A program made the position numbers and the translations under genes. The notes beneath the pieces are model-generated. The model made no database searches. It was not told the origin of the DNA and saw only the letters and a program-made list of their open reading frames with translations. Positions 1-64,000 of a stretch of DNA of 64,000 nucleotides are shown one piece after another. Source of the stretch: an uncultured Aquimarina sp. (GTDB lineage Bacteria > Bacteroidota > Bacteroidia > Flavobacteriales > Flavobacteriaceae); contig NZ_CANMQT010000002.1 of NCBI RefSeq assembly GCF_947500065.1, forward strand, positions 930,001 to 994,000, written 5' to 3'. Positions within the stretch are counted from its first letter, which is position 1, and each line of letters opens with the position of its first letter.

Positions 1-6
1 CCAAAT

Positions 7-40
7 TAAAAAAGCCCTTACACAAAATGAGCAGGGCTGA
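7..40 (-). terminator. Terminator after PfkB kinase
   Basis: Read on the minus strand, a 6-bp stem AGCCCT/AGGGCT (positions 33-38 and 13-18) is followed by a run of T. It lies 10 bases beyond the stop codon of the sugar kinase gene, as expected of an intrinsic terminator. Confidence 0.6.
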
Positions 41-50
41 TTATTTATCA

Positions 51-977
51 TCAAGACAATTCTATTTCGAATTGTGTTAGTTCCCTAAATTGTTGAAGTC
101 GCTTCTGAACTTCTTCTCGCTGTAAGCTCTCCATTCTTTCTGTACCAAATTTCTCTACACAAAAAGAAGCTAAATTAGAGGCATGGATAATTGCTTTTTT
201 CATATTCTCAAAAGAAATATCTCCAGTTTTAGCAATATACCCGGTAAAACCTCCTGCAAAGGTATCTCCGGCACCAGTAGGATCAAAAACTTCTTCTAAT
301 GGTAACGCTGGAGCAAAGAAAATTTGTTCATTATGGAATAATAACGCTCCGTGCTCTCCCTTTTTAATAACTACATACTTAGGTCCCATCTTCGCTATTG
401 CCCTTGCAGCCTTTACAAGTGAATACTCTCCGCTTAACTGTCTTGCCTCTTCATCATTAATGGTAATAACATCTACTTCTGCAATAACTTTCATTAAATC
501 CTCTAATGCATTATCCATCCAAAAGTTCATCGTGTCCAAAACCGCTAGCTTTGGCTTAGATGACATTTGCTTTAAAACGCTCAATTGAACTAAAGGATGT
601 AAATTTCCTAGCATGACAATTTCAGCATCTTTATAATCATTAGGAACGACTGGATTAAAATCGGCTAGTACATTAAGCTGAGTATCTAAGGTATCTCTAG
701 AATTCAGATCATTATGATATCTTCCGCTCCAGAAAAAAGTTTTACCTCCTTTTACAACTTCTATCGCAGAGGTGTCAATATTTTTCTTTTGAAGCATTGT
801 TAGATATTCCTCCGGAAAATCTTCTCCTACGACAGAAACAATTGCTGAAGGTATATTAAAATTAGCTGCAGAAAGACCAATATAAGTTGCGGCTCCGCCT
901 AAGATTTTGTCTGTTTTACCAAAAGGTGTTTCAATAGCATCAAAGGCTACAGTACCTACAATAAGTAATTTGCTCAT
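51..977 (-). CDS. PfkB-family sugar kinase
   Basis: ATP-dependent kinase of the ribokinase/PfkB fold, acting in the cytoplasm on a sugar, nucleoside or similar small hydroxyl substrate. The C-terminal PfkB signature DPTGAGDTF is at residues 232-240, with the expected catalytic base Asp238 and anion hole GAGD. The N-terminal GG pair (residues 27-28, GGAATY) is the substrate-side glycine motif. The length of 308 residues is normal. The gene stands alone, with its own terminator and a candidate -7 box (TATATTTG, minus strand, 1007-1000) about 23 bp from the start codon. The substrate cannot be read from sequence; adenosine kinase-like and fructokinase-like members look alike at this level. Confidence 0.9.
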   Translation of the reverse strand: MSKLLIVGTVAFDAIETPFGKTDKILGGAATYIGLSAANFNIPSAIVSVVGEDFPEEYLTMLQKKNIDTSAIEVVKGGKTFFWSGRYHNDLNSRDTLDTQLNVLADFNPVVPNDYKDAEIVMLGNLHPLVQLSVLKQMSSKPKLAVLDTMNFWMDNALEDLMKVIAEVDVITINDEEARQLSGEYSLVKAARAIAKMGPKYVVIKKGEHGALLFHNEQIFFAPALPLEEVFDPTGAGDTFAGGFTGYIAKTGDISFENMKKAIIHASNLASFCVEKFGTERMESLQREEVQKRLQQFRELTQFEIELS

Positions 978-1273
978 AAAATAGCGTAATATTTTTTTGC
1001 AAATATACGCTTTACTTTTGAGTAGTAAAGAGATTGAAGTAAACTTACTTTATACTAAATCTATATGTGTTTTAGCTACCTCATATCCATTAATTTCTAT
1101 TTATATTATCTATAAATAATGAGCAATCTTTCCTAAAAATGTAATTCATACAACGAAAAACACCCCTAATACAATCAAAATGTCATTTTACACAAGGATA
1201 TATAGCTTTCACCTAAAACTCAACTACTTTAACTTAGATTTTAACTTAAACACAAACTAACATTAAAACAATT

Positions 1274-2347
1274 ATGAAAAATCACAAATTAACAGCACTC
1301 GTCTTGTCTGTTTTAGTATCATTTTCATTACTTAACTGTGAAAAAGATTCTGAAGAGATTTTTGAAACAAATCAAGTTATAACTGAAAAAGCCGCCCATG
1401 TATGTATCGAAAAATGGGATGCTACCGACGGTTCCAAAGCTGCCAGTCTTAAAGCAAAAGAATGGCAAACCGGCCAAACTATCCGAGTGAAATTTTTAAA
1501 TGGAAATAATTTTGTTCAATCCAAAGTAAGACAATACGCTGTAGCTTGGGAAAGTTATGCGAATATTAAATTCGAATGGGTATCTTCAAATAGCAGTGCA
1601 AACATCAAAATCGGTTTTAGAGAAGGACAATTTGCTGATGATGGCGGGTCTTGGTCTTATTTAGGAACGGATTCTAACAATCAAGCCCATAGTATGCATT
1701 TCGGATGGTTTAACAATAACACTTCTGATACAGAATTTAGAAGAACTACAATTCATGAATTTGGACATGCTCTTGGATTAATCCATGAACATCAAAACCC
1801 TGTAGCGGGAATTAACTGGGATAAAGAGGCAGTATATGCATACTATGCTGGACCTCCTAACAATTGGAGTAGAGCGCAAGTAGATAATAACCTATTTAGA
1901 CGTTACGAAGCAAATATTTCTAACTACAGCGCATATGATCCACAATCTATAATGCACTATCCTATTCCTGCAGAACATACTACAGATGGGGTTGCTGTGG
2001 GAAGTAATACTCAATTGTCAGCAACGGATAAATCTTTTATTGCTACTATATATCCAGGTACTACCACTGGTGGTGGTAATTGTGATGGTGTAGCAGCATA
2101 TAATAGTAATGCTTCTTATGCTGTTGGAGATCAAGTAACATATCAAGGAAATTTATACCAAAGAACAGCTAGTGGATGGAATAATCTAGGAGCATGTGAA
2201 AGCGCTCCTAGTGCTGACATATGCGATGGCGTAGCAGCATATAATGGTAATGCTTCTTATGCTGTTGGAGATCAAGTAACATATCAAGGAACTTTATATG
2301 AAAGAACCGCCAGCGGATGGAATAACCTTGGAGCATGTGGTAGCTAA
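1274..2347 (+). CDS. Astacin-like (M12A) zinc metalloprotease lipoprotein
   Basis: Predicted surface lipoprotein protease. The N-terminal signal ends in a lipobox (LLNC, Cys22). The catalytic domain carries the zinc motif HEFGHALGLIHEH at residues 161-173, matching the astacin-type HExxHxxGxxHE, followed by the Met-turn SIMHYP. The C-terminus has two about 40-residue repeats, each framed by Cys (CDGVAAY...GDQVTYQG...W..LGAC), resembling chitin-binding type-3/CBM5-12 modules but lacking some canonical tryptophans. A tandem paralogue follows after 243 bp. Likely role: degradation of extracellular protein while bound to a polysaccharide or chitin surface; the substrate is inference. The terminator downstream suggests it is transcribed alone. 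Confidence 0.85.
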   Translation: MKNHKLTALVLSVLVSFSLLNCEKDSEEIFETNQVITEKAAHVCIEKWDATDGSKAASLKAKEWQTGQTIRVKFLNGNNFVQSKVRQYAVAWESYANIKFEWVSSNSSANIKIGFREGQFADDGGSWSYLGTDSNNQAHSMHFGWFNNNTSDTEFRRTTIHEFGHALGLIHEHQNPVAGINWDKEAVYAYYAGPPNNWSRAQVDNNLFRRYEANISNYSAYDPQSIMHYPIPAEHTTDGVAVGSNTQLSATDKSFIATIYPGTTTGGGNCDGVAAYNSNASYAVGDQVTYQGNLYQRTASGWNNLGACESAPSADICDGVAAYNGNASYAVGDQVTYQGTLYERTASGWNNLGACGS

Positions 2348-2393
2348 ATAAAGGTTAATTTGTTAACCAATAGCTATTTATATTAAAAATAGA

Positions 2394-2430
2394 AATGCCC
2401 TGTTGTATATTTACTTCAGGGTATTTTTTG
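2394..2430 (+). terminator. Terminator after first astacin-like gene
   Basis: Stem TGCCCTG/CAGGGTA (one G-T pair) with a 14-base loop, followed by six T. It begins 47 bp after the stop codon of the first astacin-like protease. Confidence 0.65.
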
Positions 2431-2590
2431 TGTGATTTATTACTATAATGTTACTTTTTAGAATCTGTATTTTTTTACGTTTTTCACGTAATAAATTTAT
2501 GTTTTTTTTATACTTTCTTTCAAATATGTTTGGATTCCTATTAAATTTTTGTTAATTTTATAAGATATTTAACAAAAACTCAACTTTATT

Positions 2591-3661
2591 ATGAAAAAAA
2601 ATAAACTGGCTAGACTTGCCCTAGCTACCCTAGTTTCATTTTCTCTGTTTAATTGTGAAAAAGATGCCGAAGATGTATTCGAAGAAAATCAGATTGACAA
2701 CGCAAAATTAGCCCATGTCTGCATCGACAAATGGGATTCATCTGATGGTGCCAAAGCGACCAGTGTTAAAGCAAAACAATGGGAAACAGGTCAAACTATC
2801 CGTGTAAAGTTTTTAAATGGAAGCAACTTTGTTCAATCCAAAGTTAGACAATATGCTGTACAATGGGAAAGCTATGCAAATCTAAAATTTGAATGGGTTT
2901 CTTCTAGCAGTAGTGCTAACATCAAAATTGCTTTTAGAGAAGGGCAATATGCTAATGAAGCAGGTTCATGGTCTTATTTAGGAACTGATTCTAACAGCTA
3001 TGCACATAGTATGCATTTTGGATGGTTCGATAATAATACAACTGATGCAGAATTCAGAAGAACAACAATTCACGAATTTGGACATGCTCTTGGATTAATC
3101 CATGAGCATCAGAATCCTGTAGCTGGAATAAACTGGGATAAAGAAACTGTTTATGCATATTACGCTGGACCTCCAAATAACTGGTCTAGAGCTCAGGTTG
3201 ACAATAATCTTTTTAGACGCTATGAAGCAAATATTTCTAACTACAGTACATATGATCCATTATCAATTATGCACTATCCTGTTCCTGCAGAACATACATT
3301 AGATGGAGTTGGAGTAGGTTCAAATAACCAATTATCTGCAACCGACAAAACTTTTATTGGCTCTATTTATCCATTTCCTGATACAGGAGGTGATCCATGT
3401 GCGGGTGTAGCTCCATATAGCGGTAGTACTTCATATTCTACCGGAGATCAAGTTACCTATAACGGAGATTTATATCAAAGAACTGCTAGTGGATGGTCGA
3501 ATCTTGGAGCCTGTGGCCCTGTTAGTACTGATCCTTGTGATGGTGTAGCCGCATATAATGGCAACGCTTCATATTCTACTGGAGATCAAGTTACTTACAA
3601 TGGAGATTTATATCAAAGAACTGCTAGTGGATGGTCGAATCTTGGACCGTGCGGTGGTTAA
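2591..3661 (+). CDS. Astacin-like (M12A) zinc metalloprotease lipoprotein, tandem paralogue
   Basis: Near-copy of the preceding protease over its whole length (356 against 357 residues). It has the same lipobox (LFNC), the same zinc motif HEFGHALGLIHEH and the Met-turn SIMHYP. The two C-terminal Cys-framed carbohydrate-binding-like repeats are also present; within this gene the two repeats are almost identical (STGDQVTYNGDLYQRTASGW), which suggests recent internal homogenisation. Divergence from the upstream copy is mostly in the lipoprotein tether and in the linker before the repeats. The pair is a tandem duplication. The shared terminator 40-70 bp downstream also serves the converging RNase H gene. 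Confidence 0.85.
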   Translation: MKKNKLARLALATLVSFSLFNCEKDAEDVFEENQIDNAKLAHVCIDKWDSSDGAKATSVKAKQWETGQTIRVKFLNGSNFVQSKVRQYAVQWESYANLKFEWVSSSSSANIKIAFREGQYANEAGSWSYLGTDSNSYAHSMHFGWFDNNTTDAEFRRTTIHEFGHALGLIHEHQNPVAGINWDKETVYAYYAGPPNNWSRAQVDNNLFRRYEANISNYSTYDPLSIMHYPVPAEHTLDGVGVGSNNQLSATDKTFIGSIYPFPDTGGDPCAGVAPYSGSTSYSTGDQVTYNGDLYQRTASGWSNLGACGPVSTDPCDGVAAYNGNASYSTGDQVTYNGDLYQRTASGWSNLGPCGG

Positions 3662-3697
3662 AAAATATTATTATAATTAAGATAGATTAAAAAAACA

Positions 3698-3732
3698 GAA
3701 ATGCCCTAGATAAAAATCTAGGGCATTTTTTT
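3698..3732. terminator. Bidirectional terminator between protease and RNase H
   Basis: Perfect 11-bp stem AATGCCCTAGA/TCTAGGGCATT (3700-3710 and 3717-3727), flanked by A-run and T-run, so it works in both directions for the convergent protease and RNase H genes. Confidence 0.85.
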
Positions 3733-3767
3733 GTAAACAAAGTCATCATACTATAGTAAGCATAATT

Positions 3768-4403
3768 TTACTTCCTACCAAAATCAGCTGGAATCTCACC
3801 CCATGCTTTGGTTTCCCATTTAACTATTGTAGTAGTGTACTTATTTTCTTTAAGCCAAGATATTGCGCGATCCACCAAATCAAACATCTCCTTGTTTTTA
3901 GAATTGCGTTCTAGTTTTGTTTTGCAGGTTTTTCGTTGTACCCAACCCATGGCAATTCTAGAATCTGTGTATAAAATTCGATCACTACCCTTCTTTTTTA
4001 AGTACGCTAATCCATGCACTAAAGCTAGAAACTCTCCTATATTATTTGTTCCTTGTGGAAATGGTCCTTGATGAAAAAGCTGTTTTTCTGTCTGTGTATC
4101 CACACCTCTATATTCCATTTTACCAGGATTCCCACTAGAAGCGGCATCTACCGCAATAGAATACAGATTAGGCTCTCCTATTTTTTTTAGCTGTTCAGCA
4201 GTAAGTGAAGATTTTGATTTACTCTTTCCTTTATAATCTTCATAATCGCCATTATACGCTTTCTTTGCTGCATCAAAAGATTCAAATGACTTGTATTTTG
4301 CACTAGCATATCCTTTGACAGCTGCTTTGCAATCATCCCATTTGGTGTAAATTCCAGGTCTATGACCTTCCCACACCACATAAAACTTTTCTTTCTTGCC
4401 CAT
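3768..4403 (-). CDS. rnhA: Ribonuclease H with viroplasmin (caulimovirus) N-domain
   Basis: Cytoplasmic RNase H type 1, which removes the RNA strand of RNA-DNA hybrids. Residues 5-50 form a viroplasmin/HBD-like domain (FYVVWEGHRPGIYTKWDDC) that binds hybrids, as in eukaryotic RNase H1. A charged linker follows, then the catalytic domain from about residue 80. The acidic residues are visible: Asp86 (AVDAASSGNPG), Glu124 (NNIGEFLAL), Asp147 (YTDSRIA) and Asp208 near the C-terminus. The length of 211 residues is usual for the Bacteroidota form. It converges on the second protease gene and lies upstream of purN on the same strand, with a 232-bp repeat-containing gap. Confidence 0.92.
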   Translation of the reverse strand: MGKKEKFYVVWEGHRPGIYTKWDDCKAAVKGYASAKYKSFESFDAAKKAYNGDYEDYKGKSKSKSSLTAEQLKKIGEPNLYSIAVDAASSGNPGKMEYRGVDTQTEKQLFHQGPFPQGTNNIGEFLALVHGLAYLKKKGSDRILYTDSRIAMGWVQRKTCKTKLERNSKNKEMFDLVDRAISWLKENKYTTTIVKWETKAWGEIPADFGRK

Positions 4404-4463
4404 ATTTAGTTGACAGTTACTAGTTAATTGTTATTAGTTGTGCGTTAAGGATAACAGTGGCAT

Positions 4464-4533
4464 CCTTTTTATTGGTTTTCTTAGGTGTCACACTGAGCCT
4501 GTCGAAATGTTATCGAAAGCCACCAATAAAAAG
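4464..4533. repeat. REP-like hairpin around a conserved interspersed core
   Basis: Imperfect inverted arms at 4464-4480 and 4515-4533 (about 16 pairs plus a 3-base bulge) enclose a core at 4486-4506 whose minus-strand reading contains TTCGACAGGCTCAGTGTGA. From memory, this core recurs widely in intergenic DNA of Bacteroidota genomes; that recurrence was not checked here. It sits between rnhA and purN, outside any gene, and looks like a non-coding interspersed element. Confidence 0.5.
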
Positions 4534-4540
4534 ATACAAT

Positions 4541-4573
4541 GTACCTGCCTGCTTACCGCTGGTAGGCAGGTAG
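4541..4573. repeat. GC-rich palindromic repeat
   Basis: Stem TACCTGCC/GGCAGGTA (4542-4549 and 4565-4572) with an inner TACC-GCT-GGTA hairpin. It is markedly more GC-rich than the surrounding DNA and lies directly next to the previous hairpin, which suggests a composite interspersed repeat. No function can be assigned. Confidence 0.45.
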
Positions 4574-4634
4574 CCCGCTCGAACGCCAACATAATTCTTA
4601 TTATTTTCAATCTCTCAAATACTCACAAACTACC

Positions 4635-5213
4635 TCAAGCCTCATCCCTTAATCCTAGTACCTTCTCTATAACGACAGGAAAATGTTTATATTCTAATGT
4701 ATGGATTGCCTTAGCCACATCCTCGGCAGAGTAATTAGGCGCTACAGGAGTTTTTGCCTGAAAAACAATAGCACCTTCATCATAATGTTCGTTTACATAA
4801 TGAATAGTGATACCACTTTCTTTTTCCTTATTTCTCACTACCGCTTCGTGAACATGATGCCCATACATTCCTTTTCCTCCATATTTAGGAAGTAATGCTG
4901 GATGAATATTAATTACCTTATTAGGGAAAGCATCAATGATCTTTTTTGGGAAAATCCATAAAAATCCTGCCAGCACAATAATGTCAGGTTGTGCGTCCAT
5001 AAGTATGTTTAACACCTCATTTGTGTCATAAAATGACTGTTTGTCAAAATGTAACGCCTTTACATTCAGGTCATGAGCACGTTTCAAGACTTTGGCACGC
5101 AGGTTGTTAGAGAACACATGTGTAATCTCAGCATTTTTTCGTTCCTGAAAGTATTTAATAATATTTTCGGCATTGGAACCAGAGCCGGAAGCAAAAATGA
5201 TAATACGCTTCAT
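4635..5213 (-). CDS. purN: Phosphoribosylglycinamide formyltransferase PurN
   Basis: Transfers a formyl group from 10-formyltetrahydrofolate to GAR in purine synthesis. The start at 5213 gives a protein of 192 residues beginning MKRIIIFASGSGSNAENI, the family's usual N-terminus. An in-frame ATG at 5243 would add ten non-conserved residues. The catalytic triad Asn102-His104-Asp145 is present (NIHPALLPKY and YDEGAIVFQ). The gene is divergent from acpP, an arrangement often seen in Flavobacteriia, so the two promoters share the 181-bp gap. Nothing is odd in the sequence. Confidence 0.95.
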   Translation of the reverse strand: MKRIIIFASGSGSNAENIIKYFQERKNAEITHVFSNNLRAKVLKRAHDLNVKALHFDKQSFYDTNEVLNILMDAQPDIIVLAGFLWIFPKKIIDAFPNKVINIHPALLPKYGGKGMYGHHVHEAVVRNKEKESGITIHYVNEHYDEGAIVFQAKTPVAPNYSAEDVAKAIHTLEYKHFPVVIEKVLGLRDEA

Positions 5214-5329
5214 AGTATGATATAGTTGTTGATTAGAGAGCACAAAAAAAATAATTATTATCCATTTTTAGGTAGCAAAAAGCCAATACTTCCATATATT
5301 TGATAAAATACAAATACATTTTTATAGGA

Positions 5330-5363
5330 TTGTGGGGTTTTAAAATAAAGTTTTTTATTTTTG
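5330..5363 (+). promoter_or_regulatory. Candidate acpP operon promoter
   Basis: A -7 box TATTTTTG (5356-5363) fits the Bacteroidota TAnnTTTG consensus. A TTG lies 23 bp upstream (5330-5332), at the long end of the usual spacing. The predicted start of transcription would be about 25 bp before the acpP ATG. Confidence 0.4.
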
Positions 5364-5394
5364 CCACCTAATTAAAAAATTAAAATTAAACATT

Positions 5395-5628
5395 ATGTCA
5401 GACATTGCATCAAGAGTAAAAGCGATAATCGTTGACAAATTAGGAGTAGACGAAAATGAGGTTGTAACTGAAGCTAGCTTCACAAACGATCTAGGCGCTG
5501 ATTCGTTAGACACTGTAGAATTGATTATGGAATTCGAAAAAGAATTCGATATTCAGATTCCAGATGATCAAGCTGAAAACATTGCAACAGTTGGTCAAGC
5601 AATATCTTATATTGAAGACGCAAAGTAA
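5395..5628 (+). CDS. acpP: Acyl carrier protein
   Basis: Small acidic cytoplasmic carrier of growing acyl chains in type II fatty acid synthesis. The 4'-phosphopantetheine attachment site is Ser37 in [12 protein letters not shown], and the four-helix pattern and 77-residue length are typical. It is the first gene of an acpP-fabF-rnc run on the plus strand, only 17 bp ahead of fabF, so the carrier and its condensing enzyme are almost certainly co-transcribed. Confidence 0.97.
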
Positions 5629-5645
5629 TAACTTCACAACACAAT

Positions 5646-6899
5646 ATGGATCTTAAGCGAGTTGTAGTCACAGGACTAGGGGCATTGACGCCCATCGGTA
5701 ACAATATTGAAGAATATTGGGATGGATTAGTACATGGTAAGAGCGGTTGCGCACCCATTACATATTTCGATACCGAACATTTCAAGACTAAATTTGCTTG
5801 CGAACTCAAAAACTATAATCCTACGGATCATTTCGAAAGAAAAGAAGCACGTAAGCTTGATAAATTCGCGCAGTACGCAATCGTTTCTTCAGAAGAAGCA
5901 ATAAAAGATGCTGCTATCGACCTTGAGAAGGTAGATAAATTTAGAGTTGGTGTTATCTGGGGTGCTGGTATTGGTGGATTAGAAACTTTTCAGGAAGAAG
6001 TAATTGGTTATGCCAATGGGAATGGAACACCTCGTTTCAATCCTTTCTTCATCCCAAAAATGATCGCTGATATTGCTCCAGGACATATTTCTATCAGAAA
6101 TGGTTTTATGGGGCCTAACTATACTACGGTTTCGGCTTGTGCCTCTTCTGCCAATTCAATGATTGATGCTTTAAACTATATTCGTTTAGGGCACTGTGAT
6201 ATCATTGTCACTGGAGGAAGTGAAGCTGCTGTTACCATTGCTGGTATGGGAGGGTTTAATGCTATGCATGCTTTATCAACAAGAAATGAGAGCCCAGAAA
6301 CTGCCTCTAGACCTTTTGATGCTACCAGAGATGGTTTTGTATTAGGAGAAGGTGGTGGAGCACTTATTCTTGAGGAGTATGAACACGCTAAAGCACGTGG
6401 TGCTAAAATCTATGCAGAGGTTGTAGGTGGTGGAATGTCTAGTGATGCTTATCACATGACAGCCCCTCATCCAGATGGGATTGGAGTAGAACGTGTAATG
6501 CTTAACTGTTTAAAAGATGCAGGTGTAAAACCAGAACAAGTAGATGCTATAAACACTCATGGTACATCCACTCCTTTAGGAGATGTAGCAGAATTGAAAG
6601 CAATTACTAAAGTTTTTGGTGATCACGCACCTAGTATGAATATAAATTCAACAAAATCTATGACTGGACATTTACTTGGTGCAGCTGGAGCTATAGAATC
6701 AATTGCTTCTATACTTGCTATGCAACATGGTATAATTCCTCCAACAATCAATCACACTACTGTGGATGAAAACATAGATAACAGGTTAAATTTAACTTTA
6801 AACAAAGCACAAAAACGTGAGATTACGTATGCAATGAGCAATACATTTGGCTTCGGAGGTCATAATGCTTGTGTATTATTTAAAAAACTAGACGAATAA
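5646..6899 (+). CDS. fabF: 3-oxoacyl-[acyl-carrier-protein] synthase II
   Basis: Condensing enzyme that elongates acyl-ACP with malonyl-ACP and is needed for long and temperature-adapted acyl chains. The Cys-His-His triad is complete: Cys165 (TVSACASSANS), His305 (NTHGTSTPLGD) and His342 (KSMTGHLLGAAG, with Lys337). At 417 residues it is full length. It lies between acpP (17 bp upstream) and rnc (2 bp downstream), the classic Bacteroidota order, so it should be co-expressed with both. Confidence 0.97.
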   Translation: MDLKRVVVTGLGALTPIGNNIEEYWDGLVHGKSGCAPITYFDTEHFKTKFACELKNYNPTDHFERKEARKLDKFAQYAIVSSEEAIKDAAIDLEKVDKFRVGVIWGAGIGGLETFQEEVIGYANGNGTPRFNPFFIPKMIADIAPGHISIRNGFMGPNYTTVSACASSANSMIDALNYIRLGHCDIIVTGGSEAAVTIAGMGGFNAMHALSTRNESPETASRPFDATRDGFVLGEGGGALILEEYEHAKARGAKIYAEVVGGGMSSDAYHMTAPHPDGIGVERVMLNCLKDAGVKPEQVDAINTHGTSTPLGDVAELKAITKVFGDHAPSMNINSTKSMTGHLLGAAGAIESIASILAMQHGIIPPTINHTTVDENIDNRLNLTLNKAQKREITYAMSNTFGFGGHNACVLFKKLDE

Positions 6900-6901
6900 T
6901 A

Positions 6902-7639
6902 ATGAGTGTTATTCGCAACATATTAAATTCCCGCTCTGACAAGAACGGGAATTTTTTTTCAAAAATTCAAAACATTCTAGGATTCAAACCTAAGAATATA
7001 GGTCCTTATGAAAAGGCTTTTACTCACCGTTCTCTAAATTTAAAAGATAAAAAAGGGAATGCTGTTAACTACGAAAGGCTAGAGTTTCTGGGAGATGCTA
7101 TGCTGAGTAGTGTTATTGCTGCTCACTTATTCAAAGAAGTTCCTGAAGGTAATGAAGGGTATCTTACTAAGATGAGAGCTAAAGTGGTAAGTAGAAAACA
7201 CCTGAACGAACTAGGAAAAGATCTCAAATTAATTGATTTGGTTCGCACAAATATTCCAAAATCTCAGTTTGGCATCAATATTCATGGTAATTTATTTGAA
7301 GCTTTGATTGGTGCGATTTACCTCGATAGAGGATTTGTTTATTGTGAACGTTTTATACATGAAGCTGTTATCAATCCTTATGTTGACATAGAAAGCCTAG
7401 AAGGGCAAATTATTAGTTATAAAAGTTTATTGATAGAATGGTGTCAAAAAGTAAAAAAGAACTTTAACTATGAAATCTATGAAGACACCGGAAAAGACGA
7501 AATGAAACATTTTGCAGTAAAACTGTGGATCGATGAAAAAGTAGTAGCAAAAGCAAGAGCGACTTCTAAGAAAAAAGCAGAAGAAAAAGCTTCAAAAAGA
7601 GCATATTTTGCATTCCAGTCAAAAACCAATTTTCCATAA
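6902..7639 (+). CDS. rnc: Ribonuclease III
   Basis: Endonuclease for double-stranded RNA, used in rRNA processing and mRNA turnover. The RNase III signature ERLEFLGDA is at residues 58-66, with the metal-binding Glu and Asp. A second acidic segment (GNLFEALIGAIYLDRG) completes the catalytic domain. The C-terminal double-stranded RNA-binding domain, about residues 170-240, is Lys-rich (ATSKKKAEEKASKRAY). The start codon is 2 bp after the fabF stop, so translation is probably coupled. Length is normal. Confidence 0.95.
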   Translation: MSVIRNILNSRSDKNGNFFSKIQNILGFKPKNIGPYEKAFTHRSLNLKDKKGNAVNYERLEFLGDAMLSSVIAAHLFKEVPEGNEGYLTKMRAKVVSRKHLNELGKDLKLIDLVRTNIPKSQFGINIHGNLFEALIGAIYLDRGFVYCERFIHEAVINPYVDIESLEGQIISYKSLLIEWCQKVKKNFNYEIYEDTGKDEMKHFAVKLWIDEKVVAKARATSKKKAEEKASKRAYFAFQSKTNFP

Positions 7640-7837
7640 AACTGAACCTTTATTTTATTTCTTTTCTAAAAAGGTGTTAATTGATTATAAAATTGGCATT
7701 TTACCTTCTCTTTACACCAAGCTAAGCTAAAAGATACTAACTCAATCGTTTTCGTATAATATCTTTATGTTTTATTAAACTTCTACGGAGATTTTATTTG
7801 TATATTTCTCGATAATTCTTTTAAAAGATAAATTCTG

Positions 7838-8332
7838 ATGGCAATCCAACGGTTAATTTTAGACACCATTGTGGATGATGATTATGATCTAATTGCTATT
7901 CATTGTTCGTTAGCATCATATCGGTTAGCTTTCGCGTTAAATAAATATATGGATCTTCGGCTTTTCCGAAAAAACCAAGATATCAAATTTGAATATGATT
8001 CGCATTCAGCAAATTTTCCGCTGTTTCAATATGAGGATCATTTTCAATACAATACCTATAGCCTTTTGGGAAATAAATTTAGAACAAAGATTGAATCAAG
8101 TACTTCTGCTGTAGAAGGCTTATTTTCTTCAACAGAGGAGGATAACTATGTTATTAAACATCTAATTCCAGAATTAAAAAATGTGGATTACTTTCTAAAA
8201 ATTGAAACTGAAACTTCTCAATTTTCAAGTAAATCATTAACAGCTAAATTACTTTCTATTCCACAAATCATAACAGCGTATGTTGTGGATTATACTGAAC
8301 TAAAATCAAAGAACAATTTAATATTTGAATAA
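7838..8332 (+). CDS. IPExxxVDY family protein
   Basis: A 164-residue cytoplasmic protein of a Bacteroidota family named for a C-terminal motif, seen here as IPQIITAYVVDY (residues 142-153, with Gln in place of the usual Glu). No catalytic motif or membrane segment is visible and the function is unknown. Its stop codon overlaps the pyk start codon by one base (8332), so it is translationally coupled to pyruvate kinase. The conserved position between rnc and pyk suggests a housekeeping role. Confidence 0.85.
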   Translation: MAIQRLILDTIVDDDYDLIAIHCSLASYRLAFALNKYMDLRLFRKNQDIKFEYDSHSANFPLFQYEDHFQYNTYSLLGNKFRTKIESSTSAVEGLFSSTEEDNYVIKHLIPELKNVDYFLKIETETSQFSSKSLTAKLLSIPQIITAYVVDYTELKSKNNLIFE

Positions 8333-9759
8333 TGCCAAAAACAAAAAAAACTAAAATAGTGGCAACACTTGGACCTGCTACCAGTACCAAGGATGTGTTG
8401 AAAAACATGCTCGATGCAGGTGTTAATGTTTTTAGAATAAACTTTTCTCATGCTGACTATGAAGATGTAAAAGAACGCGTAAAAATGATACGTGATTTAA
8501 ATTCAGAACACGGTTATAATGCATCTATATTAGCGGATTTACAAGGGCCTAAATTAAGAGTAGGTGTTATGAAAGGTGATATCATTGTTAATGATGGTGA
8601 TCTTATTAATTTTGTTACAGGAAAACCTTTTGAAGGTACTGCGGAAAGTGTTTATATGAACTATTCTAATTTTCCTAAAGACGTAAAATCGGGAGAGCGA
8701 ATTTTACTAGATGATGGAAAATTGATTTTTGAAGTGGTTTCGGCCAATAACAAGGACACTGTTAAAGCTAAAGTAATCCAAGGTGGGCCTTTAAGATCCA
8801 AAAAAGGTGTAAATCTCCCAAATACTGATATTTCCTTGCCAGCGCTTACGGAAAAAGATATAAAGGATGCCATTTTTGCTTGTAACTTGGAAGTTGACTG
8901 GATAGCATTATCTTTTGTTCGCCATGCCCAGGATCTTATTGGACTACAAGATTTAATAAAGGAACATAGTGAACACAAAATTCCTATTGTAGCAAAAATC
9001 GAAAAACCAGAAGGTGTAGAAAACATCGATAAAATCGTTGCGTATTGTGATGGTCTAATGGTAGCTAGAGGAGACCTTGGAGTAGAAATTCCTGCTCAAG
9101 AGGTTCCATTGATTCAAAAGAAACTAGTTTTAAAGGCTAAAACAGCTAGAATACCTGTGATTATAGCTACACAGATGATGGAAACCATGATTGATAGCTT
9201 AACACCTACTCGTGCTGAGGTTAATGACGTAGCTAACTCTGTAATGGATGGTGCTGATGCTGTTATGTTATCTGGAGAAACATCGGTAGGTAAGTATCCT
9301 GTGCAGGTTATAGAAACTATGACCAAAATAATTAATAGTGTAGAGAATTCTGATCTGATAAAAGTTCCTCAAAACCCGCCACATATAAGAACAAACAGAT
9401 TTATTACAAAATCTATCTGTTATCATGCGGCACATATGGCTAATGATATTGATGCTAAAGCGATCTGTACATTAACCAATAGTGGATATACTGCTTTTCA
9501 GATCTCTGCGTGGAGACCAGGAGCACACATCCTAGTATTTACTAGTAATAGACGTATACTTTCTCAGCTTAGTCTTCTTTGGGGAGTAAAAGCATTTTAT
9601 TACGACAAGTATGTGAGTACTGATGAAACCGTACAAGATGTAAATAAGTTAGCCTTAGAACGTGGCTTTGTTGAAAAAGGTGATATGTTAATTAATCTTG
9701 CTGCTATGCCAGTAGTGGAAAAAGGAATGGTAAATACATTAAGAGTTTCGCAAACATAA
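8332..9759 (+). CDS. pyk: Pyruvate kinase
   Basis: Last step of glycolysis: phosphoenolpyruvate plus ADP to pyruvate plus ATP. Recognisable are the N-terminal KIVATLGPAT, the substrate-binding region VFRINFSHA, the active-site Lys in IVAKIEKPEGV, the metal-binding MVARGDLGVEIP and the PK signature region around TQMMETM. The C-terminal allosteric-type domain is present, and the 475-residue length fits the family. It overlaps the upstream IPExxxVDY gene by one base and is followed by a strong terminator, so this two-gene unit ends here. Confidence 0.96.
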   Translation: MPKTKKTKIVATLGPATSTKDVLKNMLDAGVNVFRINFSHADYEDVKERVKMIRDLNSEHGYNASILADLQGPKLRVGVMKGDIIVNDGDLINFVTGKPFEGTAESVYMNYSNFPKDVKSGERILLDDGKLIFEVVSANNKDTVKAKVIQGGPLRSKKGVNLPNTDISLPALTEKDIKDAIFACNLEVDWIALSFVRHAQDLIGLQDLIKEHSEHKIPIVAKIEKPEGVENIDKIVAYCDGLMVARGDLGVEIPAQEVPLIQKKLVLKAKTARIPVIIATQMMETMIDSLTPTRAEVNDVANSVMDGADAVMLSGETSVGKYPVQVIETMTKIINSVENSDLIKVPQNPPHIRTNRFITKSICYHAAHMANDIDAKAICTLTNSGYTAFQISAWRPGAHILVFTSNRRILSQLSLLWGVKAFYYDKYVSTDETVQDVNKLALERGFVEKGDMLINLAAMPVVEKGMVNTLRVSQT

Positions 9760-9788
9760 AAAACACCTTTTCTACTAATATATTAAAC

Positions 9789-9821
9789 AAAAAAGGCTTC
9801 ATATATGAAGCCTTTTTTGTT
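9789..9821 (+). terminator. Terminator after pyk
   Basis: Long self-complementary hairpin AAAAGGCTTCATA/TATGAAGCCTTTT with no more than a minimal loop and a T-run, 30 bp beyond the pyk stop. Confidence 0.85.
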
Positions 9822-9993
9822 TTAATCCAGATTATGCATTAGAACTTTGTAATGAGAATTGAAATTACCATAAAATATGACATTTTCTAAGTTTTAGCAT
9901 AGCATCGATATGGTTACACTTAAAAATGTAGTGAAACAGTATATTTTGCAGTGATTTCAAGGGGTAATAAATTTTCTAATGTATAATGCTGGT

Positions 9994-10401
9994 TTAAGCT
10001 GCACTAAAAATGGATTCTAACTCTCCAATAGTAACAGGTTTAATTAGATAATCTTTTATACCATTAATGCTTTTTGCTTTTTTAATATCCAGTGGATTAA
10101 TAGAAGAACTCACAATATATAGTGTTATTACTTTTCCAAAATTGTTTTTTATAGCAATAAATTTTTCTAAAAACTCCCATCCATCCATTACTGGCATATT
10201 GAGATCTAAAAAAATTATTTCAGGAATACTTTCTTCATTCATATTACATAGAATGGCTTCAAAATAACCTAAAGCTTCCTTTCCATTTTCAAAAACCAAT
10301 AAATTCTGACAAAGATGTTTTGCCTCAATAATTCGTTTAACTAAATTCACATAAACAGTATCATCATCGATAATGCATGCTACTTCTATTTTATCGCCCA
10401 T
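9994..10401 (-). CDS. Single-domain response regulator
   Basis: A stand-alone receiver (REC) domain of 135 residues with no output domain. The acidic pocket IIDDD is at residues 10-14, the phospho-acceptor is Asp66 in FLDLNMPVMDGW, the Ser/Thr switch lies in YIVSSSIN, and Lys is found in YLIKPV. It lies 21 bp downstream of the PAS histidine kinase on the same strand, so that kinase is its likely partner. Output must be through protein-protein contact or a phosphorelay. This class in flavobacteria resembles CheY-like or Rcp1-like regulators. Confidence 0.9.
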   Translation of the reverse strand: MGDKIEVACIIDDDTVYVNLVKRIIEAKHLCQNLLVFENGKEALGYFEAILCNMNEESIPEIIFLDLNMPVMDGWEFLEKFIAIKNNFGKVITLYIVSSSINPLDIKKAKSINGIKDYLIKPVTIGELESIFSAA

Positions 10402-10422
10402 TATATAAGAATTGTGTGTATT

Positions 10423-11874
10423 TTAAAATTCAATAGTAAAAGTCGTTCCAATATCAACTTCGCTTTCTACATCTATAGTCCCATCCAGAGATTCCACTTG
10501 ATTCTTTGTTAAGAACAACCCAATACCAACTGCGTCTTTGTTATAATGAAAGGTTTTATACATCCCAAACACTTTATCTTTAAAAAGTGCCATATCAATC
10601 CCCATTCCATTATCTGAAACTTTTAGATACTTATTTCCTTTATCAATATATGTTTTTATAATGATAATAGGGTCTCTATCAGGGTGTTTATATTTAATAG
10701 CATTAGTCAATAAATTCAGCAAAATACTTTCCAGATACGCAGGTATATAATCGATCTCTTCGACCCCACTAAAATCAGAACGTATTTGACAATTACTATT
10801 ACTAATCACATGGCTGATTCCATTAATTACTAGTTTTAATGCGTCTTTAAATTTTACAGGTACTCTTTCTTGTTTATTATTGGTTTGTACAGTTACAATT
10901 TCATTAAGGTGTTCTATCGTTGTATTTAGATTGGATGAAATAGTCTTTACCTCTTTTATCAATTCTTCTTTTTCTTTAGGATCATCAATATCCTCTATTA
11001 GCTGAACTAAAAGAGATAAGTTACTCGTGTGAGATCTAAGGTTATGAGATACAATATGCGCAAAATTGAATAATCTAGAATTCTGAGCTGCTATAATATC
11101 TACAGATTTTTGCAGACTAATTTCTTTTCTTTTTATATCATCAATATCTTGAAAAACTCCACGGATACCAATGATTTCTTTACTCTCATTATACATTGGT
11201 TTGCCAATTGCTCTTGCCCAAAACTCTCTCTTATTAGCAGTAACCATTTTTATTTCGGTATTAAACGGTGTTCCCACCATAGCACAATTAAAAAAACAAT
11301 CTGCTGCCAATTGTCTACAGTCCTCTGTATAATAGTTTGCGGAGTCTTTTAAAGAAGGCCTATAATCCTCAGGATATTCTAATATTCTATACGTTTCAAA
11401 ATCCCAAGAACTTTCTTTTTTATGAAAATCTACATACCAACTACCTGTAGCAGTCATTTGGGCAGTCTCTTTATAGTAGAAATTATCTTTTTTGATCGTT
11501 TGATCCGGTTCAAGCTTTATTTCAAAGAAAAACACGAAACTGGTTTCAGCTTTTATATTTACCGGCAAAGCATCATTGGTAACACATCGAAATAATTGAT
11601 ATTTTCCTTCTGTATTCAGTATCTTAATATGTTGCTTAAAGTTTATAGTGTTTATTCGATAATTTAGAAAATTATCCCTGAAAACATCTACATCTTCTTT
11701 ATGAATAAGATGTTCTAAAAAATAATCAAAGTTCGACTGAACATCATTCTTAGAATACCCAAGGATTTCATAAAATCTATCAGACCAATTTTCTCTATAC
11801 GGATCGCGAAGTAACTCCCAATAACCCGTATTGAAATCTTGCATTACATTGTTAAAAAGTTCATTCTGGAGCAT
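10423..11874 (-). CDS. PAS-domain sensor histidine kinase
   Basis: Cytoplasmic (no membrane segment seen) histidine kinase of 483 residues. Two PAS/PAC-type segments occupy about residues 1-130 and 130-250; the second ends in a PAC-like EFWARAIGKPMYNESKEIIGIRG... stretch. The phospho-acceptor His277 lies in IVSHNLRSHTSNL, a HisKA-like box. ATP-binding boxes follow: N (LLNLLTNAIKY), G1 (VSDNGMGID) and G2 (GIGLFLTKNQVE). It precedes a single-domain receiver by 21 bp, which makes an operon and likely a cognate pair. The ligand is unknown; with no TM segment it should sense an internal signal. Confidence 0.9.
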   Translation of the reverse strand: MLQNELFNNVMQDFNTGYWELLRDPYRENWSDRFYEILGYSKNDVQSNFDYFLEHLIHKEDVDVFRDNFLNYRINTINFKQHIKILNTEGKYQLFRCVTNDALPVNIKAETSFVFFFEIKLEPDQTIKKDNFYYKETAQMTATGSWYVDFHKKESSWDFETYRILEYPEDYRPSLKDSANYYTEDCRQLAADCFFNCAMVGTPFNTEIKMVTANKREFWARAIGKPMYNESKEIIGIRGVFQDIDDIKRKEISLQKSVDIIAAQNSRLFNFAHIVSHNLRSHTSNLSLLVQLIEDIDDPKEKEELIKEVKTISSNLNTTIEHLNEIVTVQTNNKQERVPVKFKDALKLVINGISHVISNSNCQIRSDFSGVEEIDYIPAYLESILLNLLTNAIKYKHPDRDPIIIIKTYIDKGNKYLKVSDNGMGIDMALFKDKVFGMYKTFHYNKDAVGIGLFLTKNQVESLDGTIDVESEVDIGTTFTIEF

Positions 11875-11918
11875 TTAAAGTCGGTTAAAAAATAATGATT
11901 CTAACAATATAAGAATTT

Positions 11919-12335
11919 CTAATTGTTTTCTTCAATTCTGTCTAACCTTATAGACAATGCTTTAGTGGAAATCTGAACCTCAATAAATGATAATAAAAGT
12001 GAAATCATCAAGGCAAATAAACTTATCCCAAATATTAAATTGGCTAAACTATTTTTTTCTACATATAATAAAAACATAGTGATTACACTGGTAAGAAAAC
12101 TAACAATAGCAATGGCTTGCATGTTTCTTATCAGCCACAATCGCTTTCTGAGGTTTTTAATTTGCAATACTGTGTTTTTTGATGGCGAGGTCAAATACTC
12201 TTTATGTAGCTGACGTATCAGAGCCGCTATCGCCAGATATCTGGCGTTATACGCTAACATTGTTAAAGATATTGCTGGAAAAAGTAATGCCGGAATACTC
12301 ATAGTAAGTGTCATAGAAAACTTTTTTATTGACAC
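11919..12335 (-). CDS. DUF2721 family membrane protein
   Basis: Small integral membrane protein of 138 residues. The pattern PAISLTMLAYNARYLAIAAL, then LIRQLH and a basic RKRLWLIRNMQAI segment, matches the DUF2721 family. Three hydrophobic segments are visible, at about residues 10-35, 73-95 and 100-120. Function is unknown for the family. It lies 44 bp upstream of the histidine kinase on the same strand and could be co-transcribed with it, in which case a membrane partner for the otherwise soluble kinase is conceivable (inference). Confidence 0.75.
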   Translation of the reverse strand: MSIKKFSMTLTMSIPALLFPAISLTMLAYNARYLAIAALIRQLHKEYLTSPSKNTVLQIKNLRKRLWLIRNMQAIAIVSFLTSVITMFLLYVEKNSLANLIFGISLFALMISLLLSFIEVQISTKALSIRLDRIEENN

Positions 12336-12420
12336 TAATGTACTTCAAAACTTATATTTCACTTGCTTTTTACCTAATAAATGATCTTTTACCAGATTAA
12401 AAACTTCATCACCATATATT

Positions 12421-12460
12421 AGAAAACAAAGTAGTGAACAAGTCTGGCTTGTTCACTACT
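12421..12460 (-). terminator. Terminator after collagen-like lipoprotein
   Basis: Perfect 12-bp stem GTAGTGAACAAG/CTTGTTCACTAC (12431-12442 and 12448-12459) with a 5-base loop. On the minus strand it is followed by a T-rich stretch (TTTGTTTT). It lies 36 bp past the stop of the collagen-like gene. Confidence 0.7.
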
Positions 12461-12495
12461 ACAAATCCTAAATAACAAATATTAAAGTCTAAAGG

Positions 12496-13050
12496 TTATT
12501 CTGGAATATTAAGTATTGCCGTTATGTCTTCATAGGACATATTTTTGAAATCTTCTAACGACTTGGAATTATTTATAGTCGCTCCTCCAGGAATAATTAT
12601 GTATCTGAAAACATCATTAAGAAAGGGTTCTCCTATATCGTTGATACCTATTCCCTCCACACCAATGTTAAGTGTTCCAGCGGTTATAACCCGGAAGAAA
12701 TAGTTTTCGTTTAAAAAACCATGAAATGTAACCGGAACCTGATAGATTGTGTTGGTTGTACTTCTTGCATATACCAGAATAGTACCTGTATCTAAAATCT
12801 CTTGTGTAATTTCTGGAGCGTCAATATTAAACGCGTCAAAACCATCTGTAATATCATTTTCAAAACCAGAATCTATCCAATCAGAATACATTACGTTTGC
12901 CGTTCCTGGTTCTCCTTGATCACCTTGTGGACCTTGTTCGCCCTGTTCTCCTTGTGGTCCAATAGCACCATCTTCTCCTTCACAGGAAAAAATCAATGCA
13001 GATAAAATCACTACAGGAATAAGCCTCACTAAATTTGTCATTGCTTTCAT
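12496..13050 (-). CDS. Collagen-like surface lipoprotein
   Basis: A 184-residue lipoprotein with a signal peptide ending LIFSC (Cys23). A short collagen-like run of Gly-X-Y triplets follows (about residues 29-50, rich in GEQ/GPQ/GDQ), then a globular C-terminal domain of about 130 residues. That domain shares YSDWI, YIIIPGG and a terminal DFKNMSYEDI-type helix with the protein encoded at 15648-16241, so the two are paralogues. The role is unknown; a trimerising stalk with a surface-exposed head is the obvious reading. The start is preceded by a -7 box and the 35-bp dyad operator (copy 1), which points to regulated expression. Confidence 0.8.
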   Translation of the reverse strand: MKAMTNLVRLIPVVILSALIFSCEGEDGAIGPQGEQGEQGPQGDQGEPGTANVMYSDWIDSGFENDITDGFDAFNIDAPEITQEILDTGTILVYARSTTNTIYQVPVTFHGFLNENYFFRVITAGTLNIGVEGIGINDIGEPFLNDVFRYIIIPGGATINNSKSLEDFKNMSYEDITAILNIPE

Positions 13051-13077
13051 TTTTTTACGATTTAAAAATTAATACAA

Positions 13078-13105
13078 CAAACCTAGTAATGGAAAGAAAT
13101 CCAAA
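13078..13105 (-). promoter_or_regulatory. Promoter of collagen-like lipoprotein gene
   Basis: On the minus strand, TTTG (13105-13102) is the -33 box. After 16 bases comes TAGGTTTG (13085-13078), a match to TAnnTTTG. It lies 27 bp before the ATG at 13050. The -33 box directly abuts dyad operator copy 1. Confidence 0.65.
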
Positions 13106-13140
13106 TGTCCGAAAAATTTGAAATTCAAAGAATTTGGACA
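13106..13140 (-). promoter_or_regulatory. 35-bp dyad operator, copy 1
   Basis: Dyad-symmetric element with outer half-sites TGTCC/GGACA and inner half-sites TTTGAA/TTCAAA around a single central base at 13123. It lies 55 bp upstream of the collagen-like gene and directly adjoins the -33 box. Four related elements lie at 14830, 16298, 18025 and 21238. Confidence 0.75.
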
Positions 13141-13233
13141 ATATTTAGGGGGTTTCCCTATATTCTTTGAGTGAAATGCCCCTATGTTTTTAATATTAAT
13201 CTTAGCAAGTTTCTTTATCGTTTGACTACATTA

Positions 13234-13935
13234 TTATTGTGTAAACCTAAATGCTCCCCTAACGTTTTCAATAGCATTATTTTGATCTAATCCTTCTCCC
13301 CATTGCCCAGTAAACGTAGCAGCTGGCGAACCATTTCTAGCATTCATAATACCCTTCAGTACTCGATTATTAGCATTAAAATTAATTGTTATCAGTGATT
13401 CATCTATAGTCCAAGTTCCGTCCATAGAAATTATATCACCATCACTAGTTCCTAATAACCCTACTGTACCTTCTTTTGTGAAGCTTATAGAATTATTGGA
13501 ATCAATCATAGATGTATCTGGATTATCAGATATGTCGTCATTGAAACCACCATAAAACAAACCTTCAATAAAAGTGTTATTTATTGTGACCGATATTGTT
13601 GTGCTTTCTAATGAATTGGATGCTGTTATAAAAACCTCTGTCTCACCTAGAGGGATTGATCTATCCCAAGAAAGCACACCTGTTTCTTCATCAATAGATA
13701 AATTTCTATTAAATAAATCATCTGGTGCTGTAATTGGTAATGTCGTAGCAGAAAATGTTCCCTTTTCTCCTGACCAATTTACTACTGGAGGTGCAGTTTC
13801 TCCTGCTTCTAAAAATAAGGTTTCAATAAAATTGTTTTCATATACGATTCTTAAATCATTAGAATCATCATCATTATTGCAAGCATGTATGATTATAAAA
13901 AATAGTAGTCCTCCTATATATTTAATTGTTTTCAT
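13234..13935 (-). CDS. Ig-like (He_PIG-type) lipoprotein A
   Basis: A 233-residue lipoprotein starting at MKTIKYIGG (13935). An upstream in-frame ATG at 13983 would put 16 residues ahead of a good signal peptide and is unlikely. The lipobox is IIHAC. The middle (about residues 30-130) contains LSIDEETGVLSWDRSIPLGETEVFITASN, broken here as a Putative-Ig (He_PIG)-like fold. The C-terminal 100 residues form a beta-rich lipocalin-like or TTHB-like domain (GTWTIDESLITINF, GSPAATFTGQWG). Lipoprotein B upstream has an almost identical N-terminal 125 residues but a diverged C-terminus. No dyad operator precedes this copy; a stem-loop separates the two genes. Confidence 0.75.
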   Translation of the reverse strand: MKTIKYIGGLLFFIIIHACNNDDDSNDLRIVYENNFIETLFLEAGETAPPVVNWSGEKGTFSATTLPITAPDDLFNRNLSIDEETGVLSWDRSIPLGETEVFITASNSLESTTISVTINNTFIEGLFYGGFNDDISDNPDTSMIDSNNSISFTKEGTVGLLGTSDGDIISMDGTWTIDESLITINFNANNRVLKGIMNARNGSPAATFTGQWGEGLDQNNAIENVRGAFRFTQ

Positions 13936-13974
13936 CTGTTCTTCAGTTAAAAAATTAGTGTTAATTTTATAATA

Positions 13975-14010
13975 GAACAGCAAACTTTTGGGTACTAAAG
14001 TTTACTGTTC
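13975..14010. terminator. Hairpin between the paired Ig-like lipoprotein genes
   Basis: A 14-bp stem GAACAGCAAACTTT/AAAGTTTACTGTTC (one wobble pair; 13975-13988 and 13997-14010) with an 8-base loop. It sits downstream of lipoprotein B and 40 bp upstream of the lipoprotein A start. It has no strong T-run on the minus strand, so it may be an attenuator or mRNA-stabilising stem rather than a clean terminator. Confidence 0.5.
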
Positions 14011-14053
14011 TTTTAATAGGGATGATAGCAGGTAAAAAAGTTTTTAAATCATT

Positions 14054-14776
14054 TTAATCGTTTTCAAATCTGAATATTCCCATCAAATTTTCAATATTAT
14101 TATTTTGATTTAACTCTTTCCCCCATTTCCCACTAAACAAAGCTGCTGGCAAACTATTTCTTCCATTCAAAAAACCTTTCATCACTAAGTTTTCTCCGGG
14201 ACTATTTGTAGTTATATAGTTAATAGTTATGTCCCCATCATCTGCTGTCCAGGTTCCTGTTCCGATAAAACTCACATCGCTATCACTAGTAGATGATAAT
14301 GCAGCAGTACCATCTTTAGATAGTATCAAAAAAGTATCATTTTCTATGGTAAAAAAGTTAGGCTCATCCGATGTATCGTTATTGAATCCACCAACAAAAA
14401 GACCTTCAATAAAAGTGTTATTTATTGTGACCGATATTGTTGTGCTTTCTAATGAATTGGATGCTGTTATAAAAACCTCTGTCTCACCTAGAGGAATCGA
14501 TCTGTCCCAAGAAAGCGCACCTGTTTCTTCATCAATAGATAAATTTCTATTAAATAAATCATCTGGTGCTGTAATTGGTAATGTCGTAGCAGAAAATGTT
14601 CCCTTTTCTCCTGACCAATTTACTACTGGAGGTGCAGTTTCTCCTGCTTCTAAAAATAAGGTTTCAATAAAACTGTTTTCATATTCGATTCTTAAACCAT
14701 TAGAATCATCATCACTAGTACAAGCATGTATGATTACAAAAAACACTAATACTCCTATATACCTAATTGTCTTCAT
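14054..14776 (-). CDS. Ig-like (He_PIG-type) lipoprotein B
   Basis: A 240-residue lipoprotein with signal peptide and lipobox IIHAC (Cys19). Residues from the N-terminus to about 125 are nearly identical to lipoprotein A, at both protein and DNA level. The C-terminal half keeps only scattered matches (GTWTADDGDITINY, LPAALFSGKWG, NIENLMGIFRF). Such a sharp border suggests recent duplication or gene conversion of the 5' part with a swapped or fast-evolving 3' part. Dyad operator copy 2 and a TATGTTTG -7 box lie upstream. Function unknown; the Ig-like domain suggests surface binding. Confidence 0.75.
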   Translation of the reverse strand: MKTIRYIGVLVFFVIIHACTSDDDSNGLRIEYENSFIETLFLEAGETAPPVVNWSGEKGTFSATTLPITAPDDLFNRNLSIDEETGALSWDRSIPLGETEVFITASNSLESTTISVTINNTFIEGLFVGGFNNDTSDEPNFFTIENDTFLILSKDGTAALSSTSDSDVSFIGTGTWTADDGDITINYITTNSPGENLVMKGFLNGRNSLPAALFSGKWGKELNQNNNIENLMGIFRFEND

Positions 14777-14801
14777 TTCTAAAATTTTAAAAATTACATA
14801 A

Positions 14802-14829
14802 CAAACATAGATATAGGCTGCTTTTTGAA
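14802..14829 (-). promoter_or_regulatory. Promoter of Ig-like lipoprotein B
   Basis: Minus-strand TATGTTTG (14809-14802) matches TAnnTTTG and lies 25 bp before the start at 14776. The -33 position is degenerate (TTC at 14829-14827, 17 bases upstream), next to operator copy 2. A weak -33 box would fit activator dependence (inference). Confidence 0.5.
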
Positions 14830-14864
14830 TATCCCATATATTTGATATTCAAAGAATTCGGACG
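14830..14864 (-). promoter_or_regulatory. 35-bp dyad operator, copy 2
   Basis: The right half is well kept (TTCAAAGAATTCGGACG), while the left half is the most diverged of the five (TATCCCATATATTTGA). It lies 53 bp upstream of the Ig-like lipoprotein B start. Confidence 0.65.
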
Positions 14865-14905
14865 TATTTACGGCAATTATCGTATAAAACAATCGTTTAA
14901 AATCG

Positions 14906-15508
14906 TCATCTATTTATATCAAAAATTTCTCCCGAATCGTACATCTCCTTTAGCTTTTCTATTGATATTCCATATGAGAATTCAGAATAATTTTCGGGCT
15001 TATTGATTTTGAATATTCTACTCTTTTTACTTATTTCATATTCATTGGGAGACACAAACACACTATCCCTTGAAACCGCAATTACTTTTAAAGTAGAATA
15101 ACTTCTTGTTTCAATTTTGTATTCATAAATATCACCGTTCATAGGAGATGCTATGTACTCTCCTGCTAACTTTTTATTTTCCGCACTTGCATAACTGCCC
15201 CAAGCAATCAAAACTATAAGTATACCCAATCCTGCAAATTGCCATATCGGTCCTTTAGTTTTATTTTTTAAGATATCGTACTCCCTTCTAATGGGTTCTG
15301 GCATCTCTTTAGTTTTAAGAACATTTTTACAATGCTGACACTGAGAAATTCCTTTTTTACCAATTGGAAATAGTGGAATCCAGAAAATATGAGCATGTCT
15401 TCTGAATACACTTAATGTCAAAGAGCCTTGCGTACTACAACTTGGACAAATAGCTGTTTTAGATTGTTCCGATTTTATATGAACTGCTCTACTTCCATAA
15501 ATTATCAT
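14906..15508 (-). CDS. Zinc-ribbon membrane protein
   Basis: A 200-residue protein. The N-terminus has paired Cys motifs CPSC (residues 21-24) and CQHC (residues 57-60), forming a zinc ribbon around FWIPLFPIGKKG. This resembles the zinc-ribbon-15-type proteins in which a membrane-proximal ribbon precedes a TM helix. One TM helix follows at about residues 92-110 (FAGLGILIVLIAWGSYA). The C-terminal about 85 residues (YEYKIETRSYSTLKVIAVSRDSVF-like beta strands) should lie outside the membrane. No dyad operator precedes it. Function unknown; it could be a membrane sensor or chaperone-like factor. Confidence 0.7.
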   Translation of the reverse strand: MIIYGSRAVHIKSEQSKTAICPSCSTQGSLTLSVFRRHAHIFWIPLFPIGKKGISQCQHCKNVLKTKEMPEPIRREYDILKNKTKGPIWQFAGLGILIVLIAWGSYASAENKKLAGEYIASPMNGDIYEYKIETRSYSTLKVIAVSRDSVFVSPNEYEISKKSRIFKINKPENYSEFSYGISIEKLKEMYDSGEIFDINR

Positions 15509-15589
15509 ATTCTTTTATTTTAATGGTTTACAACAAAATGAAAACAATAATGTTTTTTTAGAAAGGCAATGCAAACCTTACGTTTTAAA

Positions 15590-15626
15590 AAATAATTAAA
15601 TCCCCGAGACTAGATCTTGGGGATTT
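15590..15626 (-). terminator. Terminator after second collagen-like gene
   Basis: An 11-bp stem AATCCCCGAGA/TCTTGGGGATT (one wobble; 15599-15609 and 15615-15625) with a 5-base loop. On the minus strand it runs into AATTATTTTTT. It lies 22 bp beyond the stop at 15648. Confidence 0.75.
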
Positions 15627-15647
15627 TTAGATTACTATTCCAAGTGA

Positions 15648-16241
15648 TTATTGGATATTAAAAAGGGTTGCAATTTCTTCGTAAGACATGTTTTTATAAT
15701 CATTAACTGATTTTCCTGCAGCTACTCCACCAGGGATTATTACATATTTGAAACCCTGAAAGAATGCAAATGCACTAGTGGTACCATCCAATGTCGCCAC
15801 CTTAATCCTTAAGGTAAAACCTCCATTAAAACTAGCAACCTCAAAACCATAAAAATCATTTTCCGAAACATGTATGTAAGGAAGTTGGTTTATCTCAGTG
15901 ACTATAGCACTAATCTCTCGTCTACCATAAACTAATAGTATATCTTGAGTAAGGTCAAAATCGCCAAGACCTAATGTAGCCAACAATTGTTCATTGGTCT
16001 CTTCTGCTAATCCGCCGCTGTTGTCATAGTCTCTAGCTATCCAATCAGAATAAATCACATTCGCTGTTCCTGGATCACCTTGATCTCCCTGATCCCCATC
16101 AAGACCTTGATCTCCTTGCTCTCCTTGTTCGCCTTGTTCGCCTTGTGGCCCAACTGCTCCATCTTCTCCTTCACATGAGATAATACCTACTGATAGTAAT
16201 AAAACCACTACACATCCAATTAAATTTTTCATTGCTTTCAT
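15648..16241 (-). CDS. Collagen-like surface lipoprotein, paralogue
   Basis: A 197-residue lipoprotein with lipobox GIISC (Cys23). The Gly-X-Y collagen-like stretch at about residues 29-58 is slightly longer than in the paralogue at 12496-13050. The same architecture follows: IYSDWIA, a beta-rich head, YVIIPGG and a final DYKNMSYEEIATLF. The heads have diverged while the signal peptide, stalk, and closing motifs are conserved. Upstream are a TTTG/TAAGTTTG promoter and dyad operator copy 3, placed as in the paralogue, so both genes probably answer to the same regulator. Confidence 0.8.
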   Translation of the reverse strand: MKAMKNLIGCVVVLLLSVGIISCEGEDGAVGPQGEQGEQGEQGDQGLDGDQGDQGDPGTANVIYSDWIARDYDNSGGLAEETNEQLLATLGLGDFDLTQDILLVYGRREISAIVTEINQLPYIHVSENDFYGFEVASFNGGFTLRIKVATLDGTTSAFAFFQGFKYVIIPGGVAAGKSVNDYKNMSYEEIATLFNIQ

Positions 16242-16269
16242 TTTATAAAAGTTTTTTATGTTAATGAAG

Positions 16270-16297
16270 CAAACTTAAAAAGAGAGTGTATTTCAAA
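16270..16297 (-). promoter_or_regulatory. Promoter of second collagen-like gene
   Basis: Minus-strand TTTG (16297-16294), a 16-base spacer and TAAGTTTG (16277-16270), 28 bp before the ATG. Spacing and position are the same as in the promoter at 13078-13105. The -33 box abuts operator copy 3. Confidence 0.65.
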
Positions 16298-16332
16298 TAT
16301 CCGAAAAGCTTGAATTTCAATGAATTCGGACG
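16298..16332 (-). promoter_or_regulatory. 35-bp dyad operator, copy 3
   Basis: Outer half-sites TATCCGAA and TTCGGACG with inner CTTGAA/TTCAAT, 56 bp upstream of the second collagen-like gene. Position relative to promoter and start codon matches copy 1. Confidence 0.75.
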
Positions 16333-16355
16333 TTTTAAATAGATGTATGCAAAAT

Positions 16356-16502
16356 TTAAAACAGTCTAGTTAATTTTGATTTCTCATGAATAATTCCATT
16401 TTCTATCTCAAACTGAGACATTTCAATGGTCGCTTTAGTATTTTGAATTAATTTACGCTTGTTTAAATCATACTTTTTTGAATCTTCGAATTTTGCTCCC
16501 AT
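16356..16502 (-). CDS. Small hypothetical protein (48 aa)
   Basis: An intact 48-residue reading frame from ATG at 16502 to TAA at 16356. It starts MGAKFEDSKKYDLNKRKLI and ends SKLTRLF. It is charged, without signal peptide or membrane segment. Codon use and composition look coding (many Lys, Glu, Asn as in neighbours). It starts 37 bp after the stop of the 16540-17193 lipoprotein on the same strand, so it could be the last gene of that unit. Its stop lies 23 bp from dyad operator copy 3. It could also be the surviving piece of a longer gene. Function unknown. Confidence 0.45.
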   Translation of the reverse strand: MGAKFEDSKKYDLNKRKLIQNTKATIEMSQFEIENGIIHEKSKLTRLF

Positions 16503-16539
16503 TTACTGTTTTTTTCATATCCAGAAAATTCTTCTATCA

Positions 16540-17193
16540 CTATAATTTACTTTTAGATACTAGTTTTTTACAAGAAATGATTTGTGTCAGTTCTGATCCA
16601 AGTCCTATTTCCTCCCAAAGATGAAGATCTTCTTCAATCGAAAGAGGGTTTTGATCTGATTGAATGTATTTCTTAATAGATTGAATCTTAGGGTCGGACC
16701 GTCCATTGATTTTTAATATTGATTTACCGCCTGGAATACTGATACTACCTTCATATTCATAAAAAAACACAATCACTTTGTCTCCTTTTTTAACATCTAC
16801 CTGATTAAAACAATCTGAAGCAATGAATTCTTCTTCTTGATAGGTTTTGTTTTCAAGGTTACCTGCTATAAGTACTTCATCTATTTTTATGATTCCTGTC
16901 TGGGATACATATCGTTCTTGCTCTGTTTTTTTATAAATCTCATCAATTGTTCCTAGAACAACCAAACTATATTTTTCACCACAATTACCAATAAATGGTC
17001 CTGATTGTAGCCACCAGTACGTATAACCTATAGTAAGGGTATCTCTTAATTTGGTTTCTATACTAGAAATCTTTTCTGATTCCGAATTCCTTGATTTATT
17101 ATAGTTACAGCTTAAACTAAAAAAACATAGTAAGCATCCTAATAAAACCTTATTCTTTTTTACAATTGAGTTCATTTGAACTATTTTCATCAT
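16540..17193 (-). CDS. Hypothetical lipoprotein
   Basis: I do not recognise this family. The protein has 217 residues, with an N-terminal signal ending FSLSC (Cys29). The start could be the annotated MMKIV or the internal MNSIV, seven residues later. The body contains the pairs GNCG (about residue 68) and SDCF (about residue 128) and a beta-rich middle (VVLGTIDEIYK, GIIKIDEVLIAGN, GDKVIVFFYEYEG), which vaguely recalls OB-fold-like TIMP/netrin-type modules; that is only a resemblance. It starts 2 bp after the stop of the SIMPL-domain gene, so the two form an operon. Confidence 0.6.
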   Translation of the reverse strand: MMKIVQMNSIVKKNKVLLGCLLCFFSLSCNYNKSRNSESEKISSIETKLRDTLTIGYTYWWLQSGPFIGNCGEKYSLVVLGTIDEIYKKTEQERYVSQTGIIKIDEVLIAGNLENKTYQEEEFIASDCFNQVDVKKGDKVIVFFYEYEGSISIPGGKSILKINGRSDPKIQSIKKYIQSDQNPLSIEEDLHLWEEIGLGSELTQIISCKKLVSKSKL

Positions 17194-17195
17194 AA

Positions 17196-17780
17196 TTACT
17201 CTAGTGAAAAAGTAACCTTAACATAATATTTTGTTGGTTCTTTTACAGCAACTACATTATAATATTTGTATTTATTATTCAGGTTTTCAATTTGGATAAT
17301 CTCACCAACCTTTTTCCCAATATTGACAGCTATTTGGTTAGCTGTATTTCTTGCATCATTCACTGCTTCTTTACTTAGTGTTCCTATTTGTTCGTTAGTC
17401 ATCTGTTTAGCTATAATGTCTACTTTTGTATTGGTAACACCTTCTATTTTTTTACTTATAATTTTCTTCACTTCATCTAACGAAGTTGTTTTATAAAAAT
17501 AGAAAGCAGAAGTGGTATAAGCATATGAAGAAATACGATACATTATATTCTCTTTACTTAAAGCAGCGGCAAATTCCTTTTCTAATTCGCTCACTGTTTT
17601 TCCTTTTATATTTCTATAAGTATCACCTATAACATCTCTAAACTCTACATTAACAATATAGGTCTCAATTTCATTAATTTTATCCGCTTCGCCAAAAACC
17701 GAAATAGAATGTTCTTGTTGTGCATATAAAAAACCGTGGCAAAGTATGAAGACTAAAAGTATTTTTTTTATGAAGCTCAT
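17196..17780 (-). CDS. SIMPL-domain (DUF541) periplasmic protein
   Basis: A 194-residue exported protein with a cleavable signal peptide ending LYAQQ. The mature N-terminus HSISVFGEADKI and the helix ARNTANQIAVNIGKKVGEIIQIEN are typical of SIMPL/DUF541 proteins, a periplasmic or outer-membrane-associated family linked in other bacteria to stress responses and folding around membranes. It heads a pair with the 16540 lipoprotein (2-bp gap). Operator copy 4 lies 244 bp upstream, too far to match the 53-56 bp geometry of the other copies, so regulation by it is uncertain. Confidence 0.7.
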   Translation of the reverse strand: MSFIKKILLVFILCHGFLYAQQEHSISVFGEADKINEIETYIVNVEFRDVIGDTYRNIKGKTVSELEKEFAAALSKENIMYRISSYAYTTSAFYFYKTTSLDEVKKIISKKIEGVTNTKVDIIAKQMTNEQIGTLSKEAVNDARNTANQIAVNIGKKVGEIIQIENLNNKYKYYNVVAVKEPTKYYVKVTFSLE

Positions 17781-17868
17781 CGCGTATTTTTTTTAATGTT
17801 TATTATAAATATTTAGTTGTTGATCTAATTAAAGAGAATTTTTTATTCTACTTGAACATGTTTTTTCA

Positions 17869-17964
17869 CTATCCAAACTCGTTGTCCTTAAGATAGTAAG
17901 GGTGTTCTAAAAACTCACAAAAATCAAGATGATTATACTTTTTATTATAATCTATTCCATTAAA
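17869..17964 (-). pseudogene. Possible gene remnant downstream of operator copy 4
   Basis: A 31-codon frame without its own ATG, closing with TAG at 17869. It reads as plausible protein (segments FNGIDYNKKYNHLDF, CEFLEHPYYLKDNEFG). It could be the 3' end of a gene whose 5' part was deleted or frameshifted. The frame is short and could be chance. Confidence 0.3.
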
Positions 17965-18024
17965 TCATGTTCATACGTTTTTTCGTAAATCCGAATTGAA
18001 GGTAAGCAGCAGTATTTACCTAAA

Positions 18025-18059
18025 TGTCCGAAAAGTTTGAATTTCAAAGAATTAGGATA
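18025..18059 (-). promoter_or_regulatory. 35-bp dyad operator, copy 4 (orphan)
   Basis: Well-conserved copy: TGTCCGAA left outer arm and TTTGAATTTCAAA core, with right arm TTAGGATA. No intact start codon lies at the usual distance; the SIMPL gene begins 244 bp away. Confidence 0.65.
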
Positions 18060-18125
18060 TTATAAAGATTTAAGTAATGGATAAATTTATAGACAGATAA
18101 CTAATTGTTTTAAGGTTTAATGTTA

Positions 18126-19436
18126 CTAAAACTTTGTTCCGCGAACTTTAATAGCATATACCAGAATGATAATAAAGACAAGGATTAAAAAGAAAACTAC
18201 TGTAGGTATATTGGTCTGGTTTTCATCTATTTTCTCTTGTTCTTTTACTAGCGTTGTATCAGTTTCGGTTTCTAAATTATCCTTCAAAAAAATAGTGTCC
18301 TTAGGCAAGAGTTTTAGATTAATAGTATCATTTGGTTTGTTTTTTCGATACTTATTTTCAACCATCTCAATTGAAGTATTTGTTTCCTGAATTCGAGCTC
18401 CAAGTGATGGTTCTTGATAATATTTTTTAGAAAATTCCTCTTCCGGGTTTTGACCAAGTTGTATCCATTCTATTTCATCGTTACGAATCCTTTGATAAAA
18501 ATCATTTCCTTCTGCTATTTCCTGTTTCAAAAGTTCTTCTAACTCTTGTGTGGTAAACCTTTTTCCTCCTTTTTTTGTGTATTGATGATACAGGGCAAAT
18601 GCTACTTTTTGTTCATAAATACTTTTTGTTTCTGGTTGTTTACTATGATAAGAAGCTTTAAAATAAGCTCTTGATGCTAATTGCCTGGCTCCATTTTTCC
18701 AACCGTTAGCAACTAATAAATCTCCTAATGCTTCTAATAAAACTGGCGAATCATAATTGCCAAATTTCATCATTCCCATAATACCTTTAATAGCTCTATC
18801 AAGCTCTTCTTTAGGTAATATGTTATTTTCTAAAGGAGTTTCTGTTTTGCTACTATATTTATTAGTTAAAAAAGTATAAAAATTATCTAATTTATGCCTC
18901 GGGAAACGCTCAAAACTAGGACTGAAATCTACAGACAAAGGCAGTACTACTTTTCCATTCTTCATCCTACTTAATACATATTCTACTAGATGTCGTTGAT
19001 ATATTTCTCTTCCGAAATGAGCATTAGGATTGATCGCAATTGCTTTATCTATATAGGTTAACCCTTTAGAAAATTGGCCGTCATGGATATAAAAAGTTCC
19101 TAAATTGGCGTATGTTTTATAGTTTTTTGGAGCAATACTATCTTTTTTCAGAATAACCTGAATCGCCTTTGAGTCATTACCGATTTTTGAATATGCAACC
19201 GCAAGATCATCGTATAGTTCTAAACTATCAGGAAACTTCTGAAGCTTTAAAGTTCTATCTTGTATTCTCCATTGATAGAACTCAGGTGAGTGCCTCAAAA
19301 ACTTTCCTGATATTAATTCAATTACATCTGGAAATTGTATTCTTTCCATCTCTATAGTGTCATAATCCCAAAAACAAGAATACCCAAAAAAACAAGTAGA
19401 AAAGGTACATACTAAAAATAGTGCAAGTCGTTTCAT
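18126..19436 (-). CDS. TPR-repeat exported protein with C-terminal membrane anchor
   Basis: A 436-residue protein with a signal peptide and possible lipobox FGYSC (Cys21). Tetratricopeptide-like helices span about residues 60-150 (LYDDLAVAYSKIGNDSKAIQVI; YANLGTFYIHDGQFSKGLTYIDKAIAINP split across two units). A longer helical region follows, then a single TM helix at about residues 407-427 (VVFFLILVFIIILVY) and a short basic tail. The role is unknown; TPR proteins usually act as scaffolds. With both an N-terminal signal and a C-terminal TM, most of the chain should face the periplasm, anchored in the inner membrane. It is followed by the operator-4 gap. Confidence 0.7.
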   Translation of the reverse strand: MKRLALFLVCTFSTCFFGYSCFWDYDTIEMERIQFPDVIELISGKFLRHSPEFYQWRIQDRTLKLQKFPDSLELYDDLAVAYSKIGNDSKAIQVILKKDSIAPKNYKTYANLGTFYIHDGQFSKGLTYIDKAIAINPNAHFGREIYQRHLVEYVLSRMKNGKVVLPLSVDFSPSFERFPRHKLDNFYTFLTNKYSSKTETPLENNILPKEELDRAIKGIMGMMKFGNYDSPVLLEALGDLLVANGWKNGARQLASRAYFKASYHSKQPETKSIYEQKVAFALYHQYTKKGGKRFTTQELEELLKQEIAEGNDFYQRIRNDEIEWIQLGQNPEEEFSKKYYQEPSLGARIQETNTSIEMVENKYRKNKPNDTINLKLLPKDTIFLKDNLETETDTTLVKEQEKIDENQTNIPTVVFFLILVFIIILVYAIKVRGTKF

Positions 19437-19446
19437 ATCATAAATT

Positions 19447-19496
19447 TAAAAAAAGGATCCTCATCACTGTCGATTAGGTTAGATAATGAGGACCCA
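19447..19496 (-). terminator. Terminator after repeat lipoprotein gene
   Basis: Minus-strand stem GGGTCCTCAT/ATGAGGATCC (19495-19486 and 19464-19455), followed by seven T. It lies about 50 bp beyond the stop at 19549. Confidence 0.75.
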
Positions 19497-19548
19497 CTAG
19501 TAATGAAAAGCAATTGGACAAAAACCTAATCATTACACACTCCTGCTA

Positions 19549-21114
19549 TTATTCTAACTTAATAACCCAATAGTCAAAATCTCCTGTAGTTCCTTCTCCG
19601 CTTCCGGTAATATTAGTATACCAAGTACCCGTTGCGATAAAACCATCATCTGATGTTTGCTGAATAGAAAAAGCATAATCATCTCCTTCATCACCTAAGT
19701 TTTTTTGCCATACAATAGCTCCATTAGGTTCTAATCGTATAATCCAAAAGTCTGAAGCTCCATTATTATCTGCTACATCTTCATCATTAGAACTAGAATT
19801 TCCTATAGCAATATATCCTCCATCATTGGTTTGGTGTATATCACTTATGCCCTCTGATCGAGAACCACCAAAGGTTTGTTTCCATTGTATATTCCCAGCT
19901 ATATCAGTTTTGATGATTATAGCATCATTACCTCCTTTATTTTCTCCGATATCTCCATCGTTAGATTCAGAATATCCCGCAATTATGTAACCTCCATCTG
20001 ACGTTTGTTCTATGGATTCTGCTTCTTCATTTTCAGTACCTACAAATGATTTCTCCCAACTAAGATCTCCTGTAGCATCTAGTTTTGCGATCCACATATC
20101 TCTTTTGTTATCGTTAGTTTCTGTATAGCCTGCTATAATATATCCTTGATCGGTAGTCTGATCCACAGAAAAGGCAATATCTCTTTGTGAACCTCCTAAA
20201 TTGGTTTCCCATTGAAAAACTCCTGATGCATTCAGTTTTATAACCCAAGCATCAGATTGACCACTTACATCAAACTGATCCGAACTTGAAAACCCGACTG
20301 CTACATATCCTCCATCTGATGATTGAATAATCGACTCAAGAATATCATCACTAGAACCGCCCACATTGTTTTCCCATTCTATTGATCCTGATGCATTCAA
20401 TTTTACAATCCAAAAATCACGCATGCCATTATTCGCTGATACATCTCCATCACTAGAGGAAGAAAAAGCTCCTACAATAAATCCGCCATCTGTGGTTTGT
20501 TTTATATCATGTACTGTATCATTATTGGAGCCACCTATATTTGTTTCCCATTGTATGGTGCCTTGACTATCTAGTTTTACAATCCAACAATCTTTATTCC
20601 CGTTATTTCCTGAAACATTACCATCATCAGATTCTGAGGAACCAGCTACAATATAGCCTTGATCATTTGTTTGCCAAATACTATATGCTTCATCATTACT
20701 TGTACCTCCTAAGGATTTTTGCCAAGCAATAGATACCATCGTGTCTATTGTTTCATTTGTTGTAAATGTAAAAGTACTTTCGAAAACACCATTATTACCA
20801 TCAGAAGCGATAACGGATCCGTTATAATTAATATTGGGCGAAAGTTCCTCTAATAAATACTCTGTATCCGTAATAGAGGAGGCGATTTCAGTTCCATTTA
20901 ACATAATCTCATATGAAACGACATCACCATCTGGATCGATAGCAGAATTCCAGGTTAATAATGCGCTATTATCAGTAATTTCAGTGGCTTCTACAGAAAA
21001 ATCTTCTGGGTTTTGATTTTGAAGTGAGGTAATTGTTTCATCATCATTTTTGCAACTAATGATTGCTAGACCCATTAGCATAAATAGGTGTAAAAAATTA
21101 TTCTTTTTCATCAT
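19549..21114 (-). CDS. Fibronectin-III plus beta-propeller-like repeat lipoprotein
   Basis: A 521-residue surface lipoprotein with lipobox LAIISC (Cys21). A fibronectin type III-like domain follows at about residues 35-125 (VEATEITDNSALLTWN; LSPNINYNGSVIASDG). About seven repeats of roughly 52 residues then run to the C-terminus, each patterned GG..D....I.QT.DGGYI..G.S.S.DGD......DFWI.KL...G...W. This is the delta-60/SBBP-like beta-propeller family. It is a clear paralogue of 44671-46026, which lacks the Fn3 domain. Likely role: adhesion or ligand binding at the cell surface (inference). Upstream are a hairpin and dyad operator copy 5. Confidence 0.8.
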   Translation of the reverse strand: MMKKNNFLHLFMLMGLAIISCKNDDETITSLQNQNPEDFSVEATEITDNSALLTWNSAIDPDGDVVSYEIMLNGTEIASSITDTEYLLEELSPNINYNGSVIASDGNNGVFESTFTFTTNETIDTMVSIAWQKSLGGTSNDEAYSIWQTNDQGYIVAGSSESDDGNVSGNNGNKDCWIVKLDSQGTIQWETNIGGSNNDTVHDIKQTTDGGFIVGAFSSSSDGDVSANNGMRDFWIVKLNASGSIEWENNVGGSSDDILESIIQSSDGGYVAVGFSSSDQFDVSGQSDAWVIKLNASGVFQWETNLGGSQRDIAFSVDQTTDQGYIIAGYTETNDNKRDMWIAKLDATGDLSWEKSFVGTENEEAESIEQTSDGGYIIAGYSESNDGDIGENKGGNDAIIIKTDIAGNIQWKQTFGGSRSEGISDIHQTNDGGYIAIGNSSSNDEDVADNNGASDFWIIRLEPNGAIVWQKNLGDEGDDYAFSIQQTSDDGFIATGTWYTNITGSGEGTTGDFDYWVIKLE

Positions 21115-21146
21115 ATTTATTTTTATTATCTGAAGTAATTAAATCA

Positions 21147-21177
21147 CTCATAAGGATGTCTCAAACATCTTTATGAG
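21147..21177 (-). other. Leader hairpin of the Fn3/repeat lipoprotein gene
   Basis: A 12-bp stem CTCATAAGGATG/CATCTTTATGAG (one wobble) with a 7-base loop, 32 bp upstream of the ATG and between it and operator copy 5. It could be an attenuator, a 5' stabilising stem or a second protein-binding dyad. Confidence 0.45.
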
Positions 21178-21237
21178 AATCGTATTTGATTATTGAGTTA
21201 CTCTTGTAATAAATTTAAATAGGATTGAGGCGAGAAG

Positions 21238-21272
21238 TATCCAGAAAGTTTGAATTTCAAAGAATCAGGACA
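21238..21272 (-). promoter_or_regulatory. 35-bp dyad operator, copy 5
   Basis: Core TTTGAATTTCAAA with outer arms TATCC and GGACA; it lies 123 bp upstream of the Fn3/repeat lipoprotein gene. It ends 3 bp before the last coding base of the GAF-AraC regulator gene (21276), so regulator and site are physically adjacent. Confidence 0.7.
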
Positions 21273-21275
21273 TTT

Positions 21276-22568
21276 TCAACCAGTTTTTCTATAACTACTT
21301 GGTGAAATTCCTGTCATTTTTTTAAATGAACTATAAAATGTGGACTTGGAATTAAATCCTGATTCTAAAGCAATACCAACAATAGTATAATTTATAAAAT
21401 TGATATTCCTTAATTTTAACTTAGCGTCTTCTACTCTAAATGTATTTATATAATCTGCGAAATTTTTGCCGGTTAGTTTATTGACTAATTGGGATAAATA
21501 ATTGCTGCTAATTTTGAGTTTACCCGCCACACTATCTAATCCTAAATTAGGATCTCTATATAATTTTGCTTCCTTCATTAAGAACTCTAATTCTTTATAA
21601 TATGTATTATCATTTGTAATATGACAAGTTGCGCTATTACTGCATATCTGTTTTAGCTTTTTTTCTGTAAGTTTTGCTATTAAATGAAATAAGAATACAT
21701 GATCATTGGTGAAAAAATTCTTTTCTGAATGTTCAGAATCTAATACACCTATAATCGTGCCTTCAATACATATTGGTACTGATAACTCTGACATTCTAGA
21801 AGCATCATCAATAATATATGCTTTATTTTTACGTACATCATTGATACGTTGATATCTTTTTGATTTGGCAACATTCCCAACAATACCATCTCCCATTTCT
21901 ATTTTTATTGGACTTACAATCTTTTTCTCTCCATTATTTTTATTCCCAAAAGCAGCTTTTTGGATTAAATACTGTTTTTCTTTATCAAGCATATAGATAA
22001 CACAATCTTCTAAGTGAAGGTGAGAAATACAATTTTCTACAATATCCCAGAGTACATCATTAACATTGTTCTTTTCAAAAAGTGACGTCGCAAAATAACT
22101 TAGTATAGAAATTGTCTGAATAGGTGCATTATGTAAATAATCTTCATCGAATTCCTGAAAAACCTCATCAAGATAAGGTATGGATAAAGTAGTTTTTTTA
22201 TGTGCAGATGGTTCTTCCTTTTTAGTATCTGTTCCTCTCTTATGCTGCTTTAGATTTAAAGAAGTTTTTTCTGGAATATTATTCTGATCAAACGAAATAT
22301 AAAAATAATTGTCTAGTAACAACAAGTTTGATTTTTCTATGAACACATAAAAAAGGAAAATAGATAAAGTCACAGGAATAACCCAAAAGTTTATTCCCAT
22401 ACGTATATCACTATTTAATAAAGGTTCATAATTTTTTAATGTATAAAGTATACTTGTAATAGTTACAAATAGCATACAAGGTTTAAAAAGTTTATGAATT
22501 GTTTCTGAGGCATTTTTATTGCCTGATTTTTTCTGAATGTCCATTTTGATTTTTTTTGTCCTTACCAA
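21276..22568 (-). CDS. Membrane-anchored GAF-domain AraC-type regulator
   Basis: A 430-residue regulator. Two TM helices lie near the N-terminus (about residues 30-46 and 58-78). A GAF sensor domain spans about residues 150-305 (CISHLHLEDCVIYML, QKAAFGNKN, GDGIVGNVAKSKRYQRI, SVPICIEGTIIGVLDSEHSEKNFF). A C-terminal AraC/XylS HTH pair occupies about residues 330-428 (LKISSNYLSQLVNKLTGKNFADYI; GIALESGFNSKSTFYSSFKKMTG). It is homologous to the regulator at 26751-28442 along GAF and HTH but has only two TM segments. A start at 22544 (MDIQKK) is possible. Operator copy 5 lies directly beyond its stop, which makes it the leading candidate for the factor that binds the dyad elements. Confidence 0.85.
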   Translation of the reverse strand: MVRTKKIKMDIQKKSGNKNASETIHKLFKPCMLFVTITSILYTLKNYEPLLNSDIRMGINFWVIPVTLSIFLFYVFIEKSNLLLLDNYFYISFDQNNIPEKTSLNLKQHKRGTDTKKEEPSAHKKTTLSIPYLDEVFQEFDEDYLHNAPIQTISILSYFATSLFEKNNVNDVLWDIVENCISHLHLEDCVIYMLDKEKQYLIQKAAFGNKNNGEKKIVSPIKIEMGDGIVGNVAKSKRYQRINDVRKNKAYIIDDASRMSELSVPICIEGTIIGVLDSEHSEKNFFTNDHVFLFHLIAKLTEKKLKQICSNSATCHITNDNTYYKELEFLMKEAKLYRDPNLGLDSVAGKLKISSNYLSQLVNKLTGKNFADYINTFRVEDAKLKLRNINFINYTIVGIALESGFNSKSTFYSSFKKMTGISPSSYRKTG

Positions 22569-22746
22569 AAACTATTCGTATTAAATCTCAAAAGAGAGAC
22601 TATAAAATTCAAATCGTTTTTGATTGCTTTCAATTATAAAAGCAAGGTAAAACAAGAATCAAATGTTGTGTTGTACTATCGTTACCATTACTTGTACTAC
22701 AGTTACATGAATGTATTATCTACTGTAAATAGAGCGATTATATCCG

Positions 22747-25700
22747 TTATTTTCTAGATTCAGAAGGAGGTTTTCCGAATTCTTCCACATATACTCGAGA
22801 GAAATATGCTGGATCCTTAAACCCTGTTTGATATGCGATCTCTGCAATAGAATATTCTTTATTATTCAATAAATCACGCGCATGTTGTAATCTAATTTTA
22901 CGAATAAATTTTGTTGGAGACATGCCTGTTAGGTTTTTAATCTTTCTGAATAAATGGACTCTACTCATATGTAATTGTTCTGCCAATACAGGTATACTAA
23001 ACTCATCATTATCCATATGGTCTTTTACAATATCGATAACAGACTGCATAAAGCCGTCTATAACTTTATTTTCTGAAACGTTCCCTACGTCCTCTTGATC
23101 ATACTTTTCTCGAAGTTTCGTTCTGGTATGAATTAAGTGATTTACTCTAATCAACAATTCTTCTCTATCAAAAGGCTTTGCCAAATACGCATCTGCTCCA
23201 ATTTTTAAGCCTTCGATTTGACTATGTTGGCTCGCCTTAGCAGTTAAGAAAATAAGAGGAATATGATCTGTGGCAATATGACTCCTAATCATTGAACCTA
23301 ATTTAATACCATCCCATTTAGGCATCATAATATCAGAAATCACAAGATCTGGAAGATGTTCTTGACATAACTCCCACGCTTCCTGACCATTATTGGCTAA
23401 TACCACCGTATAACTTGATGCCAAACAAAATTGAATATACTCTTGTACTTCTTTATGATCTTCTGCTACTAAAACTATTGGTAAAGATGAATCCTGCAGG
23501 ATCAAATCTTCTTCCGAATTCAGAAAATCTGAAGATACGATCACAGGCGTACTTATTGTAAATGTAGTTCCTAATTCTTCTTTACTTTCTACTCTAATAT
23601 TCCCTTTCATTAGTTCCACAAGTTCTTTGGTCAATGTTAAACCTAAACCTACTCCGTTTTCATTTTCGGTTTGTGATCTTGTAAAAGGGTCATATAGAAT
23701 TTTCATGAAATCAGAAGAAATTCCAATACCCGAGTCCTTAACAATAACATTTATCCTAGAACTATCTTCATCTTCTACATAGTTTATTTTTAAAGACACT
23801 TTTCCTCCAACTACATTATATTTAATAGCATTAGAAACTAAATTTGTAGTAATTTTTCTCCATTTATCTTCATCATAATACATATGTAATTCTTCTTGAT
23901 CACTAGAAAACGTAAGTGAAATTTCTTTTTCCTCGGCAAGGGATTTAAATGAATACAATAGATACCGCTGAAAAGAAACAAAATCCCCAAGCTGCTCATT
24001 CATCTCCAATTGATCTTCTTGCATCTGTGCTATTTCCAAAATTTGATGTACTTGATTGGATAAATGATTTGCTTGGTTTTCGATCTGATGTAAATACTTA
24101 TCTTCTTTGTTCGAAGTATCTTTAACAGATCTATTTCTTATCTGATCTACAGCTCCTAAAATAACTGTAAGAGGAGTTCTAAACTCATGAGCAATCTGAT
24201 TAAACCATCGTGTTTTAACTTCTGCTAAACTAGAAACATGTTCTTTCTCGGTTTCAGCTATTTTTCTTCTTAATTGAATTTTATAAAAAGTATAAATTAA
24301 TAACAATAAAAATAGGCTATATGCCAAATACGCAACATTGGTTTTATACCAAGGAGGTAATACTAAAACTGATATTGGTTCATGTAGTACTTCCCATTTA
24401 TTTTCCGAACTAGATGCTCTAACATGCAATTTGTATTTTCCTTTGGGTAAATATGATAATGTAATTAATCCTTTTTCCTGTACTGGCAACCAATCGTTAT
24501 GAAACCCTTGTAACCAAAACTGATATCTAACATTTTCTGGTTCTTTAAAGGTTAATGCTAAAAATTGAAAACTAACATTCTGATCTTCAGAACGCACCCT
24601 AATTACATCATTTAATTTATTAGGAAAATGATTGGTTATGATTGTATCCTTACGATGCTTTACATATGATGACCAAATCAAATTAGGTTTGTAATCTGAA
24701 GCGACACTCAATTCTTCTGGATGAAAATAGTTCACGCCTCTTTCACTTCCTGTCCAGATATATCCGTCTGCGGCTCGATAAATAGAACTCAACAACATGG
24801 AGTTATCGTATAAACCATCCTCGACCGTATACGTATTGAATTCATTTGTTGTAGGATTAAATGATGTAATCCCATGACTTATGGTACTTAACCATAATAC
24901 TCCATTCTTATCACTGGTAATATTTAATACTTTATCATCTGGCATCTTATCATCCCTCATATATCTCGTAAATTTCTCTTCTTCGATATCCATACGATTT
25001 AAGCCACCATCAGTTCCTATCCATAATTTGCCATCATTTGTTTGGTGTAAAGACATCACCAAATTAGAACTAACACTACTATCATCATTCTTATCATGTA
25101 CAAAGCGTTTAAAATTAGAATCAGAAGATGCTACAAATTTACTAGCATTAGAAAGTTTAACAAGACCTCCACTTATAGTGGCTAACCATAAATTGTCTTT
25201 TTTATCTAAAAATAAATCAACAATTGCTATGTTCTTCTTAGTTACCTTAAGTCTAAAATAACTTCCATCAGTCGTATCATAGACCATCATATGATTCCAG
25301 TGTGTAATCCACAAACGCTTATTTGCATCTTCAATTATTCTCCAAGGACTACTTGGCATTTTTTCAGATTCAAAAATTTGCTCAACTACACTCTCATTTT
25401 TAGCGTCTATTTTTAAAATTCCAACAAATTCATTTTTAAACAACCCATAAACAGCACCATTAGAAGCACAAGCTAAGGATGTCATTCTATAATCAGAGAT
25501 TTTTTTTAATGGTGTTCCTTTAATTTTATCCCAAGTATATAATCCATCAGGTAGGGTAAACCACATTTTACCTTCACATTCTACAATTTCTCTAGCATTT
25601 CCAACAGCCCCTAGAATTGGATGTCTAAACGGTTTGTTCTCTATAAGCTGAAAAGCACCTGCATTTGTTCCTATCCAAAAATCATTATCTCTATCCTGAA

Positions 25701-26625
25701 AAATACAAAGTAACCTTAAGCGTTTTGAAAAATCATATCCTAATAAATCCTGCGCATCAAATACTATTTGCGTTTTAAAATCTGGAGAAAATTTCCATAT
25801 TTTTTTCCCGGCAGCTAGCCAGATCCAATCTCGATTATCCTGAAAGAAAAATGACTTATCGGTTGCATTACTAATATAAGAGCTATCAAAATCTAACCTC
25901 TCTTTTACCCATCGATCATTTTTTTCCTCTATACTATATAACTCATTAGCTATATATACTAATGTCTTATTATTAGATAGTGTGAGAATATTAGAAATGA
26001 TTCTTCCTTTAAATAGATCTAACTTTTTGGTAATAGTATCCTTTACCTCGAATAATCCTTCATTACTTGCAATTAATGATCTTCCATCATTAAGAACTGA
26101 AATATTTGATGATCTTTTATTATAAACTCGTTTTAATGTCTGACTTTTAGGAGTATACTTATAAGCACCACTTGTAGAAGATATCCAAAGATTTTCTTTT
26201 CCATATTTGGTCAAATTATTGACCATCAATATATCTTTTTCACTCTCTAATTCCTCAAGATTTTCGAATACTCCGCTATGTGGATCCAAAATGTCGATTC
26301 CTCCTCCTAGAGTACCTATATATAGTTTACCATCACTTAGCTGAAGAATTGATCTCACCCAATTACCCGTTAGGCTTTTTGGGTTTTTTGATGTATATGT
26401 GTATTTTTCATACGATTGCCCATCAAATCTATTAAGGCCATATTGAGTGGCAAACCACATAAAACCATCTTCGTCCTGAAATATATCAGAAACCCAATTA
26501 TTAGACAACCCATTAAAAACATTATATGATTTAATGTTATAAGTAACCTCCGCTTGTCCAGAAACATCCAAACACAATACTATAAAGCACGCAACAAATA
26601 CTACTAATTTATGAATGCACTTCAT
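22747..26625 (-). CDS. Hybrid two-component system sensor/regulator (HTCS)
   Basis: A one-protein signalling system of 1292 residues. In order: signal peptide (to about residue 23); a periplasmic double beta-propeller of Reg_prop repeats (DIFQDEDGFMWFAT; LWIGTDGGLNRMD); a Y_Y_Y domain at about 700-765; a TM helix at about 780-800; HisKA with His813 (HEFRTPLTVILG); HATPase boxes NLVSNAIKYN, DSGIGIS and GVGLGLTLTKEL; a receiver with Asp1098 (VISDIMMPKWDG); and an AraC HTH pair to the C-terminus (IAEIAYQTGFKDPAYFSRVYVEEFG). HTCS proteins normally sense glycan fragments and switch on polysaccharide utilisation loci, but no susC/susD pair lies in this window. GAF-AraC paralogues flank it on both sides. 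Confidence 0.93.
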   Translation of the reverse strand: MKCIHKLVVFVACFIVLCLDVSGQAEVTYNIKSYNVFNGLSNNWVSDIFQDEDGFMWFATQYGLNRFDGQSYEKYTYTSKNPKSLTGNWVRSILQLSDGKLYIGTLGGGIDILDPHSGVFENLEELESEKDILMVNNLTKYGKENLWISSTSGAYKYTPKSQTLKRVYNKRSSNISVLNDGRSLIASNEGLFEVKDTITKKLDLFKGRIISNILTLSNNKTLVYIANELYSIEEKNDRWVKERLDFDSSYISNATDKSFFFQDNRDWIWLAAGKKIWKFSPDFKTQIVFDAQDLLGYDFSKRLRLLCIFQDRDNDFWIGTNAGAFQLIENKPFRHPILGAVGNAREIVECEGKMWFTLPDGLYTWDKIKGTPLKKISDYRMTSLACASNGAVYGLFKNEFVGILKIDAKNESVVEQIFESEKMPSSPWRIIEDANKRLWITHWNHMMVYDTTDGSYFRLKVTKKNIAIVDLFLDKKDNLWLATISGGLVKLSNASKFVASSDSNFKRFVHDKNDDSSVSSNLVMSLHQTNDGKLWIGTDGGLNRMDIEEEKFTRYMRDDKMPDDKVLNITSDKNGVLWLSTISHGITSFNPTTNEFNTYTVEDGLYDNSMLLSSIYRAADGYIWTGSERGVNYFHPEELSVASDYKPNLIWSSYVKHRKDTIITNHFPNKLNDVIRVRSEDQNVSFQFLALTFKEPENVRYQFWLQGFHNDWLPVQEKGLITLSYLPKGKYKLHVRASSSENKWEVLHEPISVLVLPPWYKTNVAYLAYSLFLLLLIYTFYKIQLRRKIAETEKEHVSSLAEVKTRWFNQIAHEFRTPLTVILGAVDQIRNRSVKDTSNKEDKYLHQIENQANHLSNQVHQILEIAQMQEDQLEMNEQLGDFVSFQRYLLYSFKSLAEEKEISLTFSSDQEELHMYYDEDKWRKITTNLVSNAIKYNVVGGKVSLKINYVEDEDSSRINVIVKDSGIGISSDFMKILYDPFTRSQTENENGVGLGLTLTKELVELMKGNIRVESKEELGTTFTISTPVIVSSDFLNSEEDLILQDSSLPIVLVAEDHKEVQEYIQFCLASSYTVVLANNGQEAWELCQEHLPDLVISDIMMPKWDGIKLGSMIRSHIATDHIPLIFLTAKASQHSQIEGLKIGADAYLAKPFDREELLIRVNHLIHTRTKLREKYDQEDVGNVSENKVIDGFMQSVIDIVKDHMDNDEFSIPVLAEQLHMSRVHLFRKIKNLTGMSPTKFIRKIRLQHARDLLNNKEYSIAEIAYQTGFKDPAYFSRVYVEEFGKPPSESRK

Positions 26626-26750
26626 GGATTTTTATAAGTCTAATAAAAATTAATTGGGTTTATTCCTTATTGTAAAAGAACAACTTTTTTTACAATATCT
26701 AGTTTTAAGATAATGGTATAAAGAGTTTTGAGTCAATGGATAGTTTTGGA

Positions 26751-28442
26751 TTATTTCATTTCTAAAGAAGTTTCTCTATACTCTTTTGGGGAAATACCTG
26801 TATGTTTTTTAAACGCATTATAAAAGGTTGATTTAGAGTTAAAACCGGATTCCAAAGCTATAGCTAATACTGTGTAATTCGCAAAATTTGGATCTTTAAG
26901 CTTAGCTTTAGCATCTTCAATACGAAAACTATTCACATAATCTGAAAAATTAGATCCACTTAATTTATTTACCATTTGCGACAAATAATTACTGCTGATT
27001 TTTAACATTTTCGAAATACTTTCTAATCCCAAACTAGAATCTCTATATATTTTGGCCTCCTTCATCAAAAAATGAAGTTCTTTAAAATACAAATTGTCAT
27101 CGGTGATGTTGGTAGTATTCTTGATATTAATCTGAGCAAGCTTTTTTGCAGTAAGCTTCGCAATTAATTGAAATAAAAGGATATGGTTTTCGTTAAAAAA
27201 TCCTTCCTGAGAATGTTCTGAATCTAAGACTCCAACCACTTCATCATCAACAACAATTGGAACAGCTAATTCTGATCTACGACTAATATCATCCACAACA
27301 TATCTGCTATCATAGGTTACATTATAAACACATTCATATTCTCCTGATAACGCAACTTGTCCTACGATTCCTTCACCTAAAGAAATTTCTATTGGGCTTA
27401 GTATTTTACGCTCCCCCTGATTTTTATTACCAAATGCAGCTTTCTGAACCAGTACCTTTTTTGATCCATCTAATATATAGATGATGCAATCTTCTAACTG
27501 CAGATATGCGATACAATTCTCTACAATATCCCACAACACATCTTCAAGCTTATTTTTATCGAATAAAGATGTAGAAAAATAGCTTAGTATTCCCGTAATC
27601 TGAGATGGTTTGTCATAATGAATCAATTCTAACTCTTCTTCCGAAAACATATGATTAAGTCCAGACATTCTAAAATTCTGAATTGCCTTTTGCACTGCTT
27701 CTTCCTCCGATTCATTTTTTTCAGAGACTTCATAAATATGCTTTGACCCTAAATATAAAAATGTATAATAAAACAACATATATAAAATCCAATACGGATA
27801 ATATGGAACATGGCCACTTATATCTTCTCTTATAAAAAATAGAACAATAGTTAGTAACCAAATAACATTGAATGTAATAAGTATGGCAACAATGGTTTTA
27901 ATCCATTGCGTTTTTTTCTTTACTTGATTAAAAGATAATTTCCCAATTTTATTTTCATACTTGTGAATAATCAGAAGGTTCCAAATACTAATAATAATAT
28001 TGAACGTCAGTGCTGTGTTTTCATCAACTTCGGTATGGATTATTGTAAAAACCTCTTTCGAAATCCAAGCATAATCTAAAAAAACGTTAATCTTAAGTAC
28101 TGTATATAACGCAAAAAAACCTATAAACGGAAGAAATAAATAGTTTCGATTCCTTTTATATAACTCTTCTTTTTTTAGATAGTAACAAATAAACGCAGTA
28201 AAATATACTGGTGATAAATATTGAAACGGCACAAAAAAAGCCAATATCCATGGATATGATTTATGAAGTCCAAAATCCATGAGTAATACCTGTATAATTA
28301 CAAGATTAGAAGTAATCAAGAATCCATAAAAATACCTTAAGGTCTTATCTTTTTTCCAATACTGAACGAGTTTCCACAGTGCGAGAACAACAAGTACGAG
28401 GCATCCTAAAAAGATAACCGTATTGTAGGGGTTTACTTTCAT
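26751..28442 (-). CDS. 7TM-GAF-AraC regulator
   Basis: A 563-residue regulator with about seven hydrophobic segments in residues 1-240 (e.g. VIFLGCLVLVVLALW, YTFLYLGSKHIYE at the end). A GAF domain lies at about residues 285-430 (CIAYLQLEDCIIYIL, GEGIVGQVALSGEYECVYNV, AVPIVVDDEVVGVLDSEHSQEGFF). An AraC-type HTH closes the protein (LKISSNYLSQMVNKLSGSNFSDYV; AIALESGFNSKSTFYNAFKKHTG). The HTH is nearly the same as in the 21276 regulator, so both may recognise similar DNA. The 7TM module with GAF suggests integration of a membrane and a cytosolic ligand signal. It lies 103 bp downstream of the VPS10-like gene on the same strand. Confidence 0.85.
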   Translation of the reverse strand: MKVNPYNTVIFLGCLVLVVLALWKLVQYWKKDKTLRYFYGFLITSNLVIIQVLLMDFGLHKSYPWILAFFVPFQYLSPVYFTAFICYYLKKEELYKRNRNYLFLPFIGFFALYTVLKINVFLDYAWISKEVFTIIHTEVDENTALTFNIIISIWNLLIIHKYENKIGKLSFNQVKKKTQWIKTIVAILITFNVIWLLTIVLFFIREDISGHVPYYPYWILYMLFYYTFLYLGSKHIYEVSEKNESEEEAVQKAIQNFRMSGLNHMFSEEELELIHYDKPSQITGILSYFSTSLFDKNKLEDVLWDIVENCIAYLQLEDCIIYILDGSKKVLVQKAAFGNKNQGERKILSPIEISLGEGIVGQVALSGEYECVYNVTYDSRYVVDDISRRSELAVPIVVDDEVVGVLDSEHSQEGFFNENHILLFQLIAKLTAKKLAQINIKNTTNITDDNLYFKELHFLMKEAKIYRDSSLGLESISKMLKISSNYLSQMVNKLSGSNFSDYVNSFRIEDAKAKLKDPNFANYTVLAIALESGFNSKSTFYNAFKKHTGISPKEYRETSLEMK

Positions 28443-28545
28443 TACGTTGGTTAATAAACTTTTATAAAAGGTAACAAAAAAGATTGATTGTCTTTATATA
28501 ATTGTCCAAATAAATTCTAAACGTAATAAATTTATATATCTGTTT

Positions 28546-31398
28546 TTATTTTATCTCAAAAGGAACTTTTTCTGTTTGTTTTCCATCAGAAATAACTACT
28601 TCGTATTTTCCAACAGGAAGGTAATACTTTCCATTTTTCTTTTTAGAGATCTCTTCATCAGGAAATTCTTTTAACAATGCTTTCCTTCCTTTATCAGAAA
28701 TTGTAAGGTCATACTTGGTATAATTCAATCCTTTATCAGAATCAGACGAAAACTCCTGAAGTGTTTTACCGCTTTCTGTTATAATCTTAACAGATATGGT
28801 TCCAGTTTTATTTGCATAATATTTTAGCGTGGTAGAAGGTTCATAAGCATCTAACCACTTGCTCCAAGAACTTCCCCAACGAGGTGAAGCCTTTACTGTA
28901 CTGGCTGGATACAAATGTAAAGCCGAAACAAGAACTTCTTCATTTAGATTTTGAAGCGGTTCTATATTTGTTTTATAGATGCTTCTACCATGAGTTCCTA
29001 ATAAAAGATCATTAGCTTCTGGCTGCACAACAATATCATGAACTGCAACATTTGGTATTCCTTTAGAAAATACTTGCCAGGTACTCCCTTTATCTAATGA
29101 AACATAAGCACCATTATCGGACCCAACATATAATACATTTTCATTTTTAGGATCTTCTTTGATTACATTAACTGCTGATATTGGTAAGTTTCTCCCAATA
29201 TTAGCCCAAGTTTGTCCATAATCATCACTCATATAAACATATGGTGTAAAGTCATCCCATCGATATCCATTTAAACTTACATAAACACGTTCTTTTTTAT
29301 GAGCAGAAGCTACAACTCTAGATACCCACAAGTCTTTTGGAAAACTATCAGAAATCTTACTCCAGTTTCCTCCTGCGTTTTTGGTAACATAAACCAATCC
29401 ATCATCACTACCCGTATATATCAACCCAAACTGAAATATTGATTCTGCAATTGATGTTAATGTACCATAAGCAACATTTCCTTTTTTACCACCATTGGTA
29501 AGGTCATCAGAGATTGCAGTCCACTCATCACCTTGATTCATGGACCTCATCAATTTATTTCCACCTAAATACAAAATATCTTGATTGTGTGGAGATAATA
29601 AAATAGGTGTTTGCCAATTAAACCGGTATGGAGATTCTCCTAATTCATGTTTTGGTTGAATATAAACCTGATCCTTTGTTGAACGATCTAATCTAAAATA
29701 ATTTCCAAACTGAAACCCGGTATACACAATATTACTATCTCGATTATCAATCTGCACTTGCATACCATCACCGCCCATAATACTTTTCCAAGGGTAATGT
29801 CCGCTTTGATGCCATGAAGCATCTTCTCCTGCATTCACAGAACCAACCCATACCCCATTATCCTGTAGTCCTCCATATACATTATATGGTTTCTCATGAT
29901 CCACATTAATTGCATAAAACTGACCAACACTCGGTTGATTAGCTTTGATCCAATTCTCTCCATCATCATAGGTAATATTTACACCTCCATCATTACCATT
30001 TACTAGGTGATTTGGGTTTTTAGGATTTATCCAAAGGGAATGATGATCCGCATGAACGTTTTCTGCGCTAATACTTTTGTATGTTTTTCCTCCATCCTTA
30101 GATTTTAGAATAGGTACTCCTGAGATATAAATGTGATCTTTATTAGATGGATTTACCTGTATTTGAGCAAAATAATAGCCATAGCTATAGAAAATATCAT
30201 CCAGATACTCTTTATGTGTTTTTTTCCAACTCTTTCCTCCATCATCACTTCTGTATACTTCTGCTCCAATCACTGGAGTATCAAAAAGAGCCGCGTTTGC
30301 GTTTTCTAAATACTTTGCCAGGTCTATAGGTTTTACAGAACCACTACGAACCATTTGCTTCACATTTTCTGCACGATATTTTTCCTGAAATCCATTAGTT
30401 TTCAAGTAACGATTCAGCTTTTTATCTTCTAAACTTAAAAAAGCATCTACAGACATTGTTTTAAAATCATCCTTAGTTAATCCAGAATCTTTTTCTGTTT
30501 TATCACTTTCATCTCTTCTAAATTGACTATCGTGAACTGCATACACAGTGTTTTCATCAAAAACCGCTAATCCTATCCTTCCTACACCATCTCCTGTAGG
30601 GAAACCGCTTCCTTCTATTGAGATTTTATTCCAAGTATTCCCTGCATCCATACTTTTATAAATATCAGAACTAGATCCATTTCCTTCAAAATTCCATGCC
30701 TTACGATCCTTATCCCATGCTGCAGCATACATAACATTAAAATTGTCCGGAGCATAAGCAAGATCAATAATTCCTGTCTCATTATTAATAAACAATGTTT
30801 TTTTCCAAGTAGTTCCTCCATCGGTTGTTTTATATATTCCTCTTTCTTCATTATTAGAATATAGATGACCTGTAGCTCCTATAACTACCTCATCTGGATT
30901 TTTAGGATTTATTACTATACGCCCAATATGATGAGAATCTATAAGTCCAACATTCTTCCATGTTTTCCCTGCATCCTTAGATTTTAGAATTCCTACTCCA
31001 GCATACGATGATCTAGACGAATTATTCTCTCCTGTTCCAACCCAAATGGTTCCATTTTTCCAATCAACAGCAATATCACCTACATTGATGGTTTCGGCAT
31101 TATCCAGAACAGGTTCGAAAGTCGTTCCGTTGTTTATAGTATACCATAATCCACCAGAAGCATAAGCAACATAAAATTCTGTTGTATTTTCTGGATTTAC
31201 ATCAACGTCTACTACACGTCCACTCATTACAGATGGTCCTATGTTTTCAAAAGGAACATTCTTAACAAGAGAAGATTTTTCCAGTTCTTTTTTCTGTAAT
31301 AATGCTTTTTGAATCTCGACAGCCTGCGTTGCTGGTTGTTGTGAAAAAATAGAAATACTAATAAATAATAGTAAAAAAGTTGAAATGTATGTTTTCAT
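28546..31398 (-). CDS. Exported BNR/VPS10-like beta-propeller protein
   Basis: A 950-residue secreted or periplasmic protein with signal peptide MKTYISTFLLLFISISIFS. Many BNR/Asp-box repeats are visible (SKDAGKTWKNVG, TTDGGTTWKKT, SMDAGNTWNKI, SDDGGKSWKKTH, SDDYGQTWANIG), matching the sortilin/VPS10 or xyloglucanase-type double propeller often labelled glycosyl hydrolase. A C-terminal beta-sandwich (KTGTISVKIITESGKTL, LPVGKYEVVISDG) resembles FlgD-type Ig folds. No T9SS tail is present. Catalytic acids of sialidases cannot be confirmed by eye, so enzymatic activity is open. It lies upstream of the 7TM-GAF-AraC gene on the same strand. Confidence 0.8.
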   Translation of the reverse strand: MKTYISTFLLLFISISIFSQQPATQAVEIQKALLQKKELEKSSLVKNVPFENIGPSVMSGRVVDVDVNPENTTEFYVAYASGGLWYTINNGTTFEPVLDNAETINVGDIAVDWKNGTIWVGTGENNSSRSSYAGVGILKSKDAGKTWKNVGLIDSHHIGRIVINPKNPDEVVIGATGHLYSNNEERGIYKTTDGGTTWKKTLFINNETGIIDLAYAPDNFNVMYAAAWDKDRKAWNFEGNGSSSDIYKSMDAGNTWNKISIEGSGFPTGDGVGRIGLAVFDENTVYAVHDSQFRRDESDKTEKDSGLTKDDFKTMSVDAFLSLEDKKLNRYLKTNGFQEKYRAENVKQMVRSGSVKPIDLAKYLENANAALFDTPVIGAEVYRSDDGGKSWKKTHKEYLDDIFYSYGYYFAQIQVNPSNKDHIYISGVPILKSKDGGKTYKSISAENVHADHHSLWINPKNPNHLVNGNDGGVNITYDDGENWIKANQPSVGQFYAINVDHEKPYNVYGGLQDNGVWVGSVNAGEDASWHQSGHYPWKSIMGGDGMQVQIDNRDSNIVYTGFQFGNYFRLDRSTKDQVYIQPKHELGESPYRFNWQTPILLSPHNQDILYLGGNKLMRSMNQGDEWTAISDDLTNGGKKGNVAYGTLTSIAESIFQFGLIYTGSDDGLVYVTKNAGGNWSKISDSFPKDLWVSRVVASAHKKERVYVSLNGYRWDDFTPYVYMSDDYGQTWANIGRNLPISAVNVIKEDPKNENVLYVGSDNGAYVSLDKGSTWQVFSKGIPNVAVHDIVVQPEANDLLLGTHGRSIYKTNIEPLQNLNEEVLVSALHLYPASTVKASPRWGSSWSKWLDAYEPSTTLKYYANKTGTISVKIITESGKTLQEFSSDSDKGLNYTKYDLTISDKGRKALLKEFPDEEISKKKNGKYYLPVGKYEVVISDGKQTEKVPFEIK

Positions 31399-31580
31399 TA
31401 TGATGGAAGTTTAGTTGGCTGAAAGTATAGAATGCTACTATAGTGTCAAAATTTTTAGATATTGTTTAACAATACATCGAAAATAATTCTTCAAAAAGAA
31501 ATTCTCAAATCACTTGTTTTTTGCGTTTGTCGTTGTTTTTTTGTTAATTTATTGACAACTAATCAATAAACTAAATAACC

Positions 31581-31862
31581 ATGGAAGAATACTTGCCATT
31601 AATTATTCAATTAATCAGTGGAGCCGTAGGCGGAAATATTGCTGGCTCATTATTAAAAAATGCTTCTTTCGGAAGAATTGGAAATTCAATTCTGGGAATT
31701 CTGGGAGGAGGAATAGGAGGTTATTTACTTAGTTATCTAGGAATCGATACTTCTGGCGGAATGGATATAGCAGGAATACTAGGTAGTGTTGCTGGCGGTG
31801 GAGTTGGTGGTGGAGTTTTAATGGCAATTATAGGTTTTGTTAAAAAAGCGATAAGCAAATAA
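31581..31862 (+). CDS. Small glycine-zipper membrane protein
   Basis: A 93-residue protein made almost wholly of Gly/Ala/Ile/Leu. It has two or three hydrophobic helices with GxxxG spacing (GAVGGNIAGSLL; ILGILGGGIGGYLLSYLG; AGGGVGGGVLMAIIG) and a Lys-rich tail. This is the pattern of small bacterial membrane proteins that oligomerise through glycine zippers; relatives are sometimes mislabelled DNA methyltransferase. Function unknown. It is divergent from the VPS10-like gene and ends in a good terminator, so it forms its own unit. Confidence 0.7.
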   Translation: MEEYLPLIIQLISGAVGGNIAGSLLKNASFGRIGNSILGILGGGIGGYLLSYLGIDTSGGMDIAGILGSVAGGGVGGGVLMAIIGFVKKAISK

Positions 31863-31907
31863 AATACTAGTTTTAGCTAAAAAAACACTAGGTATTTAGA
31901 TACTTTA

Positions 31908-31942
31908 AAAAAGGAACTCAAATCTTATGAGTTCCTTTTTTA
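31908..31942 (+). terminator. Terminator after glycine-zipper gene
   Basis: Stem AGGAACTCA/TGAGTTCCT with a 7-base loop, flanked by A-run and T-run, about 48 bp past the stop. Confidence 0.85.
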
Positions 31943-31960
31943 TTACGTAAATAATTATTC

Positions 31961-31968
31961 TATTTTTG
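31961..31968 (+). promoter_or_regulatory. Candidate -7 box for aminopeptidase P gene
   Basis: TATTTTTG fits the TAnnTTTG consensus, 29 bp before the ATG at 31998. No clear -33 TTG was found. Confidence 0.35.
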
Positions 31969-31997
31969 AAAACACATCTTTTTTAAAAATAGACATC

Positions 31998-33290
31998 ATG
32001 AAATATCATCAAATAGATAAAAACCTCTTTATAAAAAACAGGAAGAATTTTGCGGCTAAAATGAAACCAAATAGTATTGCTGTTTTTAATAGTAATGATA
32101 TTTATCCGATTAGTGCAGATAGTACAATCCCTTTTGAACAGCATAGAGATATTTTTTATCTAAGTGGAGTAGATCAGGAGGAAAGTATTTTAGTCCTTTT
32201 TCCTGATGCACCAAATGAAAAGCATCGTGAAATCTTATTCTTAAAAGAAACCAGTGAATTAATCGCTATCTGGGAAGGTGAAAAGTTAACCAAAGAAAAA
32301 GCTTTTGAAACTTCTGGAGTAACAACAGTATATTGGTTACAAGATTTGGAGAAAATATTCTTCGAGATTATGACACAATGTGACACAGTCTATGTCAATA
32401 CTAATGAACATTATAGAGCAAATGTAGAGACTGAAACCAGAGAAGATCGTTTTACAAAATGGTGGAAAGCTAAATACCCTGCTCATACTGTTGCCAAAAG
32501 TAATCCCATTTTACAACGCTTACGTTCTGTAAAAGATCCAATAGAAATTGATCTCATGCAAACCGCTTGTAATATCACCGAAAAAGGATTTAGAAGATTG
32601 CTTGGTTTTGTAAAACCTGGAGTGTGGGAATATAATATTGAAGCGGAGTTATTACATGAATTTATAAATCACCGATCTAAAGGTTTTGCATATACTCCAA
32701 TTATAGCTAGTGGTAACAATGCCAATGTTTTGCATTACATAGAGAATAACCAACAGTGTAAGGAAGGAGAGCTAATCTTAATGGATGTAGCAGCAGAATA
32801 TGCTAATTATTCTAGTGATTTAACTCGTACCATTCCTGTTTCAGGTAAGTTTACAGATCGTCAAAGAGCAGTATACGATGCGGTTTTACGAGTAAAAAAT
32901 GAAGCTACTAAGATGCTAGTTCCTGGAACAATCTGGGCTGATTATCATGTGGAAGTGGGCAAAATTATGACTTCAGAATTATTAGGTCTTGGACTTATCG
33001 ATAAAGCTGATGTTCAAAATGAAGATCCTGATTGGCCAGCTTATAAAAAGTATTTTATGCACGGCACCTCTCACCATATTGGATTGGATACCCATGATTA
33101 CGGAATCTTAACAGAACCTATGCAAGCTAATATGGTTTTTACTGTAGAACCAGGTATTTATATTCCTGATGAAGGTTTTGGAGTACGATTAGAAGATGAT
33201 GTTGTGATAAAAGAAAAGGGGGAACCTTTTAATTTAATGGGGAACATTCCTATCGAAGCAAAAGAAATTGAAGAATTGATGAATCAGTAA
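31998..33290 (+). CDS. Aminopeptidase P family (Xaa-Pro) metallopeptidase
   Basis: Cytoplasmic M24B peptidase that removes an N-terminal residue before proline. Residues 1-130 form the AMP_N creatinase-like domain (FEQHRDIFYLSGVDQEES). The pita-bread catalytic domain follows, with the metal ligands readable in order: Asp in LMDVAAEY and SSDLTRT, His in HGTSHHIGLDTHD, Glu in TVEPGIYIP and Glu in VRLEDDVVI. The 430-residue length matches bacterial PepP. It is monocistronic: a terminator lies before and after it. Confidence 0.93.
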   Translation: MKYHQIDKNLFIKNRKNFAAKMKPNSIAVFNSNDIYPISADSTIPFEQHRDIFYLSGVDQEESILVLFPDAPNEKHREILFLKETSELIAIWEGEKLTKEKAFETSGVTTVYWLQDLEKIFFEIMTQCDTVYVNTNEHYRANVETETREDRFTKWWKAKYPAHTVAKSNPILQRLRSVKDPIEIDLMQTACNITEKGFRRLLGFVKPGVWEYNIEAELLHEFINHRSKGFAYTPIIASGNNANVLHYIENNQQCKEGELILMDVAAEYANYSSDLTRTIPVSGKFTDRQRAVYDAVLRVKNEATKMLVPGTIWADYHVEVGKIMTSELLGLGLIDKADVQNEDPDWPAYKKYFMHGTSHHIGLDTHDYGILTEPMQANMVFTVEPGIYIPDEGFGVRLEDDVVIKEKGEPFNLMGNIPIEAKEIEELMNQ

Positions 33291-33316
33291 GAAACTAGAT
33301 TCATTCTTTTCTAATG

Positions 33317-33357
33317 AAAAAAAACCAGATTACTTTTAAAAGTAATCTGGTTTTTTT
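33317..33357 (+). terminator. Terminator after aminopeptidase P gene
   Basis: Long near-perfect stem AACCAGATTACTTTT/AAAAGTAATCTGGTT with A- and T-runs on either side, 30 bp beyond the stop. Confidence 0.9.
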
Positions 33358-33432
33358 ATGACTATTTTTTAACATTTTGTAGAATATTTATGATTGTTTT
33401 ATCGTTGCATACCAAAACGTTAAAGAATTACA

Positions 33433-33816
33433 ATGCAACGAATGAAAATTACAGCAGGTCATCAACAGGCAATGCCTTATTTGGTAGTTAATAATGCAGA
33501 TGATTTTATAGATTTTATCAGAAAAATATTCAATGCTCAGGAAATGATTCGCAAGGTGGATACTGCCTATAAAATCGAACATTCTGAGGTTATGATAGGA
33601 GATGCTACAATAATGATTACTGAAGCATCTACAACCTATCCCGCTCAACATACCTCCATGTATGTATATGTAAAGGATACAGATCAAACCTATTACAATG
33701 CAATAGATGCAGGCGCCATATCCTTAATGCAACCTATGGAAGAAGATTATGGAGCCCGCGGAGCCGGTTTCAAAGATCCTTATGGTAATACCTGGTGGAT
33801 CGCTACTCTAAATTAA
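33433..33816 (+). CDS. VOC family protein (glyoxalase/bleomycin resistance fold)
   Basis: A 127-residue vicinal-oxygen-chelate fold protein. Two beta-alpha-beta-beta-beta units are recognisable, with the first metal-side strand MPYLVVNNADDFIDF and the closing FKDPYGNTWWIATL, a hallmark of the PhnB-like VOC subgroup. The substrate is not predictable. Its stop codon overlaps that of the convergent di-haem peroxidase gene within one TTAA (33813-33816), so there is no room for a terminator between them. Confidence 0.85.
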   Translation: MQRMKITAGHQQAMPYLVVNNADDFIDFIRKIFNAQEMIRKVDTAYKIEHSEVMIGDATIMITEASTTYPAQHTSMYVYVKDTDQTYYNAIDAGAISLMQPMEEDYGARGAGFKDPYGNTWWIATLN

Positions 33817-35153
33817 TCACATCCTAAATCTGCTCTGGATGTGTCATCATTATTTGGAAAACAATTTCCAGAATTAATTGATTCAGGAACATATCTGTTC
33901 AATTCAGGATCTCTCAAGCTATTCGAAATAAAAGAAGTCATATCATCGATTTCTTCTTCCGTAAGATTTATAGTTCCAAATTGAGATGCTAAGTTCTCTG
34001 CTGGAACCTCTGTATTTTGCGGAGTTCCATCATTTTTATAAGATATCACATCTTTTACAGAAGTAAAAGTTCCTCCGTGACCATAGAAACCATTGTCTAC
34101 TAAATTGTATAATGTTGGTGTTTTAAATTTATAATCATCACTTGGGTTATTCGTAAAATTACCTCTTCCTCTTTTTACATTCTCGATATTCACGTCATAT
34201 AATAGTAATGCATCATTAGAGTTCTCAAAATCCCCCATACCAAAAGAATGAAAACTTTTATCATTAAGTGCTGGTCCCGTATGACATTCATAACATTTCC
34301 CATTTCCAAAAAAAGCAATAGCTCCTCTCTTCTCTGTATCGCTTAAAGCATCACTATTCCCTTTTAACCAATCCTGCCAAGGAGATCTATTTGCTAACAA
34401 TGTTCTTTCATACGCTGCAATAGCCAAAGCTGCATTATCTTTCGTATATCTTTCACTTTCTGCTACATCTGGAAAAGCAGCATCAAAAAGGTTTTTGTAC
34501 CCAAAAGTATTTACAAAATCTACATCAATTTGTAGTCTATGTACTTTTTGTCCTTTGATTGCCTGCACTTCTACTCCTTGAAATCCTAAAAAATTTTCTT
34601 GAATTTCTGTCCAACTAGCTTCGGTACCAGCATTAGTACCTGTTCCTCCGAACTGTCCATTCCAAAGCATAACATCCTGATACGCTACATTAAGCAATGT
34701 TGGCGATCGCAAAGGTTGTATATCTACAGAATCTCGAGGAACGTTAGTATTAACAACTCTATCTTCTCCTCTTATACCAAAACCTACTCCACATTCACCG
34801 ATTCCTTGTCTTAATCCTGCACTAAATCCAGCCGAAGCCTGGTGACAAGACGCACAAGAATAAGTCCCTTTCATCTCGTCAATTTTTGGGTTTCCTCCAG
34901 TAGCCGTTTCATGAAGTAATAATCTACCTAAGGCAACTTTCTCACTAGTAATTGGATTTAAAGGATCTTGTGGGATACTGGCATAGTCATTACTCTCAGG
35001 TAATATAAAAAAAGCAGCTCCCTCTCCATTTGATGCAATATCCAGCGTACTTAATAACTCCGTATCTAAATTCGATACGATAGGGATGTAATCGTCTTTG
35101 GTACAAGAGGAAATTAGTAAAACAATTGCTCCTAGAATCGGTAATTTTTTCAT
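33813..35153 (-). CDS. Di-haem cytochrome-c peroxidase (MauG/CcpA family) lipoprotein
   Basis: A 446-residue periplasmic or surface lipoprotein (lipobox LISSC, Cys17). Two c-type haem motifs are visible: CASCH at residues 100-104 and CYECH at 287-291. The inter-haem segment and C-terminal FKTPTLYNLVDNGFYGHGG fit the CcpA/MauG superfamily, which reduces peroxide or oxidises protein side chains. It is longer than the MbnH-like enzyme at 46785 and has no MbnP gene beside it, so classical peroxidase function is more likely. It overlaps the VOC gene stop by 4 bp, tail to tail. Confidence 0.9.
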   Translation of the reverse strand: MKKLPILGAIVLLISSCTKDDYIPIVSNLDTELLSTLDIASNGEGAAFFILPESNDYASIPQDPLNPITSEKVALGRLLLHETATGGNPKIDEMKGTYSCASCHQASAGFSAGLRQGIGECGVGFGIRGEDRVVNTNVPRDSVDIQPLRSPTLLNVAYQDVMLWNGQFGGTGTNAGTEASWTEIQENFLGFQGVEVQAIKGQKVHRLQIDVDFVNTFGYKNLFDAAFPDVAESERYTKDNAALAIAAYERTLLANRSPWQDWLKGNSDALSDTEKRGAIAFFGNGKCYECHTGPALNDKSFHSFGMGDFENSNDALLLYDVNIENVKRGRGNFTNNPSDDYKFKTPTLYNLVDNGFYGHGGTFTSVKDVISYKNDGTPQNTEVPAENLASQFGTINLTEEEIDDMTSFISNSLRDPELNRYVPESINSGNCFPNNDDTSRADLGCD

Positions 35154-35277
35154 TTGATATTATGTTTCCCTTTTAGATTAACTTTTTGATTTTAACTTTC
35201 TTAAAAAAGTGTTAAAACGCAAATTTAATAAAAAAGGCAATACCGTATGCTATTTACTTTTTAAAAATACTGCACAT

Positions 35278-36555
35278 TTACTTTGAAGATTTTTCTTTAA
35301 TAAAAACGTTACTAATGATAAGACAAAATATAGCAGGCATTAGCCAAGCTAAACTATATCGCCCAAGTGGAATTAATTCCAAAATGGCTTGTACTTGATC
35401 TTTAAGCCCAATAGATCCCAAAAAATCCGGCAAACTAAATATAATAGTAACAATAACAACTGCTCTGAATACAATTGAAGAAGTAAATTTATCTGGTAAT
35501 ACATTTAGTAGTATTAATACAATAGTAATTGGGTAAATAAACATTAAAGCAGGAATGGCTACTACTATTATGTCATGTACATCCAACTGTCCCATTACCA
35601 CACCTAAAATACACCCTATAACAGCAGTTATAATATATGCTTGATGAGATTCTCCAAATATTCCTTTTATAAAATCTGCTGTCCCTGTTACAATTCCAAC
35701 GGCAGTCGTAAAACAAGCAAGAGAAACCAGAACACTTAGGAAAGTGCTTCCTATATTGCCTAAGGTTTTTAGACTAAGGCCTGATAATAATTCTGTACGA
35801 CTGATTTCCTGTTCGAAAGCTCCATTAAACAGAGCTCCATTAAATATTAACCCTGCATATACTATAAAAAGGCCTATTCCGGCGATTATCCCTGAATTAC
35901 GTATTAACAATCGATTTTCTTCAAAACTTTTTCTTCCCTTTAACTGAAGTGAAATTATAATTACTCCACCAACCACAACAGCTCCGATTGCATCAAATGT
36001 TTGATATCCTTCTAATAACCCTTCTACAACAGGAGTTTCAAAAACCGAACTATTCATAGGAGGATGTGTAGAAAAAATTCCAATGAAAATAATACTCAGA
36101 ATTACAATAAAAATAACAGGAGTAAGAAACTTACCGAGTATGTTCAGAATCTTTGAACGGTTTAATACAAAAAACAGTACAATGCAAAAATAGACACTAC
36201 TTGTTAACAAAGAACTTGTTCCAAAAAAAGGTTGAATAGCCATCTCATGAGTTACCGATGCCGTTCTTGGTGACGGTAAAGCGATGGAAATAGCGTATAC
36301 TATAAAACAATAAACAAGGCTAAAAGTAGGAGAAACTTTTTTTCCAAAATCCAACATAGTTCCTTGTAGTTTTGCATGTGCAAAAATACCAAATAGCGGA
36401 AGTACAACTGCAGAAATAACAAACCCAATAGTAACCCAAAACCACATGTCTCCCGCCTTAAAGCCAAGATTGGGAGGTAAAATTAAATTTCCTGCCCCAA
36501 AAAACATGGAGAACAATGCAAATCCTGTTATAAAAGTTTCTTTATTAAATCGCAT
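35278..36555 (-). CDS. brnQ: Branched-chain amino acid transporter BrnQ (LIVCS family)
   Basis: Inner-membrane sodium- or proton-coupled carrier for Leu, Ile and Val, 425 residues with about twelve TM helices. The N-terminal FALFSMFFGAGNLILPPNLGFKAG, in pieces FSMFFGAGNLI and PPNLGF, is the LIVCS family signature. The mid-region FTTAVGIVTGTADFI and the VIGCILGVVMGQLDVHDI stretch also fit. It is divergent from the alpha/beta hydrolase gene (62-bp gap). No regulatory motif stands out. Confidence 0.93.
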   Translation of the reverse strand: MRFNKETFITGFALFSMFFGAGNLILPPNLGFKAGDMWFWVTIGFVISAVVLPLFGIFAHAKLQGTMLDFGKKVSPTFSLVYCFIVYAISIALPSPRTASVTHEMAIQPFFGTSSLLTSSVYFCIVLFFVLNRSKILNILGKFLTPVIFIVILSIIFIGIFSTHPPMNSSVFETPVVEGLLEGYQTFDAIGAVVVGGVIIISLQLKGRKSFEENRLLIRNSGIIAGIGLFIVYAGLIFNGALFNGAFEQEISRTELLSGLSLKTLGNIGSTFLSVLVSLACFTTAVGIVTGTADFIKGIFGESHQAYIITAVIGCILGVVMGQLDVHDIIVVAIPALMFIYPITIVLILLNVLPDKFTSSIVFRAVVIVTIIFSLPDFLGSIGLKDQVQAILELIPLGRYSLAWLMPAIFCLIISNVFIKEKSSK

Positions 36556-36617
36556 TTGGTTAGGTTTATGTCGCTTTAACGAATATTGATAAAAAAGTTG
36601 AAATATAAAATTTCAAA

Positions 36618-37397
36618 ATGACATTAGCATATAAAGGGATTGAAATTAATTATCACATCTCAGGAAAAGGTACTCCCTTGGTTTTTTTACACGGTTTTTT
36701 AGAAAATTCAACTATGTGGAATGATGTTGTTTCTTATTTTTCTGAAACACACGCCTGTATCACAATTGACTTATTAGGTCACGGAAAAACAGATTGCCTG
36801 GGTTATATTCATAGGATGGAAGATATGGCAGAGGCTGTAAAAGCTGTTTTAGACATTACTATAACAGATAAACCAATACTTATTGGTCATTCTATGGGTG
36901 GGTATGTTTCATTAGCATATCTAGATCTGTTTCCAGAGATGATATCCGGAATCGTCTTGCTAAACTCTACTTCTTTCCCCGATAATGAAGAAAGAAAGAT
37001 AAATCGTAGCCGTGCCATTGATATCGTAAAGAAAAACCCCAATGCATATACTAGCATGGCGATTGCTAATCTTTTTGCAGAGGAAAACCGTTCTAAATTT
37101 AGTGATCAAATTGAGACTATAAAGAATGAAGCCTCTAAAACTCCTCTTCAAGGAATTATTTCTGCTCTGGAAGGCATGAAGATTAGAAAAGATCACACGA
37201 AGACCTTGTTAAATTTTAAAAAACAAAAAATAATTTTTGCAGGAGAAAAAGATCCAGTATTACCATATCAACAAAATCTGAAAGAATCAAAGCACTCTAA
37301 AACGGATGTAATCTCCTTTAAAGGGGGGCACATGTCTTACATCGAAAACAAAGAGGAGCTTTTAAAATCTTTACATCAATTTCTAAAAAAAAGCTGA
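36618..37397 (+). CDS. Alpha/beta hydrolase
   Basis: A 259-residue cytoplasmic hydrolase of the alpha/beta fold with oxyanion segment FLHGFLENSTMW. The nucleophile elbow is GHSMGG (about residues 92-97, Ser94), the acid lies in AGEKDPVLP, and the catalytic His in GGHMSYIE near the C-terminus. No signal peptide is present. It may act on esters or lactones; the closest style is the MenH/BioH-like small hydrolases, but the substrate cannot be named. It is divergent from brnQ. Confidence 0.88.
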   Translation: MTLAYKGIEINYHISGKGTPLVFLHGFLENSTMWNDVVSYFSETHACITIDLLGHGKTDCLGYIHRMEDMAEAVKAVLDITITDKPILIGHSMGGYVSLAYLDLFPEMISGIVLLNSTSFPDNEERKINRSRAIDIVKKNPNAYTSMAIANLFAEENRSKFSDQIETIKNEASKTPLQGIISALEGMKIRKDHTKTLLNFKKQKIIFAGEKDPVLPYQQNLKESKHSKTDVISFKGGHMSYIENKEELLKSLHQFLKKS

Positions 37398-37615
37398 TAT
37401 ATTCCCGTCTTCTCTAGAGAGACATCTCTTTGAAAAAAAATCAAAATCCAGCATGATTTATCCGACGAAATACAATTTTACAAGCCAAAAACACTATAAA
37501 ATACATTTTCCAAGCAAAATTTCAAGTTTTTTTAAAATTTTTTCTTACAAATTGTTGTTAATAACTAAAAAAACATTATTATTGTATTGATAATGAACTT
37601 TTAACCCCCACAAAG

Positions 37616-37885
37616 ATGAAGAAATCTACCCCCAATTCGTCATTCTCCATATCAAAAATATATTGCGCTTTATTCGGCCATGATTATGTTACTTCAAAAC
37701 AGGTAACTCATCACATAAAAGAATATACCTGTTCTCATTGTCGCGAACAAGCAACTACTAATAGTAGAGGAAGATTAGAAGTAATGACTCCAAAGCTTAA
37801 AGAAATTAATGATGTATTAGCATCTGTTCATGCTAAGAAAACTGCACGAAACAAAAGTAAATTAAACCTTCAAGCTGCTTCTTAA
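37616..37885 (+). CDS. Small zinc-ribbon-like hypothetical protein
   Basis: An 89-residue basic cytoplasmic protein. CALFGHDYVTSKQVTHHIKEYTCSHC, read in parts as CALFGHDY and YTCSHC, gives two Cys and several His that could hold a zinc ion. A Lys-rich C-terminus (KKTARNKSKLN) follows. The pattern resembles small DUF1660-like proteins and is seen in other flavobacteria. Function unknown. It converges on thiL, with just 1 bp between the two stop codons. Confidence 0.65.
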   Translation: MKKSTPNSSFSISKIYCALFGHDYVTSKQVTHHIKEYTCSHCREQATTNSRGRLEVMTPKLKEINDVLASVHAKKTARNKSKLNLQAAS

Positions 37886-37886
37886 A

Positions 37887-38933
37887 TTATTCTTTTATAG
37901 GATTCCATCCTTGCGCAGTTAATTGAATTTTCTCATTAGCTCTTGTAACTAATCCAATTCCACTTTTCTCATCGGTCATATGACCTATTACTGTTAGATT
38001 AGGGTTTGCCTTAATCTTTGGAAAATCCTCTTGTTTAATAGTAAAGAGTAATTCATAATCCTCGCCTCCACTAAGTGCCACAGTTGTACTGTTCAACTTA
38101 AACTCTTCACAAGTAGAAATCACCGCAGGATCTAAAGGTATCTTTTCTTCGTATAGATTTACACCAACTTTTGATTTAGTACATAAATGTATAACCTCTG
38201 AAGATAAACCATCGCTTATATCAATCATACTTGTCGGTTGTACTTCTAATGCTTTAAGAAGTTCAAGAATATCTTTACGCGCTTCGGGTTTTAATTGTCG
38301 TTCTATTAAATATGAATACTGATCTAAATCTGGTTGAGAATTAGGATTTGCTTTATATACCTGTTTTTCTCTTTCTAAAATCTGCAGGCCTAGATATGCC
38401 GCTCCTAAATCACCTGTAACTACTAAGAGATCTTTTTCTCCAGCGCCATCGCGATATACTATGCTTTCTTCATCTGCATGACCAACAGCAGTAATACTAA
38501 TCATTAACCCAGTAGTAGAAGAGGTAGTATCTCCACCTACTACATCTACATTATATATTTTAGCCGCAGTTTGAATTCCAGCATATAATTCCTCTAATGC
38601 TTCTAAAGGAAACCTATTAGATACGGCAATAGATACAGTGATCTGTGTTGCAGTTGCATTCATAGCATACACATCAGAAAGATTTACTATCACTGCCTTA
38701 TAACCTAAATGTTTTAATGGCACATAGGATAAGTCAAAGTGTACTCCCTCAATCAACAGATCTGTAGTTAATACACATTTTTTGTTTTTAAAATCCATAA
38801 CAGCTGCATCATCTCCAATACCACGAATAGTAGATTCTTGTTTTATTTCAAAACTATTTGTCAAATGATCTATCAGTCCAAATTCTCCTAATTCAGAAAG
38901 GGATGTTCTTGATGTATTTTTATCTTCAATCAT
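37887..38933 (-). CDS. thiL: Thiamine-monophosphate kinase
   Basis: Final step of thiamine diphosphate synthesis: phosphorylates thiamine phosphate with ATP. Key segments are GIGDDAAVMDF (metal/ATP binding), LSDVYAMNA, VVGGDTTSS and SGGEDYELLF. The start at 38933 (MIEDKN, 348 residues) is preferred over an ATG at 38954: a TACCTTTG -7-type box on the minus strand (38946-38939) would lie inside the longer version and would give a nearly leaderless transcript (inference). The length matches the family. Confidence 0.94.
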   Translation of the reverse strand: MIEDKNTSRTSLSELGEFGLIDHLTNSFEIKQESTIRGIGDDAAVMDFKNKKCVLTTDLLIEGVHFDLSYVPLKHLGYKAVIVNLSDVYAMNATATQITVSIAVSNRFPLEALEELYAGIQTAAKIYNVDVVGGDTTSSTTGLMISITAVGHADEESIVYRDGAGEKDLLVVTGDLGAAYLGLQILEREKQVYKANPNSQPDLDQYSYLIERQLKPEARKDILELLKALEVQPTSMIDISDGLSSEVIHLCTKSKVGVNLYEEKIPLDPAVISTCEEFKLNSTTVALSGGEDYELLFTIKQEDFPKIKANPNLTVIGHMTDEKSGIGLVTRANEKIQLTAQGWNPIKE

Positions 38934-39226
38934 AATTGCAAAGGTAGGGAACAACCTGAATTCATTATATAAAAAAATCCGGAATTAATCTGTTTGTTTT
39001 AGGCTTTAGTGTCAACAGTCATAATTTTTTGTTACCTTTTTAAACAAAGTTTATCAAAACCGAATAATCTAATCCAAATAATTAATTCTAATAATTTTAA
39101 GTTTTTATAACGTATTTAAACCTTAACTATAGTTTTGATAAACTATGGATTTTTAGGGTATTCCCTAGGTTAACTGTTATATATATGTATTCTTACAACC
39201 TAATAATTAATTCAAATACACCAAGC

Positions 39227-40441
39227 ATGAAAAAATATCTTAGTACTATAATATGTGTTTTGATCTGTTTGTCTATTATTAGTTGTAGTAATGATGACGA
39301 AAACAATAACAACAATCCCATCAGCGAATGTACTACTGTAATTTCAGGAGGGATTTATCCTAGTTGTGGAATTGACTTCGTATCTTCTATATCCCTTGCA
39401 GAAATGGGAGCCACAGGAGGAAATGATAGCTGGGGATGGACAGACAGTGATGGTAAAGAGTATGTCATTATGTGTCTTAATAACGGAACAGCTTTTATTG
39501 ATATTTCTAATCCCGAAACTCCAATATATTTAGGAAAACTTCCTACTGCTACACAAAATAGCTCTTGGCGTGATGCTAAAGTATATGAAAATCATGCTTT
39601 TATAGTTAGTGAAGCTGTTGGTCATGGAATGCAAGTTTTTGATTTAACTCGATTAAGAAACGTTAGTAATCCACCTGAAACATTTACCGCAGATGCACGG
39701 TATACAGGTTTTGGTAATGCACATAATATTGTAATTAATGAAGATACCGGTTTTGCATATGGTGTAGGAACGTCTACATTTGGTGGCGGACCACATTTTG
39801 TAAATATCCAAGACCCTCTGAACCCTATAGCAGCTGGTGGCTTTATTTCTGATGGTGGTGATGACTATAGTCACGATGCTCAAGTTGTTACTTATAATGG
39901 ACCTGATACTGATTATACCGGCAAAGAAATATTAATAGGAAGTAATCAGATAGAAATTGTAATCGCGGATATCACTGATAAAAACGATCCAAAAACAATC
40001 TCCACTATCAATTACGCTAATGTTGGATACACTCATCAAGGTTGGTTTACAGAAGATCAACGATTTTTCTTGTTGGGAGATGAACTTGATGAACAACGTA
40101 TAGGTTTTAATACCAGAACGATTGTCTTTGATTTTGAAGACCTTGACAATCCAAAGTTTCACATGAACTATACCGGTCCAACCCCATCGATTGACCATAA
40201 TGGATATGTAAAAGGGAATAAATTTTACTTAGCCAACTATAGAGCAGGTATTAGAATTATTGATATCTCTGATATTGCCTCTAGCACTATGAGTGAAGTT
40301 GCCTTTTTTGATACTTTCCCTTCTAATGATGATGCTGGTTTTAGTGGTGCCTGGAACGTTTACCCTTATTTTGAAAGTGGGAATATAGTGATCAGTGATA
40401 TTGGCTCTGGATTCATATTAGTAAAAGAAAGTACTCCTTAA
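39227..40441 (+). CDS. Choice-of-anchor B family protein, lipoprotein form
   Basis: A 404-residue LVIVD-repeat protein. The start at MKKYLS (39227) gives a signal peptide with lipobox SIISC; an earlier ATG at 39185 adds 14 residues ahead of it. The mature protein carries the family pattern NDSWGWTD, FIDISNPETPIYLGKLPTA, SSWRDAKVYENHAFIVSEA, GMQVFDLTRLRN and YTHQGWFTEDQRFFLLGDE, forming an LVIVD beta-propeller. No C-terminal sorting tail is present, so its anchor is the N-terminal lipid. Two paralogues downstream use T9SS tails instead. A TAGTTTTG -7-like box at 39130-39137 could drive it. Confidence 0.88.
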   Translation: MKKYLSTIICVLICLSIISCSNDDENNNNNPISECTTVISGGIYPSCGIDFVSSISLAEMGATGGNDSWGWTDSDGKEYVIMCLNNGTAFIDISNPETPIYLGKLPTATQNSSWRDAKVYENHAFIVSEAVGHGMQVFDLTRLRNVSNPPETFTADARYTGFGNAHNIVINEDTGFAYGVGTSTFGGGPHFVNIQDPLNPIAAGGFISDGGDDYSHDAQVVTYNGPDTDYTGKEILIGSNQIEIVIADITDKNDPKTISTINYANVGYTHQGWFTEDQRFFLLGDELDEQRIGFNTRTIVFDFEDLDNPKFHMNYTGPTPSIDHNGYVKGNKFYLANYRAGIRIIDISDIASSTMSEVAFFDTFPSNDDAGFSGAWNVYPYFESGNIVISDIGSGFILVKESTP

Positions 40442-40499
40442 CAAACCATACAATTATTACATAAATCCCTATTAACTATATTCTTAAAAAACTCAACCA

Positions 40500-41933
40500 A
40501 TGAAAAAAATAATTCTACTTAGCTTAATTTTTTCGTCATTTATTTTGCAATCTCAAACATTGTGTGATAATGGAATGGCAGCTTCATTTCCTTGTAATGA
40601 CTACGATCTTTTATCCCAGATTTCTTTAGCAACTATGGGGGCTGGATCTGCTAATGACAGTTGGGGTTGGACCGATCCTACAAATGGAAAAGAATATGCA
40701 ATTATTGCTTTGAATAATGGAACTGCTTTTATTGATGTTTCTAATTCTATTAATCCTATATACTTAGGAAAAGTACCAACAGCCACATCTAGTAGTTCTT
40801 GGAGAGACGTAAAAGTATATGAAAACCACGCATTTATAGTAAGTGAAGCATCTAATCATGGTATGCAGGTGTTTGATTTAACCCGATTACGAAATGTAAC
40901 CAACACTCCTGAAACATTTACAGCCGATAATAGATATACTGGTTTTGGTAGTGCTCATAATATCGTTATTAATGAAGATTCTGGATTCGCGTATGCTGTA
41001 GGTACCAGCAGATCCGGAACATATCAAGGAGGGCCTTTATTCATCGATATTCGCGATCCTAAAAACCCGGTTGATGCAGGTGGTTTTCTCTCCACAGGAG
41101 GGGAAGCTTATAGTCATGATGCACAAGCTATAATCTATAACGGCCCAGACACAGATTATACAGGTCGTGAAATTTTAATAGGAAGTAATGAAATTGAAGT
41201 AGTGATTGCCGATATTACAGATAAAGCAAACCCAGTGACAATAGCTACTATTAGTTATTCTGATGTGGCTTATACACATCAAGGTTGGTTTACTGAAGAT
41301 CAACGGTATTTTTTACTAGGTGATGAAGGTGATGAAAGTGCAGTAGGCTTTAATACTAGAACAATTATTTTTGATTTTAATGATCTTGACAATCCAATAT
41401 TTCATATGAATTATACTGGTCCTACGGCTGCAATAGATCATAATGGATACGTAAAAGGAAATAAGTTCTATATGGCTAATTATAGAGCTGGGTTACGTGT
41501 TATTGACATTTCAGATATTGCAAATAAAAATATTTCGGAAATAGGGTATTTCGACAGCTTTCCTTCAAGTAATAATGCTGGTGGTGGTGGTGCTTGGAAT
41601 GTATATCCATATTTTGATAGTGGAAATATTGTAATCAGTGATATTAACTCAGGTTTTTTACTCGTTAGACAAAGTAATACATTAAGTGTAAATGATTTTA
41701 CAAACAAATCTGATTTTGCCATGTTTCCTAACCCTACAAAATCAAGCGTTACAGTTAACTCGGGAAACGAGTCTCCTTTAGAAAAAATAGAAGTATTTAA
41801 TATTCTTGGAAAGAAAATGAGAGAAATTACCAAATTTGACAATGCTAATAACATAACTATTAATTTAGAATATGCGCCTGGAATTTATTTAATTAGAATA
41901 AACGATGCAACAAAAAAATTAGTTATAAACTGA
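40500..41933 (+). CDS. Choice-of-anchor B family protein with T9SS tail
   Basis: A 477-residue LVIVD-propeller protein with a cleavable signal (MKKIILLSLIFSSFILQSQ). The propeller spans about residues 25-395, closely matching its two neighbours (NDSWGWTDPTNGKEYAI; HQGWFTEDQRYFLLGDEGD). A C-terminal T9SS type A domain is present at about residues 405-477 (MFPNPTKSSVTV; GIYLIRINDATKK). It should be secreted by the type IX system and fixed to the surface or released. It starts 58 bp after the lipoprotein paralogue and may share its transcript. Confidence 0.9.
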   Translation: MKKIILLSLIFSSFILQSQTLCDNGMAASFPCNDYDLLSQISLATMGAGSANDSWGWTDPTNGKEYAIIALNNGTAFIDVSNSINPIYLGKVPTATSSSSWRDVKVYENHAFIVSEASNHGMQVFDLTRLRNVTNTPETFTADNRYTGFGSAHNIVINEDSGFAYAVGTSRSGTYQGGPLFIDIRDPKNPVDAGGFLSTGGEAYSHDAQAIIYNGPDTDYTGREILIGSNEIEVVIADITDKANPVTIATISYSDVAYTHQGWFTEDQRYFLLGDEGDESAVGFNTRTIIFDFNDLDNPIFHMNYTGPTAAIDHNGYVKGNKFYMANYRAGLRVIDISDIANKNISEIGYFDSFPSSNNAGGGGAWNVYPYFDSGNIVISDINSGFLLVRQSNTLSVNDFTNKSDFAMFPNPTKSSVTVNSGNESPLEKIEVFNILGKKMREITKFDNANNITINLEYAPGIYLIRINDATKKLVIN

Positions 41934-42078
41934 TGTCTAATTTTTGTTGAAAGTTAGACCTTAATTGTATCCCTGGTTTAATGACTCAACAATTATTAAT
42001 AGAATATATATCAAAAAACAATTAAATATTGATTATAAGGCGGTTAAACCAGCAAAAGAGTGCGGAAAGTTAGGAATG

Positions 42079-42162
42079 AGTTTGGGATTTTTTAAACTAA
42101 TTTTGTGTAATACGCTAGTTTTCAAGAACTAGTTTAAACTAACTACAAAATTACACAAACTC
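42079..42162 (+). other. Nested inverted repeats before the third choice-of-anchor B gene
   Basis: TTTGTGTAAT (42102-42111) pairs with ATTACACAAA (42150-42159). Inside, CTAGTT/AACTAG (42115-42120 and 42127-42132) forms a second stem. GAGTTTG (42078-42084) can also pair with CAAACTC (42156-42162), giving alternative folds that reach the ATG. A TAATTTTG -7-like box is at 42098-42105. This may be an mRNA leader structure or a protein-binding site. Confidence 0.5.
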
Positions 42163-44649
42163 ATGAAAAAACTAGCCTTAGCTTTTTGCTTTTTGGTATT
42201 TACAATTATTTGCCAAAGTCAAACACCTTGTACAAACGGATTTGCCGGGTCTTATCCATGTAAAGATTACGATCTTATGTCTAGAATCTCACTTTCTCAA
42301 ATGAACGCTGGCGCTGGAAATGACAGTTGGGGATGGACAGATCCTCAAACATCTAAAGAGTATGCAATTATTGGTTTAAATAATGGTACCGCATTTATAG
42401 ATATATCTAACCCTACCAACCCTATCTATCTTGGTAAATTACCAACTGCAACTAGCAATAGTTCTTGGAGAGATGTAAAAGTCTATAGTGATCATGCTTT
42501 TATCGTAAGTGAAGCTTCAGGTCATGGAATGCAAGTCTTTGACCTTACTAGATTGCGTAATGTTTCTAATCCTCCTGCAACTTTTACAGCAGATACTCGA
42601 TATACTGAGTTTGGTAATGCACATAATATTGTAATAAACGAAGATACTGGTTATGCCTATGTTGTTGGAGCTCAGAGAAACTCTGGAACCTATAGAGGAG
42701 GTCCTCTTTTTATAAATATCCAAGACCCTAAAAACCCGGTAAATGCTGGTGGATTTCTATCAGGTGGACAACGTGCGTACACTCACGATGCTCAAGTAGT
42801 AACATATAGTGGACCAGATACTGATTATACTGGAAGAGAAATTCTTATCGGTAGTAATGAAATCGAAGTCGTAATTGCGGATATAACGAATAAATCTAAT
42901 CCTACTACAATAGCAACTATAAAATATTCTGATATCGGATATACACATCAAGGTTGGTTTACAGAAGATCAACGATATTTTATACTAGGCGATGAAACCG
43001 ATGAACAGGGAGTAGGTTTTAATACAAGGACTATAATATTTGATTTTCAGAATTTAGATAACCCGCAGCAACATATGATATATAATGGACCTACACCTGC
43101 TATAGATCATAATGGGTATGTAAAAGATAATCTTTTTTATCTCGCTAATTATCGTGCAGGTATTAGGGTGATAGATATTTCTGATATAGGAAACAAAAAC
43201 ATGACCGAAGTAGGTTTCTTTGATACATATTCTTCAAGTAATAGTGCTTCATTTAATGGTGTTTGGAATGTATATCCTTATTTTGATAGTGGAAATATAG
43301 TAATAAGCGATATAGAGGGAGGTTTTTTCTTAGTTAGGAAAAGTGAGCCTGGAGATGGCGGAGGCGATGATTGCGCATCAGTAGTGGCTTCTTTTCCGTT
43401 CAATGAAAGTTTTGAATCTGGTTTTGGATCTTGGCAAAATGCATCTGGCGACGACCTTAATTGGACTAGAAATTCGGGAAGTACTCCTTCAAGTGGAACA
43501 GGACCAGCATCTGCTGCGGATGGCAATACCTATATATATGTAGAAGCTTCCGGTAATGGAACAGGCTTCCCAAACAAAAATGCGATTTTAAATTCTCCTT
43601 GTTTAGATTTCACGAATCTTGCATCCCCAAGTTTTACATTTCAGTATCACATGTTAGGAAGTGCTATTAACAGTTTAACAGTTGAAGCAAGAACTAGTAG
43701 TCAAGGAAATTGGTCATCTGTTTTTAGCAGGAATGGGGCTCAAGGAAGTAACTGGAATACTGAAACAATAGATTTATCCTCCTATTCAGGAGAAGCAAGT
43801 GTACAATTACGGTTTAGTGTAGTAACAGGAAGTGGTTCTCAAGGGTGGCAAAGTGATATTGCCATAGACAATGTTAATATTGCAGATGGCGATACTCCTC
43901 CTCCTACATGTGATGGTATCGATTTTAGAGATTTTCAGATCACTCCGTTCTCCAATCAGGACTCAGCTGGTGATTTTGTTGTAAATAATACTGGAACAAC
44001 GCTATCTTTAACCAATAATACTTGGAAATATATTCCTTATAACTATACGGTTACTCCCAATACTGTAATTGAATTTGAATTCAGAAGCTCATCTCAAGGA
44101 GAAATTCACGCTGTTGGTTTTGAAAATGATAATAGCCTGACTTCCACAAGATATTTCAAAGTACATGGTACACAGAATTACGGTATTATCAATTATGACA
44201 ACTATTCTGGCAATAATTTTATAAAGTATGTAATCCCTGTAGGAAGTTTCTACACCGGAACAATGGATCGATTGGTATTTATCAATGATAATGATAGTGG
44301 TTCTGGTAATAACTCAGATTTCTCTTCTGTAAAAATCTATGAAGGCTCTTGCGGAAGATCCGATAATGTACAGTTAGTAACCTCTAATATCATTCCTGTT
44401 TTTGGGGATGAAGATGAAGATATAATGGCGTTGAAAATATATCCCAATCCAGTATTTGGACAAGTCTTAGAAGTATTTTTAAATATGGATCAAACAGCAT
44501 CCTATGAGATTATATCTATTACTGGACAATTGATAAGTAAAGGAAACGTTACCAAAACAATAGACGTCTCAAGTTTGAATCCTGGAATTTACCTTCTAAA
44601 GGTATTTAATAATGATAATCAGATTACCAAACGTTTAATAAAAAGATAG
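42163..44649 (+). CDS. Choice-of-anchor B protein with MAM-like insert and T9SS tail
   Basis: An 828-residue secreted protein with signal peptide ending ICQSQ. The LVIVD propeller spans about residues 25-395. Next comes a beta-sandwich/MAM-like jelly roll (about 405-580: FNESFESGFGSWQNASGDDLNW; FQYHMLGSAINSLTVEARTS), then another lectin-like beta domain (about 590-735: DFRDFQITPFSNQDSAGDF). The T9SS type A tail lies at 755-828 (LKIYPNPVFGQVLEV; GIYLLKVFNNDNQ). It is the first gene of a tight run of four whose later members are an MbnP/MbnH-type pair. Confidence 0.9.
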   Translation: MKKLALAFCFLVFTIICQSQTPCTNGFAGSYPCKDYDLMSRISLSQMNAGAGNDSWGWTDPQTSKEYAIIGLNNGTAFIDISNPTNPIYLGKLPTATSNSSWRDVKVYSDHAFIVSEASGHGMQVFDLTRLRNVSNPPATFTADTRYTEFGNAHNIVINEDTGYAYVVGAQRNSGTYRGGPLFINIQDPKNPVNAGGFLSGGQRAYTHDAQVVTYSGPDTDYTGREILIGSNEIEVVIADITNKSNPTTIATIKYSDIGYTHQGWFTEDQRYFILGDETDEQGVGFNTRTIIFDFQNLDNPQQHMIYNGPTPAIDHNGYVKDNLFYLANYRAGIRVIDISDIGNKNMTEVGFFDTYSSSNSASFNGVWNVYPYFDSGNIVISDIEGGFFLVRKSEPGDGGGDDCASVVASFPFNESFESGFGSWQNASGDDLNWTRNSGSTPSSGTGPASAADGNTYIYVEASGNGTGFPNKNAILNSPCLDFTNLASPSFTFQYHMLGSAINSLTVEARTSSQGNWSSVFSRNGAQGSNWNTETIDLSSYSGEASVQLRFSVVTGSGSQGWQSDIAIDNVNIADGDTPPPTCDGIDFRDFQITPFSNQDSAGDFVVNNTGTTLSLTNNTWKYIPYNYTVTPNTVIEFEFRSSSQGEIHAVGFENDNSLTSTRYFKVHGTQNYGIINYDNYSGNNFIKYVIPVGSFYTGTMDRLVFINDNDSGSGNNSDFSSVKIYEGSCGRSDNVQLVTSNIIPVFGDEDEDIMALKIYPNPVFGQVLEVFLNMDQTASYEIISITGQLISKGNVTKTIDVSSLNPGIYLLKVFNNDNQITKRLIKR

Positions 44650-44670
44650 TTTAATATTGAATAATAAAAA

Positions 44671-46026
44671 ATGTGCAAATCAAAGTTTTTTTACAAATCC
44701 TTATTAATTTTTATTGTTCTAAGTATTGTAGCTTGTAGCAGTGATGATAACACAACTTCTCCCTCTCCTACCAACCCTGAAGAAGGGTTCCAGGGCGAAG
44801 TTGATTGGATCAAAACCTTTGGTGGTAGTGGAGAAGACGACGCTTTATCCATCGTAGAATCCGAAGATGGAGGGTATGTTGTTTTTGGTTATACCCAAAG
44901 TACCGATGGCGATATTACCGATAAAACAGCCACTGATAGTGACTTTTGGGTAGTAAAGATGTCTGATAATGGAACTATTATCTGGAGTAAAACCTATGGA
45001 GGTACAGGAGACGATAGAGGTCAGAAAATAATTAAAACCAATGATGGAGGCTATGCTTTGGTTGGATACAGCAGAAGTAATGATGGAGATGTTAGTACTA
45101 ATGAAGGCTTGCAAGATTATTGGATTGTAAAAATTAACGCGGTTGGAGAAATACAGTGGGAAAAATCTTTTGGATTTCCTGGACTTGATCGTGCTTTTTC
45201 AATTGTTCAAACCAATGACAATGGATATTTTATAACTGGATTTCTGGATGTATCCGCTAGTAATGGAGAAGGTAATGATGATTTTCAAAAACATGGAGTT
45301 GGAGAGTTTTGGGGAATTAAATTAAATGCTGCAGGCGAAAAAGAATGGAGGCGTTATTTTGGTGGAACGAACAACGATCGAAGCTATGATGTTGTACAAA
45401 CTGAGGATAATGGGTTTCTAATGATCGGGTCTTCAGAAAGTGATGACTTTGATATCACAAATAGTAATGGAAGTTATGATTTTTGGGTAGTAAAGGTAAA
45501 TACCGAAGGAACCAAAGTTTGGGAAAAATCTTATGGAGGTTCAGAAATTGATGTCGGATATGCTATAGCAACCACAGGCAATGGAAAATATGTTATTGTA
45601 GGAGACTCCAGAAGTAATGATGGAGATATTTCTGAAGCTAAAGGAAATGCGGACCTCTGGATGATCCAAATTGATGGCAATGGGAATCTCATTTGGGAAA
45701 AATCATTAGGTGGAACCGAGTTCGATACCGGAAGAGGTATTCATAAAACGCAAGATGGAGGTTTTATTATCACTGGTAACTCCAGAAGTAATACTGGAGA
45801 TGTGAATGAAAATCAAGGTCAAAGTGATATCTGGAATATTATAATAGATAATAATGGAGATGTCACCTGGAAATCAACCGCAGGAGGAAGCTTGTCTGAA
45901 TTCGCAGTAGGATGTATAGAAACTAGAGATAAAAAAATCATTGTTGCTGGTAGTTCTGAGAGTAATGATATAGATGTTCCTAATAATCGAGGAGGTAAAG
46001 ACGTTATAATTATAAAATATAAATAA
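44671..46026 (+). CDS. Beta-propeller-like repeat lipoprotein
   Basis: A 451-residue lipoprotein with lipobox SIVAC (Cys22). About seven repeats follow with the pattern W.KTFGGSG.DDA.SI....DGGYV..GYT.S.DGDI....DFWVVKM...G...W. The family is that of the 19549 lipoprotein, without its Fn3 domain. It starts 21 bp after the T9SS choice-of-anchor B gene and ends 2 bp before the MbnP-type gene, so it is part of that operon. Probable role: surface binding platform in the same system (inference). Confidence 0.85.
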   Translation: MCKSKFFYKSLLIFIVLSIVACSSDDNTTSPSPTNPEEGFQGEVDWIKTFGGSGEDDALSIVESEDGGYVVFGYTQSTDGDITDKTATDSDFWVVKMSDNGTIIWSKTYGGTGDDRGQKIIKTNDGGYALVGYSRSNDGDVSTNEGLQDYWIVKINAVGEIQWEKSFGFPGLDRAFSIVQTNDNGYFITGFLDVSASNGEGNDDFQKHGVGEFWGIKLNAAGEKEWRRYFGGTNNDRSYDVVQTEDNGFLMIGSSESDDFDITNSNGSYDFWVVKVNTEGTKVWEKSYGGSEIDVGYAIATTGNGKYVIVGDSRSNDGDISEAKGNADLWMIQIDGNGNLIWEKSLGGTEFDTGRGIHKTQDGGFIITGNSRSNTGDVNENQGQSDIWNIIIDNNGDVTWKSTAGGSLSEFAVGCIETRDKKIIVAGSSESNDIDVPNNRGGKDVIIIKYK

Positions 46027-46028
46027 GC

Positions 46029-46784
46029 ATGAAAAAGTTCTTAATATTACTAATCACACTAATAGTGATAACATCTTGTAAAGATGATGATGATGCTAAA
46101 TTTGGAGCATTAAATGTCGATTTCATTAACAAGGCAGGTTCAGATCTTATAACCCTAAATGCTGGATTCTATACTAATATGAGTAACGAAACTTATACTG
46201 TTTCTGAATTAAAATATATCATTAGTAATATTGTTTTGATAAAAGAAAACGGCGAAGAGTTTATATATCCAGTTGCAGATAGTTACTTTTTGATTAATGA
46301 AGAAGTTTCTTCTAGCAAACAAATTACTTTAGATGATATAGACGCAGGTGTTTATACTAAAATTAGATTTGGAGTTGGAGTGGATCAATCTAACTACCCT
46401 CTTAATGGAGTAACAAATTTCATTCCTACTGCAGAAGAAAGTGGCATGCTTTGGTCATGGTCTGCTGGATATAAATTTGTAAAGTTCGAAGGCTCTTTTA
46501 CTCCTCAAGGAGGTACCAGTAGTGATTTTCTATTACATATAGGAAGTCACGGAACAGTATTAGATAACTATAAAGAAATTACATTAGATATATCCAATAC
46601 ACTTACAATTGGTGATCAAACTACATCCAACCTGTCCATTGAAACGGATGTTGCTAAAATTTTTGACAGCACAAATACATATTCATTAGAGCAAAAAAGT
46701 GATGTTCAGGTGGATCCGGTAAATGCCCCAATATTGGCAGAAAATATAAGTACTATGTTTGCAATAAATAATGCTTCTAATTAA
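46029..46784 (+). CDS. MbnP-family lipoprotein (copper-protein type)
   Basis: A 251-residue lipoprotein (lipobox VITSC, Cys17) of the MbnP/CorA-MopE family. Recognition rests on YTVSELKYIISNIVL, the region LWSWSAGYKFVKFEG (residues 141-155, with Trp142 and Trp144) and FLLHIGSHG (168-176). In characterised members a tryptophan of this kind is oxidised to kynurenine by the partner MbnH, creating a Cu(I) site. Which Trp plays this role here is not certain. Its stop is immediately followed by the ATG of the MbnH-type gene, a strong sign of a functional pair. Confidence 0.85.
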   Translation: MKKFLILLITLIVITSCKDDDDAKFGALNVDFINKAGSDLITLNAGFYTNMSNETYTVSELKYIISNIVLIKENGEEFIYPVADSYFLINEEVSSSKQITLDDIDAGVYTKIRFGVGVDQSNYPLNGVTNFIPTAEESGMLWSWSAGYKFVKFEGSFTPQGGTSSDFLLHIGSHGTVLDNYKEITLDISNTLTIGDQTTSNLSIETDVAKIFDSTNTYSLEQKSDVQVDPVNAPILAENISTMFAINNASN

Positions 46785-47837
46785 ATGGTAAAAAATATAG
46801 GTTACATAGTCTTAATTATTTTCGGAGTCGCGTGTGGTTCCGACAAAGAAGATTATGTACCTATTTCTCAAAATCCAGAATTAGCCTTTACTATACCCTC
46901 TAATTTCCCAGAGCCGAGCTATAACGTAACCCTTAACCCACCTACAGAAAAAGGTTTTGAATTAGGTAAAAAACTATTCTATGACGGTCGTTTATCTTCT
47001 GACGGTGTGATTTCTTGTGGGTTCTGTCATATTCAGGATTTCGCTTTTACGCATCATACACATATCGTAAGTCATGGAGTAGACGGAGCGCTTGGCACAC
47101 GGAATGCACAACCGCTTCATAATCTAGCCTTTATGAATGAGTTTACCTGGGATGGCGCTGCGATACACTTAGATTTACAACCAATTATACCGATCACCGC
47201 AGAAGTAGAAATGAATGAATCTTTTAGTAGTATTCTTAAAAAACTTGAAGAACAACCAGAATATGTAACACTATTTAGAGAAGCATTTGAAGATCAGAAA
47301 ATCAATTCTGAAAATCTACTTAAAGCATTATCACAGTTTATGATCATGATGATTTCGTCTAACTCTAAGTATGACAAAATTGAAAGAAACGAAGGTTCTG
47401 TTTTTACCGCGAATGAAGCAGCGGGATTTGAGTTGTTTACATCTAAATGTGCGTCTTGTCACGCAGGAACATTATTTACCGATCAATCGTATCGAAATAA
47501 TGGGTTAGCTATTGATCCAGAATATAACGATATCGGCCGAAACCGAGTAACTGGTCTAACTTCTGATCTATACAAATTCAAGGTTCCTACACTTAGAAAT
47601 ATCGAATTAACCTTTCCATATATGCATGATGGAAGATTAAAAACACTACAAGATGTGTTGGATCATTACAGTGATGGCATGGTAGATTCTGAAACATTAG
47701 ATCCTGTTTTCAAAAATACCGATGGTACTATTCTGGGAATTTCTATGACTGAAGAAGAAAAACAACAAATTATCTCCTTTTTAAAAACACTTACAGACGA
47801 TGATTTTGTGAATGATACTCGTTTTTCTGAATTCTAA
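46785..47837 (+). CDS. MbnH-type di-haem cytochrome-c peroxidase
   Basis: A 350-residue lipoprotein (lipobox FGVAC, Cys17) of the MauG/MbnH superfamily. Two c-haem motifs are present: CGFCH at 78-82 and CASCH at 222-226. MbnH-like features are ISCGFCHIQDFAFTHH, LHNLAFMNEFTWDG and TLRNIELTFPYMHDGR. MbnH uses a bis-Fe(IV) type intermediate to oxidise a Trp of MbnP. It starts directly after the MbnP gene (0-bp gap) and ends the operon 132 bp before the SUF genes. A classical peroxidase role cannot be excluded. Confidence 0.87.
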   Translation: MVKNIGYIVLIIFGVACGSDKEDYVPISQNPELAFTIPSNFPEPSYNVTLNPPTEKGFELGKKLFYDGRLSSDGVISCGFCHIQDFAFTHHTHIVSHGVDGALGTRNAQPLHNLAFMNEFTWDGAAIHLDLQPIIPITAEVEMNESFSSILKKLEEQPEYVTLFREAFEDQKINSENLLKALSQFMIMMISSNSKYDKIERNEGSVFTANEAAGFELFTSKCASCHAGTLFTDQSYRNNGLAIDPEYNDIGRNRVTGLTSDLYKFKVPTLRNIELTFPYMHDGRLKTLQDVLDHYSDGMVDSETLDPVFKNTDGTILGISMTEEEKQQIISFLKTLTDDDFVNDTRFSEF

Positions 47838-47893
47838 CATTCTTTTCCAAAATTCATCATAGTTTATCCCTATTCTAATATATGTTAGATAAA

Positions 47894-47920
47894 TGTTAGG
47901 TTATGTAATTAAAACCTACA
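47894..47920 (+). promoter_or_regulatory. Candidate operator before SUF genes
   Basis: Imperfect palindrome: TGT(T)AGGTT at 47894-47902 and AACCTACA at 47913-47920, immediately upstream of a -7 box TATATTTG (47928-47935), 35 bp before the first SUF gene. The placement suits a repressor such as an Rrf2/IscR-type or iron-responsive factor (inference). Confidence 0.4.
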
Positions 47921-47927
47921 TATGTAG

Positions 47928-47935
47928 TATATTTG
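47928..47935 (+). promoter_or_regulatory. -7 box of SUF promoter
   Basis: TATATTTG matches TAnnTTTG, 34 bp upstream of the HesB/IscA-type start codon. The -33 region overlaps the palindrome. Confidence 0.5.
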
Positions 47936-47969
47936 CATTCAATTTAGAATTAATCTATTTTATATTAGT

Positions 47970-48299
47970 ATGATTAAAGTATCAGACACAGCTAAAAAGA
48001 AAGTCGTAGAATTGATGAGTGATGACGGTTATGACGCTACTTTAGACTACGTTCGTGTAGGTGTTAAAAGTGGAGGTTGTTCCGGTTTATCATATGACTT
48101 AAAATTTGATAAAGCTCAGGAAGACGGAGATAAAGTTTTTGAAGACAATGGTGTAAAAATAATTGTCGATAAGAAAAGTTTTTTATATCTAATTGGTACT
48201 ACCTTAGAATATTCTGGTGGACTTAATGGAACCGGTTTCGTTTTTAATAACCCCAACGCTAATAGAACCTGCGGTTGCGGAGAAAGTTTTTCCCTTTAA
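47970..48299 (+). CDS. HesB/IscA-type iron-sulfur carrier
   Basis: A 109-residue A-type Fe-S carrier (SufA/IscA/ErpA group). The three cluster-binding cysteines are present: Cys37 (SGGCSGLSY), Cys101 and Cys103 (CGCGESF). It accepts clusters from the SufBCD scaffold and delivers them to apo-enzymes. It opens the SUF locus, 44 bp ahead of sufB. The exact subtype (SufA or ErpA) cannot be settled by eye. Confidence 0.93.
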   Translation: MIKVSDTAKKKVVELMSDDGYDATLDYVRVGVKSGGCSGLSYDLKFDKAQEDGDKVFEDNGVKIIVDKKSFLYLIGTTLEYSGGLNGTGFVFNNPNANRTCGCGESFSL

Positions 48300-48343
48300 A
48301 AAATTAAAAAAAGATCCTAAAGTCAAACGTAGGATTTAGTGAT

Positions 48344-49789
48344 ATGGCATATACTGAAGACGACTTAAAAAAAGAATTAGAAACCAAGGAATATGAGTAT
48401 GGATTTTATACTGATATAGAATCTGATACGTTTCCTGTTGGCCTAAATGAAGATATTGTTCGTGCGATTTCTAAGAAAAAAAATGAACCAAAATGGATGA
48501 CAGACTGGAGACTCGAGGCATTCCGTATTTGGGAACAGATGGAAGAACCAGAATGGGCAAATGTAAATTATGAAAAACCCAGTTTTCAAGATATCGCCTA
48601 TTATTCTGCTCCTAGTAGCAAACCAAAATATGACAGCCTTGATGAAGTAGATCCAGAATTATTGGATACATTCAAAAGGCTTGGGATATCTCTGGATGAA
48701 CAAAAAAAATTAGCTGGTGTAGCTGTGGACATTGTTATGGACTCTGTTTCTGTAGCAACTACCTTTAAAGAAACGCTTGGTGAAAAAGGTATTATTTTTT
48801 GCCCTATTTCTGAAGCAATACAAGAACACCCTGAACTTGTAAAAAAATATATCGGTTCTGTTGTTCCGCAAAAAGATAATTTTTACGCAGCCTTAAACTC
48901 AGCCGTGTTTAGTGATGGTTCTTTTTGCTATATTCCAAAGGGTGTAAGATGTCCCATGGAATTATCTACATATTTTAGGATTAACCAAGCTGGTACAGGT
49001 CAATTCGAGCGTACTTTGGTAATTGCTGATGAAGGCAGTTATGTAAGTTATCTAGAAGGATGTACAGCCCCATCAAGAGATGAAAATCAATTACACGCTG
49101 CAGTTGTAGAATTAATAGCGCTGGATGATTCTGAAATTAAATATTCTACTGTACAAAACTGGTATCCTGGTAATGCAGAAGGAAAAGGTGGTGTATTCAA
49201 TTTTGTTACCAAGCGAGGTATTTGCGAATCTAATGCAAAAATTTCTTGGACACAAGTAGAAACAGGTTCTGCCGTAACATGGAAATATCCTTCCTGTATA
49301 CTTAAAGGAGATAATTCTGTAGGTGAATTTTACTCTATTGCTGTTACTAATAATTATCAGCAAGCGGATACGGGAACTAAAATGATTCACCTTGGTAAGA
49401 ATACTAAAAGTACAATTATATCCAAAGGTATTTCTGCAGGAAAATCCCAAAATAGTTATCGCGGATTAGTACAAATTAATAGCAGAGCAACTAACGCAAG
49501 AAATTTTTCTCAATGTGATTCTTTACTTATGGGCAATGAATGTGGCGCACACACGTTTCCATATATTGAAGCAAAGAATAAAACTGCTCAGATAGAACAC
49601 GAGGCTACCACAAGCAAGATCGGAGAAGATCAAATCTTTTACTGTAATCAAAGAGGTATTGATACAGAAAAAGCGATCGCTTTAATCGTTAACGGTTTTA
49701 GTAAAGAAGTATTAAATAAATTACCAATGGAATTTGCTGTAGAGGCTCAAAAGCTTTTAGAAATTTCTTTGGAAGGTTCTGTAGGATAG
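48344..49789 (+). CDS. sufB: Fe-S assembly scaffold SufB
   Basis: Core of the SufBC2D scaffold on which Fe-S clusters form. Full length at 481 residues, with the family stretches [26 protein letters not shown]-type [18 protein letters not shown] and the C-terminal beta-helix ([41 protein letters not shown] in parts). The C-terminal [17 protein letters not shown] is typical. It is separated from sufC by two accessory genes on the same strand, an unusual arrangement. Confidence 0.96.
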
Positions 49790-49829
49790 TTTTATGATTA
49801 CTAACGACTCATTAAAACCTAAAACATTA

Positions 49830-50708
49830 ATGAAAAAACTAATTTTCTCCATACTTGTTGCTACTAGCATACTTTCTTGTAAAGAAGCTAAAAAACAAGA
49901 AGTAACTGAAGAATCATCAGAAATTGAAACTGTTACTAAACCAGAAATTAAATTATATACCTTTGATGGAGGAGATATCGGTGTAAATAATCTAAATCTT
50001 TTCGCGCAAGGAGATACATATAAAGGCGATTCTCTTCAATTAGGAAATGCTTTTTATTTAGTTAAGCACCCTAAAGGAATTTTGCTATGGGACACTGGAT
50101 TACCAGAAGGTCTTATTGGTAATCCCGCGTATACAACTCCTGATGGTGCATTTACAATTTCCAGAAAAGATTCAATTACTAATCAATTAACATCCATTGG
50201 TGTATCTAATGATCAAGTAAACTATATTGCTTTTTCGCATATACATTTTGATCACACTGGTGCAGCTAATAACTTTTCTGATGCGCTTTGGCTAGTACAA
50301 ACTCCAGAATATGATTACGCTCAAGGAGAAGAAATTAAAACCAATGGTTTTTATGCTCCCGATTCATTTAATACGCTTGCCAATGTAAAAAAACTAAATG
50401 GTGATCACGATGTATTTAATGATGGCACGGTAATTATTAAATCATTGCCAGGTCACACACCTGGACATCAGGTTTTATTTGTAGATCTTCCTAATCATGG
50501 ACCTACGCTACTATCTGGTGATATGTATCACTTTACCAAAAATAGAAACGATAAAATAATACCTCAGTTTAACCATGATATCCCTTTGTCAGAAAAAAGT
50601 ATGGTACTATTCGAACAGTTTGTAAAAGAAAAGAACGCAAAAGTTTACATACAACACGAATTATCTGATTTTTCCAAAATGCCAAAGGCTCCTCAATTTT
50701 TAAATTAA
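49830..50708 (+). CDS. Metallo-beta-lactamase-fold lactonase-like lipoprotein
   Basis: A 292-residue lipoprotein starting at MKKLIF (49830). The ATG at 49794 would place 12 residues before the signal peptide. Lipobox SILSC (Cys17). The MBL zinc motif HIHFDH is at residues 137-142, with further ligands in LPGHTPGH and LLSGDMYH. The pattern resembles N-acyl homoserine lactonases (AiiA/AttM group), enzymes that open signal lactones; other esters are possible. It lies inside the SUF cluster between sufB and sufC, and forms a pair with the next lipoprotein (1-bp gap). Confidence 0.82.
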   Translation: MKKLIFSILVATSILSCKEAKKQEVTEESSEIETVTKPEIKLYTFDGGDIGVNNLNLFAQGDTYKGDSLQLGNAFYLVKHPKGILLWDTGLPEGLIGNPAYTTPDGAFTISRKDSITNQLTSIGVSNDQVNYIAFSHIHFDHTGAANNFSDALWLVQTPEYDYAQGEEIKTNGFYAPDSFNTLANVKKLNGDHDVFNDGTVIIKSLPGHTPGHQVLFVDLPNHGPTLLSGDMYHFTKNRNDKIIPQFNHDIPLSEKSMVLFEQFVKEKNAKVYIQHELSDFSKMPKAPQFLN

Positions 50709-50709
50709 T

Positions 50710-51120
50710 ATGAAGAATTTTTTTATAATACTTGTCCTTAGTTTATCTATCATATCGTGCAAAAACGATACTAAAAAATCATCTGATACTGAACCATCTC
50801 TAATTCGTGGAGAGTTCATATTAATTGACAATGCAGGTGTTATTAAAGGTAAAGATTTTATTTATGGTGTAATCATCGATGATATGGCCAATGAATTAAA
50901 TAAAAAAATAAAACCATTGCAACGAGAAGAATATGATATGGTACCTGTAGTGATCAAAGGTATCATAAAAGAAAACACAGAAGATGGTTGGCCAGAAGTA
51001 GTTGAAATAAAAGAAATTGTTGGTGTAAGTGAGCCAACTTCAGAATTACCAACAAAAATAAAGTCTTCGGATTCTATACAAGAATCAAGTGGAGCAGGAC
51101 ATGAAGGTCACAATCACTAA
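50710..51120 (+). CDS. Hypothetical lipoprotein with His-rich tail
   Basis: A 136-residue lipoprotein (lipobox SIISC, Cys17). The central domain (GEFILIDNAGVIKGKDFIYGV; MVPVVIKGIIKEN; EIKEIVGV) is a beta-rich, OB-like fold. The tail ends GHEGHNH, a likely metal-binding stretch. No family is recognised. It follows the MBL lipoprotein by 1 bp and precedes sufC by 32 bp. The His tail next to a zinc enzyme hints at metal delivery, but that is speculation. Confidence 0.65.
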   Translation: MKNFFIILVLSLSIISCKNDTKKSSDTEPSLIRGEFILIDNAGVIKGKDFIYGVIIDDMANELNKKIKPLQREEYDMVPVVIKGIIKENTEDGWPEVVEIKEIVGVSEPTSELPTKIKSSDSIQESSGAGHEGHNH

Positions 51121-51152
51121 AAATTTATTTAAAAAAGAAATAAAAACACAAG

Positions 51153-51905
51153 ATGTTAGAAATTAAGGATTTACACGCTAGCGTTGAAGATAAGGAGATC
51201 TTAAAAGGTCTTAACCTAAATGTAAAAGCTGGAGAAGTTCACGCAATAATGGGTCCAAACGGTGCTGGAAAAAGTACATTAGCCAGTATTATTGCGGGAA
51301 AAGAAGAATATGAAGTGACAGAAGGTAACATTCTTTTAAATGGTGAAGATATAGAAGAATTAGCAGCAGAGGAAAGAGCTCATAAAGGCGTTTTTCTTTC
51401 GTTTCAATATCCTGTAGAAATTCCTGGAGTTACTGTTACTAACTTTATGAAAACAGCAATTAATGAAACAAGAAAGGCACAAGGACTAGAGGAAATGCCT
51501 GCAAAGGATATGCTGAAGAAAATTCGAGAAAAATCTGAATTATTAGATATCGATCGTAAATTTTTATCTCGTTCTCTTAACCAAGGGTTCTCTGGTGGAG
51601 AGAAAAAACGTAATGAAATATTCCAGATGGCGATGATGGAGCCTAAATTGGCTATTTTGGATGAAACAGATTCGGGATTAGATATTGATGCTTTACGTAT
51701 TGTAGCTAATGGTGTAAACAAACTAAAAAGTAAAGACAATGCTGTTATTGTAATTACTCACTATCAGCGTTTATTGGAGCATATAGTACCTGATTTTGTA
51801 CACGTTTTATATGATGGAAAAATAGTAAAGTCGGGAACTAAAGAATTAGCTTTAGAATTAGAAGAAAAAGGATACGATTGGATTAAAGAAGAGATAAACG
51901 CATAG
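51153..51905 (+). CDS. sufC: Fe-S assembly ATPase SufC
   Basis: ABC-type ATPase of the SufBCD scaffold, 250 residues. Walker A GPNGAGKST is at residues 34-42, the signature region is RSLNQGFSGGEKKRNEI, and Walker B is AILDETDSGLD. The H-loop follows in VIVITHYQRLL. ATP hydrolysis remodels SufB/SufD for cluster assembly. It sits 2 bp upstream of sufD. Confidence 0.97.
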   Translation: MLEIKDLHASVEDKEILKGLNLNVKAGEVHAIMGPNGAGKSTLASIIAGKEEYEVTEGNILLNGEDIEELAAEERAHKGVFLSFQYPVEIPGVTVTNFMKTAINETRKAQGLEEMPAKDMLKKIREKSELLDIDRKFLSRSLNQGFSGGEKKRNEIFQMAMMEPKLAILDETDSGLDIDALRIVANGVNKLKSKDNAVIVITHYQRLLEHIVPDFVHVLYDGKIVKSGTKELALELEEKGYDWIKEEINA

Positions 51906-51907
51906 TT

Positions 51908-53221
51908 ATGGAGCTGAAAGAAAAATTAATATCTTCTTTTCTTGCTTTTGAAAACACAGTAGATGTAGATGCTCCTGTTCATGATATCAGAAGTCAAGCT
52001 ATAAAAGTATTTGAAGAAAAGGGCTTCCCTACTAAAAAGGAAGAAGCTTGGAAGTATACTTCACTAAATGCTATTTTGAAGCATGATTATAGTATTTTTC
52101 CAAAAGAAGAAAATGCACTAGAATTTAAAGATGTAAAAAAATACTTCCTTTACGATCTAGACACTTATAAAATTGTATTTATTGATGGTAAATATTCTTC
52201 CCATTTATCAGAAACTACTCACGACAAGATTGATGTTTGTTTAATGTCTTCGGCGCTGAGTCATGAAAAGTACAAGCCTATTATTGACAATTATTTTAAT
52301 AAAATTGCTCCTGAAGACGGTCTTACTTCTTTAAATACCGCTTTTTCTAAAGAAGGAGCTTATATTTATATCTCTAAGAATAAACAAGCAGACAAGCCAA
52401 TACAAATCATTCATTTTTCTACAGGAAAAGAATCAACACAACTTCTACAACCTCGTAATCTTATTGTAGTTGAAGAAAATTCACATGTACAGATTATTGA
52501 ACGTCATCAAAGTTTGACTGCTAATCCAGTTTTAACAAACTCGGTTACAGAGATTTTTGCTGATAAGCGAGCCTTTGTAGATTACTACAAAATCCAGAAT
52601 GACAATGAAAATGCTTCGCTGATTGACAATACATATATTGAGCAACAAGCGCAGAGTGTAGCATCAGTGCATACCTTTGCTTTTGGAGGAAATGTGACCA
52701 GAAATAATTTAAATTTCTATCAGAAAGGAGAAGGAATTGATTCTATCCTTAATGGAGTTACTATTATAGAAGGTAAGCAACATGTGGATCACAATACATT
52801 AGTGCACCATACTGAGCCTAATTGCGAAAGCCATCAGGATTATAAAGGTATTTTCGATGAAAGAGCAACGGGAGTATTTAATGGTAAAATCATTGTAAAC
52901 AAAGAGGCTCAAAAAACCAATGCTTTTCAATCTAATAATAATATTTTATTAAGTGATAAAGCAACTATTAATTCTAAACCTCAGCTAGAGATTTTTGCGG
53001 ATGATGTAAAATGTTCTCACGGTTGTACCATCGGTCAATTAGATGAGCAAGCTTTGTTCTATATGAGATCTCGAGGGATAGGTGAAAAAGAAGCAAGAGC
53101 ATTATTAATGTACGCTTTTGCCAATAATGTACTGGAAAGTGTAAAAATACCTCAACTTAAACAACGAATCAATAAGTTGATTGCCAATAAACTTGGAGTA
53201 AATCTTGGATTTGATTTGTAA
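51908..53221 (+). CDS. sufD: Fe-S assembly protein SufD
   Basis: SufB paralogue of 437 residues that completes the SufBC2D complex and helps iron entry. Family stretches are FPTKKEEAWKYTSL near the N-terminus, the beta-helix core (NNLNFYQKGEGIDSILNGV; VDHNTLVHHTEPNC) and the C-terminal DDVKCSHGCTIGQLDEQALFY, RSRGIGEKEARALL. It begins 2 bp after sufC. Downstream the operon is interrupted by a palindromic repeat and an opposing serine hydrolase gene. Confidence 0.96.
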   Translation: MELKEKLISSFLAFENTVDVDAPVHDIRSQAIKVFEEKGFPTKKEEAWKYTSLNAILKHDYSIFPKEENALEFKDVKKYFLYDLDTYKIVFIDGKYSSHLSETTHDKIDVCLMSSALSHEKYKPIIDNYFNKIAPEDGLTSLNTAFSKEGAYIYISKNKQADKPIQIIHFSTGKESTQLLQPRNLIVVEENSHVQIIERHQSLTANPVLTNSVTEIFADKRAFVDYYKIQNDNENASLIDNTYIEQQAQSVASVHTFAFGGNVTRNNLNFYQKGEGIDSILNGVTIIEGKQHVDHNTLVHHTEPNCESHQDYKGIFDERATGVFNGKIIVNKEAQKTNAFQSNNNILLSDKATINSKPQLEIFADDVKCSHGCTIGQLDEQALFYMRSRGIGEKEARALLMYAFANNVLESVKIPQLKQRINKLIANKLGVNLGFDL

Positions 53222-53231
53222 TTAAAATAAC

Positions 53232-53264
53232 AGACCTGTCAGATTTTAAAAACCTGACAGGTCT
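53232..53264. repeat. Palindromic element after sufD
   Basis: Perfect 11-bp arms AGACCTGTCAG/CTGACAGGTCT (53232-53242 and 53254-53264) with an 11-base AT loop and no T-run. From memory, similar ACCTGTCAGGTTTT-type palindromes recur between genes of Bacteroidota; here it may act as a weak terminator between convergent genes. Confidence 0.55.
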
Positions 53265-53307
53265 CATCATACTATTCTCTACCTCTTCATATATTTGTTG
53301 AGGTTTT

Positions 53308-54660
53308 TTATTTTACAGAAGCTACTATTTCTTTTAAAAATGTATTAAAATCCACACCGGCATCACCAATCAACCCGAAACGCACAATAACTAAATCCTT
53401 AGAAGGGATAATAAATACACGCTGTCCCTGAAAACCATTAGCAGAATACATATCTCTGGGAGCATCCGGATAAAAACCTCCTGCATTGAGCCAAAAATGA
53501 CCGCCATAATCTCCCTCTGATGTTGGACTTGGAGTCGTTACATAATCCACCCAATCAGCATTAAAAATTTGTTCCCCGTTCCAATTTCCTTTACGCAGAT
53601 ATAATAAACCGAATTTTGCCCAATCTCTAACCGTTGCCCAGGCATAAGAAGACCCTACATAATTACCAGCCATATCCGTCTCAATAAGCATAGAACGCAT
53701 TCCTATTTTATCAATAAACTCACGATACGGAAAATCAAGATATTCTTGATAAGTATCAAACTGTTTTCTCAAAATCCCTGATAGTAAATTCGTAACACCA
53801 GATGAGTAATACCAATATTCATTAGGCTTATAAATTGCCTCTTTATCGATCTGAGCGATTGTCATATCTTCATCTATATATAACATGGTTGTAGCGTCAG
53901 AAATGGATCCATAATCTTCGTCCCAGGCTAGTCCGCAATTCATCTGTAATAAATTATGAATGGTTATCTCCCTTCTTTCATCTCTCTGCCATTCTTTTAT
54001 GGGTGCTTTCTCATTAATATCAATCTTGCCTTGCTTTTGCAATACTCCATAATTGGTGGCCAATACACTCTTAGTCATAGACCATCCCAGTAAAATCGAG
54101 TTCTGATCTAAACCATCTGCATACTTCTCTGCGATAATCTGATCTTTATGAATAACTAAAACCGCTCGTGTTTTTTTGATACTTTCTCCTTCTTTATCAA
54201 AAATTGAAGTAACGGTAGTATCTATTTTATGATAATCAACCGTATCAAAAATAGTATCCTTCTGTGGTAAATCTCCATACGGGAAAGATAAGTTAGTTGC
54301 GTTTTTACTTCTATTGGGTACTAAATAAGGAGCTGTTTCATCAAAATCATCATCAATTAATACACTCCCTAATCCTTCTCTATAAATCGCTTTTCTTTCT
54401 TTTAACCCAAAAACGGATGCGATTGCAGATTTTTCAGTTGTAAGAACCTCATCATCTGCTAGGTTAACTGGAGCGAAATTATTGTCATTAATATCCGTAA
54501 ATTCTACACTACGATTTCCAATAAAAACAGATGAAGCCATATTCTTCGCAGAATATCCAGTAAGGATCGTTAGTTTAGGGTAATTCCAAAAAGCAGCTAC
54601 AACAAAGACCCCAATCAATCCTATAAATACTACCCCTAATTTTTTTTTAAATCCTTTCAT
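53308..54660 (-). CDS. Serine hydrolase (class C beta-lactamase-like)
   Basis: A 450-residue exported hydrolase. The N-terminal hydrophobic segment (residues 8-24) is a signal anchor. The SxxK motif is SMTK with Ser194 and Lys197. A YSS sequence (YYSSGVTN) stands where YxN is expected, and the third motif area is near YGGHFW. This architecture (GWSMTKSVLATNYGVL) is typical of the beta-lactamase/D-aminopeptidase superfamily, which mostly acts on esters or peptides rather than drugs. It lies in opposite orientation between sufD and sufS, splitting the SUF cluster. Confidence 0.88.
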   Translation of the reverse strand: MKGFKKKLGVVFIGLIGVFVVAAFWNYPKLTILTGYSAKNMASSVFIGNRSVEFTDINDNNFAPVNLADDEVLTTEKSAIASVFGLKERKAIYREGLGSVLIDDDFDETAPYLVPNRSKNATNLSFPYGDLPQKDTIFDTVDYHKIDTTVTSIFDKEGESIKKTRAVLVIHKDQIIAEKYADGLDQNSILLGWSMTKSVLATNYGVLQKQGKIDINEKAPIKEWQRDERREITIHNLLQMNCGLAWDEDYGSISDATTMLYIDEDMTIAQIDKEAIYKPNEYWYYSSGVTNLLSGILRKQFDTYQEYLDFPYREFIDKIGMRSMLIETDMAGNYVGSSYAWATVRDWAKFGLLYLRKGNWNGEQIFNADWVDYVTTPSPTSEGDYGGHFWLNAGGFYPDAPRDMYSANGFQGQRVFIIPSKDLVIVRFGLIGDAGVDFNTFLKEIVASVK

Positions 54661-54715
54661 TGTGTAAAGTGTTAAATCCTTTTAAAAATAAACAATATCA
54701 CGTAAAAATAGTTGC

Positions 54716-54723
54716 TATTTTTG
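54716..54723 (+). promoter_or_regulatory. Candidate -7 box for sufS
   Basis: TATTTTTG matches TAnnTTTG, 15 bp before the chosen sufS start at 54739. If real, it excludes the in-frame ATG at 54712. No good -33 box. Confidence 0.3.
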
Positions 54724-54738
54724 CAGAAAGAAATTGAT

Positions 54739-55953
54739 ATGTTAGATGTACAGAAAATACGAGAAGATTTTCCAATTCTTAAGAGAGAAGTAAACGGAAA
54801 ACCTTTAGTATATTTTGATAATGCTGCCACATCCCAAACTCCTCAAGTGGTAATTGATGCGATAGTAGATTATTATAGTAATTATAATGCTAATATTCAT
54901 CGTGGAGTACATACATTATCACAGGAAGCTACAGATGCTTACGAAATTGCTCGTAAAAAAGTACAAAACCACTTTAATGCAGAACATGCTCACGAGATCA
55001 TACTAACTTCTGGAACAACGCACAGTATTAATATTGTAGCTACGGGTTTCACCAACTTACTTACTAAAGGTGATGAGATTATCGTTTCGGCTTTGGAGCA
55101 CCACTCTAATATTGTGCCCTGGCAAATGCTTTGCGAAAGAACTGGAGCTGTTCTTAAGGTTATTCCTATGAATGTAGAAGGAGAACTCGTAATGGATGTG
55201 TATGATCAATTACTTTCTGAAAAAACCAAACTGGTTTTCACCAATCATATCTCTAATGCCTTAGGCACTATTAATCCTATAGAAGAGATTATACAAAAAG
55301 CTCATAATGTCGGCGCTGCAGTGCTTATAGATGGAGCGCAGTCTTGTCCACATATTAAACCTGATGTTCAGGATCTGGATGTAGATTTTTATGTAGCTTC
55401 TGCTCATAAACTTTGTGGACCAACAGGTGTAGGTTTACTATACGGAAAATCAGCATGGTTGAACAAACTACCTCCTTACCAAGGAGGAGGAGAAATGATC
55501 GATCAAGTCACATTCGAAAAAACAACATACGCTGGTCTTCCTCATAAATTTGAAGCCGGAACACCAAATATTTGCGGAGGTATCGCATTTGGAGTTGCCT
55601 TAGACTATATGAATAGTATTGGTTTTGATAATATTGCTGAGTATGAAAATGAACTATTAGACTATGGAACTAAAAAACTTTTGGAAATCGAAGGTTTAAG
55701 AATCTATGGAACTTCTAAACACAAAACCTCTGTTATCTCCTTTAATATAGACAATATCCATCCGTATGATATAGGTTCTATTGTGGACAAATTAGGTGTT
55801 GCTGTTCGTACTGGTCATCATTGTGCACAACCAATTATGGATTTTTATAAAATCCCAGGAACGATTCGCGCTTCTTTTTCTTTTTATAACACCAAAGAAG
55901 AGATCGATATTCTGGTTGCATCGGTTAAAAAAGCGAAAATGATGCTTTCTTAA
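54739..55953 (+). CDS. sufS: Cysteine desulfurase SufS
   Basis: PLP enzyme (group II NifS-like) that frees sulfur from cysteine for Fe-S assembly. With the start MLDVQKIREDFPIL (54739) it has 404 residues. The PLP lysine is Lys224 (SAHKLCGPTG) and the persulfide cysteine is Cys362 (RTGHHCAQP), the short-loop SufS type that depends on SufE. An upstream ATG at 54712 adds nine unconserved residues. The gene stands apart from sufBCD because of the inserted serine hydrolase and probably has its own promoter. Confidence 0.95.
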   Translation: MLDVQKIREDFPILKREVNGKPLVYFDNAATSQTPQVVIDAIVDYYSNYNANIHRGVHTLSQEATDAYEIARKKVQNHFNAEHAHEIILTSGTTHSINIVATGFTNLLTKGDEIIVSALEHHSNIVPWQMLCERTGAVLKVIPMNVEGELVMDVYDQLLSEKTKLVFTNHISNALGTINPIEEIIQKAHNVGAAVLIDGAQSCPHIKPDVQDLDVDFYVASAHKLCGPTGVGLLYGKSAWLNKLPPYQGGGEMIDQVTFEKTTYAGLPHKFEAGTPNICGGIAFGVALDYMNSIGFDNIAEYENELLDYGTKKLLEIEGLRIYGTSKHKTSVISFNIDNIHPYDIGSIVDKLGVAVRTGHHCAQPIMDFYKIPGTIRASFSFYNTKEEIDILVASVKKAKMMLS

Positions 55954-56127
55954 CATTTTATTAGCAAACTAATGAATGTTAGTTAGTTAACATTTAATTA
56001 TGTTAATTTTTACAGTTTTTAAGTATAAAGTTTGTGATTTTTCTGTAGAAATTTAAAAGTATTATGCTTGCATAGTATCTGTTTTAGGGATAGTTTTACG
56101 TAACTAACCAATAAATAGATTACGCAA

Positions 56128-57276
56128 ATGAAAAATTTTTTCTTCACACTACTCGCTTTTACCCTAATGACTACCAGTGCTATAGCTCAATATGGCGTTG
56201 ATTCAAGTTCCAAAACATTTAGAGATGCCGATCGCAGAAACCGTAGAGTTAATGCAAGAATTTATTATCCTACTACGGCTCAAGGAAATCAATATGAGAT
56301 TGCGGAAGGACAATTTCCTGTTATCATTCTCGGTCACGGTTTCCTCATGGGATCTGATGCTTATCAAAACTTTTATGATACTTTAGTTCCTAGAGGATAC
56401 ATTGTCGTTTTTGTTAACACAGAAGGTTCTTTTTTCGCAAATCACAGAGCATTCTCTGAGGATCTTGCTTTTATGGTTAATGCTATTCAAGGAGAAAACG
56501 ATAATACAAGCTCCGTACTTTATCAATCCGTAGCGGATAAAAGTGCTTTAATTGGCCATTCGATGGGTGGTGGAGCCGCTACTGTAGCTGCCTCTCTTAC
56601 CGATGTAGAAACATTAGTAACCTTTGCTCCTGCTACCTTACGATTTGACACATTAACACCAGCTTCTCAGGTAACCACGGATGCCATTGTTTTTTCTGGA
56701 AGTGGCGATGCAGTAACTCCTGCTGATGAAAATCACATTCCAATTTATAATAGTCTAGGTTCATCTTGTAAGTATTTCATTAATATTTTAGGTGGTGCAC
56801 ATTGTTATTATGCAAACAGCAACTTCGCTTGTGATTTTGGAGAAAATAGTTCTTCTGGAGATATTCAGATTACAAGAGATGAACAACAGGAAATAGTATT
56901 CAATTTTCTTAATTCTTGGTTCGACTATAAGTTAAAAGGTGATTCAAGTGCAGAACAGCAATTTACTAACGACTTACAATCATCTGATGATATCACACAT
57001 GAAAATGATTGTGCAGAAGGAGTTAATACGTTATCGTCTGTAGAAAATGAACCTACCATTTTAATTACTCCTAATCCAGCATCAAGAAAAGTGACGATTG
57101 GAACTAAGAATCAAAAATCATTTGAAAAGATCGAATTTTATAACCAACAAGGAGTTCGAATATTTACTTCATTTAACAACGAAATAGATACTTCAAACCT
57201 AAAATCAGGTAGTTATATCGTAAAAATATTCACCAAAAACACAGTTACTACCAAGCAATTAATTATTCAAAATTAA
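56128..57276 (+). CDS. T9SS-secreted alpha/beta hydrolase (dienelactone hydrolase/cutinase-like)
   Basis: A 382-residue secreted hydrolase with signal peptide ending AIAQ. The nucleophile elbow is GHSMGGG (Ser145), the acid is Asp194 (SGSGDAVTP) and the base His225 (GGAHCYY). A T9SS type A tail is present at about 311-382 (ITPNPASRKVTIG; GSYIVKIFTKN). The Ser-Met-Gly-Gly-Gly elbow and fold resemble the cutinase-like/polyesterase group, several of which in Bacteroidota carry a T9SS tail. Activity on polyesters is speculation; ordinary lipase, esterase or dienelactone hydrolase activity is equally possible. It sits between sufS and sufE. Confidence 0.82.
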   Translation: MKNFFFTLLAFTLMTTSAIAQYGVDSSSKTFRDADRRNRRVNARIYYPTTAQGNQYEIAEGQFPVIILGHGFLMGSDAYQNFYDTLVPRGYIVVFVNTEGSFFANHRAFSEDLAFMVNAIQGENDNTSSVLYQSVADKSALIGHSMGGGAATVAASLTDVETLVTFAPATLRFDTLTPASQVTTDAIVFSGSGDAVTPADENHIPIYNSLGSSCKYFINILGGAHCYYANSNFACDFGENSSSGDIQITRDEQQEIVFNFLNSWFDYKLKGDSSAEQQFTNDLQSSDDITHENDCAEGVNTLSSVENEPTILITPNPASRKVTIGTKNQKSFEKIEFYNQQGVRIFTSFNNEIDTSNLKSGSYIVKIFTKNTVTTKQLIIQN

Positions 57277-57633
57277 TTTTTTTTCATTTAATTTAATTTG
57301 ATTAACAGTGTCCCGAATGGTGTATAAAAGTTATACACTGTTTGGGGCTATTTTGTTTCTTACAATAGACTATTCTAATCATTATTGCATTTAAAAACTA
57401 TAGGATAAACACTTCCTTTGTTTTGATCATAACAACCTTCCCGAAGAGTTAAAAGCATTAATAAATACTATTTCATCATCGACAGAGAGTATAGAACAAC
57501 TAGATTTGGTAATTTAATTTATCGTTCTTTCGTCCATCAAAATAAATTGGTTTAATAATCAATTTTTAGTTCATATTGAAAACCTTGATTATGCCCGTTT
57601 CTTATTGTATTTTTACACAAAAATTGTAAGCAT
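57277..57633. other. 357-bp gap between T9SS hydrolase and sufE
   Basis: Holds a hairpin terminator (57306-57360) and then AT-rich DNA. A plus-strand frame without ATG, from 57407 to a TAA at 57519 (reading in parts FDHNNLPEELKALIN and STESIEQLDLVI), looks protein-like and may be a remnant. The rest shows no gene or promoter that I can support. Confidence 0.4.
57306..57360 (+). terminator. Terminator after T9SS hydrolase gene
   Basis: Two stacked stems: outer CCCGAA/TTTGGG (one wobble; 57312-57317 and 57341-57346), inner GTGTATA/TATACAC (57320-57326 and 57332-57338). A T-rich stretch follows. It begins about 30 bp after the stop. Confidence 0.6.
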
Positions 57634-58056
57634 ATGTCTATACAAGAACTTCAGGAAGAGATTGTTGATGAATTCAGCATGTTTGATGATTGGATGCAAC
57701 GTTATGAGTATATGATTGATCTTGGTAAATCCCTTCCTTTAATCGAAGAGAAATACAAAATTGATGAAAATATAATAAAAGGTTGTCAGAGTAAAGTTTG
57801 GGTCCATGCAGAAATGGAGGATGACAAAATTGAATTTACAGCAGACAGTGATGCTATTATAACCAAAGGTATTATTGCCATTCTAATTAGAGTGTTTTCT
57901 GGTCAACATCCAAAAGATATTATAGACGCCAATACCGCTTTTATAGATGAAATTGGTCTAAAAGAGCATCTATCACCAACCAGAGCAAATGGATTGGTAA
58001 GTATGATCAAGCAATTAAAAATGTATGCCATTGCATACCAAACCCAATTAAGTTAA
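57634..58056 (+). CDS. sufE: SufE family sulfur acceptor
   Basis: A 140-residue cytoplasmic protein that takes the persulfide from SufS. The sulfur-accepting Cys51 is in IIKGCQSKVWV, the family hallmark. The N-terminal EIVDEFSMFDDWMQRYEYMIDLGKSLP, in parts, is typical. It heads a second SUF segment with the DUF59 gene (51 bp downstream). Confidence 0.95.
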   Translation: MSIQELQEEIVDEFSMFDDWMQRYEYMIDLGKSLPLIEEKYKIDENIIKGCQSKVWVHAEMEDDKIEFTADSDAIITKGIIAILIRVFSGQHPKDIIDANTAFIDEIGLKEHLSPTRANGLVSMIKQLKMYAIAYQTQLS

Positions 58057-58107
58057 TTCGTCTTTTACTGTCAGGATTTACCAAAAATAGACGACTAAAA
58101 ATATACT

Positions 58108-58434
58108 ATGAGTGAGACTAATATAGATACAACAGAGCTTGGAGAAAAAATTGTACGAGTTCTGAAAACAATTTATGACCCTGAAATTCCTGTAGATATA
58201 TATGAATTGGGATTAATATATGATGTTTTTGTTAATGAGGATTATGATGTAAAAATTCTTATGACACTTACATCTCCTAATTGCCCTGTTGCAGAGTCTC
58301 TGCCTGAGGAAGTGAAAGAGAAGGTAAAATCTTTGGATGCTGTAAATGATGTAGAATTAGAACTTACCTTTGAACCAACCTGGACACAAGATCTAATGAG
58401 TGAAGAAGCAAAGTTAGAGTTAGGAATGTTATAG
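58108..58434 (+). CDS. SUF-associated DUF59/MIP18 protein
   Basis: A 108-residue protein of the DUF59/PaaD/MIP18 group found in SUF operons. Recognisable stretches are IYDPEIPVDIYELGLIYDV and TLTSPNCPVAESLPEEV, with the reactive Cys of the TSPNCP motif. It is thought to help deliver or mature Fe-S clusters. It lies between sufE (51 bp) and the thioesterase (67 bp) in the plus-strand run. Confidence 0.92.
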   Translation: MSETNIDTTELGEKIVRVLKTIYDPEIPVDIYELGLIYDVFVNEDYDVKILMTLTSPNCPVAESLPEEVKEKVKSLDAVNDVELELTFEPTWTQDLMSEEAKLELGML

Positions 58435-58501
58435 GTTTCGAATAATTATTTTACCTATTACAAACTTTACTACATTTTCTTAAACCTGACATACAACAGA
58501 A

Positions 58502-58942
58502 ATGAGCCTGGAACACTATCGTAAATTAGAAAAGATGTATTTGCATGCAAATATCAATACCAAAATCTATGATACAACTACGGTCAAAATTTCGGAAGGA
58601 ATATCAGAGATTGGGTTGACTATATCAGAAAAATATTTCCACGCGTTAGGAGCAATACACGGTTCTGTATATTTTAAAATGTTGGATGATGCTGCATTCT
58701 TTGCCGTAAATTCTTTAGTTCAGGATGCTTTTGTACTTACCACATCCTTCACTATTAATTTAGTGCGCCCAATAGATAGTGGTATTATTAAAGCTATTGG
58801 AAAAATAAAATTCAAATCCAGAAATCTCTATGTTGCTGAATCCATTTTATATAGTGAAGATGGTAAAGAAATTGGTTTTGGAACTGGTAATTTTGCCAAA
58901 AGCAACATTGCACTAACCGATAAAATAGGGTATAAAATCTAA
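58502..58942 (+). CDS. PaaI-type hotdog-fold thioesterase
   Basis: A 146-residue hotdog-fold protein. The helix region ALGAIHGSVYFKMLDDAAFFAVNS holds the HGG-type turn (here HGS) and Asp, typical of the PaaI/YdiI acyl-CoA thioesterase family. The strand VLTTSFTINLVRPIDSG and GFGTGNFAKS complete the fold. The acyl substrate is unknown. It starts 67 bp after the DUF59 gene and 4 bp before DUF2480, so it is part of the unit. Confidence 0.85.
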   Translation: MSLEHYRKLEKMYLHANINTKIYDTTTVKISEGISEIGLTISEKYFHALGAIHGSVYFKMLDDAAFFAVNSLVQDAFVLTTSFTINLVRPIDSGIIKAIGKIKFKSRNLYVAESILYSEDGKEIGFGTGNFAKSNIALTDKIGYKI

Positions 58943-58946
58943 AACG

Positions 58947-59456
58947 ATGGCAGAAGAAATTATCAATAGAGTTGCTAATAATAAAAATCTAATCACCATT
59001 AATCTGGAAGACTATTATCCAGAAGGAGAACGTCTATTGTTTGATATAAAAGACTGGCTTTTTGAAGGTTTTATTCTTCGCGAAAAAGACTTCAGAGAAA
59101 ACGTGTCTAATCATGATTGGAGTCAATATCAGAGTAAGTATGTTGCGCTACACTGCTCAACAGATGCTATTATTCCAGGTTGGGCATATCTTTTATTAAC
59201 AAGTGAGTTAATCCCTTTTGCCAAAAAAGTTGCTGTTGGCTCCTTAGAAGACATAGAAACGATTCTTTTTACACATATTATCAATACGCTGGATGTTTCA
59301 GAATATCAAGACAAGTTTCTGATCATTAAAGGATGTGCTAATAAACCTGTTCCTGAAAGTGCCTACATAGAACTCATCCAAAAATTGCAGCCAATTGCGA
59401 AAAGCATCATGTATGGAGAAGCTTGTTCCTCTGTACCTCTATTCAAGAGGAAATAG
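58947..59456 (+). CDS. DUF2480 family protein
   Basis: A 169-residue cytoplasmic protein of a Bacteroidota-specific family commonly found beside SUF genes. Typical stretches are IINRVANNKNLITINLEDYYP in parts, IKDWLFEGFILREKDFR, VALHCSTDAIIPGWAYLL and IKGCANKPVPESAYI. Conserved Cys residues near HCSTDA and KGCANK could bind a metal or cluster (inference). No biochemical role is established. It closes the SUF-linked run. Confidence 0.88.
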   Translation: MAEEIINRVANNKNLITINLEDYYPEGERLLFDIKDWLFEGFILREKDFRENVSNHDWSQYQSKYVALHCSTDAIIPGWAYLLLTSELIPFAKKVAVGSLEDIETILFTHIINTLDVSEYQDKFLIIKGCANKPVPESAYIELIQKLQPIAKSIMYGEACSSVPLFKRK

Positions 59457-59539
59457 CTCATTTCATCCCATAAAACTGTTTTTTGTCGAAAATTCTAATT
59501 ACAGTTATATTGAATTAAAGCGAAAAACGTTACTTCAAT

Positions 59540-59547
59540 TATATTTG
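59540..59547 (+). promoter_or_regulatory. Candidate -7 box for first DUF3078 gene
   Basis: TATATTTG matches TAnnTTTG, about 100 bp before the start at 59649, leaving a leader of about 90 bases. The -33 TTG lies too far (27 bp). Confidence 0.4.
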
Positions 59548-59648
59548 CCATCGCAAAATTTTACATAAATCTTGAACTTGTTTTTGCAAAAGTGTGTAGA
59601 TATAAGATGCTTCATATTGTAAAAACAAACTACTTAAAACTATTAATT

Positions 59649-60563
59649 ATGAAAAAAACTTTAGTAACATTAATTCTTATAGTAACTTCTACTGTATTAT
59701 TTGCTCAAGAAGAAACTAAAGAAGAAGGACCAAAAGATGGTTGGACAAGAGCTGGAAATATCAGCTTTATTTTTAATCAATCGGCATTTAATAATGACTG
59801 GCTTGGTGGAGGAACATCTAACATTGCTGGAAATTTAGCATTGTCCTATGACTTCAACTATAGAAAAGGAAGCTTAACATGGGATAATAAAATACTTGCA
59901 GATTATGGTTTAACTAAACTTAAGGATCAAGAATTTACTCGTAAAACTAATGATCGATTTGACTTTAATTCGTTAGTAGGTAAACAACTTAAAGATTCTA
60001 ATTGGTATTATTCATTTTTCTTAAACTTAAGAACTCAATTCGCTCCTGGATATGTGTTTAGTGAAGACGCTGCAGGAAATGAAGTAAGAACAGAAACTAC
60101 TCACATTTTCTCTCCTGCCTATCTTCAGTTTGGACCCGGTATGTTGTGGAAAAAAAGTGATAATCTTAAAGTAAATATAGCACCTGCTACAGCTAGATTT
60201 ATATTTGTTGATAAAGATTTTACAGCAGTAGACCCAACAGACCAGGCGGCATTAGATGCATATGTTCCTTATTTTGGTGTAGATGCTAATGAATCTTCTC
60301 GTTTTGAGTTTGGTGCGTCTATAAACGCATATGCTAAATTCGAAATCATGAAGAATGTGTCTATGGAAAACATTTTGAACCTATATTCTAATTACCTCGA
60401 AGATCCACAAAACGTGGATATTGATTATACAGCTAATGTAGTAATGACAATAAATAAATACTTATCTGCTAATGTTACATTTCAAGCAATTTATGATGAT
60501 AATGCTGTTGGAGCATTTCAGATTAGAGAAGTGTTTGGAATTGGTGTGAATTACGGATTTTAA
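59649..60563 (+). CDS. DUF3078 family outer-membrane-associated protein
   Basis: A 304-residue exported beta-strand-rich protein starting MKKTLVTLILIVTSTVLFAQ. An ATG at 59592 would put 19 residues before the signal. The family pattern SFIFNQSAFNNDWLGGGTSNIAGN, in pieces, and LTWDNKILADYGLTKLK with repeated amphipathic strands to a final aromatic (VNYGF) suggest an outer-membrane beta-barrel-type fold. It has a close paralogue at 61235-62260; a GNAT gene lies between them on the opposite strand. Function unknown. Confidence 0.85.
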   Translation: MKKTLVTLILIVTSTVLFAQEETKEEGPKDGWTRAGNISFIFNQSAFNNDWLGGGTSNIAGNLALSYDFNYRKGSLTWDNKILADYGLTKLKDQEFTRKTNDRFDFNSLVGKQLKDSNWYYSFFLNLRTQFAPGYVFSEDAAGNEVRTETTHIFSPAYLQFGPGMLWKKSDNLKVNIAPATARFIFVDKDFTAVDPTDQAALDAYVPYFGVDANESSRFEFGASINAYAKFEIMKNVSMENILNLYSNYLEDPQNVDIDYTANVVMTINKYLSANVTFQAIYDDNAVGAFQIREVFGIGVNYGF

Positions 60564-60565
60564 TA

Positions 60566-60624
60566 TATACTATCAACAAAAAACCCGGTTCTCCTATAGA
60601 ACCGGGTTTTTTGTTGATTATAAT
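60566..60624. terminator. Bidirectional terminator with perfect 21-bp stem
   Basis: Arms at 60572-60592 and 60598-60618 pair perfectly over 21 bases (core AACCCGGTTCT/AGAACCGGGTT) with a 5-base loop. The stem itself holds A6/T6 runs, so it works for the DUF3078 gene and the convergent GNAT gene. Confidence 0.9.
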
Positions 60625-60631
60625 TAAGAGT

Positions 60632-61063
60632 TTAACCTATGAACTCCATATGAAACTCGTATTGATCTTCTCCAATAGTTTGAAAACCGCACCTTTCATA
60701 TAAATGTCTTGCTGGGTTTTCCTTAAGCACTTTAAGAATTAATTTTTTATTCAGAGATCTGGATAATTGTATCATATGATTAAGGAGGAATTTACCTATT
60801 CCTCTACCTTGATGATTTGGCAGTATCTGAAGCTGAAGAATTTCTATTGTATTACTAGTGTCTACATACTTTAGCACCCCTACTTTCTCTTCTTTTTGTT
60901 TTACAATAAAAGAGCTGTTAAAATGAATCTTTACTCTAGACAAATGCTCTTCTTCTGATAGGTACAGCCCTGCTTTTTCTAGATGTTCAAGCATCGTTAA
61001 TTTCCTTAACTGAAATAAAAATGTTCCATCCTCATCTTTTGCTTTGACCAGTTCTATGTCCAT
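60632..61063 (-). CDS. GNAT family N-acetyltransferase
   Basis: A 143-residue acetyl-CoA-dependent acetyltransferase. The CoA-binding motif A is visible as LQLQILPNHQGRGIGKFLLNHMI (Q/RxxGxG/A: QGRGIG). The motif B region RHLYERCGFQTIGE closes the fold. The acceptor, protein or small molecule, is not predictable. It lies on the minus strand between two DUF3078 paralogues. Confidence 0.9.
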   Translation of the reverse strand: MDIELVKAKDEDGTFLFQLRKLTMLEHLEKAGLYLSEEEHLSRVKIHFNSSFIVKQKEEKVGVLKYVDTSNTIEILQLQILPNHQGRGIGKFLLNHMIQLSRSLNKKLILKVLKENPARHLYERCGFQTIGEDQYEFHMEFIG

Positions 61064-61234
61064 CGTTCTTTTTTCTTGGTATAATTTCCAAATAAATATA
61101 CTATTCTTAAAAAATAAAAGTTCTTATAACTACAACAATCACTCGCTACGAAATAAATTTTTAGTTCGAATTAACCATATTTGAATAAGCTATATGCATA
61201 AAGTATATTTGTGCATTGATCTATGATTTTCACC

Positions 61235-62260
61235 ATGCGAAAGATTACATTGTTTGTTTTTTTATTCATTTCTGTGTTCGAAATAATCGGACAAGATAAG
61301 AAAGAGGTAAAGCAATTAGATTCTATACAGGTTCGTTTAACTAGGTCATTAGATCGTTTACTTCAAGATACACCTAAAGAATTAAATATAATTGTACTAA
61401 AAGATCTTTTAAAAAAACTAAGCCCTAAACCAGTTAAAAAACCTCACATAGGGTGGAAATCTTTTGGTAAGTTTTCTTTTTTCTTCAATCAATCTGCTTT
61501 TAATTACGATTGGCAAGGTGGTGGAACATCTAATGTTGCTAGTAATATTGCTCTTAACTATGAGTTTAATTACAAAAAAAATAGTTTAACCTGGGATAAT
61601 AAAATTTTGGCTGATTATGGTCTTACCTTTTTGAAAGGAGAAAATTTTGCTCGTAAAACCAACGATCGAATAGAACTTAATTCCCGATTGGGACAACGAA
61701 TTGGTGAAAGTTTCTGGAACTATTCTCTTTTTGTCAATTTCAGATCTCAGTTTGCTAAAGGATATAGTTTTAGTAAAGATCCAGATACTGATGAAACTAT
61801 TCGTACAGAAGAAACTCATTTCTTTTCTCCTGCTTTTATTCAAATTGGTCCAGGATTGCTTTGGAAAAAAGGTGATAATTATAACATCAATATTGCTCCA
61901 GTAACTTCACGTATGATTTTTGTAGATGATCAGTTTACTACCATTCCTGATTATGAGGATGGGGATTATTTTGGAGTAGATGCAGGCAAGAGTTCCCGAT
62001 TTGAATTTGGTGGATCTTTATCTGCATATACTAAGTTCCAGGTAGTAAAAAATATCACTATGGAAAACACTCTAAACCTATACTCTAACTACATAGAAGA
62101 CCCATACAATGTAGATATTGATTATACGTTAAACCTAAACCTAGTCGTCAATAAATACATTTCCGGAAGTTTTGTCTTTCAGGCAATCTATGATGACAAT
62201 GCTACAAGTGGATTTCAGATACGAGAAGTAATCGGATTAGGTCTTAATTATGAGTTTTGA
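61235..62260 (+). CDS. DUF3078 family protein, paralogue
   Basis: A 341-residue exported protein from MRKITLFVFL (61235); an ATG at 61223 would add four residues and is also possible. After the signal it carries a 60-residue extension (DSIQVRLTRSLDRLLQDT...) absent from the other copy. Then comes the same barrel-like body: FFFNQSAFNYDWQGGGTSN and LTWDNKILADYGLTFLKG, ending NYEF. The two proteins are similar throughout this body, so a duplication followed by insertion or retention of the GNAT gene is likely. Function unknown. Confidence 0.85.
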   Translation: MRKITLFVFLFISVFEIIGQDKKEVKQLDSIQVRLTRSLDRLLQDTPKELNIIVLKDLLKKLSPKPVKKPHIGWKSFGKFSFFFNQSAFNYDWQGGGTSNVASNIALNYEFNYKKNSLTWDNKILADYGLTFLKGENFARKTNDRIELNSRLGQRIGESFWNYSLFVNFRSQFAKGYSFSKDPDTDETIRTEETHFFSPAFIQIGPGLLWKKGDNYNINIAPVTSRMIFVDDQFTTIPDYEDGDYFGVDAGKSSRFEFGGSLSAYTKFQVVKNITMENTLNLYSNYIEDPYNVDIDYTLNLNLVVNKYISGSFVFQAIYDDNATSGFQIREVIGLGLNYEF

Positions 62261-62271
62261 TGTTTTTCTAA

Positions 62272-63480
62272 TTACTCCTCTACAAACTCGGGATATAAAA
62301 AATTATTATAAGGAAAACGAGTAACGTGTATGTCTCTTACTTCTTGATATACTCTTTTCCTAAACGTATCTATATTTTCTTTATTGATAGCAGATATAAA
62401 CAATGCGTTGTCTCCTATTCTACTCATCCAGGTTTGCTTCCATTCCTCTAGTGTATAATGTATTTCCGTTCTTTCTGTTGTTAGATCATCTTCATCAATA
62501 GTTTCATGCTTATAAGCATCAATCTTATTAAAAACCATGATAACTGGTTTATCAAGACTATCAATTTCTTCCAAAATCTTACTCACAGAATCAATATGAT
62601 CTTCAAACTGAGGATGTGATATATCCACTACATGTAGCAATAAATCAGCTTCTCGCACCTCATCTAATGTACTTTTAAAACTTTCTACTAACTGCGTAGG
62701 TAACTTTCTTATAAACCCTACCGTATCACTTAATAAAAACGGAAGGTTCCCGATTACTACTTTTCTTACAGTAGTATCCAGTGTTGCAAAAAGTTTATTC
62801 TCTGCAAAAACATCACTTTTGGCAATCACATTCATTAATGTAGATTTACCTACATTGGTATACCCTACTAGCGCTACACGTACTAATTTACCGCGATTAC
62901 CTCGCTGAGTAGCCATCTGTTTATCAATTGTCAGTAGTTTTTTCTTCAATAAAGAAATACGATCTCTAACAATACGACGGTCAGTTTCAATCTCTGTTTC
63001 ACCAGGGCCACGCATACCAATACCACCTCGTTGACGTTCTAAATGCGTCCATAACCCAGTTAATCGTGGTAAATAATATTGACATTGAGCCAATTCAACC
63101 TGAGTTCTAGCATAACTTGTCTGAGCACGCTGAGCAAAAATATCAAGGATCAAGTTGGTACGATCGATGATCTTAGCTTTTAGAATACGTTCAATATTAC
63201 GTTGTTGTCCGGGAGTTAATTCATCATCAAAAACCACTGTTCCAATATCATGCTGTTCTACATATGCCAGCACTTCTTCCATTTTACCAGATCCGATAAA
63301 CGTTTTAGGATTAGGTACATCCATCTTTTGGGTAAATCGTTTTACCACTTCTCCACCAGCTGTATACGTAAGAAATTCTAATTCATCCAAAAATTCAGTA
63401 AGCTTATCTTGATCCTGATTTTTGGTAATAATCCCTATTAAAACTGCTTTTTCGTATACTGTTTCTTCCTTTTCTATCAT
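62272..63480 (-). CDS. hflX: GTPase HflX
   Basis: Ribosome-associated GTPase that rescues or splits stalled ribosomes under stress. N-terminal HflX domain with DELTPGQQRNIERILKAKIIDRTNLILDIFAQRA in parts; the glycine-rich linker RGGIGMRGPGETE; G1 GYTNVGKST, G3 DTVGFIRKLP and G4 FNKIDA. At 402 residues it is full length. A TAAGTTTG -7-like box on the minus strand (63503-63496) precedes the start. It ends 11 bp from the stop of the convergent DUF3078 paralogue. Confidence 0.95.
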   Translation of the reverse strand: MIEKEETVYEKAVLIGIITKNQDQDKLTEFLDELEFLTYTAGGEVVKRFTQKMDVPNPKTFIGSGKMEEVLAYVEQHDIGTVVFDDELTPGQQRNIERILKAKIIDRTNLILDIFAQRAQTSYARTQVELAQCQYYLPRLTGLWTHLERQRGGIGMRGPGETEIETDRRIVRDRISLLKKKLLTIDKQMATQRGNRGKLVRVALVGYTNVGKSTLMNVIAKSDVFAENKLFATLDTTVRKVVIGNLPFLLSDTVGFIRKLPTQLVESFKSTLDEVREADLLLHVVDISHPQFEDHIDSVSKILEEIDSLDKPVIMVFNKIDAYKHETIDEDDLTTERTEIHYTLEEWKQTWMSRIGDNALFISAINKENIDTFRKRVYQEVRDIHVTRFPYNNFLYPEFVEE

Positions 63481-63701
63481 TAGCTATTCCTTCTTCAAAC
63501 TTATATTATATATCATTCAACTTCCTCAAGTATACTCCAAGTGGAAATTGGGTCCTGCTATAAGCAGGATAAACTCAACTAATTATTTTAAATGCGCTTT
63601 ATAGGCTTCCTAAATATAGTTTCATTTAATTAATCCACAAAGGTACAATATTGTCTGCATTTGAATTTGTACATTAGATGTTTACAACAAATTTTTATTG
63701 A

Positions 63702-64000
63702 ATGTCTTCAAAGCTTTATTTTAAAAAGAAACATACGAATCTACATACAGTTGCTTTTTACAACTTAGAAAACCTATTTGATACCAAAGATGACCCTAAT
63801 ACCTTAGATGATGATTTCTTGCCAGACTCAGAAAAGCGATGGAATAAAAAAAGGTATGAAAAGAAGCTATTTAAGCTTGGGACAGCAATTTCTAACATTG
63901 GATTTGCCAAAACTGGAAAAGCTCCGGTCATTTTAGGTGTTGCTGAAGTTGAAAATAAAGCTGTTTTAGAAGATTTAGCCAAAACTAAGCACTTGGTTAA
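63702..64000 (+). CDS. Endonuclease/exonuclease/phosphatase family protein (truncated by window end)
   Basis: An open frame from ATG at 63702 runs off the window end (99 codons seen). The N-terminal VAFYNLENLFDTKDDPNT and the stretch APVILGVAEVENKAVLEDL match the EEP/DNase I-like superfamily start (FYNLENLFD is typical in Bacteroidota; the Glu in VAEVEN is a metal ligand). It probably encodes a phosphodiesterase or nuclease. It is divergent from hflX, with a 221-bp gap that holds a short GTCCTGCT/AGCAGGAT hairpin at 63551-63571. Confidence 0.8.
   Translation, partial: MSSKLYFKKKHTNLHTVAFYNLENLFDTKDDPNTLDDDFLPDSEKRWNKKRYEKKLFKLGTAISNIGFAKTGKAPVILGVAEVENKAVLEDLAKTKHLV

Follow-up and report, generated by a model that had tools for sequence, protein, structure and literature searches.

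The window, a 64,000-nucleotide stretch of the genome (6.57 Mb) of an uncultured Aquimarina sp., contains a cluster of minus-strand genes for lipoprotein-like or exported proteins, two AraC-type proteins with a GAF domain and a hybrid two-component protein lying between the latter two (Table 1). Five 35-bp dyads are interspersed with these genes, each exactly where a sequence-only reading of the locus had placed it.

Table 1 Features of the probable regulator and lipoprotein cluster (window coordinates).
Feature	Coordinates	Strand	Remarks
Collagen-like lipoprotein gene	12496..13050	-	184 aa; copy 1 target; Pfam Collagen 21.3 bits, under the cut-off of 27.2
-7 box TAGGTTTG	13078..13085	-	20 bp past copy 1
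Operator copy 1	13106..13140	-	upstream of the gene at 12496-13050; 50.7 bits against the matrix
Lipoprotein-like gene	13234..13935	-	233 aa; paralogue of the copy 2 target, behind it
Copy 2 target, group T9	14054..14776	-	240 aa; lipoprotein-like start by eye, not flagged by a crude regex
-7 box TATGTTTG	14802..14809	-	20 bp past copy 2
Operator copy 2	14830..14864	-	found by dyad pattern
Collagen-like lipoprotein gene	15648..16241	-	197 aa; copy 3 target; Pfam Collagen 28.6 bits, cut-off 27.2
-7 box TAAGTTTG	16270..16277	-	20 bp past copy 3
Operator copy 3	16298..16332	-	found by dyad pattern
SIMPL-domain protein gene, product probably exported	17196..17780	-	first gene past copy 4, 244 bp away
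Decayed -7 position TACCTTCA	17997..18004	-	past copy 4
Operator copy 4, probably orphan	18025..18059	-	found by dyad pattern
fn3 plus repeat lipoprotein gene	19549..21114	-	521 aa; copy 5 target, 123 bp behind it
-7 box TAAATTTA	21210..21217	-	20 bp past copy 5
Operator copy 5	21238..21272	-	starts 3 bp past the GAF-AraC stop codon; found by asymmetric consensus
Probable regulator A	21276..22568	-	hydrophobic N-terminal part, GAF, AraC-type HTH_18; ATG at 22544
Hybrid two-component protein with AraC output	22747..26625	-	rival regulator
Probable regulator B, paralogue of A	26751..28442	-	about seven long N-terminal helices, GAF, AraC-type HTH_18
Sortilin-like BNR-repeat protein gene	28546..31398	-	950 aa; adjoins the regulators on their upstream side in many genomes

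Probable operator elements and their putative target genes

The five dyads are real and non-random. Across the window, a symmetric pattern allowing up to three mismatches picks out four of them, where 100 shuffles gave 0.00 matches on average; the fifth is picked up by an asymmetric consensus. Read in the sense of the genes, the five copies give approximately YRTCC-NNATTC-TTTGAA-W-TTCAAA-CTTTTC-GGAYA, and 20 to 26 of the 35 letters of each copy equal its reverse complement. None lies inside an acceptable gene, and copies 1, 2 and 3 are followed by start codons at exactly 55, 53 and 56 bp, both as claimed from the sequence.

A genome-wide search for scattered copies, set beforehand as the refutation test, found only six sites with two patterns and none with the reversed control; the sixth is a distal copy (C1:884586), likewise ahead of a lipoprotein-like gene. 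A looser pattern matched seven places in the genome, against one in the control.

The same reading held that every target is exported or lipid-anchored; most of them resemble lipoproteins. Across the sampled loci described below, the genes behind the sites fall by BLAST into 18 plausible target groups, and 14 or 15 of these start lipoprotein-like by eye; by a crude sequence pattern, 115 of the 128 co-directional next genes look like lipoprotein genes, as compared with 161 of 571 other genes. Copy 4 is probably a relic or orphan that has lost its target gene: in a relative, the counterpart of copy 4 is followed by a gene for a Kelch lipoprotein, for which tblastn gave no match in window positions 10001-30000.

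Promoter geometry

The geometry was followed over 143 sites scoring at least 26 bits against a position matrix, itself trained on the same cluster loci that were later scored with it. These sites lie in 77 sources: 37 cluster loci, the window, L104 and 38 further loci. The presence of sites in this set is selected, nearly all sources having been chosen for a pattern hit (L144, an arbitrary 1-kb stretch of G084, is not tied to that genome's hit); the -7 offset was no criterion. The count omits lower scores, the weaker strand at each place and loci L105 and L106. The pattern hits give at least the number listed, the fetched loci being without the distal sites of G001, G065 and other such genomes. 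Outside the genus, G084 and G124 had one candidate hit each; the reversed-control pattern matched 3 of 140 genomes.

The sequence TAnnTT starts exactly 20 bp past the element in 125 of the 143 sites, against a background of 2200 in 208836 positions (about 1%), and the full TAnnTTTG occurs at this offset in 64. Of the 142 sites having a next gene, 128 are co-directional with it. Flavobacterial sigma-A promoters have a TTTG element at -33. For the window copies this element had been described correctly: copies 1 and 3 show TTTG, 16 bp and TAnnTTTG, and in copy 2 the -33 position is degenerate, TTCA replacing TTTG. As part of the element's geometry it does not hold up, since TTTG is present in only 5 of the 125 sites with the -7 box at offset 20 and missing in 120. 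The loci thus agree with flavobacterial sigma-A promoters in the -7 consensus and differ from them at -33. In the passages of PMC9723704 drawn on here, the TAnnTTTG -7 box is placed at -12 to -5 and TTTG is absent.

As TTTG is not conserved, the element probably stands in the place of the -33 box, in the manner of an activator site. A repressor operator, or one for a GAF-AraC protein in its repressing state, is an unlikely alternative: dyad symmetry is common among repressor operators and copies 1 and 3 carry a usable TTTG, but the fixed distance from the site to the -7 box downstream of it, with TTTG rare at the -33 place, fits activation better.

Candidate regulators

The sequence-only reading had postulated one DNA-binding regulator behind a surface-lipoprotein regulon without naming it. 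Such a regulon is supported by the genome-wide site counts, and comparison between genomes favours, as its likely source, the GAF-AraC gene that terminates 3 bp from copy 5. The likely regulator of the dyads is this protein (A), its paralogue B, or both, encoded beside them. Both score above the curated cut-offs with their C-terminal double helix-turn-helix: regulator A matches HTH_18 with 66 bits (cut-off 33.6) and HTH_AraC with 42 bits (cut-off 26.6), regulator B with 67.4 and 41.7 bits. The N-terminal helices of B are predicted, by eye, to be membrane helices. No ligand of the GAF domain emerged from searches by family or structure.

The AraC proteins of a flavobacterium can number in the dozens; this genome has 93 HTH_18 matches, 92 of them above the cut-off. 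A gene of about 323 aa beside palindromic distal sites was also considered as a regulator and dropped after reading its printed sequence, which we take to be endonuclease/exonuclease/phosphatase-like.

Regulators A and B share with AraC/XylS activators (Pfam HTH_18, HTH_AraC) the DNA-binding part and, going by association and geometry, a predicted site beside the core promoter and a regulator gene beside a putative target. They differ by the GAF domain, by the N-terminal helices of B, by a 35-bp inverted repeat that adjoins the regulator gene at its 3' end or overlaps it there, and by a dispersed set of predicted surface-lipoprotein targets. TIGR04094, the YSIRK-targeted surface antigen transcriptional regulator of Gram-positive bacteria, is likewise AraC-type and named for its adjacency to surface antigens; its scores with the helix-turn-helix parts, 34.3 bits (A) and 42.1 bits (B), are far under the cut-off of 200 bits, so A and B are not members.

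Association of the probable regulator and the site

A site lies between -8 and +176 bp from the stop codon in 40 of 53 GAF-AraC genes. The 13 genes with no adjacent site are all of B type; in nine of them the hybrid two-component gene follows, then A, with the site after A. Over 66 genus genomes, the regulator (E 1e-80 or better) occurs in 34 of the 37 that have a site and in 1 of the 29 that have none (Fisher p 3.5e-14, with genomes treated as independent and kinship ignored); this threshold was set after a gap had appeared in the match list, and the table was compiled by hand.

The arrangement is reduced to a small form in G006, G029, G040 and G048: regulator, site and collagen-like lipoprotein. 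Several genomes depart from the association. G015 has a perfectly palindromic site with no close GAF-AraC gene, nor any AraC match in the 19 kb around it; in G054 a site is accompanied by no more than a short relative (63% over 114 residues). G010, G041, G064 and G050 have no site of at least 26 bits behind the regulator, and distal sites in each genome.

Diverged relatives

Relatives occur in 22 genomes, of which the weak five (G151, G166, G206, G265 and G430) were left out of the fetched set. The 16 diverged relatives scored here are 15 in other genera and one, G011, in the genus Aquimarina. The consensus used to score them drew on Aquimarina sites and on sites first seen at earlier steps of the comparison. 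With it, 13 of the 16 have an adjacent site scoring at least 18 with the same -7 offset, as against 0 of 3039 control windows. The adjacent site of L206 scores only 17, a value also reached by five of the control windows. The second recognition helix, GFNSKS, is kept in 15 of the 16; the exception is G011 (L100), with GFKSKS and no adjacent site. L202 keeps GFNSKS, but the stretch immediately after its regulator holds no site (score 15); the site stands behind the next gene instead. Inspection by eye for a correspondence of the inner half-site with the first helix-turn-helix helix gave no clean result.

In these relatives the sites diverge in sequence while their geometry stays. Several similar copies in one orientation at one locus could suggest a mobile or recombination repeat (a REP-like element, a MITE or a promoter inversion site). 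This we reject on the copy number (six in the whole genome by two patterns), on the orientation of sites with respect to the next gene and on drifting sequences with kept geometry; in addition, a general family scan, not aimed at recombinases, found no recombinase family among 20 window proteins.

The hybrid two-component protein could also bind the dyad, being a member of the cluster with an AraC-type DNA-binding domain as its output, like other systems of this kind. Just upstream of the regulator, 8 of the 16 diverged relatives have a protein related to it at 27-31%. The other eight show no match to it at E 1e-8 within the fetched stretch, and in the four small-form genomes the site follows the GAF-AraC gene while the fetched 20 kb hold no hybrid two-component match that reaches 200 bits. 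On the stretches covered, we consider its role as the dyad's regulator very unlikely, and favour the GAF-AraC proteins.

A pattern scan of 397 genomes matched 42 places in 35 genomes, and the reversed control about 32: the pattern alone does not discriminate, in contrast to adjacency to an AraC gene. Similar sites also lie behind other AraC proteins, membrane-bound in appearance; this type of site is therefore not exclusive to the GAF branch. A general rule, by which a long AraC gene would be followed by a dyad and a -7 box, was tried in this genome on 35 long AraC genes, with five short ones as controls and the fixed offset of 20 demanded, and found no general support: no gene other than L284 and L290 attained 11 of 17 pairs. 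In this set L271 and L287 have the helix-turn-helix at the front of a longer protein, and L307 was unparsed.

We advance a wider scheme only tentatively. Membrane-embedded AraC proteins might be one-component receptor-activators throughout the Flavobacteriaceae, each driving the gene behind it via an operator that replaces the -33 box and sits next to or across the 3' end of the AraC gene itself. In Aquimarina, the operator of the GAF branch might have spread to numerous surface lipoproteins unrelated to one another, and also to a few ComC-like double-glycine peptides, a possible feedback signal.

Proposed mechanism

Each 35-bp dyad is, with good probability, the operator of a membrane-linked GAF-AraC activator from the same cluster (A and/or B), as judged from the computed sites and neighbourhoods. 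A GAF-AraC dimer would bind two inverted 17-bp half-sites (approximately TRTCCGAANNNTTTGAA). Within each half-site TCC and TTGA are about 10 bp apart, a spacing that would let one AraC monomer place its two helix-turn-helix motifs in successive major grooves. Against a dimer on a dyad speaks the frequent use of direct repeats, instead of inverted ones, by AraC proteins.

The operator ends at the place of the would-be -33 box, with the TAnnTTTG -7 box exactly 20 bp further on: this suggests that the dimer, once bound, would supply the -33 contact that the promoter lacks, recruit RNA polymerase and activate rather than repress. The membrane or GAF part may sense a signal, upon which surface lipoproteins, chiefly collagen-like, and a few distal genes would be switched on.

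In the literature searched, at the level of listings and abstract openings, we found no operator for a membrane-linked AraC protein; nor do the abstract openings and the passages of PMC9723704 describe this operator or regulon. Together, the operator, its candidate regulator and the fixed geometry make a testable rule, that the operator and the first target should be found just behind the regulator gene. Several unknown surface lipoproteins, some of them collagen-like, thereby gain a common, predicted control.

Putative operator copies in the window and the genome

The five 35-bp elements that the sequence-only reading had put forward as operators are all present at the positions listed in the table. 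A symmetric dyad pattern with at most three mismatches matches four of the five, with a mean of 0.00 in 100 shuffles. Scanned over the 6.57-Mb genome, the asymmetric consensus occurs at six places, namely the five copies and one further site on contig C1, and at none in the reversed control. The same six are recovered with a looser symmetric pattern; a still looser one gives 7 places versus 1 in the reversed control. A 154-aa ORF with a lipoprotein-like start follows the sixth site at a distance of about 110 bp. Copy 4 aligns with the site before a Kelch gene in locus L071 (91% over 56 bp), and no Kelch gene was found by tblastn in window 10001-30000; judged from these comparisons, it is probably a relic.

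Putative operator copies, candidate regulator genes and related dyads of the genome
Feature	Position	Description
Copy 1	13106	35-bp dyad element
Copy 2	14830	35-bp dyad element
Copy 3	16298	35-bp dyad element
Copy 4	18025	35-bp dyad element
Copy 5	21238	35-bp dyad element, minus strand like copies 1 to 4
Regulator A	21276-22568	GAF-AraC, probable regulator, paralogue of B, beside sites
HTCS	22747-26625	hybrid two-component protein gene between A and B
Regulator B	26751-28442	GAF-AraC, probable regulator, paralogue of A, beside sites
Sixth site	C1:884586	genome scan
L284	G000:C4:524027-524972	diverged dyad, long AraC gene
L290	G000:C2:624834-625773	diverged dyad, long AraC gene

Promoter geometry

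We built a position matrix on 64 distinct pattern hits, taken from 37 loci of relatives and from the window; reversing these 796,000 bases leaves no hit of 12 bits or more. With the cut-off set at 26 bits, 67 of 77 sources contain a total of 143 sites. The next gene is co-directional with the site in 128 of the 142 sites that have one, at a distance of 52 to 57 bp in 58 of these 128. Overlap with a predicted ORF occurs at twelve sites: nine of the ORFs, with at most 61 codons, are probably spurious, and the other three have 101 to 227 codons.

TAnnTT starts exactly 20 bp after the element (offset 20) in 125/143 sites, and the full TAnnTTTG -7 box is found in 64/143; the TAnnTT background is 2,200 of 208,836 sampled positions. 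The abutting TTTG proposed earlier as a -33 box does occur at copies 1 and 3; of the 125 sites that have TAnnTT at offset 20, however, only 5 carry it. In PMC9723704 the -7 box occupies -12 to -5; given that position, the element would extend from about -67 to -33, reaching the place of the -33 box.

Putative target genes

The co-directional next genes (127 sorted) fall into 21 groups, three of which (T13, T14 and T19) look spurious. The largest, T0, comprises collagen-like lipoproteins (40 members in 29 loci). Further candidate targets encode fn3/repeat, Kelch and small unknown lipoproteins, and an acyltransferase-like membrane protein. Behind the same operator, five loci (L077, L079, L112, L117 and L119) carry ComC-like double-glycine leader peptides, group T5; the one member tested scores 20.9 bits with Pfam ComC (cut-off 20.4) and below the cut-offs of NCBIfam.

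In promoters of T6-type lipoprotein genes (L005, L114, L115, L122, L127, L130, L135 to L138), a palindrome, TCTAAATTTAGA, lies a few bases past the -7 box. The gene on the far side of these promoters resembles FeoA by eye.

Association with GAF-AraC genes

Across cluster loci, a site follows the stop codon at -8 to +176 bp in 40 of 53 GAF-AraC genes. All 13 without one are of B type; in nine, HTCS and A come next and the site follows A, the remaining four being those of genomes G010, G041, G050 and G064. Among 66 genomes of the genus, a regulator relative (E 1e-80 or better) occurs in 34/37 site-positive versus 1/29 site-negative genomes. The exceptions are G015, G054, G034, where the hit is poor and probably due to chance, and G011, where the regulator is present and the genome pattern search found no site; a looser pattern gives one weak place about 2.6 kb away. 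Of 11 named loci encoding a regulator relative, eight, namely all with more than 70% identity, belong to Aquimarina.

Relatives at E 1e-40 or better occur in 22 of 397 family genomes, two of them Aquimarina. We examined 16 diverged relatives, 15 from other genera (L196 to L208, L101, L102) and that of G011 (L100). Searched from -58 to +280 bp relative to the stop codon, 13/16 reach a consensus score of at least 18, versus 0/3,039 control windows; L202 (15), L206 (17) and L100 (13) stay below. A consensus-free dyad scan picks out diverged sites followed by a -7 box at offset 20 in L197, L199, L202 and L208, four of the 16 relatives, and in several diverged relatives the site overlaps the end of the regulator's own gene.

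Of the 30 loci returned by the family pattern search, 29 were parsed. In 13 an AraC gene ends close by, and two are Aquimarina sites; for the other 14, the roughly 3 kb read contain no AraC match. Some of these 14 are surely chance, because the reversed control of that pattern is nearly as large; two, L211 and L233, have dyad-like ends. At five of the 13 AraC-adjacent sites (L218, L236 to L239), the AraC protein upstream, judged by eye, starts with a hydrophobic part and lacks a GAF domain.

In other genera, sdhCAB-sized genes often follow the module (L196 to L208). By family search of the L196 trio, the flavoprotein subunit is a strong match, the iron-sulphur subunit has Fer2/Fer4 domains and the cytochrome subunit falls short of the cut-off.

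Two more long AraC genes of the window's genome have diverged dyads at their stop codon (L284 and L290), each with 11/17 pairs; at offset 20 they have TAGGTTTG or TAGTTTTG. The outer dyad part is GTTC/GAACA in L284, whereas L290 shows GGAACA on just one side.

Candidate regulator and proposed mechanism

The structure model of B (mean pLDDT 80.7, pTM 0.54) starts with about seven long N-terminal helices; a GAF fold and the HTH part come after them. Its best PDB matches are GAF domains. We read the N-terminal helices, by eye from the sequence, as putatively membrane-crossing. In an alignment of 21 GAF-AraC sequences, Cys 309 of B is invariant and residue 318 nearly so; a redox role for these cysteines is only a guess.

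The literature searched contained no published account of the operator or regulon. Our best reading is a candidate mechanism in which a membrane-linked GAF-AraC activator would act as a dimer: the putative dimer would occupy the two inverted 17-bp half-sites and, once bound, would take the place of the -33 box.
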